Assembly: GCA_014860805.1 (NCBI GenBank)
Contig: JACZJB010000236.1
Coordinates: forward strand, 1 to 38,859
Reading direction: 5' to 3'
DNA from: Anaerolineales bacterium
GTDB lineage: Bacteria; Chloroflexota; Anaerolineae; Anaerolineales; Villigracilaceae
DNA length: 38,859 bases
Program-made: the position numbers and the translations under genes
Shown: piece by piece, positions 1 through 38,859 of the stretch
How the letters are laid out: the number at the start of each line of letters is the position of its first letter
How positions within the stretch are numbered: position 1 is the first letter of the stretch
The notes under the pieces: generated by a model
The model's database searches: none
Told to the model about the DNA's origin: nothing
Seen by the model: only the letters and a program-made list of their open reading frames with translations

Positions 1-1
1 C

Positions 2-160
2 GTATATGATGTAACCGATTGCCCCAAGTGGCGGTTGGACATGCACGAATGGCTGCACTTTCCCGGGCAGGACCTCACCAGCGAATTGCCCGACGCGCCG
101 CATAAAGAGGAAGTTTTCAAACACGACTGCGTTAAAATTATCGGCAAGCTGGAAGGCTAA
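2..160 (+). CDS. Cytochrome b5-like haem/steroid-binding domain protein (C-terminal fragment)
   Basis: Partial gene cut off by the window edge; only the last 52 residues are visible, in the frame starting at base 2 and ending with TAA at 158-160. The peptide opens VYDVTDCPKW, continues with a HEWLHFPGQDLTSEL stretch and then DAPHKEEVF. This matches the second half of the soluble cytochrome b5-like binding domains, in which an H-x(n)-PGxDLT block is followed by an APH segment. Such domains bind haem or a steroid-like ligand; which one applies cannot be told from the fragment. The gene ends 28 bp before the GH13 enzyme. The assignment rests on a short fragment. Confidence 0.7.
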   Translation, partial: VYDVTDCPKWRLDMHEWLHFPGQDLTSELPDAPHKEEVFKHDCVKIIGKLEG

Positions 161-188
161 AATTAATCCTCTCAAGGAATTTCACCTT

Positions 189-1910
189 ATGTCTTCTCTT
201 AAATGGTGGCAAACCGCTGTCTTTTATCAAATCTATCCGCGTTCGTTTGCAGACGGCAACGGCGATGGCATTGGCGACTTTAAAGGCGCAACCGAAAAGC
301 TGGATTATCTCACCGCCCTTGGCGTGGACGCGATCTGGCTTTCACCCCACTTTCCATCTCCCAATTGGGATTGCGGCTATGATATCTCAGATTATTGCAG
401 CGTTGCACCCGAATATGGGACATTGGATGATTTCAAGAACTTCCTGAACGAATCACATAAACGGAACATCCGCGTCATTCTGGACCTCGTGCTGAATCAC
501 ACCTCCGATGAGCATCCGTGGTTCATCGAGTCAAAATCCAGCCGTGATAACCCCAAAGCGGATTGGTACGTCTGGGTGGATGCCCCGCCGAATAATTGGC
601 AATCCTGTTTTGACGGCAATGCCTGGACCTACGCCACCGAACGCGATCAATACTATTATCATTATTTTATGAAGCAGCAGCCAGATTTAAATTGGCATAA
701 CCCTAAAGTTAAACAAGCCATGTGGGATGCGGTCCGCTTCTGGCTGGATATGGGCGTGGACGGCTATCGCCTTGATGCAATTGGAACAATCTTTGAAGAC
801 CCAAACTTAACTCCACATACCGTCCCCATGAATCTGGCTGAGCTCCGCCGTTTTTCCGAGCTTGCCCAGACCCCTGAAGATATGGAGTTGAAGGAAAAAT
901 ACTGGCATGACATGTTCAAGCATCAGTGGGGGCAGGACGGCGTGCACGAGTTAATGAAGGAACTACGCTCCATTCTTGACGAATATGACGGTGATCGGAT
1001 GCTCGTCGGTGAAGACGATAATATTGATTACATGGGAAATGGCAAGGATGAACTACATCTTGTCTTCAATTTTCCGCTGATGAGAACCGAAAAACTTACA
1101 CCCGAGCATATTCGAAAAAATCAAACGGAAAGACTGTCCAGCCTGCAGGCTTTATCGGCAGAAAAGGGCTGGCCCTGCAATACGCTGGGCAATCACGATT
1201 GTTCCCGCATCTACACTCGCTTTGGCAGTAAACTGCACGGGCCTGAACTCGCTCGATTGCACGCCGCGCTTGTCTTAACCTTGAAAGGCACGCCATTTCT
1301 TTACAACGGGGAAGAGATCGGTATGACAGATCACCTGCTGACTGAGATTTCGCAGGTGAAAGATACGATGGGCGTCTGGTATTACCATACCATCGTTACA
1401 GAAATGGGAGTTCATCCTGATGAAGCAATGGTGCGTACCGCCGAAATGACGCGCGACAAAAACCGCACACCCATGCAATGGTCCAACAGCCCGAACGCGG
1501 GTTTCTCTCCCAAAGATGTAAGTACCTGGCTGCCAGTCAACCAAAACTACAAAGAAGGGATCAACGTTCACGACCAGGAAAAGAATCCAAGTTCCCTGCT
1601 TAATTACTATAAGCATCTGCTGCGGATTCGCAAAGAGTCTTCCGCCTTGAAAGAGGGAGAATATATTCCCTTGCAAAATACTACAGATGAATATTTCGCC
1701 TTCCTGCGCCACTCTGCTGAACAGATCGTTTTGGTTGTGTTGATTTTCTCTGAGAGCACGCTCGATATGGACTTCTCCAGTGTGAACGAAGTCAAGGATG
1801 CGAAGTTGAAACCCATCTTCTCAAGCGCCGAAAGAAGAAATGGTGAAACTGTGCCAAAGTTCAAGGTCAGTCCGTTTGAGGTGTACATCGCGGAAGTGAT
1901 TCGTGAGTGA
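189..1910 (+). CDS. GH13 alpha-glucosidase (oligo-1,6-glucosidase / maltase type)
   Basis: Predicted cytoplasmic glycoside hydrolase of family 13, 573 residues, the usual length for the alpha-glucosidase/trehalose synthase branch. The (beta/alpha)8 barrel starts at once (WWQTAVFYQIYPRSF, residues 6-20). The four classical regions are visible: DLVLNHT (99-105), GYRLDAIG with the nucleophile Asp196, VGEDDN with the acid/base Glu275, and LGNHD with the transition-state stabiliser Asp337. No signal peptide is seen. The protein should release glucose from short alpha-glucans or sucrose-like substrates; the exact bond specificity (alpha-1,4, alpha-1,6 or transglycosylation to trehalose) cannot be read from the motifs. 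The start follows an AAGGAA ribosome-binding site. The stop overlaps the next gene by 8 bp. Confidence 0.9.
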   Translation: MSSLKWWQTAVFYQIYPRSFADGNGDGIGDFKGATEKLDYLTALGVDAIWLSPHFPSPNWDCGYDISDYCSVAPEYGTLDDFKNFLNESHKRNIRVILDLVLNHTSDEHPWFIESKSSRDNPKADWYVWVDAPPNNWQSCFDGNAWTYATERDQYYYHYFMKQQPDLNWHNPKVKQAMWDAVRFWLDMGVDGYRLDAIGTIFEDPNLTPHTVPMNLAELRRFSELAQTPEDMELKEKYWHDMFKHQWGQDGVHELMKELRSILDEYDGDRMLVGEDDNIDYMGNGKDELHLVFNFPLMRTEKLTPEHIRKNQTERLSSLQALSAEKGWPCNTLGNHDCSRIYTRFGSKLHGPELARLHAALVLTLKGTPFLYNGEEIGMTDHLLTEISQVKDTMGVWYYHTIVTEMGVHPDEAMVRTAEMTRDKNRTPMQWSNSPNAGFSPKDVSTWLPVNQNYKEGINVHDQEKNPSSLLNYYKHLLRIRKESSALKEGEYIPLQNTTDEYFAFLRHSAEQIVLVVLIFSESTLDMDFSSVNEVKDAKLKPIFSSAERRNGETVPKFKVSPFEVYIAEVIRE

Positions 1911-2181
1911 GAACAAAACCAAACCTAAAATATTCGCCACGCTTTGCGGACGTGTCTACCGTGATGCCGACCCGAAGTATTTTCCATCCGCTGAGCATCG
2001 CGGACGCACTCTTCTCTTTTGCACGGACGCCTGTTTGGGCGCATTCCTCGCAGACCCTGATATTTTCTGCAAAGTACACCGTAATTCAGAGAAAATAATT
2101 TCAAGAGTGAAAGCCGAAACTCAAAGTTTTATCGGTAAGTGGAGAGACGATGATCCTTCCGAGCAAGTCAATTCAGTATGA
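1903..2181 (+). CDS. Small YHS-like metal-binding domain protein
   Basis: Protein of 92 residues with a GTG start inside the last codons of the glucosidase gene; its 3' end overlaps the fdhD start by 32 bp, so the three genes are translationally linked. The sequence shows a Cys-Gly-Arg-x-Tyr motif, then DPKYFPSAEHRGRTLLFCTDACLGAF in substance: two cysteines four residues apart, one upstream Cys near residue 15, and an ADPDIF segment. This is the layout of YHS/TRASH-type small metal-binding domains, which bind iron or soft metals. No catalytic residues are visible and the tail after residue 65 looks unstructured. Function is unknown; metal handling for the adjacent FdhD or a neighbouring enzyme is only a guess. 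Confidence 0.7.
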   Translation: MSENKTKPKIFATLCGRVYRDADPKYFPSAEHRGRTLLFCTDACLGAFLADPDIFCKVHRNSEKIISRVKAETQSFIGKWRDDDPSEQVNSV

Positions 2182-2923
2182 CAGATATGAATTCAAAAAG
2201 TGGGAGCATTTCAACGCCGAAACCATCGTTGAGACTCCCGTTTCATTAACGGTGAACGGTCAGGTGTGGATTACGTTCATGTGCACGCCCATTCACCTGG
2301 AAGCTTTGTCTGTGGGATTTCTCTTTAATGAAGGCATTATCCGAAGTATGGATGAGGTGGCGGACGCCCGCATATGTGAGCACGGCGATAACGTGGATGT
2401 GTGGTTGAATCACGATGCGGAGCAGCCGACAAATTGGCGCAGAACATCAGGCTGTACGGGTGGCGTGACGGCTGTTGACTTGTTAGCAAAGCCCGATGTC
2501 AGTTTCGGAGAGAACAAGCTCAAGGTCACGCCGGAAGCGATTATGGAGCTGGTCGAAAAGTTATTCGAGTCGCAGGAGCTTTATCGTGATACGGGCGGCG
2601 TGCACACATCCGCATTATGTGACAGTGAAAAAGTTTTGGTTGCTGCGGACGACATCGGCAGGCACAATACTTTGGACAAAATCGCGGGGTTGTGTTTGAT
2701 GAAAAACATCTGGCCCGAAAACCGCATCCTCATTACAACGGGACGCATCAGTTCCGAGATGCTGCAAAAAGCCGCCGCGCTCAACGCACCGATCTTGATC
2801 TCGCGCACGTCCCCATCATCGCTTTCAATTGAAATGGCGGAGCGATATGGAATTACATTGATCGGTTATGCAAGAAAGCACCGCTTCAATGTTTATTCGA
2901 ACGCGCAAAGAGTAGGCTTGTAG
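2150..2923 (+). CDS. fdhD: FdhD sulfurtransferase (formate dehydrogenase accessory protein)
   Basis: 257 residues, near the length of E. coli FdhD. FdhD passes sulfur from a cysteine desulfurase to the Mo/W-bis-MGD cofactor and is required for active formate dehydrogenase. Recognised by the N-terminal ETPVSLTVNG block, the EGIIRS segment, the TGGVHTSAL motif (148-156), the AADDIGRHNTLDKI block (165-178) and the ISSEMLQKAA segment. The family's sulfur-carrying loop is present as SGCTGG with Cys102, but the second Cys of the E. coli-type CxxC motif is Gly here. No formate dehydrogenase catalytic subunit is in the window; the NuoG-like protein at 11203 has no Sec/Cys active site. A strong terminator follows, so fdhD is not cotranscribed with the hydrogenase locus. 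Confidence 0.92.
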   Translation: MILPSKSIQYDRYEFKKWEHFNAETIVETPVSLTVNGQVWITFMCTPIHLEALSVGFLFNEGIIRSMDEVADARICEHGDNVDVWLNHDAEQPTNWRRTSGCTGGVTAVDLLAKPDVSFGENKLKVTPEAIMELVEKLFESQELYRDTGGVHTSALCDSEKVLVAADDIGRHNTLDKIAGLCLMKNIWPENRILITTGRISSEMLQKAAALNAPILISRTSPSSLSIEMAERYGITLIGYARKHRFNVYSNAQRVGL

Positions 2924-2931
2924 GACAACCA

Positions 2932-2958
2932 AACCGCTTCTAATGAAGCGGTTTTTTC
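2932..2958 (+). terminator. Intrinsic terminator after fdhD
   Basis: A 9-bp perfect stem, AACCGCTTC and GAAGCGGTT, closes a TAAT loop and runs into a T-tract. It starts 8 bp after the fdhD stop and separates the glucosidase/fdhD group from the hydrogenase locus. Confidence 0.9.
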
Positions 2959-2961
2959 TGT

Positions 2962-2988
2962 TATACTTGATTGTGAAATTTGTCACGA
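2962..2988 (+). promoter_or_regulatory. Promoter -10 with Rex/CRP-like operator ahead of the hydrogenase signalling block
   Basis: TATACT at 2962-2967 is a good -10 hexamer; no convincing -35 is seen. Three bases further starts an inverted repeat, TTGTGAAATTTGTCACGA (2971-2988), covering the expected transcription start. It differs at only two positions from the element at 5646-5663. The half-sites TTGTGA/TCACAA fit both the Rex consensus (TTGTGAA-N4-TTCACAA, one mismatch at position 12) and the CRP/FNR consensus (TGTGA-N6-TCACA). Its place downstream of the -10 suggests repression. Confidence 0.55.
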
Positions 2989-3116
2989 AAGAGACGGGAC
3001 ATCCATCTTCACAAAGCATGAGTAATGAAACTTACCAAAACAGATAAGGTAGGGAATAATTTAATTGCAGTCTTATTAATGGCAATCATTGAAACATCGA
3101 AAGGAAATTTCTTTAT

Positions 3117-3476
3117 ATGAAGCTGAATGAGATCATCAAATTAGTGGAAGGCACCATCCTCACTCCGGAGCTCAACTTTAATATCAACATCCATGGCGGG
3201 TATGGCGCGGACTTAATGAGCGATGTGCTGGCAGCCAGCCAGCCCAATGCGGCTTTGTTGACGGGACTCACCAACCCACAAGTGGTGCGCACTGCTCAAA
3301 TGGCGGATTTTCGCGCCATCATTTTTGTGCGCGGCAAACAGCCGCAACGCGAGACTCTCGAACTTGCCAATCAGGAAAAGATGCCGCTGATCACCAGCCC
3401 GCTTGGAATGTTCGAATTATGCGGACGGCTGCACAAAGCCGGCCTGCCAAGCTTTGAATTAAATGCCTCCGAATAG
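3117..3476 (+). CDS. DRTGG domain protein (first copy)
   Basis: 119 residues, a stand-alone DRTGG domain. The conserved core is the GGYGADLMSDVLA stretch (about residues 28-40) followed by a beta-alpha-beta pattern (AALLTGL, then AIIFVRGKQP) and LITSPLGMFELCGRL near the end. DRTGG domains are found next to CBS pairs and in phosphotransacetylases and are thought to bind a regulatory ligand; none is proven. No catalytic residues are visible. The 3' end overlaps the CBS/HATPase gene by 14 bp, so the two are translationally coupled. A similar domain is encoded at 4474, giving an arrangement DRTGG, CBS-HATPase, DRTGG, PHP. The ATG lies 12 bp after AAAGG, a weak ribosome-binding site. Confidence 0.82.
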   Translation: MKLNEIIKLVEGTILTPELNFNINIHGGYGADLMSDVLAASQPNAALLTGLTNPQVVRTAQMADFRAIIFVRGKQPQRETLELANQEKMPLITSPLGMFELCGRLHKAGLPSFELNASE

Positions 3477-4470
3477 AATCCGCACCGAGCAGGAAGTTTA
3501 TGGACGGCATGGTCGCCCCATCACAGACCAGGACGCCCACGAGATCAACCGCGTGGAGGAGCTATCCTACGATCTAAAGATCCACGAGGTGATGTCTAAG
3601 AATTTACATACAGCCAGTCCTGAGATCTCGCTATCGGATGTGTTGAAAATATTACGCATCAATCGAATCTCAGGAGTCCCTGTTGTTGAAGATGACAAAC
3701 TGGTCGGTGTGATTAGCATTGAAGATATTGTGCGCGCACTACGGAACAATGATTTGACGGAAACTGTCGCCCAATACATGACCCGCGAACTTGTCACTGT
3801 TGCCAGCTACGACTCCATCGTCAAAGCCATGCAGACCTTCACCGAGAGACACGTGGGACGCCTGCCTGTGGTGAATGAAGAAAAAAAGCTGGTGGGGATG
3901 ATCACCAAGGGCGACATCACCCGCGGTATCTTGGTGGCACTTCAAAAAGATTACAAAGAAGAAGAAGTACGCCGCTACAGAGCCAGCCATCTTTTTGAAG
4001 ACATTGTCTCCGACCGCACCACTCTCGTACTGCGCTACAACATTAAATCCCAGAACTTCACCCATGGCGGGACAGCGTCCAGCCATATCAAACGCGCCCT
4101 GCTGCGCCTCGGGGCAGATGCCCAAATCGCCCGCCGCTGCGGCATCGCAGTGTACGAAGCTGAAATGAATCTCATCATCCACACTACGCACGGCGGAATT
4201 CTCAAACTGGAAGTGGAGCCGCACCGCATTACGATGTCCACAACGGATGACGGACCGGGCATTCCCGATGTAGAACAAGTTCTCCAACCCGGTTACTCCA
4301 CCGCCACCGACCAGGTCCGCGAAATGGGATTCGGCGCAGGCATGGGCCTGGTAAACATCAAACGCTGTGTGGACAGCATGGATCTTGAATCAACAGTTGG
4401 CAAAGGCACCAAACTTGTCATGCGGATCCATATCCCAACCGAAAATTTAAGTGGACGCAAAGAGGAATAA
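3463..4470 (+). CDS. CBS-pair / anti-sigma-type HATPase fusion protein
   Basis: 335 residues with two recognisable parts. Residues about 38-165 hold a tandem CBS pair (VMSKNLHTASPEISLSDV with RISGVPVVEDDKLVGVIS; then YMTRELVTVASYDSIVKA with HVGRLPVVNEEKKLVGMIT), a module that usually binds AMP, ATP or related nucleotides. Residues about 195-325 form a GHKL ATPase of the RsbW/SpoIIAB serine-kinase type: N-box EAEMN, G1 box DDGPGIP, G2 box GFGAGMGL. No HisKA or DHp domain is present. A sensor protein kinase or partner-switching regulator that reads adenylate charge is a reasonable inference. Its place between two DRTGG genes and upstream of the hydrogenase subunits suggests it controls that enzyme, but the target is unknown. 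Confidence 0.85.
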   Translation: MPPNRIRTEQEVYGRHGRPITDQDAHEINRVEELSYDLKIHEVMSKNLHTASPEISLSDVLKILRINRISGVPVVEDDKLVGVISIEDIVRALRNNDLTETVAQYMTRELVTVASYDSIVKAMQTFTERHVGRLPVVNEEKKLVGMITKGDITRGILVALQKDYKEEEVRRYRASHLFEDIVSDRTTLVLRYNIKSQNFTHGGTASSHIKRALLRLGADAQIARRCGIAVYEAEMNLIIHTTHGGILKLEVEPHRITMSTTDDGPGIPDVEQVLQPGYSTATDQVREMGFGAGMGLVNIKRCVDSMDLESTVGKGTKLVMRIHIPTENLSGRKEE

Positions 4471-4473
4471 ACC

Positions 4474-4815
4474 ATGAACCTTCAACAGATCATTGAACGC
4501 CTCAGTCTCAAACTGTTAACTGATTCGCGCGATCTCGCATCCATCCGCCCTGCAGGCGGATACACCTCTGACTTACTTTCCTGCGTGATGGCTGGAGCAA
4601 AAAGCAAATACATCTGGGTCACTTTGCAGGCGCATTTGAATATTGTCGCCGTTACAGCTTTGCTGGATGTGGCAGCTGTCATCATCACCGAGAATGCCCA
4701 GCCTGACCCAGCCACGATCGCCAAAGCCAACGAGCAGGGAGTTATCCTGCTCTCCACTTCCATGCCAAACTTTGAGGTGGATGGAAAACTCTGGGAAATG
4801 GGCATTCGCAATTAA
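4474..4815 (+). CDS. DRTGG domain protein (second copy)
   Basis: 113 residues, a second stand-alone DRTGG domain that starts 3 bp after the CBS/HATPase stop. It keeps the GGYTSDLLSCVMAGA core (residues about 28-42) and the IWVTLQAHLNIVAVTALLD segment typical of the family, then AAVIITENAQP and an ILLSTSMPNFEVDGKL end. It is more typical than the copy at 3117, whose corresponding region (AALLTGLTNPQVVRTAQ) has diverged, so the two may form a heteromer or bind different ligands. No enzyme motifs are visible. Followed after 12 bp by the PHP gene. Confidence 0.84.
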   Translation: MNLQQIIERLSLKLLTDSRDLASIRPAGGYTSDLLSCVMAGAKSKYIWVTLQAHLNIVAVTALLDVAAVIITENAQPDPATIAKANEQGVILLSTSMPNFEVDGKLWEMGIRN

Positions 4816-4827
4816 CTCCGGCAGACC

Positions 4828-5580
4828 ATGAAAGAATTTCGCGCCGACCTGCATGTCCACACAGTGCTTTCACCGTGTGCGGAAGTGGAAATGATCCCAC
4901 CATTAATCGTGCAAGAAGCGCTCAAATACAAGATCGACATCATTGCCATTACAGACCATAACGCCAGCGCAAATGTGCATGCGGTACAAAAAGCTGCACA
5001 CGGCACTTCATTGAAAGTATTGGCGGGCATGGAAGTGCAGTCACGCGAGGAAGTACATCTCTTGTGTTTGTTTGAGAACTTAAACGAACTTGCCATCTGG
5101 CAGTCCATGGTGGATGAGGCACTGCCTGAGATGCAAAACAATGCCGATCTCTTTGGCGAGCAATATGTGGTGGATGAAAGCGGCGAATTAATTCACATCG
5201 AGCCGCGCATGCTGCTGACATCCGTTCATTTTTCGATTGACGAAATCTTCAAGCAAGTCAATGCTTTGGGTGGACTCGTCATCCCTGCGCATGTGAACCG
5301 AAGCAGCAACGGCCTCTTCCCTACCCTGGGGCTGCTCTCCGACAAATGGCCAATCCTGGCGCTGGAAATTTCCCGCCATCTCACACCTGAAAAAGCAATT
5401 AATATCTTCCCCGCCATACAAGGAATCCCCCTTATCCAAAGCGGCGACGTGCATCAATTGGACCAGTTTTTAGGAACAACGATCTTCACACTAGCCAAAC
5501 CCACAATCGAAGAGATCAGGATGGCATTTAAAGGGGAAAACGGGCGAAATGTTTACATTCAGCCAAAACAAATTGCCTGA
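4828..5580 (+). CDS. PHP domain phosphoesterase
   Basis: 250 residues, the PHP (polymerase and histidinol phosphatase) metal-dependent phosphoesterase fold. Visible metal ligands: DLHVHT with His9 and His11, AITDHNA with Asp43 and His44, IPAHVNR in the middle, and SGDVHQLDQF near the C-terminus. Substrate is unknown; relatives hydrolyse phosphoesters or nucleotide products. The gene completes the DRTGG/CBS-HATPase/DRTGG/PHP block. From memory, PHP genes of this kind sit beside HATPase and DRTGG genes in [FeFe]-hydrogenase operons of Clostridia and Thermotogae. It could turn over a phospho-signal made by the HATPases. A gap of 104 bp with an operator separates it from the first NuoE gene. Confidence 0.88.
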   Translation: MKEFRADLHVHTVLSPCAEVEMIPPLIVQEALKYKIDIIAITDHNASANVHAVQKAAHGTSLKVLAGMEVQSREEVHLLCLFENLNELAIWQSMVDEALPEMQNNADLFGEQYVVDESGELIHIEPRMLLTSVHFSIDEIFKQVNALGGLVIPAHVNRSSNGLFPTLGLLSDKWPILALEISRHLTPEKAINIFPAIQGIPLIQSGDVHQLDQFLGTTIFTLAKPTIEEIRMAFKGENGRNVYIQPKQIA

Positions 5581-5613
5581 CAACATGCACCCATCAGCAC
5601 GTGACATTGGTCA

Positions 5614-5663
5614 TTGACGATATAAAACAGTATGATAAACTATGTTTGTGAAAATTGTCACAA
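5614..5663 (+). promoter_or_regulatory. Promoter region with perfect Rex/CRP-like palindrome ahead of the first NuoE gene
   Basis: The perfect inverted repeat TTGTGAAAATTGTCACAA (5646-5663; 6-bp arms, 6-bp spacer) ends 21 bp before the ATG at 5685. Upstream are TTGACG (5614-5619) and, 16 bp on, a weak -10-like TAAACT (5636-5641), so the operator would cover the transcription start, as at 2971-2988. It fits TGTGA-N6-TCACA (CRP/FNR family) fully and the Rex consensus with one mismatch. Two similar elements in one locus argue for one shared regulator. Confidence 0.6.
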
Positions 5664-5684
5664 TACTTATAAAAGGTATTCATT

Positions 5685-6197
5685 ATGACGCGACTGTTAA
5701 AAGAAATCTCCGCTACCGACCCGCTTAGCGTTGCGGAACAAAAATTAATCATTGACACGGCAATTACAGAGAACAAGGAACGCCCCGGTGCAGTAATGTT
5801 GGTGCTCAATGAAGTTCAAGGCAAAATCGGACACGTCTCCCCTCCCATGCAGGCTTACATTGCTCATAAATTGAATGTGCCGCTTGGTCAGGTGCATGGC
5901 GTCGTCACGTTTTACTCCTTCTTCAAAACGAAGCCGCGCGGTAAACACACCATCAAGTTTTGTTTAGGGACAGCCTGCTACGTAGCCGGCGTGCCGCAAT
6001 TGATCGAAAAAGCCAAACAAATGCTGGATATTGATCTCGGAGAAACTACTCCCGATGGTGAGATTACGCTGGAAGAATGCCGCTGCGTGGGAGCATGCAG
6101 CCAGGCCCCTGTTGTCGTTGTAGATGAAGAAGTTCAGGGGAAGTTGAAACCAAATAAATTTCCGCAAGTGTTGAAGAAGGTGCAAAAGCCGTCATGA
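5685..6197 (+). CDS. hndA: NuoE/HndA-type [2Fe-2S] subunit of the hydrogenase (module A)
   Basis: 170 residues, the usual length for the 24-kDa thioredoxin-like subunit of NADH-linked diaphorases. An N-terminal helical part is followed by a thioredoxin-like domain with all four cluster ligands: FCLGTAC (Cys93, Cys98) and CRCVGAC (Cys134, Cys138). The VVTFYSFF and KPRGKHTIKFC blocks are family hallmarks. In HydABC-type enzymes this subunit (HydC/HndA) pairs with HydB/HndC and is essential for electron flow from the flavin. Its partner is most likely the protein at 7169. The gene starts behind an operator and an AAAAGG ribosome-binding site and overlaps the next gene by 4 bp (ATGA). Confidence 0.92.
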   Translation: MTRLLKEISATDPLSVAEQKLIIDTAITENKERPGAVMLVLNEVQGKIGHVSPPMQAYIAHKLNVPLGQVHGVVTFYSFFKTKPRGKHTIKFCLGTACYVAGVPQLIEKAKQMLDIDLGETTPDGEITLEECRCVGACSQAPVVVVDEEVQGKLKPNKFPQVLKKVQKPS

Positions 6198-6763
6198 GAG
6201 AGATCGCGCTGCATCTGATGGATATTGCGGAGAACAGCGTCGCTGCTGAAGCGCGGAACGTTAGCATTGAAGTCCACGAAAATCTGCAAAGCGACTTGCT
6301 CAAAGTAATTGTTACAGATGACGGGCGCGGCATGGACGAAGAAACCGCAAAACAGGTACTGGATCCATTCTATACCACGCGCACGACGCGCAAAGTAGGG
6401 CTGGGAATTCCGCTTTTGAAATTGGCCGCGGAAATGTCTGAAGGTGGATTAAGTCTGGTTTCAGAAGCAGGTAAAGGCGCAAAAATCGAGGCGCACTTTC
6501 GTCACAGCCATATTGACCGCATGCCGCTTGGCGATCTGGCGTCCACGTTCCTGGCATTACTGGTTTCCCATCCAAAGATCCATTGGGTGTTCGATTATCG
6601 GACAACTGACAAAAATGGAAACGTTGATAATTTTGAATTCGACGACACTGAATTGAAAAAAGAACTGGGTGAAGTTTCGATCACGGAACCCGAAATATTG
6701 AAGTTTGTACGCGGACTCATCGAAGAAGGCATTCGAGCGTCCGCTTTGCAAACAACTGTCTAA
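6194..6763 (+). CDS. Stand-alone HATPase (GHKL) regulator inside the hydrogenase operon
   Basis: 189 residues. The GHKL ATP-binding domain fills residues 1-110: N-box DIAENSV, G1 box DDGRGMD, G2 box GLGIPLL. It lacks a HisKA/DHp domain, sensor domain or membrane segment. Residues 110-189 (about IDRMPLGDLASTFLALL onward) form a C-terminal extension I do not recognise. It starts within the stop codon of the NuoE gene (4-bp overlap) and lies 12 bp ahead of hndB, so it is made with the electron-transfer subunits. Genes of this type lie between NuoE and HndB homologues in several anaerobes' hydrogenase operons (recalled). Possible roles are a protein kinase for a hydrogenase subunit or an ATP-dependent assembly factor; neither is shown. 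Confidence 0.83.
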   Translation: MREIALHLMDIAENSVAAEARNVSIEVHENLQSDLLKVIVTDDGRGMDEETAKQVLDPFYTTRTTRKVGLGIPLLKLAAEMSEGGLSLVSEAGKGAKIEAHFRHSHIDRMPLGDLASTFLALLVSHPKIHWVFDYRTTDKNGNVDNFEFDDTELKKELGEVSITEPEILKFVRGLIEEGIRASALQTTV

Positions 6764-6775
6764 AAAGGAGAAAAC

Positions 6776-7144
6776 ATGCCCGCCATTAAATCCCTGGAAG
6801 AATTAAAGCGCGTACGTGAAGAGGCGCTTCAGAAAAAGAAGATGAAAGCCACACCGGGCAACGTGCAAGTCATAGTTGCAATGGGCACTTGTGGAATAGC
6901 AGCCGGCGCACGCGACACGATGAAAAGCGTTTTGAGTTTTATCGAATCAAACAGCCTGAGCGGTATAACCGTCACACAGACTGGATGCATTGGTATGTGC
7001 GAGCAGGAACCGATCATGCAGGTAGTGATCGGGGATCAGCCCAAAGTTGTTTATGGAAAAGTAAATGCGGAAGTTGCGGAACAGATCATGAAACAGCACG
7101 TGCAAAACGGGATACCTGTAAAGGATTATGTCTTGCCTTTGTAA
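6776..7144 (+). CDS. hndB: HndB-like thioredoxin-fold [2Fe-2S] ferredoxin
   Basis: 122 residues, a (2Fe-2S) ferredoxin-domain protein of the HndB type. After a basic helix (EALQKKKMKA) comes the signature VAMGTCGIAAGARD with Cys39, then TGCIGMCEQEP with Cys71 and Cys75. The position of the first cluster ligand in other thioredoxin-like ferredoxins is Ala35 here (AMGTC rather than C-x4-C), leaving three cysteines. The MGTCGIAAGA form is, as far as I recall, common in HndB homologues. HndB is a subunit or accessory of the NADP- or NAD-linked hydrogenase of Desulfovibrio type. A good AAAGGAG site precedes the start. hndC follows after 24 bp. Confidence 0.85.
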   Translation: MPAIKSLEELKRVREEALQKKKMKATPGNVQVIVAMGTCGIAAGARDTMKSVLSFIESNSLSGITVTQTGCIGMCEQEPIMQVVIGDQPKVVYGKVNAEVAEQIMKQHVQNGIPVKDYVLPL

Positions 7145-7168
7145 CATCTAAGGTTTTCGGAGTTTATT

Positions 7169-8953
7169 ATGGCGTTTTATCGTTCTCATGTTTTAGTGTG
7201 TGTTGACCCGCAGTGCCTTGCAAAAGGCGCTCATGAAATTGTCGATGCATTGCAGGATGAATTTGTTGCACAAGGGTTGATCGACGAAATCCAGGTACTG
7301 GAAACTTCCCGCATCGGCGGCTGCAGTGACGGCCCGGAGATGATGGTATATCCCGAGGGTGTTCACTATCACGGCATGACCACAGATGACGTCCCGTTTT
7401 TGGTAGAAGAGCATTTCCTAAAAGGCCGCATTGTGGAGCGCTTCCGCGAAGTGGTCAAACCAGTGATTGACGAGGAACTCGGTCCATTGCGCCCAAAGGA
7501 AGTACGCGTTGTTTTACGCAACTGCGGCGAGATTGACCCAAACAATATTGAAGATTATCTTGCGGCCGATGGTTATCAGGCGCTCGGCAAAGCTTTGTTT
7601 GAAATGACCCCTGAAAAAGTGATTGACGAAGTTGTCAGCTCAGGTTTGCGCGGACGAGGCGGCGCCGGCTTCCCTGCCGGCAAAAAATGGGCGATCACCC
7701 GGCAAGTTGAAGACAACCCGAAATACATGATCTGCAATGCCGATGAAGGCGACCCCGGTGCGTTCATGAATCGACGCGTGCTTGAAGGAGATCCGCATTC
7801 TGTGATCGAAGGCATGATCATTGGCGGGTATGCCGTCGGCGCGAGCTATGGATACATTTATTGCCGCGCTGAGTACCCTGTTGCCGTGGAAACTCTCAAT
7901 ATTGCCATCAAACAGGCGCGTGAATTTGGCTTCCTTGGAAACAATATCCTCGGTACTGATTTCAATTTTGACCTTGAAGTACGCGTCGGCGCGGGCGCAT
8001 TCGTATGCGGCGAAGAGACTGCTTTAATGGCTTCCATTATGGGTAAGCGCGGCGAGCCTACTCCACGTCCGCCGTTTCCATCAGTGAGAGGCGTGTGGGG
8101 CAAACCCAGCAATAACAATAACGTTGAGACCTATTCCAACGTACCGCAGATCATTTTGAAAGGCGCTCCCTGGTACGCCAGCATGGGAACGGAGCGATCC
8201 AAAGGCACAAAGACTTTTGCCGTCGGCGGGAATGTTGTCAAGCCAGGTTTGATCGAAGTGCCAATGGGAATTTCGCTGAGAGAAATCATCTTTGAAGTAG
8301 CCGGCGGAATCAAAGACGGCAAGAAATTCAAAGCTGTACAAACGGGCGGACCCATGGGCGGTTGTCTCACTGAACAGCACCTTGACCTGCCTCTTGATTA
8401 CGAAGCATTAACTCAAGCTGGTTCGATGATGGGTTCTGGTGGTCTCGTGGTAATGGATGAAGCCTCCTGCATGGTGGATATCGCCCGCTTCTTCATGGAC
8501 TTTACGCAGGCTGAGTCGTGCGGAAAGTGCACCCCCTGCCGTGTGGGTACGCGCCGAATCCTTGAACTCCTGCAAAAAATCTGCGACGGAAAAGGTCAAG
8601 ACGGTGATATAGAAAAGTTGGAAAACCTATGCCACGAAGTTGCTCGCAATAGTCTTTGCGGGCTTGGTCAAGGCGCGCCAACTCCTGTACTGAGCACACT
8701 CAAACATTTCCGTCATGAATATGAAGCGCATATTTACGAAAAACGCTGTCCTGCAAAAGTCTGCCGCCCATTGATCCGCTACGAAATTCAGGCTCCGACT
8801 TGTACAGGCTGCACCGTCTGCGCAAGAAACTGCCCCGTGGAAGCGATCAGCGGCGAGCGACGTCAGGCGCATCACATCGACGCCGAAACCTGCATCCGCT
8901 GCGGAATCTGTATGCAAGTCTGTAACTTCAACGCCATTGCCGTGGAATCTTAA
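7169..8953 (+). CDS. hndC: NuoF/HndC/HydB-type flavin subunit with C-terminal 2[4Fe-4S] ferredoxin domain (module A)
   Basis: 594 residues in four parts. An N-terminal thioredoxin-like domain (1-95) keeps Cys11, Cys16 and Cys52, but the fourth ligand position is Arg48. The FMN/NAD(H) domain has GLRGRGGAGFPAG and CNADEGDPGAFM, the latter being the HydB/HndC form. An SLBB domain precedes the N3-type [4Fe-4S] site (Cys451, Cys454, Cys457, Cys497). The C-terminal ferredoxin domain has two CxxCxxCxxxC motifs (Cys545-555 and Cys575-585). In bifurcating HydABC enzymes the corresponding HydB holds the flavin where electrons split between NAD and ferredoxin, and its C-terminal domain passes electrons to ferredoxin. 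This is the reason to suspect ferredoxin coupling here. Confidence 0.92.
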   Translation: MAFYRSHVLVCVDPQCLAKGAHEIVDALQDEFVAQGLIDEIQVLETSRIGGCSDGPEMMVYPEGVHYHGMTTDDVPFLVEEHFLKGRIVERFREVVKPVIDEELGPLRPKEVRVVLRNCGEIDPNNIEDYLAADGYQALGKALFEMTPEKVIDEVVSSGLRGRGGAGFPAGKKWAITRQVEDNPKYMICNADEGDPGAFMNRRVLEGDPHSVIEGMIIGGYAVGASYGYIYCRAEYPVAVETLNIAIKQAREFGFLGNNILGTDFNFDLEVRVGAGAFVCGEETALMASIMGKRGEPTPRPPFPSVRGVWGKPSNNNNVETYSNVPQIILKGAPWYASMGTERSKGTKTFAVGGNVVKPGLIEVPMGISLREIIFEVAGGIKDGKKFKAVQTGGPMGGCLTEQHLDLPLDYEALTQAGSMMGSGGLVVMDEASCMVDIARFFMDFTQAESCGKCTPCRVGTRRILELLQKICDGKGQDGDIEKLENLCHEVARNSLCGLGQGAPTPVLSTLKHFRHEYEAHIYEKRCPAKVCRPLIRYEIQAPTCTGCTVCARNCPVEAISGERRQAHHIDAETCIRCGICMQVCNFNAIAVES

Positions 8954-8998
8954 TCACATCTGTGCATGGCTTAAAAAAAATACGTGATCGGAGAATAA

Positions 8999-9496
8999 AT
9001 GACAGTTCAAACAATTGACCATGATGTTGTCTCAGTAGTCCAGGCTGCAATCGAAAAACATGGCAAGAATCGTGATGCAATGATCCCGGTCCTCAGTGAA
9101 ATCAACCGTGTGTTCGGATATGTTCCCAGAGAGGCGATTCAGGAAGTACGCAAGCAACTCCATGACCCCGCCAGGCAGGTTCATATCGCTGAAAGCCAAC
9201 TATACTCGTTGACCAGTTTTTACGACATGCTCTCCACCAAACCTCGCGGAAGGCATGTTATCAAGTTTTGCGAAAACGCCCCATGCCACGTAGTTGGCGG
9301 CAAGGCCATTTGGGATGGGTTGAGAGAAAAACTCAGTCTGGAAAACGGCGAAACCACACCAGACAACAAATGGACTTTGGTCACCACATCCTGCCTGGGC
9401 CTGTGCAGCGTAGGGCCAGTCCTGCTTATTGACGATGATATGTATGGCAACGTCACGCCTGAACAAATCTCTGAAATTTTGGAACATTACGAGTAG
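8999..9496 (+). CDS. hoxE: NuoE/HoxE-type [2Fe-2S] subunit (module B)
   Basis: 165 residues, a second NuoE-family protein. All four ligands are kept: FCENAPC (Cys91, Cys96) and SCLGLCS (Cys132, Cys136). The fold hallmarks QLYSLTSFYDMLS and KPRGRHVIKFC are present. It is clearly diverged from the copy at 5685, for example in a shorter C-terminus and LLIDDDMYGNV in place of VVVDEEVQGKL. It lies 9 bp before the HoxF-like gene and begins the order E-F-(G/U)-Y-H, as in cyanobacterial hoxEFUYH. In those enzymes HoxE helps electron exchange of the diaphorase. The ATG follows GGAG at a spacing of 7 bp. Confidence 0.9.
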   Translation: MTVQTIDHDVVSVVQAAIEKHGKNRDAMIPVLSEINRVFGYVPREAIQEVRKQLHDPARQVHIAESQLYSLTSFYDMLSTKPRGRHVIKFCENAPCHVVGGKAIWDGLREKLSLENGETTPDNKWTLVTTSCLGLCSVGPVLLIDDDMYGNVTPEQISEILEHYE

Positions 9497-9505
9497 GAGC
9501 CGATC

Positions 9506-11146
9506 ATGATCAAAAAACGTGCAATGGTACTGGTCTCCAACGATCCTGAAAGCATCCGCCTGGGCGCAAATGAGATCGTGCAGCACCTAAATGAAGCCCT
9601 CGTCACATACGGCATACAGGATGAAGTGGATGTCTCCACTGTTTCAGATGTGAATCACTCCAATATTCTTCCATTGGTCGTCGTCTATCCCGAAGCAGTG
9701 GTCTATGGCCCTGTCAAAGCCTCGGATGTGCGCTATTTGGTGGAAGAACATCTATACAAGGGACGTGTTGTCGATGACCTGCTTGCGCCACCCAAAATGT
9801 TGACTGGGCAGATCGGCTGGCTCCGTGGACATAAAGGCTACAATCCTGCCGAGCATCGCATCGTACTGGAACGTGCAGGCCGCATCGACCCTGAAAATAT
9901 CGAAGAATATATCACGGCAAACGGGTACGAAGCCCTTGGAAAAGTATTGAGCGAAATGACACCTGAAAGTGTCATAGAAGTCGTTGAAAAATCAGGGCTG
10001 CAAGGACGCGGCGGCGCGGGTTTCCCTACCGGCCGCAAATGGAAGTTCGTCCGCGCCGCTCAGGGTAGTAAAAAGTATATCGTCTGCAACGCAGATGAGA
10101 GCGAGCCCGGAACGTTCAAAGACCGCATCGTGCTCGAAGGTGACCCGCATGTCATCATCGAATCAATGGCAATTGCCGCGTATGCGATCGGCGCGGATGA
10201 AGGTTACATTTATATTCGCGGTGAATATGGCCTTGCATATCGCCGCCTTGAAAAAGCCATTCTTCAAGCCAGAGAATTTGGTTTCCTCGGGAAAAATATC
10301 TTTGGGACAGAGTTCAACTTTGATATTCATATCCACGCTGGCGCTGGCGCGTATGTCTGCGGTGAAGAGACAGCGTTGCTTGAATCTCTGGAAGGCAAAC
10401 GCGGCGAACCACGTTCGAGACCTCCCTACCCCGTCACTAAAGGCTTGTGGAACAAACCGACGTCCGTTAACAATGTAGAGACTCTTGCAAACATTCCCGC
10501 GATCGTCAGAAACGGCGCAGAGTGGTACCGCTCGATTGGCACACCCTCCAGCCCCGGCACAAAAGTGTACACGATCATGGGCAACGTCAATTTCAGCGGT
10601 GTGATCGAAGTGCCGATGGGTGTTACTCTGCGTGAGGTCATCAACATCTATGCAAAAGGAATGAAACCTGGCAGCACGCTCAAACTTGCACAGACGGGTG
10701 GAAGCAGCGGCTCGATCATTCCTGCGGTGCTGCAAGACACTCCCATGGATTTCGAGTCCTTCCGCAAAGCAGGCGTTTCGCTCGGCTCGGGCGCATTGTT
10801 GATCTGCGACCAGAACACATGCATCGTGGACCTCGTCAAAGTCCTTTTGCAATTCTTCCGCTTCGAATCATGCGGAAAATGCACACCCTGTCGTGTCGGC
10901 ACCCAGCGTTCTTATGAAATCGTGGATCGCATTTCAAAGGGACAGGGAAAACTGGAAGAATTGGATACGCTTTTGGAGTTGGCTGCAGAAATGGAACGCG
11001 CTTCCAACTGCGGCCTCGGGCAGACTGCCACAGTCCCGATCCGCGACATGCTCAAGCATTTCCGCACGGAAGTGGAAGCGCACATTCGCTCCGGCAGCTG
11101 TCCCACAGGCATCTGTGAGATGGCGCAAGAAGTTGAAAAAGTCTAA
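9506..11146 (+). CDS. hoxF: NuoF/HoxF-type flavin subunit without ferredoxin domain (module B)
   Basis: 546 residues. The FMN/NAD(H) domain is intact (GLQGRGGAGFPTG, then CNADESEPGTFKDR, the form seen in complex I NuoF and HoxF), as are the SLBB region and the N3-type cluster ligands Cys456, Cys459, Cys462 and Cys502. The N-terminal thioredoxin-like domain (1-95) is kept in sequence pattern but has lost every cluster cysteine: VLVSNDPES stands where the 7169 protein has VLVCVDPQC, and no Cys occurs before VVVYPE. The C-terminal ferredoxin domain is absent; the protein ends soon after SCPTGIC. It should reduce NAD(P) or oxidise NAD(P)H and pass electrons via the NuoG-like subunit. Differences from the first copy suggest a different acceptor or purely structural role for the N-domain. 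Confidence 0.92.
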   Translation: MIKKRAMVLVSNDPESIRLGANEIVQHLNEALVTYGIQDEVDVSTVSDVNHSNILPLVVVYPEAVVYGPVKASDVRYLVEEHLYKGRVVDDLLAPPKMLTGQIGWLRGHKGYNPAEHRIVLERAGRIDPENIEEYITANGYEALGKVLSEMTPESVIEVVEKSGLQGRGGAGFPTGRKWKFVRAAQGSKKYIVCNADESEPGTFKDRIVLEGDPHVIIESMAIAAYAIGADEGYIYIRGEYGLAYRRLEKAILQAREFGFLGKNIFGTEFNFDIHIHAGAGAYVCGEETALLESLEGKRGEPRSRPPYPVTKGLWNKPTSVNNVETLANIPAIVRNGAEWYRSIGTPSSPGTKVYTIMGNVNFSGVIEVPMGVTLREVINIYAKGMKPGSTLKLAQTGGSSGSIIPAVLQDTPMDFESFRKAGVSLGSGALLICDQNTCIVDLVKVLLQFFRFESCGKCTPCRVGTQRSYEIVDRISKGQGKLEELDTLLELAAEMERASNCGLGQTATVPIRDMLKHFRTEVEAHIRSGSCPTGICEMAQEVEKV

Positions 11147-11202
11147 TCAATTAATTTACAAGTCAAACTAGTTGAGATCAAAACTTCAACACAGAGGTAT
11201 GT

Positions 11203-13182
11203 ATGGTGAAAATAACGATTAACGAAAAACAGATCGAAGTCCCCGAAGGAACAACGGTCTTACGTGCCGCAGACATGGCGGGGATCCACATCCCAAGGCT
11301 TTGCGATCACAAGGAACTCACACCCTATGGCGGCTGCCGCCTGTGCATTGTGGATGTGGAAGGCGCACGGGTGCCGATGGCTTCCTGCACGCTGCCTGTG
11401 AATAACGGAATGGTTGTTCACACAGAGACGGAAGCGATCAAGAAGTCGCGTGAATTCATTCTCTCCATGCTCTTCAGCGAGCGCAACCACTTCTGCCCCT
11501 TCTGTCAGGTCAGCGGCGGCGATTGCGAATTACAGAATGCCGCCTATCACGAAGAAATGACCCACTGGCCCATTCAACCAGGCTGGAGCGATTTCAAAGT
11601 AGATACGACCCATCCATACTTCGTCCTGGATAACAACCGCTGCATTCTCTGCCGACGCTGCGTACGCGCCTGCGGTGAAATGGTGGGCAATTTCACACTT
11701 TCCGTTGCAGAACGCGGCGCCGCCGGCATCATCGTTGCGGACACTGATGTTCCTTTGGGCGAAAGTACTTGTATCAAATGCGGTACCTGTGTGCAGGTTT
11801 GCCCCACAGGCGCCCTGATCGACCGCGTGAGCGCCTATCAGGGACACGACGAAAGCCTCGAAGAGATCAAATCGATCTGCGCTGGCTGTTCCGTTGGCTG
11901 CGCCACCAAGATCATGGTTCGCAACAACCGCATCGTCCGCATCGAAGGCGACTGGGATGGCGCTGTCAATCACGGTTTGCTTTGCGAACATGGACGCTAC
12001 GACCCCGTCACTGAATCCCGCAAACGAATCACCGCTCCGCACATGCGCAAGAACGGCAAACTTGAACCCGTCTCCTGGGATGAAGCCATGAGCGCCGTAG
12101 CGAACAAATTAATGGAAGACAAAAGCGGCATTGCAGCCATTGCATCCACAAGATTGCCGGCCGAAACTCTTACCGCGTTCAAAGAATTATTCGTGGAAAA
12201 ATTCCAAAGCAAACTTGTCACCAGCACCGAAGAAGGCGTACCCACCGAAGCTGTCACCCGCTTTGCTCAAAAGAATGAAGCCTTCGAAGGAAAGCTCGAT
12301 GTCCTGCGCAACGCCGACACCGTCATGTGCATTGGCGCGAACATTCACCGCAGTCACATGGTAGCTGGCTTCACGTTCAAACGTAACTTGTCCAAAGGCA
12401 CACGCTTGATCACAATCGACCCCGAAACCAGTGACCTGGATTACATGGCAAACATCGCACTGAAGACTCAGCCTGGCTCAGACCTCGCGCTCATTCGAGG
12501 ACTGCAAGCTGTCATCGTGCAAGAGAACTTGGGACGCGCGCCTCTTTCCCTGCCCAACGCAGGCCAGCTCATCGAAAAAGCTGTCAGCGCCGCTGGTGTT
12601 TCTCTCGAAGAACTCAAGCAAACAGCGGAGTTATTGGCGCGTTCCATCTCGCCAGTGATCCTGTTTGGAAAAGGCATCACTGCCCAACGCGACGAGACCC
12701 TCGTCGAAGAGTTACACCGCCTGGCTGTTTTGGTCGGCGCAGTGGATAGTGAACGCCGCGGCTTGATCTCCATCAAGGGAGAATCCAACAGCCTAACCGC
12801 CACGTTGCTTGGTATGGACAAAGCCTTCGACCTGAACGGACAAAAAGTGGTTTATGCCGCAGTGGGAGATGATTATGTTTCAAAGTCTCTGGTGGAGCGG
12901 GTTTCCAAAGCGCCATATCTTGTGGTGCAGGCTTCCTACGAATCCAAACTGACCGAAGAAGCGGACATCATTTTGCCCGTTACGATCTGGGCTGAACAGG
13001 AAGGTCACTACATCAATTTGGATGGACGCACGCAAATGGCACACAAATCCCTCACTCCGCCCGAGACGGTGCGCGAGAACATCGCAGTTTTGAACGAAAT
13101 TGCACTGCGCACGAACGTGACCATAAAATCCGATTGGCAAAAAGCCATTCTGGCGCGCAAATCAAGCGTTGCGTTGAATTAA
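11203..13182 (+). CDS. NuoG-like iron-sulfur subunit (in place of HoxU/HydA)
   Basis: 659 residues, the electron wire between diaphorases and hydrogenase dimer. Clusters in order: plant-type [2Fe-2S] (Cys34, 45, 48, 62); His-Cys [4Fe-4S] (His96, Cys98, 101, 108); two ferredoxin clusters (Cys147-157 and Cys190-200); and a molybdopterin-oxidoreductase-type [4Fe-4S] (Cys226, 229, 233, 261), equivalent to N7. From about 275 a degenerate molybdopterin-binding region follows, with no Sec/Cys active-site motif, so Mo catalysis is not expected. HoxU of standard Hox enzymes is only about 240 residues, and [FeFe] HydA would carry an H-cluster; neither applies. The length and make-up resemble NuoG or the HydA of [NiFe] HydABCSL-type enzymes. 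The gene sits directly before hoxY. Confidence 0.88.
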   Translation: MVKITINEKQIEVPEGTTVLRAADMAGIHIPRLCDHKELTPYGGCRLCIVDVEGARVPMASCTLPVNNGMVVHTETEAIKKSREFILSMLFSERNHFCPFCQVSGGDCELQNAAYHEEMTHWPIQPGWSDFKVDTTHPYFVLDNNRCILCRRCVRACGEMVGNFTLSVAERGAAGIIVADTDVPLGESTCIKCGTCVQVCPTGALIDRVSAYQGHDESLEEIKSICAGCSVGCATKIMVRNNRIVRIEGDWDGAVNHGLLCEHGRYDPVTESRKRITAPHMRKNGKLEPVSWDEAMSAVANKLMEDKSGIAAIASTRLPAETLTAFKELFVEKFQSKLVTSTEEGVPTEAVTRFAQKNEAFEGKLDVLRNADTVMCIGANIHRSHMVAGFTFKRNLSKGTRLITIDPETSDLDYMANIALKTQPGSDLALIRGLQAVIVQENLGRAPLSLPNAGQLIEKAVSAAGVSLEELKQTAELLARSISPVILFGKGITAQRDETLVEELHRLAVLVGAVDSERRGLISIKGESNSLTATLLGMDKAFDLNGQKVVYAAVGDDYVSKSLVERVSKAPYLVVQASYESKLTEEADIILPVTIWAEQEGHYINLDGRTQMAHKSLTPPETVRENIAVLNEIALRTNVTIKSDWQKAILARKSSVALN

Positions 13183-13201
13183 AGGACAAAGAGAGTATCT
13201 C

Positions 13202-13744
13202 ATGAACAAACCAAAAATTGCTTCTGACTGGATGTGCGGCTGCGCAGGCTGTCACATGTCCCTGCTCGATATGGACGAACGCATCTTAAAGATCATCGAA
13301 CTTGTCAATCTGCGCGCCACACCCATCACGGATCTGAAAGAGCCTGATGAAAGCGGTGTGGATGTTGGCGTATTGGAAGGCGGTATTAACAACACTGCGA
13401 ACGAAGAAGTAGCGCACAAAATGCGCCAGCGCTCCAAGATCCTTGTGGCATTGGGCGATTGTGCCGTATTTGGCGGCGTGCCTGCCATGCGCAACCTCTG
13501 CGGCGTGGAGGCTGCTCTTCGCCGTGCTTACGTGGAAGCTGAGAGCAACGAACCCGGCAGCCAGATTCCCAACGACCCCGAACTGGCAACCATGACCAAG
13601 ACTCGCGCCATCCACGAAGTTGTTCCTGTGGATTACAGCGTCCCGGGCTGCCCGCCTGATGCAGATGTCATCTTCTATGTTCTTTCCGAATTGGCCCAGG
13701 GACGAAAGCCTGAATTGAAAGATGAACTACTGCATTGGCACTAG
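13202..13744 (+). CDS. hoxY: [NiFe] hydrogenase small subunit HoxY
   Basis: 180 residues, the short form of the small subunit that carries only the proximal [4Fe-4S] cluster. Ligands visible: CGCAGCH with Cys14 and Cys17, LGDCAVFGG with Cys87, and VPGCPPDAD with Cys150. There is no Tat signal and no medial or distal cluster domain, so the enzyme is cytoplasmic. This is characteristic of group 3d (NAD-linked, bidirectional) hydrogenases. It passes electrons from the Ni-Fe site in HoxH to the NuoG-like subunit. It starts 19 bp after that gene and ends 12 bp before hoxH. Confidence 0.94.
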   Translation: MNKPKIASDWMCGCAGCHMSLLDMDERILKIIELVNLRATPITDLKEPDESGVDVGVLEGGINNTANEEVAHKMRQRSKILVALGDCAVFGGVPAMRNLCGVEAALRRAYVEAESNEPGSQIPNDPELATMTKTRAIHEVVPVDYSVPGCPPDADVIFYVLSELAQGRKPELKDELLHWH

Positions 13745-13756
13745 GAGATTTTACAA

Positions 13757-15184
13757 ATGACCACACAAAAAATAACCATTGAACCCGTTACCCGTATCGA
13801 AGGCCACGCAAAAGTTACCATCCACATGAAGGAAGACAATACCGTTGACCATGCCTACATGCACGTCAACGAGTTTCGCGGGTTTGAAAAATTCTGCGAA
13901 GGCCGCCTCTATTTTGAAATGCCGCAGATCACTCCGCGCATTTGCGGAATCTGCCCCGTCAGTCATCACCTCGCCGCCGCCAAAGCTGGTGACGCGCTCA
14001 CAGGTCAAACACCGCCCCGCCCTGCAAATCTTCTGCGCGAACTTATGCACATGGGACAGATCATCCAAAGCCACGGAATGCATTTCTTCGAACTTGCTGG
14101 CCCAGACCTGTTGCTTGGCTTCGACGCCTCACCTGAGATTCGAAGTGTGGTCGGCCTGATCGGCGCAAATCCAGAATTGACGGTTAAAGCCGTGCAGCTT
14201 CGCAAATTCGGTCAGGAGATCATCAAAGCTCTCGGCGGGCGCAAACTTCACCCGGTTTTCGCCGTGCCGGGCGGTGTCAACAAAGCCCTTACCCTTACAG
14301 AACGCGACGGCATGCTAACGGGTGTGGATCAAGCAATCGCAACCCTTCAACTCGGTCTTCAGATCATGAAAGATTGGGCTCAAAAGAACATGGAAGATAT
14401 CAACAAATTTGCCGTGTTCCCCACTGGTTATTTTGGATTGACCACCCCGCAAAACGGGCTGGAACTTTACGACGGTGACATCCGCCTCATCAACCGTGAA
14501 GGCGTGGAAATGGAACGCTTCCAGGCTGCAAATTATCTGGATGTCATTCAGGAACATGTCGAACCTTGGTCTTATCTGAAATTCCCCTTCTACAAAAAGA
14601 TGGGATACCCTGATGGAGTGTACCGCGTCGGTCCCCTCGGACGCTTGAATCTGGCCGAAAAAATTGATACTCCGCTGGCAAATGACGAGCTTAAGATCTT
14701 CAAAAGTCTAAATAACGGCAAGCCCGTTGAAAACACCTTGTACTATCACTACGCCCGCCTAATTGAAGCCCTCTATGCTGTTGAACGCGCGCGCATCTTA
14801 TGCGAGGACCCCGACATTCTCAGCACCGACATCCTCAACACCCGCAAGAATTACACAGGGCATGGCGTAGGTGTTCTCGAAGCTCCGCGCGGCACGCTCA
14901 TCCATGATTACACAGCAGATGAAAACGGCAAGCTGCTCAAAGTAAACCTGATCGTCTCCACAGGCCACAACAATTGGGCTATGACCCACGCTGTGGACAG
15001 TGTCGCCAAAACGTATGTAAAAGGACCAGACGTCCAGGAAGGAATGCTGAATCGCGTAGAAGCAGCTATCCGCGCGTATGACCCGTGCCTTTCCTGCTCC
15101 ACTCACGCCGTTGGGCAGATGCCCATTCACGTTGACATTGTCGCCCCGGACGGAACACTGGTCAGAACCCTGAAACGAGACTAG
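13757..15184 (+). CDS. hoxH: [NiFe] hydrogenase large subunit HoxH (group 3d type)
   Basis: 475 residues, with the Ni-Fe(CN)2CO active site. The N-terminus EPVTRIEGHAKVTI is typical. L1 motif RICGICPVSHH carries Cys63 and Cys66; L2 motif DPCLSCSTH carries Cys444 and Cys447. The 25 residues after His450 (AVGQMPIHV to the end) match the C-terminal peptide that the maturation protease removes once nickel is inserted, so the product is made as a precursor. The matching protease gene is at 15786. All four Ni ligands are present, so the enzyme should be active. No hyp genes are in the window; they must lie elsewhere. Good AGGAG site 5' of the ATG. Confidence 0.96.
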   Translation: MTTQKITIEPVTRIEGHAKVTIHMKEDNTVDHAYMHVNEFRGFEKFCEGRLYFEMPQITPRICGICPVSHHLAAAKAGDALTGQTPPRPANLLRELMHMGQIIQSHGMHFFELAGPDLLLGFDASPEIRSVVGLIGANPELTVKAVQLRKFGQEIIKALGGRKLHPVFAVPGGVNKALTLTERDGMLTGVDQAIATLQLGLQIMKDWAQKNMEDINKFAVFPTGYFGLTTPQNGLELYDGDIRLINREGVEMERFQAANYLDVIQEHVEPWSYLKFPFYKKMGYPDGVYRVGPLGRLNLAEKIDTPLANDELKIFKSLNNGKPVENTLYYHYARLIEALYAVERARILCEDPDILSTDILNTRKNYTGHGVGVLEAPRGTLIHDYTADENGKLLKVNLIVSTGHNNWAMTHAVDSVAKTYVKGPDVQEGMLNRVEAAIRAYDPCLSCSTHAVGQMPIHVDIVAPDGTLVRTLKRD

Positions 15185-15269
15185 AATATTTTTACATCAC
15201 ACGAAAACAGCCAAAACTTTAGAGATACCGTCGCTCATCGTTCCTCAAATTTTATCAAAGGAGTCTGAC

Positions 15270-15716
15270 ATGACGACAGTTCGAAAAATAGTTGATGAGA
15301 AAGCCGATATAAAGCTATATACCGTCCCAGCCGATGCAACAGTTTTAACCGCCCTGCAAACTATGGAGGAAGCCAACACGGGCGCAGTGATGGTAACTGA
15401 AAACGAAAAGATCATCGGCATTTTCACAGAACGTGATTATGCACGTCAGGGAGAGGTCAAAGGCAGGCTGGCGAAAGACACCACCGTCCGCGATGTGATG
15501 ACCAGCAAAATGGTTATGATTCGGCCAGAGACCACCCTGCAAGAATGTGCAGAGCTGATGCGGCAATATCGCGTACGGCACCTGCCCGTGCTTGAAAATG
15601 AGCGTGTGATCGGCATGGTGTCCATCCGCAGGCTGGCTGAGGCTATGCTTCAGGAGCAAAAAGGCACGATCGTCGAATTGGAAAATTACATCCTCGGCAC
15701 TGGCTACGGCGAATAA
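15270..15716 (+). CDS. CBS-pair protein (first of two tandem paralogues)
   Basis: 148 residues, made of a single Bateman module. First CBS: MTTVRKIVDEKADIKLYTV, then GAVMVTENEKIIGIFTERDYAR. Second CBS: VRDVMTSKMVMIRPETTLQECAELM, then RVRHLPVLENERVIGMVSIRRL. It ends in a short tail (ENYILGTGYGE). Such free-standing pairs bind adenine nucleotides or NAD(H) and regulate a partner. It follows hoxH by 85 bp with a strong AAAGGAG site. The paralogue at 16381 has the same length and nearly the same ends. The position on either side of the maturation protease suggests a link with hydrogenase control, but the ligand and partner are unknown. Confidence 0.88.
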   Translation: MTTVRKIVDEKADIKLYTVPADATVLTALQTMEEANTGAVMVTENEKIIGIFTERDYARQGEVKGRLAKDTTVRDVMTSKMVMIRPETTLQECAELMRQYRVRHLPVLENERVIGMVSIRRLAEAMLQEQKGTIVELENYILGTGYGE

Positions 15717-15746
15717 GACATTATCCTTAATTCTTAAAAGGTAAAA

Positions 15747-15771
15747 CTGGAAGGTTTTGTCTGCCTTCCAG
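15747..15771 (+). other. Inverted repeat between CBS gene and hoxW
   Basis: CTGGAAGG and CCTTCCAG form a perfect 8-bp stem with a 9-base loop, 30 bp after the CBS stop and 14 bp before the TTG of the protease gene. There is no T-tract, only AATATTTAG, so it may be an attenuator or an mRNA-stabilising hairpin rather than a full terminator. Confidence 0.45.
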
Positions 15772-15785
15772 AATATTTAGTTAAA

Positions 15786-16274
15786 TTGAAAAAACTACTT
15801 ATCATTGGTTATGGAAATCCAGACCGGGAGGATGATGGCGTCGCCTGGCATATTTTGCATGCGCTAACAAAAAAGTTGGGGCTGTCCGCACCCGCATCCT
15901 ACGAGGACGATTTTCCGCAACACCCCCAAATCGATTTCTCTTTTTACCTGCAGCTGACGCCGGAAATGGCTGAGGAAATTGCTGCGTACGATCACGTCTG
16001 CTTTGTGGATGCGCACACAGGCAACATCCCCGAAGAGGTGCGCCTTGTCGATGTGGAAAGCGATTTTCAACGCTCGCCGTTTACGCACCACCTCACACCC
16101 CAGTCACTCGTTTCGATTTGCGAATCACTCTACAAAAATAAGCCCGAAGCGGTTTTGCTTTCTGTGCGCGGTTATCAATTCCTCTTTTCGCGGCAATTAT
16201 CTGAAGAGACCATGAGGCTCGTCCCGCAGGCTGTTGGATTGATCTGGAACTGGCTAAGCGTCAAAATATCGTGA
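15786..16274 (+). CDS. hoxW: Hydrogenase maturation protease HoxW (HycI/HybD family)
   Basis: 162 residues. It opens MKKLLIIGYGNPDREDDGVAW, the G(Y)GNxxxxDDG hallmark of the nickel-sensing endopeptidases that trim the large-subunit precursor. Likely nickel ligands are Asp16, Asp75 in FVDAH, and His101 or His102 in FTHHLTPQSL, in the order of HybD. The substrate is most likely the HoxH C-terminal extension 600 bp upstream. The chosen start is a TTG at 15786 because it gives the conserved N-terminus; no ATG is available upstream and no Shine-Dalgarno sequence is visible, so low translation is expected. A hairpin precedes it. Confidence 0.9.
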   Translation: MKKLLIIGYGNPDREDDGVAWHILHALTKKLGLSAPASYEDDFPQHPQIDFSFYLQLTPEMAEEIAAYDHVCFVDAHTGNIPEEVRLVDVESDFQRSPFTHHLTPQSLVSICESLYKNKPEAVLLSVRGYQFLFSRQLSEETMRLVPQAVGLIWNWLSVKIS

Positions 16275-16320
16275 GGGACGGAAATGCTCGAATACAAAAT
16301 CACCGCAGTAAATGCGGAAT

Positions 16321-16329
16321 TGGTATAAT
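16321..16329 (+). promoter_or_regulatory. Extended -10 promoter element ahead of the second CBS gene
   Basis: TGGTATAAT is a perfect TGn-TATAAT extended -10. Transcription would begin near 16336, giving a leader of about 45 bases with AAAGGAG before the ATG at 16381. It suggests this CBS gene can be expressed apart from the hydrogenase operon. No -35 is evident, as is usual for extended -10 promoters. Confidence 0.5.
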
Positions 16330-16380
16330 GCGAACAATGCCCGCCTTGTAAATCATATAACCCCAAAGGAGATTGACCTC

Positions 16381-16827
16381 ATGACCACAGTCCGCAAACT
16401 TCTGGAAGCAAAAGAAACCGCAAAAAATTTCTCTGTGGAAGCATCTCAAACCGTGTTGGATGCACTCAAAGTAATGGCAGAGGCTCATATTGGAGCTATT
16501 TTGGTGACCGAAAATGGCAAGATCATCGGCATTTACACGGAGCGCGATTATCTTTACAAGGGCGAGATCGAAGGCCGAAGTGCAAAGGACACCAAGATCA
16601 AGGATGTGATGGTTGCCAAAATGATCACGGTCACAAATGAAACAACCGTTGAACAGTGCATGGGATTGATGAAGCAGCACCATTTTCGCCACCTGCCGGT
16701 TGTGGAAAATGACCAGTTGATCGGTCTGGTCTCGATGCGCGATGTCATGCTGGCGGCAATCGAAAACAAGGAAAGTGAGATCCGCGGATTGGAAAACTAT
16801 ATTCTCGGCTCAGGTTTTCAATCCTAA
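16381..16827 (+). CDS. CBS-pair protein (second tandem paralogue)
   Basis: 148 residues. An upstream ATG at 16312 is in frame, but ATG 16381 is preferred: AAAGGAG lies at proper distance and the product then starts MTTVRKLLEAKETAKNF, matching the paralogue at 15270. CBS 1 contains GAILVTENGKIIGIYTERDYLY; CBS 2 contains IKDVMVAKMITVTNETTVEQCMGLM and HFRHLPVVENDQLIGLVS. The tail ENYILGSGFQS matches the ENYILGTGYGE tail of the other copy. The two proteins may form homo- or heterodimeric Bateman modules. The gene has its own extended -10 promoter and is closed by a terminator, which marks the end of the hydrogenase locus. Confidence 0.88.
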   Translation: MTTVRKLLEAKETAKNFSVEASQTVLDALKVMAEAHIGAILVTENGKIIGIYTERDYLYKGEIEGRSAKDTKIKDVMVAKMITVTNETTVEQCMGLMKQHHFRHLPVVENDQLIGLVSMRDVMLAAIENKESEIRGLENYILGSGFQS

Positions 16828-16842
16828 AACAAGGATGACAGC

Positions 16843-16877
16843 AAAAGGGCACCGTCTCTTTTGGCGTGTGCCCTTTT
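16843..16877 (+). terminator. Intrinsic terminator closing the hydrogenase locus
   Basis: AAAAGGGCAC (16843-16852) pairs with GTGCCCTTTT (16868-16877), followed by TGTTT; the loop is 15 bases. It lies 16 bp after the CBS stop and 40 bp before the lipoprotein start. Confidence 0.8.
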
Positions 16878-16900
16878 TGTTTCTGTGGAATCTTATCTAC

Positions 16901-16909
16901 TGGTAAAAT
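16901..16909 (+). promoter_or_regulatory. Extended -10 promoter giving a leaderless or near-leaderless mRNA
   Basis: TGGTAAAAT (extended -10, hexamer TAAAAT at 16904-16909) ends 7 bases before ATG 16917. Transcription would start at or next to the A of the ATG. No Shine-Dalgarno sequence lies between them. Confidence 0.5.
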
Positions 16910-16916
16910 CGCACTC

Positions 16917-18515
16917 ATGTCTTGTCACAAATTTGTCATAACTTCGGTTCTATTCACCATCTTTCTTGCGGCCTGCGCGCCTGAAGCTCCTACACAGGTT
17001 GTTTTTCCAACCTACGACCCTTTTTTACCCATTCAAAATAATGCAACGGGGCAGCCCACAGTATTGACAGCCACAAGTTCGCCGCTCGCCCCAACAGCTA
17101 CGCGTCAGCCAACGCCTACGCGCGCGCCATTGACTATATCCCCAGTCTCACCATTAATGGCAGGTGTTTCCAGTCAGATCATGGGCACACCCACGCCGGA
17201 TATGGCGCGCATTCTGCCAACCCCGAGGCAGGAAAAGGACGAGTATGTTGTGCAGGCAGGAGACACACTTGGAGACATCGCCCAAAGATATGGCATAAGT
17301 GTACAGGACCTTATGACCGCCAACAACATCACTGACCCAAACACACTGGATATTGGCATGGTATTAAGTGTCCCTGCGCCGAATCCGGGCGATATTGGCT
17401 TGTCTCTCAAAATCATCCCAGACTCAGAACTGGTATACGGCCCAGCCAGCGTTTATTTTGATGTTGGAAATTTCATTCAAAGCCAGAACGGATATCTCGC
17501 CAACTACACACAGGATGTGAACGGAGTCCTCTTATCGGGCGAGGAAATCATCCAGATCATTTCTCAAAATTATTCCATCAACCCGCGTTTGTTACTGGCG
17601 CTGCTTGAATATCAAAGCGGATGGGTCACCAATCCCACCCCTTTCAACACATCCTTCCCCATGGGGCTGGCGGACGAAAACCGCTACGGCTTATATCGCC
17701 AGCTTGCATGGACGGCAGATACTTTAAATCGCGGTTATTATCTTTGGAAGATAAACGCACTCTCTACATGGATATTGAATGATGGCACGGTCATCCCTAT
17801 TGACCCCACCATCAACGCAGGCACTGCTGCCGTGCAATATTTCTTTTCAAAATTTGACGACCGCGCCACATGGGATAAGGATGTCAATGAAACCGGCGTG
17901 ATCGTGACATATTTTGTCTTCTTTGGAAATCCATTCAGGTACGCTGTAGAGCCGCTCATACCCGCAGGGCTTTCGCAGCCTGCCATGAGTCTTCCATTCA
18001 GCCCATACGAAACCTGGTACTTTACTGGCGGTCCGCATGGCGGATGGGATTCAGGTTCTGCATGGGCAGCGCTTGATTTCGCACCGCCCGGCGACAACGG
18101 CAGCTGCTATACAAGCTCCTCATGGATCACCGCCATGGCAGACGGTTTGATCACACGCGCCTCCAATGGAGCCGTGATACAAGACCTCGACAATGACGGC
18201 TACGAACAAACCGGCTGGGTAATTCTCTATATGCATGTTGCAGCCGAAGAGCGCGTTACCCCAGGAGAATACCTCTTTACAGGCGAACAAGTCGGGCATC
18301 CCTCCTGCGAAGGCGGCGTTTCAAATGCAACCCATGTTCACGTCGCACGCAAATTCAACGGCGAATGGATTGCGGCAGACGGACCCATTCCCTTCAACTT
18401 GAACGGATGGGTGTCAAGCGGAGATGGAGCAGAATACAACGGATTCCTCTCCCGCGGCTCACAAACCATCGAAGCCTGGGACAGCGCAAATGGTCTCAAC
18501 TTGATCTCACAATAA
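16917..18515 (+). CDS. Lipoprotein with LysM and M23 peptidase domains (paralogue 1)
   Basis: 532 residues. The in-frame ATG at 16866 is rejected because 16917 starts a clean lipoprotein signal (MSCHKFVITSVLFTIFLAAC, lipid Cys20) and lies 7 bases after a -10. A Thr/Pro-rich linker (25-100) is followed by a LysM domain (about 108-153, VVQAGDTLGDIAQRYGIS), which binds glycan. A central helical region with NPRLLLALLEYQSGWV (222-237) looks like a lytic-transglycosylase-type fold but is not certain. The C-terminal domain is M23-like with zinc-ligand candidates His374, Asp387, and His473/His475 (THVH). It is an extracellular, membrane-anchored peptidoglycan-binding protein and probable hydrolase. 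Two paralogues follow in tandem. Confidence 0.85.
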   Translation: MSCHKFVITSVLFTIFLAACAPEAPTQVVFPTYDPFLPIQNNATGQPTVLTATSSPLAPTATRQPTPTRAPLTISPVSPLMAGVSSQIMGTPTPDMARILPTPRQEKDEYVVQAGDTLGDIAQRYGISVQDLMTANNITDPNTLDIGMVLSVPAPNPGDIGLSLKIIPDSELVYGPASVYFDVGNFIQSQNGYLANYTQDVNGVLLSGEEIIQIISQNYSINPRLLLALLEYQSGWVTNPTPFNTSFPMGLADENRYGLYRQLAWTADTLNRGYYLWKINALSTWILNDGTVIPIDPTINAGTAAVQYFFSKFDDRATWDKDVNETGVIVTYFVFFGNPFRYAVEPLIPAGLSQPAMSLPFSPYETWYFTGGPHGGWDSGSAWAALDFAPPGDNGSCYTSSSWITAMADGLITRASNGAVIQDLDNDGYEQTGWVILYMHVAAEERVTPGEYLFTGEQVGHPSCEGGVSNATHVHVARKFNGEWIAADGPIPFNLNGWVSSGDGAEYNGFLSRGSQTIEAWDSANGLNLISQ

Positions 18516-18540
18516 TTCATGCACCCTTAATCTAAGCGGA

Positions 18541-18546
18541 TATAAT
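18541..18546 (+). promoter_or_regulatory. -10 element with very short leader before paralogue 2
   Basis: TATAAT ends 10 bases before ATG 18557, so the transcript would carry a leader of only about 4 bases and no Shine-Dalgarno site. Confidence 0.45.
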
Positions 18547-18556
18547 TCATTCAATC

Positions 18557-20170
18557 ATGCATCGCATCCTTCTACTTTTCGCCATCATAGCACTGACAAT
18601 ATCCGCCTGCGGAACATCTCCCTCGATTTGGGGAGTTGTGCAAACACCCACACCGAACACACCCGCCCAAGCATCGCCTCTGATCGACCCGTTTGCTGTT
18701 CAGGATGACCCGATCATTTTCCACACCTCAACACCCCCTGCGGCAGTCGATGCAAGCATCTCCAACACACCAACACCGGACGGCGCTGCCCCCATCATTG
18801 CTCCAACCTATACGCCATCCACAGACGCCGCGCCATTTCTATATTACGCACAAAGCGGCGATATGCTTTCCGCCATCGCAAGCCGCTTTGGAGTGGAGGA
18901 ATCTGAAATCGTCTCGGATGCCGACCTCACCAAAACAACACTGATCGACCCCGGTACACTGCTTGTTATTCCGAACAAAATTTACGAGCCAACCACGCCA
19001 AACATCCAGATCATGCCAGACGCAGAGATCGTATTCTCCGTTACAGCCGCGGATTTTGACGTGGAAGCCTTTGTGAAGAAAGAGGGGGGCTATCTGGCAA
19101 GTTTCAGAGACTATCTTGGCTCCACCGGCTGGATCGAAGGCTATGACGCCGTGGAACGTCTGGCATACGAGAATTCCATCAACCCGCGGATGATCCTTGG
19201 TCTGTTGGAATATGAAAGCCGCTGGGTAAGCAGCCAGCCCATTGACCTGCTCCATACTGACTTTCCAATGGGCTTTAATGATTATCACTATAAAGGCATG
19301 TCAGTACAAATGGTTTGGGCGATCAACAACATGTCCATTGCTTACTATGGCTGGCGCGCCGGAACCATCACCCATCTCGATTTCCCCGATGGAACGTCAC
19401 TACGAATTGACCCCCGCCTAAATGCAGGCACGGTGGCGATCCAGTACCTTTTCTCTCGTCTTTACAACCAGTCAAAATGGGCACAGATCATCGACCCTAA
19501 CTCTGGGTTTCCAGCCATGTATTCAAAAATGTTCGGAGATCCCTGGGCGCTCGCAGATGAAGTCAACCCATTATTTCCCCCGGCGCTCACTCAACCGCCC
19601 CTTACTTTGCCATTTGAGCCTAACGTCCAGTGGAATCTCACCGGCGGTCCGCACAATGGCTGGGGACAAATAAACCCCGCTATTTATGGACAATCTCACA
19701 GCGTGTTTTCAGCTATAGATTTTGCGCCCCCCACCAAAAGCGGGGGATGCGGCGCAACGGATACATGGGTGGTTGCGGCTGCTCCTGGCCTTGTCGTACG
19801 CTCTGAAAACGGCGCAGTCATGGTAGATCTTGACGGCGATGGCTACGAGCAAACCGGCTGGAATCTTCTATACATGCACATTGCCAATAAAGACCGCGTC
19901 GCTGCCGGTACCTGGCTTGAGTTGAACAACCGCATCGGCCATGCCTCCTGTGAAGGTGGAGTCTCAACAGGAACTCACTTGCACTTTGCAAGAAAATACA
20001 ATGGCGAATGGGTCACTGCTGATGGCCCCATTCCATTCGTCATGGATGGCTGGCGCGTCGTGGCTGGAGATGCACCGTACAAAGGAAAACTTGTCCGCGG
20101 TGACGAGGAAGTCATCGCGGATCTGCTTGGACAAAGCTGGTCCAGCATCATACGCGAAAAGAATGAATAA
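18557..20170 (+). CDS. Lipoprotein with LysM and M23 peptidase domains (paralogue 2)
   Basis: 537 residues with the same domain order as the gene before it. Signal MHRILLLFAIIALTISAC, lipid Cys18. A Thr/Pro-rich linker (about 25-95) leads into LysM (AQSGDMLSAIASRFGV). The central region has NPRMILGLLEYESRWV, where Glu-Ser resembles the catalytic Glu motif of soluble lytic transglycosylases. The M23-like part keeps GGPHNGWG, AIDFAPP and GTHLHFARK, so the His/Asp/His-x-His set is complete. An insert of about nine residues before AIDFAPP is unique to this copy. The 3' end overlaps paralogue 3 by 8 bp, so those two are cotranslated. Confidence 0.85.
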   Translation: MHRILLLFAIIALTISACGTSPSIWGVVQTPTPNTPAQASPLIDPFAVQDDPIIFHTSTPPAAVDASISNTPTPDGAAPIIAPTYTPSTDAAPFLYYAQSGDMLSAIASRFGVEESEIVSDADLTKTTLIDPGTLLVIPNKIYEPTTPNIQIMPDAEIVFSVTAADFDVEAFVKKEGGYLASFRDYLGSTGWIEGYDAVERLAYENSINPRMILGLLEYESRWVSSQPIDLLHTDFPMGFNDYHYKGMSVQMVWAINNMSIAYYGWRAGTITHLDFPDGTSLRIDPRLNAGTVAIQYLFSRLYNQSKWAQIIDPNSGFPAMYSKMFGDPWALADEVNPLFPPALTQPPLTLPFEPNVQWNLTGGPHNGWGQINPAIYGQSHSVFSAIDFAPPTKSGGCGATDTWVVAAAPGLVVRSENGAVMVDLDGDGYEQTGWNLLYMHIANKDRVAAGTWLELNNRIGHASCEGGVSTGTHLHFARKYNGEWVTADGPIPFVMDGWRVVAGDAPYKGKLVRGDEEVIADLLGQSWSSIIREKNE

Positions 20171-21659
20171 AAAAAGTATTTATTTTCGAAAAATCATTGC
20201 TGTTCTAACAAGCGTATTGTTCCTAATCACCTCTTGCAATACAACCAACCCCAGCCAAGGTAGCAGCGCAACGCCGGAAATGGATTCTTTGAACGATGAA
20301 CTGAGTTTGGGGCCAAGCCCAACGCCGCTTCCAACTCGAAAGGCGTACGCGCCGGGCGAGCTGGTTGATTACACCGCCCAAACCGGTGACTCTCTCCCAT
20401 CCCTGGCCTTGCGCTTCAATACAACTGTGAATGAAATTCTGCTCGCCAACCCACAGATTCCACGGGACGCCACTACCATGCCGCCCGGCATGCCCATGAA
20501 AATCCCAATCTACTATCTCGCACTCTGGGCAAACCCGTTTCAAATTATCCCCGACCATGCATTTATTTACGGGCCGACAGGTACCGGATTTAATACCGCT
20601 GCATTTGTTGAATCACAACCTGGTTGGTTAAAAAAATATCGCGCATATGTCGGTGGCAAATGGCGGTCAGGCGCAGAAATGGTAGACTATATTGCCATCA
20701 ACTATAGTATCAACCCGCGTCTGCTCCTGGCAATCCTCGAATATCAAACCGGGGCATTGACTCAACCAGATTTCACAGAAACCGGGCAAATACTTGGGCT
20801 TTCACGAAGATTCTGGGGAACACCTTATCTTCAACTTGTACTTGCTGCAAACATTCTCAACAATGGGTATTATGGCTGGAGAAGCGGGAAGCTTCTAGAG
20901 TTTGAAGATGTTGATGATATTCTCATCAGGCCTGATCCATGGCAAAATGCCGCATCAGTTGCGATGCAGTTTTACTACGCAAATATATACAGCGGGAGTG
21001 AATATGCGCTCGCAACCGGACCCGAAGGCCTGTTCCAGACCTATTCAAATTTATTTGACAATCCCTGGGACGATCCATTTATCCATATCCCTGGCAGCTT
21101 ACAACAGCCAGACTTTATGCTCCCATTTCAATACGATCAAACCTGGTCTTATACAGGCGGTCCGCACACGGGCTGGGGCACAGGAGAACCTCTGGCAGCC
21201 ATAGACTTCGCCCCACCCAGTGAGAAATCCGGTTGTGTAAGCGTGAAGCCGGAAAACTATGTGACCGCCATGGCAGATGGATTGGTCGTGCGTTCCAGCA
21301 TCGATGGTGTTGCTTTAGATCTCGATAAAGACGGCAATGAGCGAACGGGATGGGTCATCTTTTATTTGCATCTTGCAACTGAACAACGCACCACTCTCGG
21401 CACTGAATTAAAAGCAGGCGACAAAATTGGATATCCGTCCTGCGCGGGCGGCCACGCCACAGGGACGCACGTTCACATTGCAAGGAAATACAACGGGGAA
21501 TGGATACTGGCTGATAGCGCAGTACCATTTACCATGAATGGTTGGACTACACACAACGGCAGCCGTGAATACCTGGGAACCCTGACAAAGGGCAGTTCCA
21601 TAGTCATCGCCTGTGATTGCGGCGATGTGTTCACTTCCATCAGCGGGAGTTATCCCTAA
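20163..21659 (+). CDS. Lipoprotein with LysM and M23 peptidase domains (paralogue 3)
   Basis: 498 residues from ATG 20163. The open frame extends upstream to 19941 inside the previous gene, but only 20163 gives a lipoprotein signal (MNKKSIYFRKIIAVLTSVLF, LITSC, lipid Cys25). The linker is shorter than in the other copies. LysM (YTAQTGDSLPSLALRFNTT) is followed by the central NPRLLLAILEYQTGAL stretch, in which the residue after Glu-Tyr-Gln-Thr diverges. The M23-like domain has GGPHTGWG, AIDFAPP and GTHVHIARK, so metal ligands are kept. Domain order matches the two genes upstream, so this is a triplication. The gene is closed by a bidirectional terminator. Confidence 0.85.
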   Translation: MNKKSIYFRKIIAVLTSVLFLITSCNTTNPSQGSSATPEMDSLNDELSLGPSPTPLPTRKAYAPGELVDYTAQTGDSLPSLALRFNTTVNEILLANPQIPRDATTMPPGMPMKIPIYYLALWANPFQIIPDHAFIYGPTGTGFNTAAFVESQPGWLKKYRAYVGGKWRSGAEMVDYIAINYSINPRLLLAILEYQTGALTQPDFTETGQILGLSRRFWGTPYLQLVLAANILNNGYYGWRSGKLLEFEDVDDILIRPDPWQNAASVAMQFYYANIYSGSEYALATGPEGLFQTYSNLFDNPWDDPFIHIPGSLQQPDFMLPFQYDQTWSYTGGPHTGWGTGEPLAAIDFAPPSEKSGCVSVKPENYVTAMADGLVVRSSIDGVALDLDKDGNERTGWVIFYLHLATEQRTTLGTELKAGDKIGYPSCAGGHATGTHVHIARKYNGEWILADSAVPFTMNGWTTHNGSREYLGTLTKGSSIVIACDCGDVFTSISGSYP

Positions 21660-21662
21660 AAC

Positions 21663-21691
21663 AAAAAGACTGGCTAGCGCCAGTCTTTTTT
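21663..21691 (+). terminator. Bidirectional intrinsic terminator
   Basis: GACTGGC (21668-21674) and GCCAGTC (21679-21685) form a 7-bp stem around TAGC, flanked by AAAAA on the left and TTTTTT on the right. It can end the lipoprotein transcript (+) and the TlpA-like gene (-). Confidence 0.85.
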
Positions 21692-21759
21692 GAACAATGC
21701 CAGATTCGTCCATCTCTTTAAAAGATATTTTTCCATCCAATTCATCGTGACTTCCATTT

Positions 21760-22320
21760 TTACTCCAAAATTATGTCTGGCACAAATTTTTCAAGGTTTC
21801 TTTTTGAGATTCCACCTATCCACATTAGGCGCACAATACCATCACGGTCGATCACATATGAGCTTGGTAAATTCATAGTGTTGAATTTTCGCTGGGCATC
21901 ATAATTTTCGTCCAGCCAAACAGGGAAGGTTAATCCGAATTCATTTACAAAAGGAGCTACAATATCGCGCGGTTCTTCCTGATCGATGGCAACCAACACA
22001 AAACCATCCTGTTTATATTTTTCATAGAATGTCTGCAAAGTCGGCATTTCCTCTCTGCATGGTGGGCACCAGGTAGCCCAAAGATTGACAAGGATAACCT
22101 TGCCCCGATAATCCTCAAGAGATACAGGCTCTCCAGAAAGACTCTGGAGAGTTAATTCAGGGGCGGGAAAGTTTACTTTAGCCGGGACAGTCGAAAAGTC
22201 CTGGGCTGAAGCGGCTTTTTGATCCAAAAGCATGACAGACATGACACCGGTAGCCAGAAGCCCCAAGCCGATCATCAGCAGGGCAAGGATGCGAGTACGG
22301 GAAGATGGGATAGTGGTCAT
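21760..22320 (-). CDS. TlpA/ResA-family membrane-anchored thiol-disulfide oxidoreductase
   Basis: 186 residues from ATG 22320; an upstream in-frame TTG at 22353 is possible but less likely. A short basic N-terminus is followed by one membrane segment (ILALLMIGLGLLATGVMSVML), then an extracytoplasmic thioredoxin fold. The active site is WATWCPPC, and the conserved cis-Pro region appears as NLPSSYVIDRDG. The domain begins APELTLQSLSGEPVSLEDYRGK, typical of the AhpC/TSA-Redoxin/ResA group. It likely reduces disulfides outside the membrane, for example in apocytochrome c maturation; no cytochrome biogenesis gene is adjacent. It shares the terminator at 21663 with the convergent lipoprotein genes. 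Confidence 0.9.
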   Translation of the reverse strand: MTTIPSSRTRILALLMIGLGLLATGVMSVMLLDQKAASAQDFSTVPAKVNFPAPELTLQSLSGEPVSLEDYRGKVILVNLWATWCPPCREEMPTLQTFYEKYKQDGFVLVAIDQEEPRDIVAPFVNEFGLTFPVWLDENYDAQRKFNTMNLPSSYVIDRDGIVRLMWIGGISKRNLEKFVPDIILE

Positions 22321-22517
22321 TATTATTTTTGCATATATCCAAGAAGAAGGCAACTTGTGCTATTTATTACAAAGACAAATTGTGAGTATAAAATATTACT
22401 TATTTCACAAAGTATAACCGAGCCAAAATTTTTACTGACAATTAAAGGACAAATGTCATTCACATTAGGATATATGATACTGGCAACTTGTCCAGACGTT
22501 GATTAACATGCAATCAA

Positions 22518-22991
22518 ATGTTGGACTCACTTCCTTACATCCCGCTGTTTCAAGGTTTTGATACGTTTCAAATATCCATCTTGAAAAATCTCTTCGAGGA
22601 TTTCTTCTGTCCAGCAGGGACGGTTATTTTCGAACAAGGAGACCCAGCCAAGTATTTATACTTGCTTATAAGCGGAGAAATTGCCATACGCTATAAACCC
22701 TACGACGGACCTCCGCTTACACTGACCCGTCTGCACGACGGCGAAGTTTTCGGCTGGTCTGCAGTCATCGGAACTCCCAAATACACTTCCAGCATTGTCA
22801 GCGAAACAGAGGTTACAGCCATACGAATCGAGGGAGCTCATCTTTGGGCTTTGGTCAGAGAACATCCAGAAATAGGGACGACTATCATTGACCGCCTTGC
22901 GCGTATCGTCTCGCCGAGATGGGAAAATGCCCATGCACAAATTCAATCTCTTTTGAATTCGAACCGTAATGAATGGAAAGGAGAGAAATAA
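22518..22991 (+). CDS. Stand-alone cyclic nucleotide-binding (CRP-like) domain protein
   Basis: 157 residues. The cNMP-binding beta-roll fills residues 8-120 (PLFQGFDTFQISIL, then GTVIFEQGDPAKYLYLLISGEIAI, then DGEVFGWSAVIG and KYTSSIVSETEVTAIRI). The phosphate-binding cassette is loosely kept (GEVFGWSAVIGTPKYTSS). The usual C-terminal helix-turn-helix of CRP/FNR is missing; only a helix of about 35 residues follows. It is therefore unlikely to bind DNA itself and probably regulates a partner protein. It overlaps the NifU-like gene by one base (TAATG), implying tight coupling. The upstream region 22321-22517 has TATGAT at 22473 as a possible -10, with nothing else recognisable. Confidence 0.85.
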   Translation: MLDSLPYIPLFQGFDTFQISILKNLFEDFFCPAGTVIFEQGDPAKYLYLLISGEIAIRYKPYDGPPLTLTRLHDGEVFGWSAVIGTPKYTSSIVSETEVTAIRIEGAHLWALVREHPEIGTTIIDRLARIVSPRWENAHAQIQSLLNSNRNEWKGEK

Positions 22992-23236
22992 TGACAATGT
23001 CAGAGATCGCCAGTCAGGAAATACAATTGCGCCATCTTGTTGAAAAGTTGAATGCATATATTGAACAATATCATGGCGGCACCGTGGATTTTGTTTCATT
23101 CCACGACAACACCCTCGAAGTAAAACTTGGGGGAGCTTGCCTGAATTGCCCGCTTTTACCAGCCACCTTGCATGGCTGGGTGGCTGGAACTGTCCACCAA
23201 TTCTTTCCAAGCGTAAATGTGGTGGAAGCTAAATAG
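22991..23236 (+). CDS. NifU-like C-terminal domain protein (Fe-S scaffold)
   Basis: 81 residues from ATG 22991. The longer frame from 22973 is rejected because AAAGGAG at 22977-22983 then serves as ribosome-binding site and the start fuses with the preceding stop. The domain has HLVEKLNAYIEQYHGGTVDFVSF at the start and GGACLNCPLLPATLHGWVAGTV, with the CxxC that carries a labile Fe-S cluster in NifU/Nfu proteins. The loop CLNCPLL differs from the common CSGCPSS, but the layout fits. It could supply clusters to the many Fe-S enzymes of this genome, or serve the neighbouring cNMP domain protein. Confidence 0.85.
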   Translation: MTMSEIASQEIQLRHLVEKLNAYIEQYHGGTVDFVSFHDNTLEVKLGGACLNCPLLPATLHGWVAGTVHQFFPSVNVVEAK

Positions 23237-23257
23237 AAAATACCTGAGGGCAGGTAT

Positions 23258-23295
23258 AAAAAGATATCCCCGCTAAACAGCGGGGATATCTTTTT
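23258..23295 (+). terminator. Bidirectional intrinsic terminator
   Basis: AAGATATCCCCGCT (23261-23274) and AGCGGGGATATCTT (23279-23292) form a 14-bp perfect stem with an AAAC loop, with an A-run to the left and a T-run to the right. It serves the NifU-like gene (+) and the membrane operon (-). A small hairpin TACCTG-AGGG-CAGGTA lies just upstream (23241-23256). Confidence 0.92.
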
Positions 23296-23311
23296 ATAGG
23301 AAGTTGCTATT

Positions 23312-24073
23312 TTACTTATTCGTAAAGTATCGGAATAATATAAATCCACCGCCAGCGATCAGCGCGACAGCCCAGACATAATTTGCAAAATCCAACAACG
23401 AGGCAATGCCTAGAAATCCCATAATCCCTAGTATCAGGGCAGGCCAATATGCCCAACTCATCCTTGCCAGTAATGCAACAAGCAGGAAAGTCAGGGCGAG
23501 ACCAAAGAAGAAGAAACCTGCGGTCTGGAATTCACCAAATTTTTCTGCCGCAATCGTGACACCAGCCAGAGTGGACAGAACTCCCGCAGGGATCAACGCC
23601 CACCAGCGTTCAGCCATGCTAGTGAAATACACGGCAAAAAACGCCAGCCCAATACCACCGAGGAAGACCGCCCCTGAGTATTCCTCAAATCTTTCGGAGA
23701 CGATAACCACAAGCGCAAGCGCAGTCATTACCCCGGCAGGAATAAGGGCCCACCATCTTTCAGTGCGACCAGTAAAATAAACATACCAAAAACCAAGCGC
23801 AATACCGCCAAGGAAAATTGCGCCGCCAAAATCTTCAAGCGAGTCTGGGAGGATGATCAATGCGCCAAGGGCGAGGAGGGTAAAACCAGGGAATGCGCTC
23901 CACCAATGTCCGCCAAAAAGCAATGAGAGAAAAACCAGCCCGGCAGCAATAAACACACCTCCCCAAAAGATGTCAGAAGCATTCTTCAGGTAGCCCATTG
24001 TCTCCATCAACGCAAGAGCGCCGCCTAACATGAGCATAATTCCAAATATGATCCTCAGATCAATGCGTTTCAT
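23312..24073 (-). CDS. Polytopic membrane protein with internal repeats
   Basis: 253 residues, almost entirely hydrophobic. About eight membrane segments can be counted. Two internal repeats are plain: GGAIFLGGIALGF with TERWWALIPAGV, and SGAVFLGGIGLAF with AERWWALIPAGV. A third, weaker copy precedes them (WWSAFPGFTLLALG). The sequence ends with a short basic tail. I do not know a function; the repeats suggest tandem duplication of a two-helix unit. It is the last gene of a three-gene minus-strand operon and shares the W-x-x-x-P-G/L hairpin style with the other two membrane proteins. Only 13 bp separate it from the toast-rack gene upstream. Confidence 0.8.
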   Translation of the reverse strand: MKRIDLRIIFGIMLMLGGALALMETMGYLKNASDIFWGGVFIAAGLVFLSLLFGGHWWSAFPGFTLLALGALIILPDSLEDFGGAIFLGGIALGFWYVYFTGRTERWWALIPAGVMTALALVVIVSERFEEYSGAVFLGGIGLAFFAVYFTSMAERWWALIPAGVLSTLAGVTIAAEKFGEFQTAGFFFFGLALTFLLVALLARMSWAYWPALILGIMGFLGIASLLDFANYVWAVALIAGGGFILFRYFTNK

Positions 24074-24086
24074 CTCAACACCTCTC

Positions 24087-24884
24087 CTACTTGATCTTTA
24101 TCGATGCAGCACCTGCATCAATGGTGATATCGGCGGTATTTGCCGCAGTCTCGTAATCAGGCGATTTATAATATCCGCCACTGCGCGGGAAGCGCGACTC
24201 ATCCACTTTCAGATCCGCCGCGCCAAGCGAGGCTTTAATTCGAGCGGAGAGTCCGTCAGGGATGGTAATGGTCAGTGACGCTGCACCAAGATCAAGGTCT
24301 GCAAGGAAGCGGCCTTTTGAAGGTAGGGTCAATTGGGTTTCGCTGGCTCCTGTTTCCAGTTTCAAATCCGTGATATTCAAATCGCGCAGGTCAATCACGG
24401 ATTTGTTGGCGCCAAGATTCAATTTTAGCGCAGTGGGAATATCTGCATTTACAGCGACATCCCAATCCAGTTGATTGGACGGCCCAATGAACGGGATGCT
24501 CATAAAGTCATGAGCGGGTCGCATCTTAACCTCGAGCCTGTCACCGTTTCGATTGACTTTTTGCTCCACCCCACCCGTAATGATGGCGCGTACCATTTCA
24601 TTCATACCCGCGCCGCTGTGAACTCGAAATTCGCCAGCGCCATGATTCAATCTCAAGCTGGCTTCGCGAGCACCCTGCAAGTCAATTGATACATTTTCAG
24701 TTTCAGCGGACCCACGAAAGAATATACCGAACAAAACCCATCCGCCTAAAAGAATCAAGAGAACGGGCCAGAACAGTTCCATGAAGGATTTACCATTGGG
24801 CAAACGAACGCCCATGGAGTTGGCAAGCATCAAAACACCGAGGAGAAGCAGAACCACTCCCCACATTAATTGATTGCGGCGCAT
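24087..24884 (-). CDS. Membrane-anchored toast-rack (DUF2154/LiaF-like) protein
   Basis: 265 residues from ATG 24884; the upstream frame to 25031 lies inside the previous gene and is rejected, because AAAGGAG precedes 24884. Two N-terminal membrane hairpins (MWGVVLLLLGVLMLANSMG and FWPVLLILLGGWVLFGIFF) anchor an extracytoplasmic beta-rich domain from about residue 60. That domain shows the repeated GAGEFRV / LDLGAASLTI / GAASIKI pattern of toast-rack adhesin-like domains. Relatives include LiaF, which senses envelope stress. No partner histidine kinase is adjacent, so signalling is only a possibility. It starts one base after the preceding stop, so the operon genes are coupled. Confidence 0.85.
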   Translation of the reverse strand: MRRNQLMWGVVLLLLGVLMLANSMGVRLPNGKSFMELFWPVLLILLGGWVLFGIFFRGSAETENVSIDLQGAREASLRLNHGAGEFRVHSGAGMNEMVRAIITGGVEQKVNRNGDRLEVKMRPAHDFMSIPFIGPSNQLDWDVAVNADIPTALKLNLGANKSVIDLRDLNITDLKLETGASETQLTLPSKGRFLADLDLGAASLTITIPDGLSARIKASLGAADLKVDESRFPRSGGYYKSPDYETAANTADITIDAGAASIKIK

Positions 24885-24885
24885 A

Positions 24886-25416
24886 TTATTCTCCTTTGTT
24901 GCGGAACGAACGATATAGTCCGCTGCCAAGCACCCAAAGCCCAAGCAAAATGAGAAGGATGGCAGGACCAAAATTCCCAAGCAATTCCCAGCCGCCAAGG
25001 AATGAAGAAAAGACGAGGAACAACACGGCACTAATCACCATCATATTGAGACCGCGCTTGAGGTTTTGAGCCGTATTCTCACCCAGCAAGCCTTGAAGAA
25101 CAGTTCCCACGCCGACAAAGCCAGGGATGAGTGCCCACATGTACGACCACGAGTCGTAATTGCCTGTAGTCTCCTGATAGTAGAAAATGCCGCCCAAACC
25201 AGCTACGATAGCGGCCGGGACGGAGAGACCAGGCGAACCCAGCACAAGACCGACGATGAAAATCCCAGCGCCGATTAAAAGCATATTCATGGGCCATTCT
25301 GAATATTTTTCAAAGAAAGTGTGGAACGCTGGAACGGTTCTATCCAAAAGGAACCACGCCCCCAGCAAGATGAGGATGACCCCGAGGGCAAGTTGGGAAC
25401 GACCTTGTTTGTTCAT
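24886..25416 (-). CDS. DUF5668-like polytopic membrane protein
   Basis: 176 residues. At least five hydrophobic segments: LALGVILILLGAWFLLD, MLLIGAGIFIVGLVLG, VPAAIVAGLGGIFYYQ, a MWALIPGFVGVGTVL stretch, and FGPAILLILLGLWVLGS near the C-terminus. The first and last resemble the DUF5668/LiaF N-terminal hairpin, as in the next gene. No catalytic residues are visible. It is the first gene of the membrane operon (25416 to 23312) with an AGGAG site 7 bp before the ATG. The three genes probably form a membrane complex of unknown role. Confidence 0.8.
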   Translation of the reverse strand: MNKQGRSQLALGVILILLGAWFLLDRTVPAFHTFFEKYSEWPMNMLLIGAGIFIVGLVLGSPGLSVPAAIVAGLGGIFYYQETTGNYDSWSYMWALIPGFVGVGTVLQGLLGENTAQNLKRGLNMMVISAVLFLVFSSFLGGWELLGNFGPAILLILLGLWVLGSGLYRSFRNKGE

Positions 25417-25470
25417 AATTCATTCTCCTATGTTGTGATTTCAGTACTAGTGTATAACTTTTCAGGGAAA

Positions 25471-25489
25471 ATTCAAAGTCCCTTTGAAT
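25471..25489 (-). other. Inverted repeat between methyltransferase and membrane operon
   Basis: ATTCAAAG and CTTTGAAT are perfect 8-bp arms around three bases. Read on the minus strand it is followed by TTTTCC, 25 bp after the methyltransferase stop, so it may be a weak terminator. It also overlaps a possible -35 (TTGAAT) of the membrane operon, so an operator is an alternative. Confidence 0.4.
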
Positions 25490-25513
25490 ATACGGAAAAT
25501 TATAGAATTGGTT

Positions 25514-26401
25514 TCAGGAACGCACCCCAATCCATAAACCAAATTCAGCGGGCTCCCGCCTGCCGCACAGATGTGCCCACAAGGGACGAACAGCCCAGCG
25601 AACTCCATAAAACGGGCGAATATGCCTCCAAGCCAGGCGAAACGTCTCCCCCAACTCTTTCACTCGCTGGTAGGTCAGATAATTTTTGCTTTGGAGCGAG
25701 TCAGAGGAAAAACCGTAATTCGAGAGAAAGGCAGCCTTCCGTTCCGCGACCATTTGCTCGCCCGATTCAGCGCCGTGATACACAGGCGAATCCATGATGA
25801 TGATTTTTCCATTTGGCGAAAGCACACGCAGGGATTCTGCCAATGTTTCCTCATAATTTTCTGAATAATGAAAAGAAGCATTGAATACTACAGTCGAAGC
25901 AAAAGCGTCTGAAAACGGCAAGCGTGAAAATTCAGATTGAATTTTCGCAAACTGGCTTTGATAGTGAGTCCATGCGCCAAGTCCATCTTCAGTGTTGAGG
26001 AGCAGATCGACCGCACAGACGTTGTATCCGCTCAACGACAAACGGTTCGACAACCAGCCGTTGCCTGCTCCAAGATCCAAAACAGTCCGCTCCGCTGTGA
26101 GTATTTTCTGCAAAGCCCGAAAACTCGCGGCACGGATCTTCCAGTCCGCGGAGAATTTTCCGCTTGTATCTTTGAATGGCAGGGCACGGTAGTAGGATGA
26201 GTCGGGAGAGAAACGCCCTTCGAAACGGCGGACAGCTTCGTAGTCCGAAACGAAGCGGGAATAATAGGATTCGCGTTCGGGCAGGAGGAATCTCCAAATC
26301 TCGTTTTCCTGTTTAAATGAAAGATCATCTCGCGCACAAAATAATTCAAGCTCAGATTTTTTTTGCAAATCCCCACGGCAGCGCGGACAAATAAAGTTCA
26401 T
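25514..26401 (-). CDS. Class I SAM-dependent methyltransferase with N-terminal zinc ribbon
   Basis: 295 residues. The N-terminus MNFICPRCRGDL and a Cys near residue 22 look like half of a zinc ribbon, as in Trm112-like fused methyltransferases. The SAM-binding core starts at TVLDLGAGNGWLSNRLSLSGY (motif I, about residues 106-126), with CAVDLL as motif II, LPFSDAFASTVVFNASFHY as motif IV, and LSPNGKIIIMDSP as motif V/VI. The substrate is unknown; the place beside a flippase and glycosyltransferases suggests a glycan or lipid intermediate, but the nucleoside phosphorylase partner leaves other options. The ATG overlaps the phosphorylase stop by 4 bp. Confidence 0.85.
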   Translation of the reverse strand: MNFICPRCRGDLQKKSELELFCARDDLSFKQENEIWRFLLPERESYYSRFVSDYEAVRRFEGRFSPDSSYYRALPFKDTSGKFSADWKIRAASFRALQKILTAERTVLDLGAGNGWLSNRLSLSGYNVCAVDLLLNTEDGLGAWTHYQSQFAKIQSEFSRLPFSDAFASTVVFNASFHYSENYEETLAESLRVLSPNGKIIIMDSPVYHGAESGEQMVAERKAAFLSNYGFSSDSLQSKNYLTYQRVKELGETFRLAWRHIRPFYGVRWAVRPLWAHLCGRREPAEFGLWIGVRS

Positions 26402-27177
26402 GCGTCCTCGTTGAGCGCGTCAATGGCGGCATTGTAGGCGACCTCAAAAGCTCGATTGATTTCCTTCATATCCGCAGGGGACTCCCACTTGAGATTTGCA
26501 AGGCGGTCTGCCACGATCACAATGGATGCGGCTTTCACGGCGCGGAATCGAGCAAGAGCAAACAAACCTGCAATTTCCATCTCAACCGTCTGCACGCCTT
26601 CAGACTGATATTGCAGAATCTCATCCTTTGTTTCGCGGTAGGGTGCGTCAGTAGTCCATGTTGCGCCAGATGCGAATTTAATATTTTGCGAGTTTAAACG
26701 GCTTTCTATTTTTTGTTTCAAGGAAGAATCCGAAGAAATATATTTTTCAGCGGGAAGATAATGATGCGAGACACCTTCATCGCGGATAGCGCGGTCATTG
26801 AGGACAATATCACCGGCGTGCAACTCTTTTTGCAATGCACCGCCCCAGGAAAGAATAATAAACTTTTCCACACCCCACGCGACCATCTCTTCAGCAAGCG
26901 AGACAACCACAGGCGCGCCAATTCCAAAATTGGAAAGCACGCCAACGCGTCCGCGCGTGCGTTTGACGAGGAACAAGTCGCCCATCACCCGCCCCACTTT
27001 TTGAACGGGGGTTTTCCAGCGTAATTGATAGGGAAGGTCATTTTTCAAACATAAGACCAATCCTTTGGGCGGATCAACTGCGGGGAATCGCCCAAACGTG
27101 CGGCGCATTTCAATCGTATCTTCAGGCCTCATAATGGGTTCGCTTTGTTTTTTGTCAGGGAAGTTTGGAAACGACAT
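26398..27177 (-). CDS. Nucleoside phosphorylase (PNP/UDP family)
   Basis: 259 residues from ATG 27177, chosen over the longer frame to 27246 because GGAGA precedes it. Family hallmarks: GIGAPVVVSLAEEM (phosphate/ribose side), ILSWGGALQKELHAGDIVLNDRA, GVSHHYLPAEKY, TVEMEIAGLFALA with the ribose-binding Met-Glu pair, and IVIVADRL with the base-binding Asp. The enzyme splits a nucleoside with phosphate into base and ribose-1-phosphate; the pattern is nearer to uridine phosphorylase than to trimeric PNP, though specificity is not certain. It overlaps the flippase stop by 23 bp and the methyltransferase start by 4 bp. A phosphorylase in a polysaccharide cluster is unusual. Confidence 0.87.
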   Translation of the reverse strand: MSFPNFPDKKQSEPIMRPEDTIEMRRTFGRFPAVDPPKGLVLCLKNDLPYQLRWKTPVQKVGRVMGDLFLVKRTRGRVGVLSNFGIGAPVVVSLAEEMVAWGVEKFIILSWGGALQKELHAGDIVLNDRAIRDEGVSHHYLPAEKYISSDSSLKQKIESRLNSQNIKFASGATWTTDAPYRETKDEILQYQSEGVQTVEMEIAGLFALARFRAVKAASIVIVADRLANLKWESPADMKEINRAFEVAYNAAIDALNEDA

Positions 27178-28342
27178 GCACTCTCCATTGATACAACAAC
27201 AATGCAGCATGAATAATTTCAGCCAGCAAAATCGCAGCCGCCGCACCGCTCAAACCAAATACAGGTGTGAAGGCGGCGAGCGAGGTCAGCAAAATAATGA
27301 GCGCCGTGAGCAGACAGGACAAGACGGACTTTTCATTACCGAGCGCAACCAACCCCAGCGAAGTGTAGGTAACCAATACGTACGGGACAATAACCCAGAT
27401 CATAATCTGTAACGGCAGAACAGATGACATGAATTCAGCGCCAAACAGAAAGTAGATAATCTTTTCGGCAAATGTGAAAATAAAGACTGAAATCAAAAAA
27501 GCCGCGCCAAGCATTAAACGAAGTCCCTTCATTTGTCTGCTGAAACCAGGGTCCCGCGCCATCTCGGGATAGATCGCCGTAAAAGCGGAGAGATGTCCGA
27601 GCTTGCCCGCATCTGTAAGACGGGAAGAGACGGAGAAAATACCCGTCATGGAAAGTCCCGCCAAAGCTGGCATGATAGCAACGGCAATCTTTTCATACAC
27701 AAGGCGCAATGTCCCAATCACTGCCATGCGAGCGCTGACTTTTAACAGAGAGAAAGATTTCAAAAGGGAGAACCGCCATTGCGTGATAGGTGATGGGCAA
27801 AATATAAAAGCATATAATGCGCTTGCAATGTAAGCAATCAACATAAAAACGGTAAAGCTATTTATATCCGCACGAAGAAGCCAAAGAATGAGAACAGCCA
27901 GCAATTGCATGAGAGATGACACAAATTGCAGGAGAGAAAAGGTTTTCATCTTCTGGCGAGCGCGCAATTCGATATTAAAAATGGTAAAGAAAGCCAGAGG
28001 CAGCAGGGCAAAAATATAAATTTTCAAGGATGGCGCAACAGGGGTAAATAAGCCTGTCAAAAAAACGCCGGCAATATAAAGCATGGAAAGCAGAAGTTGA
28101 AGCAGAAGTCCATCCGCCAAATTAAATGAATTTTCCTCGGATGCGAAACTACGAATCAGGATCATATCCATGCCGAAGGTACTAAACGCATTTCCAATTA
28201 ACAAGACTGATGAAATAAACGCATATTCACCAAACCCGTCACTTCCAAGATAACGCGCCAGCAAAATATTTGACAAGACCGCCACACCCTGTGTACCGAC
28301 ACGAGAGGCGACCGTCCAGCCAACATTTTCGAGGAGAGGCAT
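27155..28342 (-). CDS. Polysaccharide flippase (Wzx/MOP superfamily)
   Basis: 395 residues from ATG 28342; a TTG at 28372 would add 10 residues and cannot be excluded, since neither start has a clear ribosome-binding site. About twelve membrane segments are visible. The N-terminus LLENVGWTVASRVGTQGVAVLSNILLARYLG and the following GFGEYAFISSVLLIGNAF are the MATE/Polysacc_synt signature. Members flip undecaprenyl-linked or other lipid-linked oligosaccharide units across the membrane. It fits with the polymerase-like gene at 32201 and the GT enzymes nearby. The radical SAM gene ends 36 bp upstream. Confidence 0.87.
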   Translation of the reverse strand: MPLLENVGWTVASRVGTQGVAVLSNILLARYLGSDGFGEYAFISSVLLIGNAFSTFGMDMILIRSFASEENSFNLADGLLLQLLLSMLYIAGVFLTGLFTPVAPSLKIYIFALLPLAFFTIFNIELRARQKMKTFSLLQFVSSLMQLLAVLILWLLRADINSFTVFMLIAYIASALYAFIFCPSPITQWRFSLLKSFSLLKVSARMAVIGTLRLVYEKIAVAIMPALAGLSMTGIFSVSSRLTDAGKLGHLSAFTAIYPEMARDPGFSRQMKGLRLMLGAAFLISVFIFTFAEKIIYFLFGAEFMSSVLPLQIMIWVIVPYVLVTYTSLGLVALGNEKSVLSCLLTALIILLTSLAAFTPVFGLSGAAAAILLAEIIHAALLLYQWRVHVVSKLP

Positions 28343-28378
28343 AGGAATGATTAAATGACTGACGTACTCCAAAACTGA

Positions 28379-29782
28379 CTATCGAAGGAATGAACGCAGG
28401 CGCATTTCATCACGCGCCATGCCGAATAAAAAATACGGCGTGCGAACAATTCCGCGCAAATCATTTTTGCGCCACGCACGAAGCAGACGAAACTCGTGAT
28501 GAACTCGTCCATGCAAAATACGATAAAACTCCTGCGGGAACGGTCCGCGATACAGCATGGCAAGATCATCCGAATCAACCCAGTTTTGTTTTTCTCCCAA
28601 CTCCATCTTCACGCGCTCATAAAATTTCGTCCCAGGCAGCGGATACGAAACTGACACACCGATATCATCAGGCGCACACTCCCGCACCATTTTCAAGGTC
28701 TTCTGCACATCTTCCCACGTCTCGCCCGGGTAACCGAACTGCAAGAAAAAACTAACCTCGATTCCATTTTTATGCAACAACTTCGCGGCGCGATAAATAT
28801 CGTCCACCATGTCACCCTTTTCCATTGCATCCAAAATTTTCTGCGAACCAGATTCCGCGCCAATCCAAACGGTCTTGCAGCCTGCTTTCGCAAGAGCTTG
28901 TGCAGTTTGTTCTGTCACCAAATCAGCACGCTTCAAACATTTAAACGGGATTACAGAATCACTTTCACGCAGCAACTCCGCAAACCTCTCCACCCAATTC
29001 GGCTTTAAACCAAAAATATCATCAGCAAACCAAATATGATCGGGAGCAAAGTTTTCTTTCAACCATTTCACTTCCGCCGCCACATTTTCAGGCGAGCGTG
29101 AGTTATAGCGCTGTCCCCAGATCGGCTTGGCACACCAATTGCAGTGATACGGACATCCGCGAGTGGTGACCATGTTCATCGAATAATATCCGTGATGCTC
29201 CATCCAAATCTTTTTATATTTTGAGATATCGATCAAATCCCACGCAGGGAAAGGAAGCGCATCAAGGTTTTTGATATCAGGACGACGGGATGGTTGAAGC
29301 GTGTAACGCGAAGCCAGGCCAATGATATCTCCCGCCTCTTTCCCCGCGGATAATTGATCCAGTAATTCTGCAAGCGTTTCCTCGCCTTCACCAAGTAGAA
29401 CATAGTCTGCGCCCTGCTCGATATATTCGGCGTAATGGTCGGTAGCATCTGCCCCGCACAATATGACAGTGCATCCGCAAGACTTCGCCATCTCGATCAT
29501 CGTGAAGGCTGCTTCGCGCATCCGCAACAGGCACATCTTGGAAAGATAGTTGAAGTTATCTTCAAAAATGACAGCGTACTGCGGTTTGTACGTATTAAGG
29601 GAACTCTTCCACTCCTCTTCCGAGTCTGCGAGCATGGCATCGAAGACGGCAACATCATATCCCTTTTCGCGGATGTAGCTCGCAGCATACAACGTCCCAA
29701 GAGGTGGATAGGGCATCATTGCATTCCATAATTTAGGGTCGAAGCGCAGATAATAGGATTGACCAAAAAGTATCTGAGTCAT
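28379..29782 (-). CDS. B12-binding-type radical SAM enzyme
   Basis: 467 residues from ATG 29782, with GGAGG at proper distance; the start at 29803 is rejected. Residues 1-150 form a Rossmann-like domain as in cobalamin-binding radical SAM enzymes (MPYPPLGTLYAASYIREKGYDVAVFDAM, later YVLLGEGEETLAELLDQL), but no DxHxxG cobalamin motif is visible. The radical SAM site is TTRGCPYHCNWC, a CxxxCxxC motif. Further segments DHIWFADDIFGLKP, GAESGSQKILDAMEKG and FFLQFGYPGET are usual for the Elp3/BchE-like superfamily. It may make a methyl or carbon-skeleton change on a glycan or lipid precursor. It is coupled to the nucleotidyltransferase-fold gene at 29784, with one base between them. Confidence 0.87.
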   Translation of the reverse strand: MTQILFGQSYYLRFDPKLWNAMMPYPPLGTLYAASYIREKGYDVAVFDAMLADSEEEWKSSLNTYKPQYAVIFEDNFNYLSKMCLLRMREAAFTMIEMAKSCGCTVILCGADATDHYAEYIEQGADYVLLGEGEETLAELLDQLSAGKEAGDIIGLASRYTLQPSRRPDIKNLDALPFPAWDLIDISKYKKIWMEHHGYYSMNMVTTRGCPYHCNWCAKPIWGQRYNSRSPENVAAEVKWLKENFAPDHIWFADDIFGLKPNWVERFAELLRESDSVIPFKCLKRADLVTEQTAQALAKAGCKTVWIGAESGSQKILDAMEKGDMVDDIYRAAKLLHKNGIEVSFFLQFGYPGETWEDVQKTLKMVRECAPDDIGVSVSYPLPGTKFYERVKMELGEKQNWVDSDDLAMLYRGPFPQEFYRILHGRVHHEFRLLRAWRKNDLRGIVRTPYFLFGMARDEMRLRSFLR

Positions 29783-29783
29783 T

Positions 29784-30686
29784 TTATGCCTCCAAACTCT
29801 CAAGCCTCTCAGTGTAAGCTTTCAAGGTCCAAAGGCTGTGATGATTAAAATTACCCTGACAAACATCTGCCGAGAAATTTGTTTCCGCACCATAGTTCGC
29901 TTGTTTTTTGAAGCGCGCTATCTTGCGATTCATTTCCCATGCTTCTAACACATCTCCGAATTTGCCATCAAGAGGACATTCAAGTATGAATTGAAATCTT
30001 CGATGCAGCGAACTGCGCGAATCCAGAGGTGATGGATCTGTGTCAATGTTTGGTAAAAAGTCTTTAATCCATGAATTGACTACGCGCAAGGCATTAAAAG
30101 CGCCTCCCCCACTCACTGAAATCATTTGTGCGAACTCATGAGCAGTGTATAAATTTTTCGCGCTCCACTCCAATGCGTTTCCAGAGACAATGACATTCGG
30201 GCAAATAACATCGCCAATTAAATGAGCAATTCTGGCGAGCAGCAAAGCAAAGGCACGCGCTGTCCATACACGTCCAGGTTTGGCAACCAGCATGTAATCC
30301 ATGTCCCTGTTTGTGGTGAGGTTGAGCATGGCGAGAGAACCTGTCAACGCAACCATCCGGATAAAGGGTAAGCCGCCCAGGATACGACCATAGAACAGGG
30401 CGCGGCGATAGGCCTTGTGCGAATCTCTTTCACGCTGTTGACGGATGAGCACAATCTCACTGCGGCCCGCAAGGAAATAATAGCCTTCCAGAGCAGAAAC
30501 ACTTTTCATGTCAGCAACCTGCTCCTGAATTTCAATCTGTGTTGCAGAGGTGGTAAGAAAACGATGCAACTCGTCAAGCGTCAATGGGTAATCAAAAACA
30601 TCCGAATACGCAAGCGTTTCAAGAATGGCGTTTTTAATTCGGAACGTTCTTAGGGCGGCAGGTTCAACATCCAAAGTCAAAGACAA
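29784..30686 (-). CDS. Nucleotidyltransferase-fold protein with N-terminal winged helix
   Basis: 300 residues. The N-terminus (about 15-70, ILETLAYSDVFDYPLTLDELHRFL) resembles a winged-helix region. The central domain has LTGSLAMLNLTTNRDMDYMLV at about 114-134, i.e. the Gly-Ser and Asp-x-Asp pattern of the Pol-beta nucleotidyltransferase fold. The C-terminal half is helical, with YTAHEFAQMI and a long tail. I know this family only as conserved hypothetical proteins near polysaccharide genes. Its placement between a GT2 synthase and a radical SAM enzyme suggests it belongs to surface-glycan synthesis, as an NMP-transferase or regulator. Gap of 11 bp after the GT2 gene. Confidence 0.7.
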   Translation of the reverse strand: MSLTLDVEPAALRTFRIKNAILETLAYSDVFDYPLTLDELHRFLTTSATQIEIQEQVADMKSVSALEGYYFLAGRSEIVLIRQQRERDSHKAYRRALFYGRILGGLPFIRMVALTGSLAMLNLTTNRDMDYMLVAKPGRVWTARAFALLLARIAHLIGDVICPNVIVSGNALEWSAKNLYTAHEFAQMISVSGGGAFNALRVVNSWIKDFLPNIDTDPSPLDSRSSLHRRFQFILECPLDGKFGDVLEAWEMNRKIARFKKQANYGAETNFSADVCQGNFNHHSLWTLKAYTERLESLEA

Positions 30687-30697
30687 GGAAATATCCT

Positions 30698-32200
30698 TTA
30701 ATCAGAATCAGGCTTTGAAGCAGGAATGAAGCGGGCAGCAAGCGCCTGCAAGAGAGTAAAACCAGACGCGAACAACAATCCCGCAGCGAAGAAAAACGCA
30801 AATATCATAATCAAATAATGGCTTGTATTCCAGGCAAACCATGCTGTCCATAGGTTGAATAAGGCAAGCATCATTTCGTAAAAAATCAGCGCGTCAATCT
30901 TAACCTGATAACGGTTATCATGCCACAGTTGGGTACGATGGGTAATTGCATACTTCGGGGTTCGTTCAAAAGGAACAACACGTTTTTGCACAATCTGCAG
31001 CGCGGCACGCATAGTATTAAGAATCAAACCCGATGAAAAAATGGACATCATAAATATCAACGGCAGGGAGGATAACCAGTGCCTGCGAAGGAGTTGCTGC
31101 GCAACAGCAAAGTATGCAGCCGGGGCAAAAACAAGAAAGGTCATAAACAAACCGATACCAGCAGGGACGAGCAGAGATGGATATTTTGTTGCAAACAAAA
31201 GCAGGAAGGGGTAAAGAAGCATTAAAACAAAAGTCAACAAATGCAAAGCATAGCCAGTGAGATGAAGGGTTGCTTGAAACTTCCGAGCGAACGAAAAATT
31301 TGAATTCCAGATGACAGGGATATAACGAACGGCACATTCCAAACTGCCGCGCGCCCAGCGATATTGTTGGCGGCGATACGCCGTAAAACTGACGGGCAGC
31401 TCGGCTGGCACTTCCACTTCGCCCGCATACCGCGCAGACCAGCCGCGCAAAAACACGCGATACGACAAGTCCATATCCTCTGTGAGGGTATCAGCCTTCC
31501 AGCCGCCGGCATCCACAATAGCAGATTTGCGCCAGATGCCTGCCGTACCATTGAAATTAAAAATATAGTCCGTGTTGGCACGCGCAAGTTGGTCAATTGC
31601 GAAATGTGCATCAAGAGAAAACGCCTGAAGTAAAGTTAACAAGGAGTAATTTCGATTCAAATGTCCCCAGCGCGCTTGAACAAAAGCGACTTTTTCATCA
31701 TCAAAGTGCGGCAGCATCTTTTTGAGGAAATCAGGCTTGGGAAGAAAATCCGCATCGAAAATGGCAAGATACTCTCCATTTGATTTTTCAAGCCCATTAG
31801 CAAGGGCGCCAGCCTTAAAACCTTCGCGGTCCTCGCGGTGGATATGAACCACGTCGATACCCTTACTCCGCACCTGCTTCACTTTTTCTGCAATCAACGA
31901 GACTGTGTCGTCAATTGAATCGTCCAAGACTTGAATTTCAAGCAGCTCGTGCGGATAATCCAATGCGGCAGAGGCTTCGATTAGCCGCTCCGCCACATAC
32001 CACTCGTTGTAAATCGGCAACTGTACAGTAACACGCGGTAACTCTTTCAAAACAGGTCGAGCAGAGCTTGATAATTTTTTCCGTTCCCTAAAACCCGTCA
32101 ACGCAAGATATGTCATATTGGCAATATAAACCAGCAAAACCAGCATGGCAAGCGAATAGGCAATCAACACGGGCGCAAGAGTAATCTGAATGACATTCAT
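30698..32200 (-). CDS. Cellulose-synthase-like GT2 glycosyltransferase
   Basis: 500 residues. Two N-terminal membrane segments (about 8-35), a cytosolic GT-A domain, and about four C-terminal membrane segments from residue 305. All processive GT2 motifs are present: VLDDSIDDT (Asp93-Asp94), FDADF (149-151), TEDMD (240-242) and QQYRW (278-282). Such enzymes polymerise and export a beta-linked polysaccharide from UDP- or GDP-sugars, or act as glucosyl/mannosyl transferases; the product is not known. The stop of the upstream polymerase gene is directly adjacent to the ATG (no gap), showing cotranslation. Confidence 0.9.
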   Translation of the reverse strand: MNVIQITLAPVLIAYSLAMLVLLVYIANMTYLALTGFRERKKLSSSARPVLKELPRVTVQLPIYNEWYVAERLIEASAALDYPHELLEIQVLDDSIDDTVSLIAEKVKQVRSKGIDVVHIHREDREGFKAGALANGLEKSNGEYLAIFDADFLPKPDFLKKMLPHFDDEKVAFVQARWGHLNRNYSLLTLLQAFSLDAHFAIDQLARANTDYIFNFNGTAGIWRKSAIVDAGGWKADTLTEDMDLSYRVFLRGWSARYAGEVEVPAELPVSFTAYRRQQYRWARGSLECAVRYIPVIWNSNFSFARKFQATLHLTGYALHLLTFVLMLLYPFLLLFATKYPSLLVPAGIGLFMTFLVFAPAAYFAVAQQLLRRHWLSSLPLIFMMSIFSSGLILNTMRAALQIVQKRVVPFERTPKYAITHRTQLWHDNRYQVKIDALIFYEMMLALFNLWTAWFAWNTSHYLIMIFAFFFAAGLLFASGFTLLQALAARFIPASKPDSD

Positions 32201-33532
32201 TCACATCGCCTTTTCCCACGCAGCGGAATACAATCCCCAGCCCAGCCAATGCCATGCACGCCCGTATGAATACGACCAAGTATAGTAATCAAAAAATCCA
32301 ACTACTGTGATCGCAAGCAATAAAACAAACACACCCATCAACACAGGCGTTTGCGAAAATGATTTCCAATTTACAATAAATGAAATAAAGGGAATGGCAA
32401 GAAGCAGTAAATAAAAAATTCCGCCCAAAACACCTGTCTCCATGGCGGCAACCAAAATGGCGTAATGTGGAGGCTGGAAATCGAGCGGAAAATTTTCAAA
32501 GCGCAGTTTCATTGCCAGCGGCGCGGCCCCAAGCCCAATGCCAAATGTAGAATGCTCAACAAATACCGTGTTACCGGCGTCCAATAAAAACACACGCTCC
32601 TGCATCTGATCATCTTGCGCCACATTCCCAGAATTCAAGCGGATTTGAAAAAAGGAAATATTCTTTTTGATGAACGGCGCGGCGACAAGCACACTTAATA
32701 TTCCAATCAGAATCGCATATTTGACAGAGTCCCATTTACGGGCAAACGCTTCGCACGCGACCAGGAAGCAGCCAGCCACAAAAAAGCTCAACCACGCTGA
32801 ACGAGAGAATGTCATTACCAAGGCAAGGAAACACGGCAAAAACACGATGGAGGAAACAATTCTTGTGCGCATATTCCCGTAAAGAATAACCGCCAGCAAA
32901 AGGGCAAGCCCGAAGGCGATACAGCCGCCGAGAATATTCGGGTGATCGCTCAAGCCGTAGCCGCGCAAGAAGCGAATTCCATCAGCAACAACAACACTGA
33001 CACCTATGTTGTGCGGGGCAAGCGATAATTCACCCAAAACCTGCAAATCCAACGAGCGCTGGAAAACAACCTGCAAGACAACAATGACCGATTGAAAAAG
33101 AATTTGCGCACCGACGGGCACGATGACCCAGTCAATGGGTCTAATTTCATTGACGATAAAAAGGTAAAACAAAAACAACAGAATAAAACGCACAGATTGG
33201 TAAAAAGAAAGGATTCGATCAACGCTGCCAAGCACCGAAACCCATGCAGCAAATGTTAAACCGACGAGGCTGGCAAACATAAAAATCGAGCCAAGTTTTA
33301 ACTTGCGCGGGAATAACAGCAAAGAACATGCCCAAAAAACAAGCGTGTAAACGAAGGTTACATCACTGGCAAAGAGAAGGAAATTTGTGTAATCAGAGTA
33401 AATAGGAAAAAATGGTCTTTCCCATATCACGATTCTCCATCGAAACGGAAACAGGAAAATCGTCAAAGCGAAGGCAAAGTACGCAGCAAACAAAAAATAT
33501 TGCGACAAGCGTTGTTGGGAGGAAGATTGCAT
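32201..33532 (-). CDS. O-antigen ligase/polymerase (Wzy/WaaL family) membrane protein
   Basis: 443 residues with about eleven hydrophobic segments. The large loop and the FGIGLGAAPLAMKLRF, HNIGV and PPHYAILVAAMETGVLGG segments around residues 310-365 fit the Wzy_C region of O-antigen ligases and polymerases (H-N... and PPHN/PPHY motifs). RSAW near FSRSAWLSFFVAG is another family hallmark. It probably polymerises or ligates surface polysaccharide units together with the flippase. It is first in the minus-strand part of the cluster and diverges from the GT4 gene at 33576; the 43-bp gap holds a symmetric -10. Confidence 0.86.
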   Translation of the reverse strand: MQSSSQQRLSQYFLFAAYFAFALTIFLFPFRWRIVIWERPFFPIYSDYTNFLLFASDVTFVYTLVFWACSLLLFPRKLKLGSIFMFASLVGLTFAAWVSVLGSVDRILSFYQSVRFILLFLFYLFIVNEIRPIDWVIVPVGAQILFQSVIVVLQVVFQRSLDLQVLGELSLAPHNIGVSVVVADGIRFLRGYGLSDHPNILGGCIAFGLALLLAVILYGNMRTRIVSSIVFLPCFLALVMTFSRSAWLSFFVAGCFLVACEAFARKWDSVKYAILIGILSVLVAAPFIKKNISFFQIRLNSGNVAQDDQMQERVFLLDAGNTVFVEHSTFGIGLGAAPLAMKLRFENFPLDFQPPHYAILVAAMETGVLGGIFYLLLLAIPFISFIVNWKSFSQTPVLMGVFVLLLAITVVGFFDYYTWSYSYGRAWHWLGWGLYSAAWEKAM

Positions 33533-33561
33533 TTAATCAGACCGGAATAATCCTGTTTCTT

Positions 33562-33569
33562 ATTATAAT
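33562..33569. promoter_or_regulatory. Symmetric -10 for the divergent polysaccharide promoters
   Basis: ATTATAAT contains TATAAT on both strands (+ at 33564-33569, - at 33567-33562). On + it ends 6 bases before ATG 33576, implying leaderless mRNA; on - it gives a leader of about 23 bases to the polymerase gene at 33532. One element can thus drive both halves of the cluster. Confidence 0.5.
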
Positions 33570-33575
33570 CTCTGA

Positions 33576-34589
33576 ATGTCTTCACACATTGCCATCAACG
33601 GGCGATTTCAACAACGCCGCATCACAGGCGTGGACAGATACGCACATGAAATCTCCAAACGGCTGACAATGCCCAATTATTTCATCACCCCAAGTTACTC
33701 ACTGGGACGTGTTACAGGGCACCTTTGGGAGCAACTGTTTCTACCTGCCAGAATACGCACCAGAGACCTTCTGTGGTCTCCCGCAAATACAGGTCCGTGG
33801 ACGGTACAAAATCAAATCATCACCATTCACGACGCCAGTGTGTTTGATCATCCTGAATGGTTCGATCCCACCTTTGCTTTATGGACTCGCCTTTCGTGGA
33901 AAGTACTTGCAAAACGAGCAAAGGCAATTTTCACTGTCTCCAATTTTTCGCGAGAGCGTTTGAAGTTTCATTTGGAAATCCCTGAGGAGAAAATCCATGT
34001 TATCCACAATGGAGTTGGAAAACCGTTCGAGCCACAACCACAAAAATCGATTGAAAGAGTAAAGGAAAAATACGGGATAAAAAAACCTTATTTTCTTTTT
34101 GTTGGCACCAAGGAGCCCAGGAAAAACCTGGCGGGCTTGGCTCAAGCATGGAAACTTTTAGGGACAAGATCACACTCTTTATTTATTGCAGGGGCCGAAG
34201 GAAATGTCTTCGCCAATCAAACACATCATGAAGTTCTACTCAACCAAACATACGTGCCTGATGAAGACCTTCCCGCTCTATATTCGGGAGCAACGTCAGT
34301 TATTAATCCATCCGTTTATGAAGGTTTCGGTCTCACGATACTCGAAGCCATGGCTTGCGGAGCTCCCGTAATCGCAGCGGATATTTCGGTGTTTCGGGAA
34401 ATATTCGATGGCACAGTTTTATTTTTCAATCCGTACTACCCAAACGAACTGGCAAGCACAATACAAAAGGTTACCGAAGATAAATCATGCACAAATGTAT
34501 TAATTGAAAAAAGCTTGGCGCACGCCTCCAGGTTTTCATGGGACGAGTCTGCACGTAGAACACAAACAATCCTTGAGAGTCTTGCATGA
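33576..34589 (+). CDS. GT4 glycosyltransferase (first)
   Basis: 337 residues, GT-B fold. The N-terminal domain begins HIAINGRFQQRRITGVDRYAHEI, usual for mannosyl/glucosyl GT4 enzymes that act on polysaccharide intermediates. The C-terminal donor-binding domain has KPYFLFVGTKEPRKNL and EGFGLTILEAMACGAPVIAAD, the E-x7-E motif. No membrane segment is predicted, so it works at the cytoplasmic face. It transfers a sugar from a nucleotide donor; which one is unknown. The start has no ribosome-binding site and lies 6 bases after a -10. It overlaps the next GT4 gene by 4 bp (ATGA). Confidence 0.9.
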   Translation: MSSHIAINGRFQQRRITGVDRYAHEISKRLTMPNYFITPSYSLGRVTGHLWEQLFLPARIRTRDLLWSPANTGPWTVQNQIITIHDASVFDHPEWFDPTFALWTRLSWKVLAKRAKAIFTVSNFSRERLKFHLEIPEEKIHVIHNGVGKPFEPQPQKSIERVKEKYGIKKPYFLFVGTKEPRKNLAGLAQAWKLLGTRSHSLFIAGAEGNVFANQTHHEVLLNQTYVPDEDLPALYSGATSVINPSVYEGFGLTILEAMACGAPVIAADISVFREIFDGTVLFFNPYYPNELASTIQKVTEDKSCTNVLIEKSLAHASRFSWDESARRTQTILESLA

Positions 34590-35683
34590 AATTGGGGATT
34601 GTTCACGAATGGTTAAATATTTACGGCGGGTCAGAGAGACTGCTTGCAGAAATCCTGGGCATGTATCCGCATGCGCAATTACATGCGTTAATTTACAACA
34701 AGAAAAACCTGATCGGCACGCCCCTGGAAGGACACAACGTCAAAACCTCTTTCCTGCAAAATATTCCACGCGTCGAACATCTTTATCGCGGGTTGCTTCC
34801 GATCATGCCAATTGCCATCGAGCGCACGGATATCCACGGGTACGATGTGGTGTTGTCTATTTCACACGCGGTGGCACATGGCGTCAAAACTCATAAAAAT
34901 CAAATCCACATTTCTTATGTCTGCACGCCAATGCGGTATGCCTGGCATTTACAAAACGACTATCTGCACCTGCATCATTTGGATAAGCCGATTCTCGACT
35001 CCGCCGCACGCCTGACCCTGAACCTGCTGCGCCGTTGGGACAGAGAATCAGCTGCCCGGGCAGATTTCCTGCTCGCCATCTCGAAATGGACAGCGCAGAA
35101 GATACAACAGGCCTGGGGTCGCAACTCGCAGGTCATTTATCCGCCTGTAGAGGTAGGACGATTTTCGCCGACAAAAGAGCGGGACAATTTCTACATCCAC
35201 GTTTCCAGACTCGTGCCCTATAAAATGACATCTGAAATTGTCCGCGCGTTCAATGAATTAAAACTCCCGCTCGTCATTGTAGGTGATGGACCCGAGATGC
35301 CGCATCTGCAAAAACTGGCAAAGAGCAACGTCAGGCTGCTAGGTCATCAATCGGACGAAGCGGTAACAGATTTACTAAACCGCGCCAAAGCATTTGTCTT
35401 CATGGCAGTAGAGGATTTTGGAATTGCCATGGCTGAAGCACAAGCAGCAGGGTGTCCTGTAATTGCATACGGAAAAGGCGGCGCGACCGAAATTGTCAAG
35501 GATGAAGAAACTGGTCTGTTTTTTCAGGAACAATCGTCCCGTAGTTTGATCGAAGCGGTTCTCAAATTCCAGGCTATGAAATTAAATGGCAAAGCTGCAC
35601 AAGAGAACGCCGCCCGCTTTTCATCAGAGCGGTTCAAGGTTGAATTTTCCACTTATTTTGAAAAGATGACCTCGCACCTTTGA
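34586..35683 (+). CDS. GT4 glycosyltransferase (second, WbaZ-like)
   Basis: 365 residues, GT-B fold. It opens MKLGIVHEWLNIYGGSERLLAEI, the GGxE/S-E-R acceptor-domain loop typical of WbaZ/RfaB-like mannosyltransferases. The donor domain has FYIHVSRLVPYKMTSEIV, VIVGDGPEMPHLQKL and EDFGIAMAEAQAAGCPVIAYGKGGATEIV, with the E-x7-E motif. It is in operon with the preceding GT4 through an ATGA overlap, so the two probably add successive sugars to the same lipid-linked unit. The gene ends 13 bp from the convergent LLM oxidoreductase with no terminator hairpin visible between them. Confidence 0.9.
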   Translation: MKLGIVHEWLNIYGGSERLLAEILGMYPHAQLHALIYNKKNLIGTPLEGHNVKTSFLQNIPRVEHLYRGLLPIMPIAIERTDIHGYDVVLSISHAVAHGVKTHKNQIHISYVCTPMRYAWHLQNDYLHLHHLDKPILDSAARLTLNLLRRWDRESAARADFLLAISKWTAQKIQQAWGRNSQVIYPPVEVGRFSPTKERDNFYIHVSRLVPYKMTSEIVRAFNELKLPLVIVGDGPEMPHLQKLAKSNVRLLGHQSDEAVTDLLNRAKAFVFMAVEDFGIAMAEAQAAGCPVIAYGKGGATEIVKDEETGLFFQEQSSRSLIEAVLKFQAMKLNGKAAQENAARFSSERFKVEFSTYFEKMTSHL

Positions 35684-35696
35684 GTTCACACATCGA

Positions 35697-36611
35697 TTAC
35701 AGTATAGCCTTCGCCAGCGCTTCCAAGCCAGCAAGATCATCCAAATCCAGCCACTGCAGCATAATTCGTTGAAGTCCGCTTTCTTCAAGTCTTTTCAACT
35801 GCTCCCTGACTTCACCCCCAGATCCAGCTACAATTCCCTGCTGATTCAACTGCTCCACTGTACGCCCGCGCGACTCGAGTTTTTGTTTAAGCGCAGATTC
35901 GTTGTGACCGAAGACACATCCTGTCATCATCGAACGCCGCATAGATTTGACGTCGCGTCCTTCCTGTTGCAACGCCTTATCCATGAACATGTTCAGTTCC
36001 TTGACCGTTTCAGGCGCTGCAAAGATGATATTCCATTCGTCGGCGTAATGGGCAGCAAGCTTCAGCGTACGATTTTTTCCATTGCCGCCGATCAGGATGC
36101 GGGGTCCGCCAAGTCGAAGCGGACGGGGGAGCAAAGTTGCTTCGCGGATCTGAAAAAATTTACCATCAAAGGATACGGGGGAATCGTTTTTCAAAAGATT
36201 CGACACGATCTGCAACCCTTCCTCAAAGCGCACAAAACGGGGATTTATGTCCAACAGGTCAAAACCAAAAAGCTGATGTTCACGTTCCTGCCAGCCCCCA
36301 CCAAGGCCAAGCGTCAATCTTCCGTTGGAAAGATCATCCACTGCAGATGCCATGCGGGCGGTGAACACGGGATGGCGAAAAGAAAACGGTGTAACCAGCG
36401 GACCAAATTCAATGCGGCTGGTGTTACAAGCCAGCCAGGTCAGCGAAACCCATAACTCAAGAGACTCTTTATCAGGCGGATTCATGTTGGTGAAATGATC
36501 AGAGCGATACAAACCGACAAATCCCAGTTCCTCCACAAGGCGTACAATTTTTTGCCAGCGGGGCCAGGTCAACCCATTCTGACCTTCAATCATGATCGCA
36601 ATCTCAAGCAT
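35697..36611 (-). CDS. LLM-class flavin-dependent oxidoreductase
   Basis: 304 residues from ATG 36611, chosen over 36629 because AAAGGAG lies 4-5 bases ahead. It is a luciferase-like TIM barrel: FVGLYRSDHFTNM, FGPLVTPFSFRHPVFTARMASAVDDLSNGRLTLGLGGGW and PRILIGGNGKNRTLKLAAHYADEWN are the family blocks. It uses FMN or coenzyme F420; the sequence alone does not tell. Substrate is unknown. It stands alone: convergent with the GT4 operon on one side and downstream of the DUF2214 terminator on the other, so it probably has its own promoter in 36612-36640. Confidence 0.88.
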   Translation of the reverse strand: MLEIAIMIEGQNGLTWPRWQKIVRLVEELGFVGLYRSDHFTNMNPPDKESLELWVSLTWLACNTSRIEFGPLVTPFSFRHPVFTARMASAVDDLSNGRLTLGLGGGWQEREHQLFGFDLLDINPRFVRFEEGLQIVSNLLKNDSPVSFDGKFFQIREATLLPRPLRLGGPRILIGGNGKNRTLKLAAHYADEWNIIFAAPETVKELNMFMDKALQQEGRDVKSMRRSMMTGCVFGHNESALKQKLESRGRTVEQLNQQGIVAGSGGEVREQLKRLEESGLQRIMLQWLDLDDLAGLEALAKAIL

Positions 36612-36640
36612 GGCATCTCCTTTTCCCACGAGTGTACTTC

Positions 36641-36678
36641 AAAAAAGACCTCGCAGGTTTTGGAAACCTGCGAGGTCT
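36641..36678 (-). terminator. Intrinsic terminator / 15-bp palindromic repeat
   Basis: AGACCTCGCAGGTTT (36646-36660) and AAACCTGCGAGGTCT (36664-36678) make a perfect 15-bp stem with a TGG loop. On the minus strand it follows the DUF2214 stop by 5 bp and is followed by TTTTTT. The long perfect stem could also be a copy of a dispersed palindromic element. Confidence 0.88.
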
Positions 36679-36683
36679 GAGCA

Positions 36684-37136
36684 CTACCCAATTCCGCGCG
36701 CCATTAAAGGTGCTGCAAAAAGTATCAATACTAATCCTGCCATTTCCAGCCACAACAGCAGGCGGATGTTCTTGAATTCCTTCTCAGGAATTTCAGGCAG
36801 TTTGTTTTCCGCAAGCATCGGATTCCACTTGATAAAGCGAATGGTCGGATAAATCGAAAGCAAACCGATGATCACGAACAATGCCATCTTGGTCCAAAAA
36901 ACGTGGTTGTGCAGATAATAGTTCGGTCCTTTTTCAAAGAAATACACACGCAGCAAACCAACTACGACCAACAATCCTGCCGAAATGCCATAAACCAAAT
37001 CCACTCGCTGGATGCGGCGGGCTTCCACCACAGTAAATCCTTTGCGATAGGCGATAAATTCATAGACAAGACAGGCAGTCAATGTAAAGGCGGCAATATG
37101 ATGCAAGGTCGCCATAAAGGAGTTAACAAATACCAT
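36684..37136 (-). CDS. DUF2214 family membrane protein
   Basis: 150 residues with four membrane segments. The N-terminus has FMATLHHIAAFTLTACLVYEF and is followed by RIQRVDLVYGISAGLLVVVGLLRVYFFEKG. Both the conserved HH pair and the R-x-x-R-x-D stretch fit DUF2214. The third segment is MALFVIIGLLSIYPTIRFIKW, and the C-terminus is LLWLEMAGLVLILFAAPLMARG. Function is unknown; the His residues inside membrane helices could bind haem, which is speculation. Good GGGAG site before the ATG. It is last in the tetR-epimerase-DUF2214 operon and is closed by a strong terminator. Confidence 0.86.
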   Translation of the reverse strand: MVFVNSFMATLHHIAAFTLTACLVYEFIAYRKGFTVVEARRIQRVDLVYGISAGLLVVVGLLRVYFFEKGPNYYLHNHVFWTKMALFVIIGLLSIYPTIRFIKWNPMLAENKLPEIPEKEFKNIRLLLWLEMAGLVLILFAAPLMARGIG

Positions 37137-37156
37137 TTTGATCTCCCAGTCTAAAG

Positions 37157-38107
37157 TTATTTCTTCTCAGGGTGGCTTCGATACCAAGCCACTGTTTCTT
37201 TAATCGCCTTGCGCATGGGAGTTGCTTTCATGCCAAAGACATTTTCAAAACGACTCGAGTCAACAATAAAGGGCTGCTCGAACTCATACATCATCTCGAC
37301 CTGTTCTTTCGCTTCAGGGATGAACAAGCCGCCGATCCACATCATCGTTTTCCCCATCGCACTGAACTTTGGCGGGGCGCCCATTTCTTCCGCGATCATG
37401 GTTGCCATTTCGCGCTGGGTCACCTGAGGGTTGTCGTTCGGAATGTGCCACACCTGCCCATCCGCCTCTGTACGCTCGCCAAGAATCACAAGCGCCTTTC
37501 CAAAATCGGGCACATAGGTATGAGTATGCGGAACGTCAATATTCCCAACCAGGGATGCCGCCTTGCCGTGCAGCATCGGATAAAACGTGCGTTCGCCCAT
37601 TGCCACTGTTGGCAAGCCCCATGGACCGAAGAAATCCGATCCGCGCCCAGCTGTGACTCTCAACTTCCCCGCACGGTGCGCTTCAAATGCCGCCTTACTC
37701 ATTTCGCTGCGCGTCCTGCCCTTTTTTGTGTGAGCATTATGTGGCGTATCCTCTGTCAGCGGCACACCATTTACTCTTCCGTACATGTACAAGTTTTCAG
37801 CCAACACCAACTTGACGTCGCCATCGGTCAGGCCATCAATGATCGATTCTTGCAAAGGCGGGAATTTTTGCTGCCACTCGAAGTAATTCGGCTGAGCACA
37901 TTGATACACCACCTTCGCACCGCGCGTCACTTCCTGGACCTGTTCATGGTCGTAAAGATCTGCGGCCTTAACCTCCACCCCGGCAGGGACTTCATCCATT
38001 CTGCCAGAACGGTTCACCACACGGACAGATTCTCCACGCTTGACAAGTTCTTCTGCAACAGCACGTCCAATTGCGCCTGTGCCTAACACAACATGATTAA
38101 CTGACAT
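37157..38107 (-). CDS. NAD(P)-dependent epimerase/dehydratase family oxidoreductase
   Basis: 316 residues, extended SDR / NAD-dependent epimerase fold. The N-terminal Rossmann motif is VLGTGAIGRAVAEELVKRG, and VVNRSGR follows the second strand. Other blocks are KVVYQCAQPNY, LVLAENLYMYG (the Tyr of the active site region is not in a standard YxxxK) and RGSDFFGPWG. The C-terminal half with TPMRKAIKETVAWYRSH is typical of the epimerase family. Substrate unknown. The operon with the TetR regulator suggests response to a small molecule that the enzyme acts on. The start has an AAAGGAG site. Confidence 0.85.
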   Translation of the reverse strand: MSVNHVVLGTGAIGRAVAEELVKRGESVRVVNRSGRMDEVPAGVEVKAADLYDHEQVQEVTRGAKVVYQCAQPNYFEWQQKFPPLQESIIDGLTDGDVKLVLAENLYMYGRVNGVPLTEDTPHNAHTKKGRTRSEMSKAAFEAHRAGKLRVTAGRGSDFFGPWGLPTVAMGERTFYPMLHGKAASLVGNIDVPHTHTYVPDFGKALVILGERTEADGQVWHIPNDNPQVTQREMATMIAEEMGAPPKFSAMGKTMMWIGGLFIPEAKEQVEMMYEFEQPFIVDSSRFENVFGMKATPMRKAIKETVAWYRSHPEKK

Positions 38108-38132
38108 TTTTTCTCCTTTTGTATCAGCAAAA

Positions 38133-38822
38133 CTATCTTTTTATGAATTGACTTACTATCGATTCGATTTCATAATGGAACAAGGCCGAGCCGTCCAAGC
38201 CGAAGGGAGGCATATTGCCTGAAATTTCGAGGGACACCAATCCGTGAACCCGACTCCAGATGATCATGGCAACTGAAAGCGAAAAAAGGTCATAATTTCC
38301 AGCAAACGTTTTCCAGACTTCAAATTGCGGCTCGTAGCCCGGATGGACGGATGGAAACCCCTCAGCGGATAATTTTCCACGAACGCGCAGCGCATCAATC
38401 ACGCTGACGAGCGCTCCCAAGGAGCGCGCGGCTGATGGAAGAACTTTTTCCTTCGGGGCTTCATAGCCCGGGATGGGCGTACCAAATATCAGTTGATAGC
38501 GCTGCGGATAAGCCACTGCCCACTCCCGGTACGAATCGCCTGTTGCTCGTAACCGCCCTGCCAAATCCTCCGCTGAAACAGCATCACGCGCAGCAAACTC
38601 AAAATCACCCAGCGAGGTGTACGCATCGATAATTAGCGCTGTAACCAGCGCATCGCGGTCTGGAAAATAGTTATAAATGGCAGGCGCAGTGATTTTCAAC
38701 TCGCGGGCAATTCCCCGCAGGGATAATGCTGCCGCCCCATGCTCAGCAATTTGCTTCCACGCCGCATCTTTGATGGCCTCTTGCAAATTAGGAATCTGTT
38801 TTTTGAGAGTAGGTCTGACCAT
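38133..38822 (-). CDS. TetR/AcrR family transcriptional regulator
   Basis: 229 residues. The N-terminal helix-turn-helix is intact: AIKDAAWKQIAEHGAAALSLRGIARELKITAPAIYNYFPDRDALVTALI, residues about 16-65. The C-terminal ligand domain has the WHG-type pattern (YREWAVAYPQRYQLIFGTP, later VAMIIWSRVHGLVSLEISG). It likely represses its own operon, which includes the epimerase and DUF2214 genes, and is released by a small ligand. A palindrome lies directly upstream. The start has an AGGAG site. Confidence 0.92.
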   Translation of the reverse strand: MVRPTLKKQIPNLQEAIKDAAWKQIAEHGAAALSLRGIARELKITAPAIYNYFPDRDALVTALIIDAYTSLGDFEFAARDAVSAEDLAGRLRATGDSYREWAVAYPQRYQLIFGTPIPGYEAPKEKVLPSAARSLGALVSVIDALRVRGKLSAEGFPSVHPGYEPQFEVWKTFAGNYDLFSLSVAMIIWSRVHGLVSLEISGNMPPFGLDGSALFHYEIESIVSQFIKR

Positions 38823-38838
38823 ATTTTCTCCTGATTTA

Positions 38839-38853
38839 ATTTACAGTGTAAAT
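38839..38853 (-). promoter_or_regulatory. Palindromic operator upstream of tetR
   Basis: ATTTACAGTGTAAAT is a perfect 7+1+7 palindrome centred on 38846, 17 bp upstream of the tetR start. TTTACA-N-TGTAAA is a shape often bound by TetR-family proteins, so autoregulation is likely. The window ends 6 bp further, so the rest of the promoter is not visible. Confidence 0.65.
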
Positions 38854-38859
38854 ATACAC

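Follow-up and report, generated by a model that had tools for sequence, protein, structure and literature searches.

Gene content of the locus

The window, by which we mean the whole 38,859-nucleotide stretch analysed from an Anaerolineales bacterium, carries at 3117-8953, all on the forward strand, genes for a DRTGG protein, a CBS pair fused to an RsbW-like ATPase, a second DRTGG protein, a PHP-domain protein, HydC, a lone GHKL ATPase (HATP), an HndB-type protein and HydB; this cluster precedes HoxEF-like, NuoG-like and [NiFe] hydrogenase genes on the same strand. Spacing between adjacent ORFs from 3117 to 8953 ranges from -14 to +104 bp. The ORFs that a first-pass annotation of this DNA had named were all found, each where it had been placed and on a single strand.

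A hydrogenase of the NiFe-HydABCSL type

HydC/BfuC (NuoE1; 5685-6197; Pfam 2Fe-2S_thioredx, 3.4e-46) found its best solved matches in 7q4v_C and, second, 7t2r_C, both HydC of bifurcating hydrogenases. The best solved-structure match was 7t2r for HydB/BfuB (7169-8953; 7t2r_B, 6.3e-252), for the NuoG/HydA-like subunit with its molybdopterin-type domain (11203-13182; 7t2r_A, 1.1e-85) and for the [NiFe] large subunit (13757-15184; 7t2r_D, 7.2e-169; Pfam NiFeSe_Hases, 2.8e-28). HydB has an N-terminal thioredoxin-like part and a C-terminal 2x[4Fe-4S] domain, whose Fer4 matches at residues 540-592, together with the HydC partner, are a feature of the Bfu family. Its C434, C472, H521, C527 and C532 align at a constant offset of 4 with the B2-cluster ligands reported for Acetomicrobium mobile HydB (C438, C476 (or T), H525, C531 and C536; PMC9304861), so that all five ligands are shared with the A. 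mobile NiFe-HydABCSL enzyme (NiFe-Bfu; PDB 7t2r/7t30). The NuoG-like ORF gave no Pfam match to Fe_hyd_lg_C, i.e., it is a HydA-like subunit without the H-cluster domain, and it is followed at 13202-15184 by the S and L subunits (small subunit, 13202-13744; Oxidored_q6, 1.4e-30; nearest NCBIfam model VhuG), the combination that defines NiFe-HydABCSL. The window enzyme is of this published (Bfu) type and, judged by gene content and solved-structure matches, is probably of the NAD/ferredoxin-bifurcating kind.

The HndB-type thioredoxin-like [2Fe-2S] protein (6776-7144, 122 aa) matched 2Fe-2S_thioredx at 3.1e-5 (24.3 bits, just below the Pfam cut-off of 24.8) and the 2Fe-2S ferredoxin model NF041612 at 2.2e-10. 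Beyond HydB lie a second, HoxE-like NuoE (8999-9496; 2Fe-2S_thioredx, 9.3e-43) and a second, HoxF-like NuoF (9506-11146; Complex1_51K, 1.3e-48; NADH_4Fe-4S, 1e-29), the latter lacking the C-terminal Fer4 domain in that Pfam gave no Fer4 match. Downstream of the large subunit are a stand-alone CBS-pair protein (15270-15716; CBS, 6.2e-28), a hydrogenase maturation protease (15786-16274; TIGR00072 at 57.1 bits against a cut-off of 47.45, with no Pfam match at 0.001) and a second stand-alone CBS-pair protein whose start codon is uncertain (16312-16827; CBS, 6.5e-26).

By its published description, the A. mobile NiFe-HydABCSL operon also holds HydD, HydP and HisK, assumed by its authors to serve 'maturation and/or regulation'. 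The first-pass annotation had singled out the coupling to a HoxYH-type [NiFe] enzyme; [NiFe] small- and large-subunit genes are indeed present, but given this precedent a HydABC core joined to a [NiFe] enzyme, with HisK, HydD and HydP alongside, is not new in itself. What the window has beyond the A. mobile operon, whose three additional genes are known by description, are the two DRTGG proteins, the CBS::RsbW fusion, the second NuoE/NuoF pair and the two CBS proteins. HisK and HydD are described as absent as subunits from the purified A. mobile holoenzyme, so that on this account their contact with it must be transient.

Proteins of the cassette

DRTGG1, a small DRTGG-fold protein (3117-3476, 119 aa), and DRTGG2 (4474-4815, 113 aa) scored 22.4 and 23.3 bits, respectively, against Pfam DRTGG (PF07085), both below its cut-off of 25.2, and the profile matched the host genome at just these two places, neither above cut-off. 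Assignment of DRTGG1 draws also on its relatives and on its predicted fold. In the alignment of its relatives, all 25 of 25 members matched DRTGG at E<=0.01 (best 3.2e-9), and its predicted model (mean pLDDT 92.1) came closest in the PDB to 2ioj, an entry titled 'Pfam DRTGG' (TM 0.78 of query, E 8.9e-7), followed by 3l2b/3l31, the CBS-DRTGG region of CBS-pyrophosphatase (TM 0.65, E 1.2e-5). As modelled, DRTGG1 resembles in fold the nucleotide-binding CBS-DRTGG unit of CBS-pyrophosphatase, which is new here. That unit is reported to bind Ap4A and AMP and to answer to AMP/ADP and Ap4A (PMC10742508). Both CBS-pyrophosphatase and the window cassette combine a CBS pair with DRTGG, but in the window the two are on separate proteins, with the CBS pair joined to a GHKL ATPase; the catalytic DHH and DHHA2 domains of CBS-pyrophosphatase found no Pfam match in the ORFs of 3117-5580.

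The fusion protein (3463-4470, 335 aa; Pfam CBS, 1.3e-31, in two stretches; HATPase_c, 1.6e-10) has in common with the RsbW/SpoIIAB anti-sigma kinases its GHKL domain, matching the anti-sigma F factor model TIGR01925 at 9.7e-14 (51.4 bits, below the cut-off of 135). Unlike those kinases it adds a CBS pair, and no STAS or sigma partner was found in the operon: a Pfam scan of 18 window ORFs (1903-16827) gave no sigma, STAS or DNA-binding domain. The patterns GVISIED and GMITKGD occur in the CBS::RsbW family, and S/T-x-x-D, which we take to be the nucleotide-binding pattern of CBS repeats, was present at least once in 76 of 76 distinct CBS::RsbW proteins and twice, i.e., in both repeats, in 73. 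The first-pass annotation had thought adenylate sensing plausible, and this pattern conservation together with the DRTGG1 fold match makes it more so. The ATP-site motifs of the fusions are likewise kept (D-x-GPGI in 75/76, GxGxGL in 76/76), as is D-[DN]-G-x-G in 135 of 140 HATP proteins, and by motif conservation both ATP sites appear intact.

HATP itself (6194-6763, 189 aa; Pfam HATPase_c, 3.4e-13) matched only HATPase_c and HATPase_c_3 in Pfam, with no match to a phospho-acceptor histidine domain. Its predicted model (pLDDT 90.6) aligned with the MutL N-terminal domain over 146 residues (model range 1-175; Z 13.1, rmsd 3.2, 18% identity), and Foldseek listed MutL and histidine kinases together. 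By predicted fold HATP may resemble MutL/GyrB, in which a transducer-like part follows the GHKL domain, over its whole length, a likeness new here, though the best sequence matches are to histidine kinases and HATP is 189 aa long. In the window the first codon of HATP and the end of HydC share 4 bp; measured in 67 loci, this junction was an overlap in 11 and a gap of <=20 bp in 46. The PHP-domain phosphoesterase (4828-5580, 250 aa; Pfam PHP, 1.2e-9) contains HxH, DHN, GxE, PAH and SxDxH, presumably the PHP metal-site patterns, and matches models of TrlF, RNase RNM and 3',5'-nucleoside bisphosphate phosphatase, each below its cut-off.

Linkage to HydB and independence from the catalytic partner

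A draw of 301 Chloroflexota genomes yielded 14 HATP genes (E<=1.9e-66), every one of them within 1.5 kb of a HydB-profile match on the same strand; two of the 14 loci are reduced, one (L193) having HATP and HndB without DRTGG, RsbW or PHP and the other (L195) lacking PHP. The same gene order was found again in relatives, and this recurrence, with the adjoining of HydB in 14/14 cases, shows that the cluster is beyond chance. Of 80 loci picked up purely through similarity to HATP, 64 also had HydB within 4 kb, and in most of the mapped loci HATP is placed between hydC, hndB and hydB. However, the association is one-way: 20 other HydB loci that have no HATP were retrieved, and all 20 were also without the cassette (one, L206, has a 405-aa DRTGG ORF), so that the cassette marks particular HydB lineages. 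Nor is it exclusive: of the 51 loci whose sequence extends 4 kb or more to each side, 10 had no HydB within 4 kb. Parts of the cassette also adjoin rnf, complex I or Rex genes, and these two findings together suggest that the cassette may act on more than HydBC. The earlier proposal that the cassette follows the HydB-type module therefore stands in one direction.

The cassette was found with [NiFe], formate dehydrogenase (FDH) and [FeFe] partners. In one HydB clade (52 rows, SH-aLRT 100), most of whose loci were fetched because they carry the cassette, the partner changes between NiFe and FDH at least seven times while the cassette stays. This bears out the earlier view that the cassette is not tied to the hydrogenase catalytic subunit. 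Co-occurrence of DRTGG, HATPase and PHP with HydB, which that annotation had suggested checking irrespective of hydrogenase type, holds across the three partners but fails for the 20 other HydB loci.

A possibly exchangeable input position

The first-pass annotation had called the set characteristic of [FeFe] operons, and in Clostridia-type genomes it does often occur next to [FeFe] HydABC; the CBS fusion, however, falls outside the usual Firmicutes set, which has a separate HydS-like protein instead. In Clostridia-type cassettes HydS-like proteins lie between the RsbW-like and DRTGG genes, and outside Chloroflexota such a protein usually occupies the position of the window's CBS fusion, an observation new here. 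HydS-like proteins were assigned to group D on the grounds of size, absence of PAS and comparison with TamHydS rather than with a formal classifier. TamHydS, a putatively sensory group D [FeFe] hydrogenase with a neighbouring histidine-kinase-like ATPase, resembles in its setting the HydS-bearing Clostridia-type cassettes; unlike that setting, the window has no HydS-like ORF (a HydS-profile search of positions 1-20000 gave no match), and its RsbW-like protein bears the CBS pair.

HydS and the CBS fusion can occur together, HydS being kept in two of six Clostridia-type fusion loci (L140 and L145), and independent pairs on the tree gave no significant exclusion between HydS and the CBS fusion. 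In two loci (L168 and L169) CBS is encoded on its own next to DRTGG, together with a lone RsbW and without HydS, and in the Deltaproteobacteria-type draw 8 of 20 lone-RsbW loci have neither HydS nor a CBS fusion. CBS::RsbW fusions may have arisen repeatedly, a possibility raised here for the first time. The prediction that CBS takes the place of HydS in hosts unable to mature it did not hold: HydF was above cut-off in all five of five Clostridia-type fusion genomes. It was above cut-off in just 2 of 12 HydS-bearing Deltaproteobacteria-type genomes.

A proposed control module

We favor, with confidence a little short of even, the reading that the cassette is an operon-borne, adenylate-responsive control module for the HydBC ('BfuBC') core, for which we infer the ligand, the kinase activity, the target and the direction of effect. 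Its support lies in gene order, HydB linkage, the changes of catalytic partner, the conservation of ATP- and nucleotide-site patterns, fold matches, the close HydC-HATP junction, the separate CBS gene of L168 and L169, and the negative scan for sigma, STAS and DNA-binding domains. Counting against it are the HydB-less cassettes, the reduced loci L193 and L195, the loci with both or neither of HydS and the CBS fusion, the HydF result, the histidine-kinase sequence matches of HATP and the absence of HisK and HydD from the purified A. mobile holoenzyme. As input, the CBS pair on the RsbW-like GHKL ATPase, helped by the two DRTGG proteins, would read adenylates (AMP/ATP, perhaps Ap4A), working like the CBS-DRTGG insert of CBS-pyrophosphatase but spread over three proteins; HydS-like proteins would fill the input position instead in the majority of Clostridia-type loci. 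Acting as a protein Ser/Thr kinase or by binding, and countered by the PHP hydrolase, the RsbW-like protein would determine the state of the MutL/GyrB-like ATPase that is made together with HydC; this ATPase would then open or close the mobile HydBC/HndB electron path.

Somewhat unlikely, in our estimate, is a role in assembly or maturation, with the MutL/GyrB-like ATPase inserting FMN or Fe-S clusters or building HydBC by ATP-driven dimerization and the other proteins gating by energy status. The overlap or near contact of HATP and HydC in 57 of the 67 loci, the predicted likeness to dimerizing GHKL machines, the placement of HATP among hydC, hndB and hydB, and the function assumed by the A. 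mobile authors would all fit, but cassettes exist without HydB nearby and the 20 other HydB loci manage without HATP, which is thus not required for HydBC assembly in general. Transcriptional partner switching, with the RsbW-like protein as an anti-sigma factor or kinase whose target, a STAS protein or sigma factor, is distant, we consider improbable: it leaves the interleaving with hydC and hydB unexplained, and none of the 18 scanned ORFs matched a sigma, STAS or DNA-binding domain, against which stand the anti-sigma F factor match and the Rex-type repressor genes adjoining HydB-less cassettes (L097 and L107 by Pfam, L110 by eye). In Thermoanaerobacterium, adhE expression is also reported to change when hfsB, which encodes a related and putatively sensory hydrogenase, is deleted (PMC5707799). 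Least probable is signal-nucleotide or phosphate-ester metabolism, in which PHP makes or removes a small nucleotide read by DRTGG/CBS and the HydB linkage is mere co-regulation. The sub-cut-off nuclease and phosphatase matches of PHP and the reported nucleotide binding by CBS and DRTGG folds (PMC10742508) would fit, but this reading accounts neither for the pair of GHKL ATPases nor for how tightly the set is interwoven with redox genes.

The control-module reading may be extended, more doubtfully, to the proposal that bifurcating enzymes carry a dedicated energy-charge sensor, a nucleotide switch like the CBS-DRTGG unit of CBS-pyrophosphatase but split over three proteins, which acts through an RsbW-like kinase and through a MutL-like ATPase gating HydBC, with an exchangeable input (CBS pair, HydS-like Fe-S/H2 sensor or separate CBS protein). 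Because the input part would be exchangeable, one output machine could then serve hydrogenases and formate dehydrogenases alike. Electron bifurcation governs how anaerobes split energy among NADH, ferredoxin, H2 and formate, yet the published account of the A. mobile accessory genes merely 'assumed' that they serve maturation or regulation, and the TamHydS authors, in their account, ask how signal transduction is achieved. If an adenylate- or H2-gated switch does act on the shared HydBC core, such switching questions would become testable with a few small soluble proteins, and the exchangeable CBS and HydS inputs would give a natural comparison.

Gene series and enzyme type

The window is one contig (G000:C70) of a draft genome of 274 contigs. 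Open reading frame calls, with Pfam and NCBIfam models, delimit a same-strand series at 3117-16827 in the order DRTGG1, a CBS pair fused to an RsbW-like ATPase, DRTGG2, PHP, NuoE1/HydC, a lone GHKL ATPase (HATP), HndB, HydB, NuoE2, NuoF2, a NuoG-like subunit, [NiFe] small subunit, [NiFe] large subunit, a CBS protein, a maturation protease and another CBS protein. There are overlaps of 14 bp between DRTGG1 and the frame after it and of 4 bp between HydC and HATP. Pfam DRTGG scores of both DRTGG proteins fall under the cut-off; the identity of DRTGG1 is nonetheless backed by its relatives and its fold. Upstream of the cassette (1903-2923) lie a small YHS-like frame (Pfam below cut-off) and FdhD (2150-2923), though the adjoining enzyme is a hydrogenase, and this pair recurs in genus-mates. 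At 16866-21659 follow three alike large, secreted-looking frames in series; by eye, all three contain a LysM-like stretch.

Chains of the Acetomicrobium mobile NiFe-HydABCSL enzyme were the best solved matches for the window HydB, NuoG-like subunit and large subunit; for HydC the best was an [FeFe]-enzyme HydC, with the NiFe-HydABCSL chain second. The alignment places all five B2-cluster ligands of HydB listed by Schut et al. (PMC9304861) in the window protein. Because of these NiFe-HydABCSL matches and the complete ligand set, we classify the window enzyme, by its sequence, as a NiFe-Bfu hydrogenase plus an extra NuoE/NuoF pair. The first-pass annotation had called it HoxYH-type, a label that proved loose: the nearest NCBIfam models of the small and large subunits are VhuG and VhuA, both below cut-off.

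The second NuoE/NuoF pair (8999-11146) stands besides HydCB and is missing from loci L047, L147, L148 and L193; its NuoF2 lacks the Fer4 tail and by eye keeps an AHI...C....C stretch resembling the B2 site. Stand-alone CBS-pair proteins (15270-15716 and 16312-16827) lie on either side of the maturation protease gene. The A. mobile operon has three further genes, HydD, HydP and HisK, which Feng et al. (PMC8880783) assume to serve maturation and/or regulation.

Linkage of the cassette to HydB

A HATP-family profile (A3) and a HydB profile were searched against the same draw of 301 Chloroflexota genomes. The former gave one hit per genome in 14 genomes, all at or below 1.9e-66, cleanly separated from the only three remaining hits, which lie in frames 693-744 aa long (2.6e-22 to 7.7e-21). 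In all 14, a HydB match lay 390-1443 bp from HATP on the same strand, against a chance of ~0.5% per gene by our own arithmetic (at most four HydB matches per ~4 Mb genome), which contradicts a random placement of HATP relative to HydB. Among members of the genus in the draw, the four with HATP all had HydB, and the four without it (G026, G032, G138 and G012) had no HydB match at 1e-150.

We also took 80 loci by HATP similarity alone, a set that overlaps the loci fetched by genome (L046 and L070, for example, are one contig), identical sequences being merged for trees only. HydB lay within 4 kb in 64 of these 80, which are the best of at least 591 matches. Where at least 4 kb was present on both sides (51 loci), HydB was within 4 kb in 41, at 5.8 and 8.9 kb in two, and absent from the stretch in eight.

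The converse did not hold. Matches to HATP, RsbW-like ATPase and PHP were found in none of 20 HydB loci fetched from HATP-free places, which were hand-picked from HydB-profile rows with near-duplicates left out, several on short contigs, and whose partners include [FeFe], [NiFe] and formate dehydrogenase (FDH). The proposed co-occurrence of cassette and HydB thus stands from HATP to HydB and fails from HydB to the cassette. Upstream of one FDH-type HydB locus (L206) is a 405-aa frame with a DRTGG match, the remainder of the cassette being absent.

Cassette genes also adjoin genes other than HydB. At L142 (9148-16554), DRTGG, CBS::RsbW and HndB-like genes stand directly ahead of RnfC and further rnf-like genes. 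L159 (9312-15186) and, by map, L161 and L163 have DRTGG, RsbW-like and PHP genes with complex I subunits on one side and [NiFe] genes on the other, and no HydB in these stretches. A Rex-type gene adjoins the HydB-less cassettes of L097, L107 (by Pfam) and L110 (by eye).

Changes of catalytic partner

INDEPENDENCE from the catalytic subunit was seen in three close relatives (L045, L046 and L048), in which the cassette stands beside formate dehydrogenase, with no [NiFe] genes there. In a HydB tree of 127 rows, the window falls inside a 52-row clade (SH-aLRT 100) with the cassette in every row and partners divided among [NiFe] (37), FDH (9) and not determined (6). At least seven partner changes are needed within this clade, as expected if the cassette follows HydB rather than the catalytic subunit, which the annotation had suggested and the tree supports; most of the 52 rows were fetched for having HATP, and the unselected part is 11 draw genomes, all 11 with HATP. 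Across all 127 rows, at least seven changes are needed for the cassette label (one of them due to a contig end, L172; shuffled mean 20.6) and 14 for the partner label.

The FDH genes of 15 loci (L045, at 16949-16951, and L048, L053, L088, L152, L157, L158, L167, L174, L175, L177, L180, L181, L212 and L213) contain an in-frame TGA that interrupts them after DHCARL and before H-x-x-TV, at the position of a Cys in L046; these are probably selenocysteine enzymes. At L049 (8015-8572, minus strand) a degenerate HATP adjoins formate dehydrogenase, its C-terminal half kept and its ATP-site G1 and G2 missing. HydB-like proteins of ~1,040-1,050 aa occur in cassette loci L045 (10405-13539), L094, L136, L137, L138, L194 and L196; by eye, that of L045 has a part like GltD (NADPH:glutamate synthase small subunit) instead of the C-terminal Fer4.

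Proposed alternative input modules

Most cassettes outside Chloroflexota consist of DRTGG, a lone RsbW-like protein (~140-200 aa), a HydS-like putative sensory [FeFe]-hydrogenase-like protein (~420-480 aa), DRTGG and PHP, whereas all 13 draw loci with RsbW in Chloroflexota have the CBS pair fused and no HydS. In the Deltaproteobacteria-type phylum, the fusion profile had matches in 54 of the 297 genomes searched, with 11 genes being fusions; in the Clostridia-type phylum it had matches in 125 of 299, with six genes being fusions. These fusions were compared with lone-RsbW loci, 20 of 48 listed rows in the former (every second from the top) and 20 of 120 in the latter (every third, leaving out one already included). 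HydS lay beside 0 of 11 fusions vs. 12 of 20 lone loci (Fisher P = 0.0014) and beside 2 of 6 fusions vs. 18 of 20 lone loci (P = 0.013), respectively, P values that come from related, non-independent rows, two pairs on starred branches giving no test; both Clostridia-type lone loci without HydS (L172 and L185) are at contig ends. Strict exclusion of HydS and CBS fusion is contradicted by the two Clostridia-type fusions beside HydS, and what remains is a tendency. The cassettes of L168 and L169, which have a lone RsbW-like protein and no HydS, begin with a stand-alone CBS gene.

A rule pairing HydS with [FeFe] and CBS with [NiFe] or FDH fails on both sides: HydS stands beside FDH in eight loci (L152, L157, L158, L174, L175, L177, L180 and L181), and in L145 the partner of a CBS fusion is [FeFe] HydA. 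The HydA beside the fusion of L144 fails the canonical-motif test. Nor is it borne out that CBS stands in for HydS in genomes without H-cluster maturation, HydF being above cut-off in all five Clostridia-type fusion genomes. HydF (TIGR03918) was above cut-off in 20 of 70 genomes: besides those five, in 0 of 14 Chloroflexota cassette genomes, 2 of 11 Deltaproteobacteria-type fusion genomes, and 4 of 20 and 9 of 20 in the two lone-RsbW samples. Its absence is a poor sign here, because 4 of 10 genomes with a canonical HydA at the locus lack it as well. For the same reason it is only a lead that HydS in the FDH-linked cassettes, whose eight genomes have no HydF above cut-off, may be an Fe-S sensor without the 2Fe subsite.

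The fusions form one large group, of Chloroflexota and Deltaproteobacteria-type sequences, and several small ones on the best RsbW-domain tree, which needs six label changes, one from an incomplete row (L077); strongly supported branches force only two. This branching is suggestive of independent origins of the fusions. The pattern G-h-h-[ST]-x-x-D occurs in both CBS repeats of 73 of 76 distinct fusions and in one repeat of the other three.

Predicted folds and proposed mode of action

The predicted DRTGG1 model (pLDDT 92.1) matches DRTGG protein 2ioj first, then 3l2b and 3l31, structures of the regulatory CBS-DRTGG part of the pyrophosphatase from Clostridium perfringens. According to PMC10742508, CBS-pyrophosphatases are inhibited by AMP or ADP and activated by diadenosine polyphosphates through that part of the protein. 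The HATP model (pLDDT 90.6, lowest in a loop at about residues 61-70) aligns best with MutL, PMS2/MLH1, topoisomerase VI-B and GyrB/ParE (Z 13.1 over 146 residues), and all 50 listed matches are of these kinds. Against this, MutL and histidine kinases appear next to each other among the Foldseek matches, and the hits of sequence searches are histidine kinases, covering only the first ~100 residues. We read HATP, with moderate confidence, as a short switch of the MutL/GyrB kind and not as a fragment of a histidine kinase.

Already known are NiFe-HydABCSL, its unexplained accessory genes, and HydS with a histidine-kinase-like ATPase beside bifurcating hydrogenases (PMC8163306). In the open-licence PMC literature we found no description of the full cassette, and the single paper that mentions DRTGG together with hydrogenase concerns a different gene; nor did we find there its independence of the catalytic partner, the alternation of CBS and HydS as input, the parallel with CBS-pyrophosphatase or the MutL-like reading of HATP.

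Tentatively, we favor control of the bifurcating core after translation, gated by adenylates, at somewhat short of even chances. An assembly role for HATP comes second and seems rather unlikely. Transcriptional partner switching is more doubtful still. A related putative sensory hydrogenase gene, hfsB, does have a regulatory effect: deleting it raised ethanol yield and ADH activity and was accompanied by higher adhE expression (PMC5707799), in a system that is a relative of the cassette and not the same system. The common denominator of the cassette contexts is NAD/ferredoxin redox machinery, with HydB its commonest partner.
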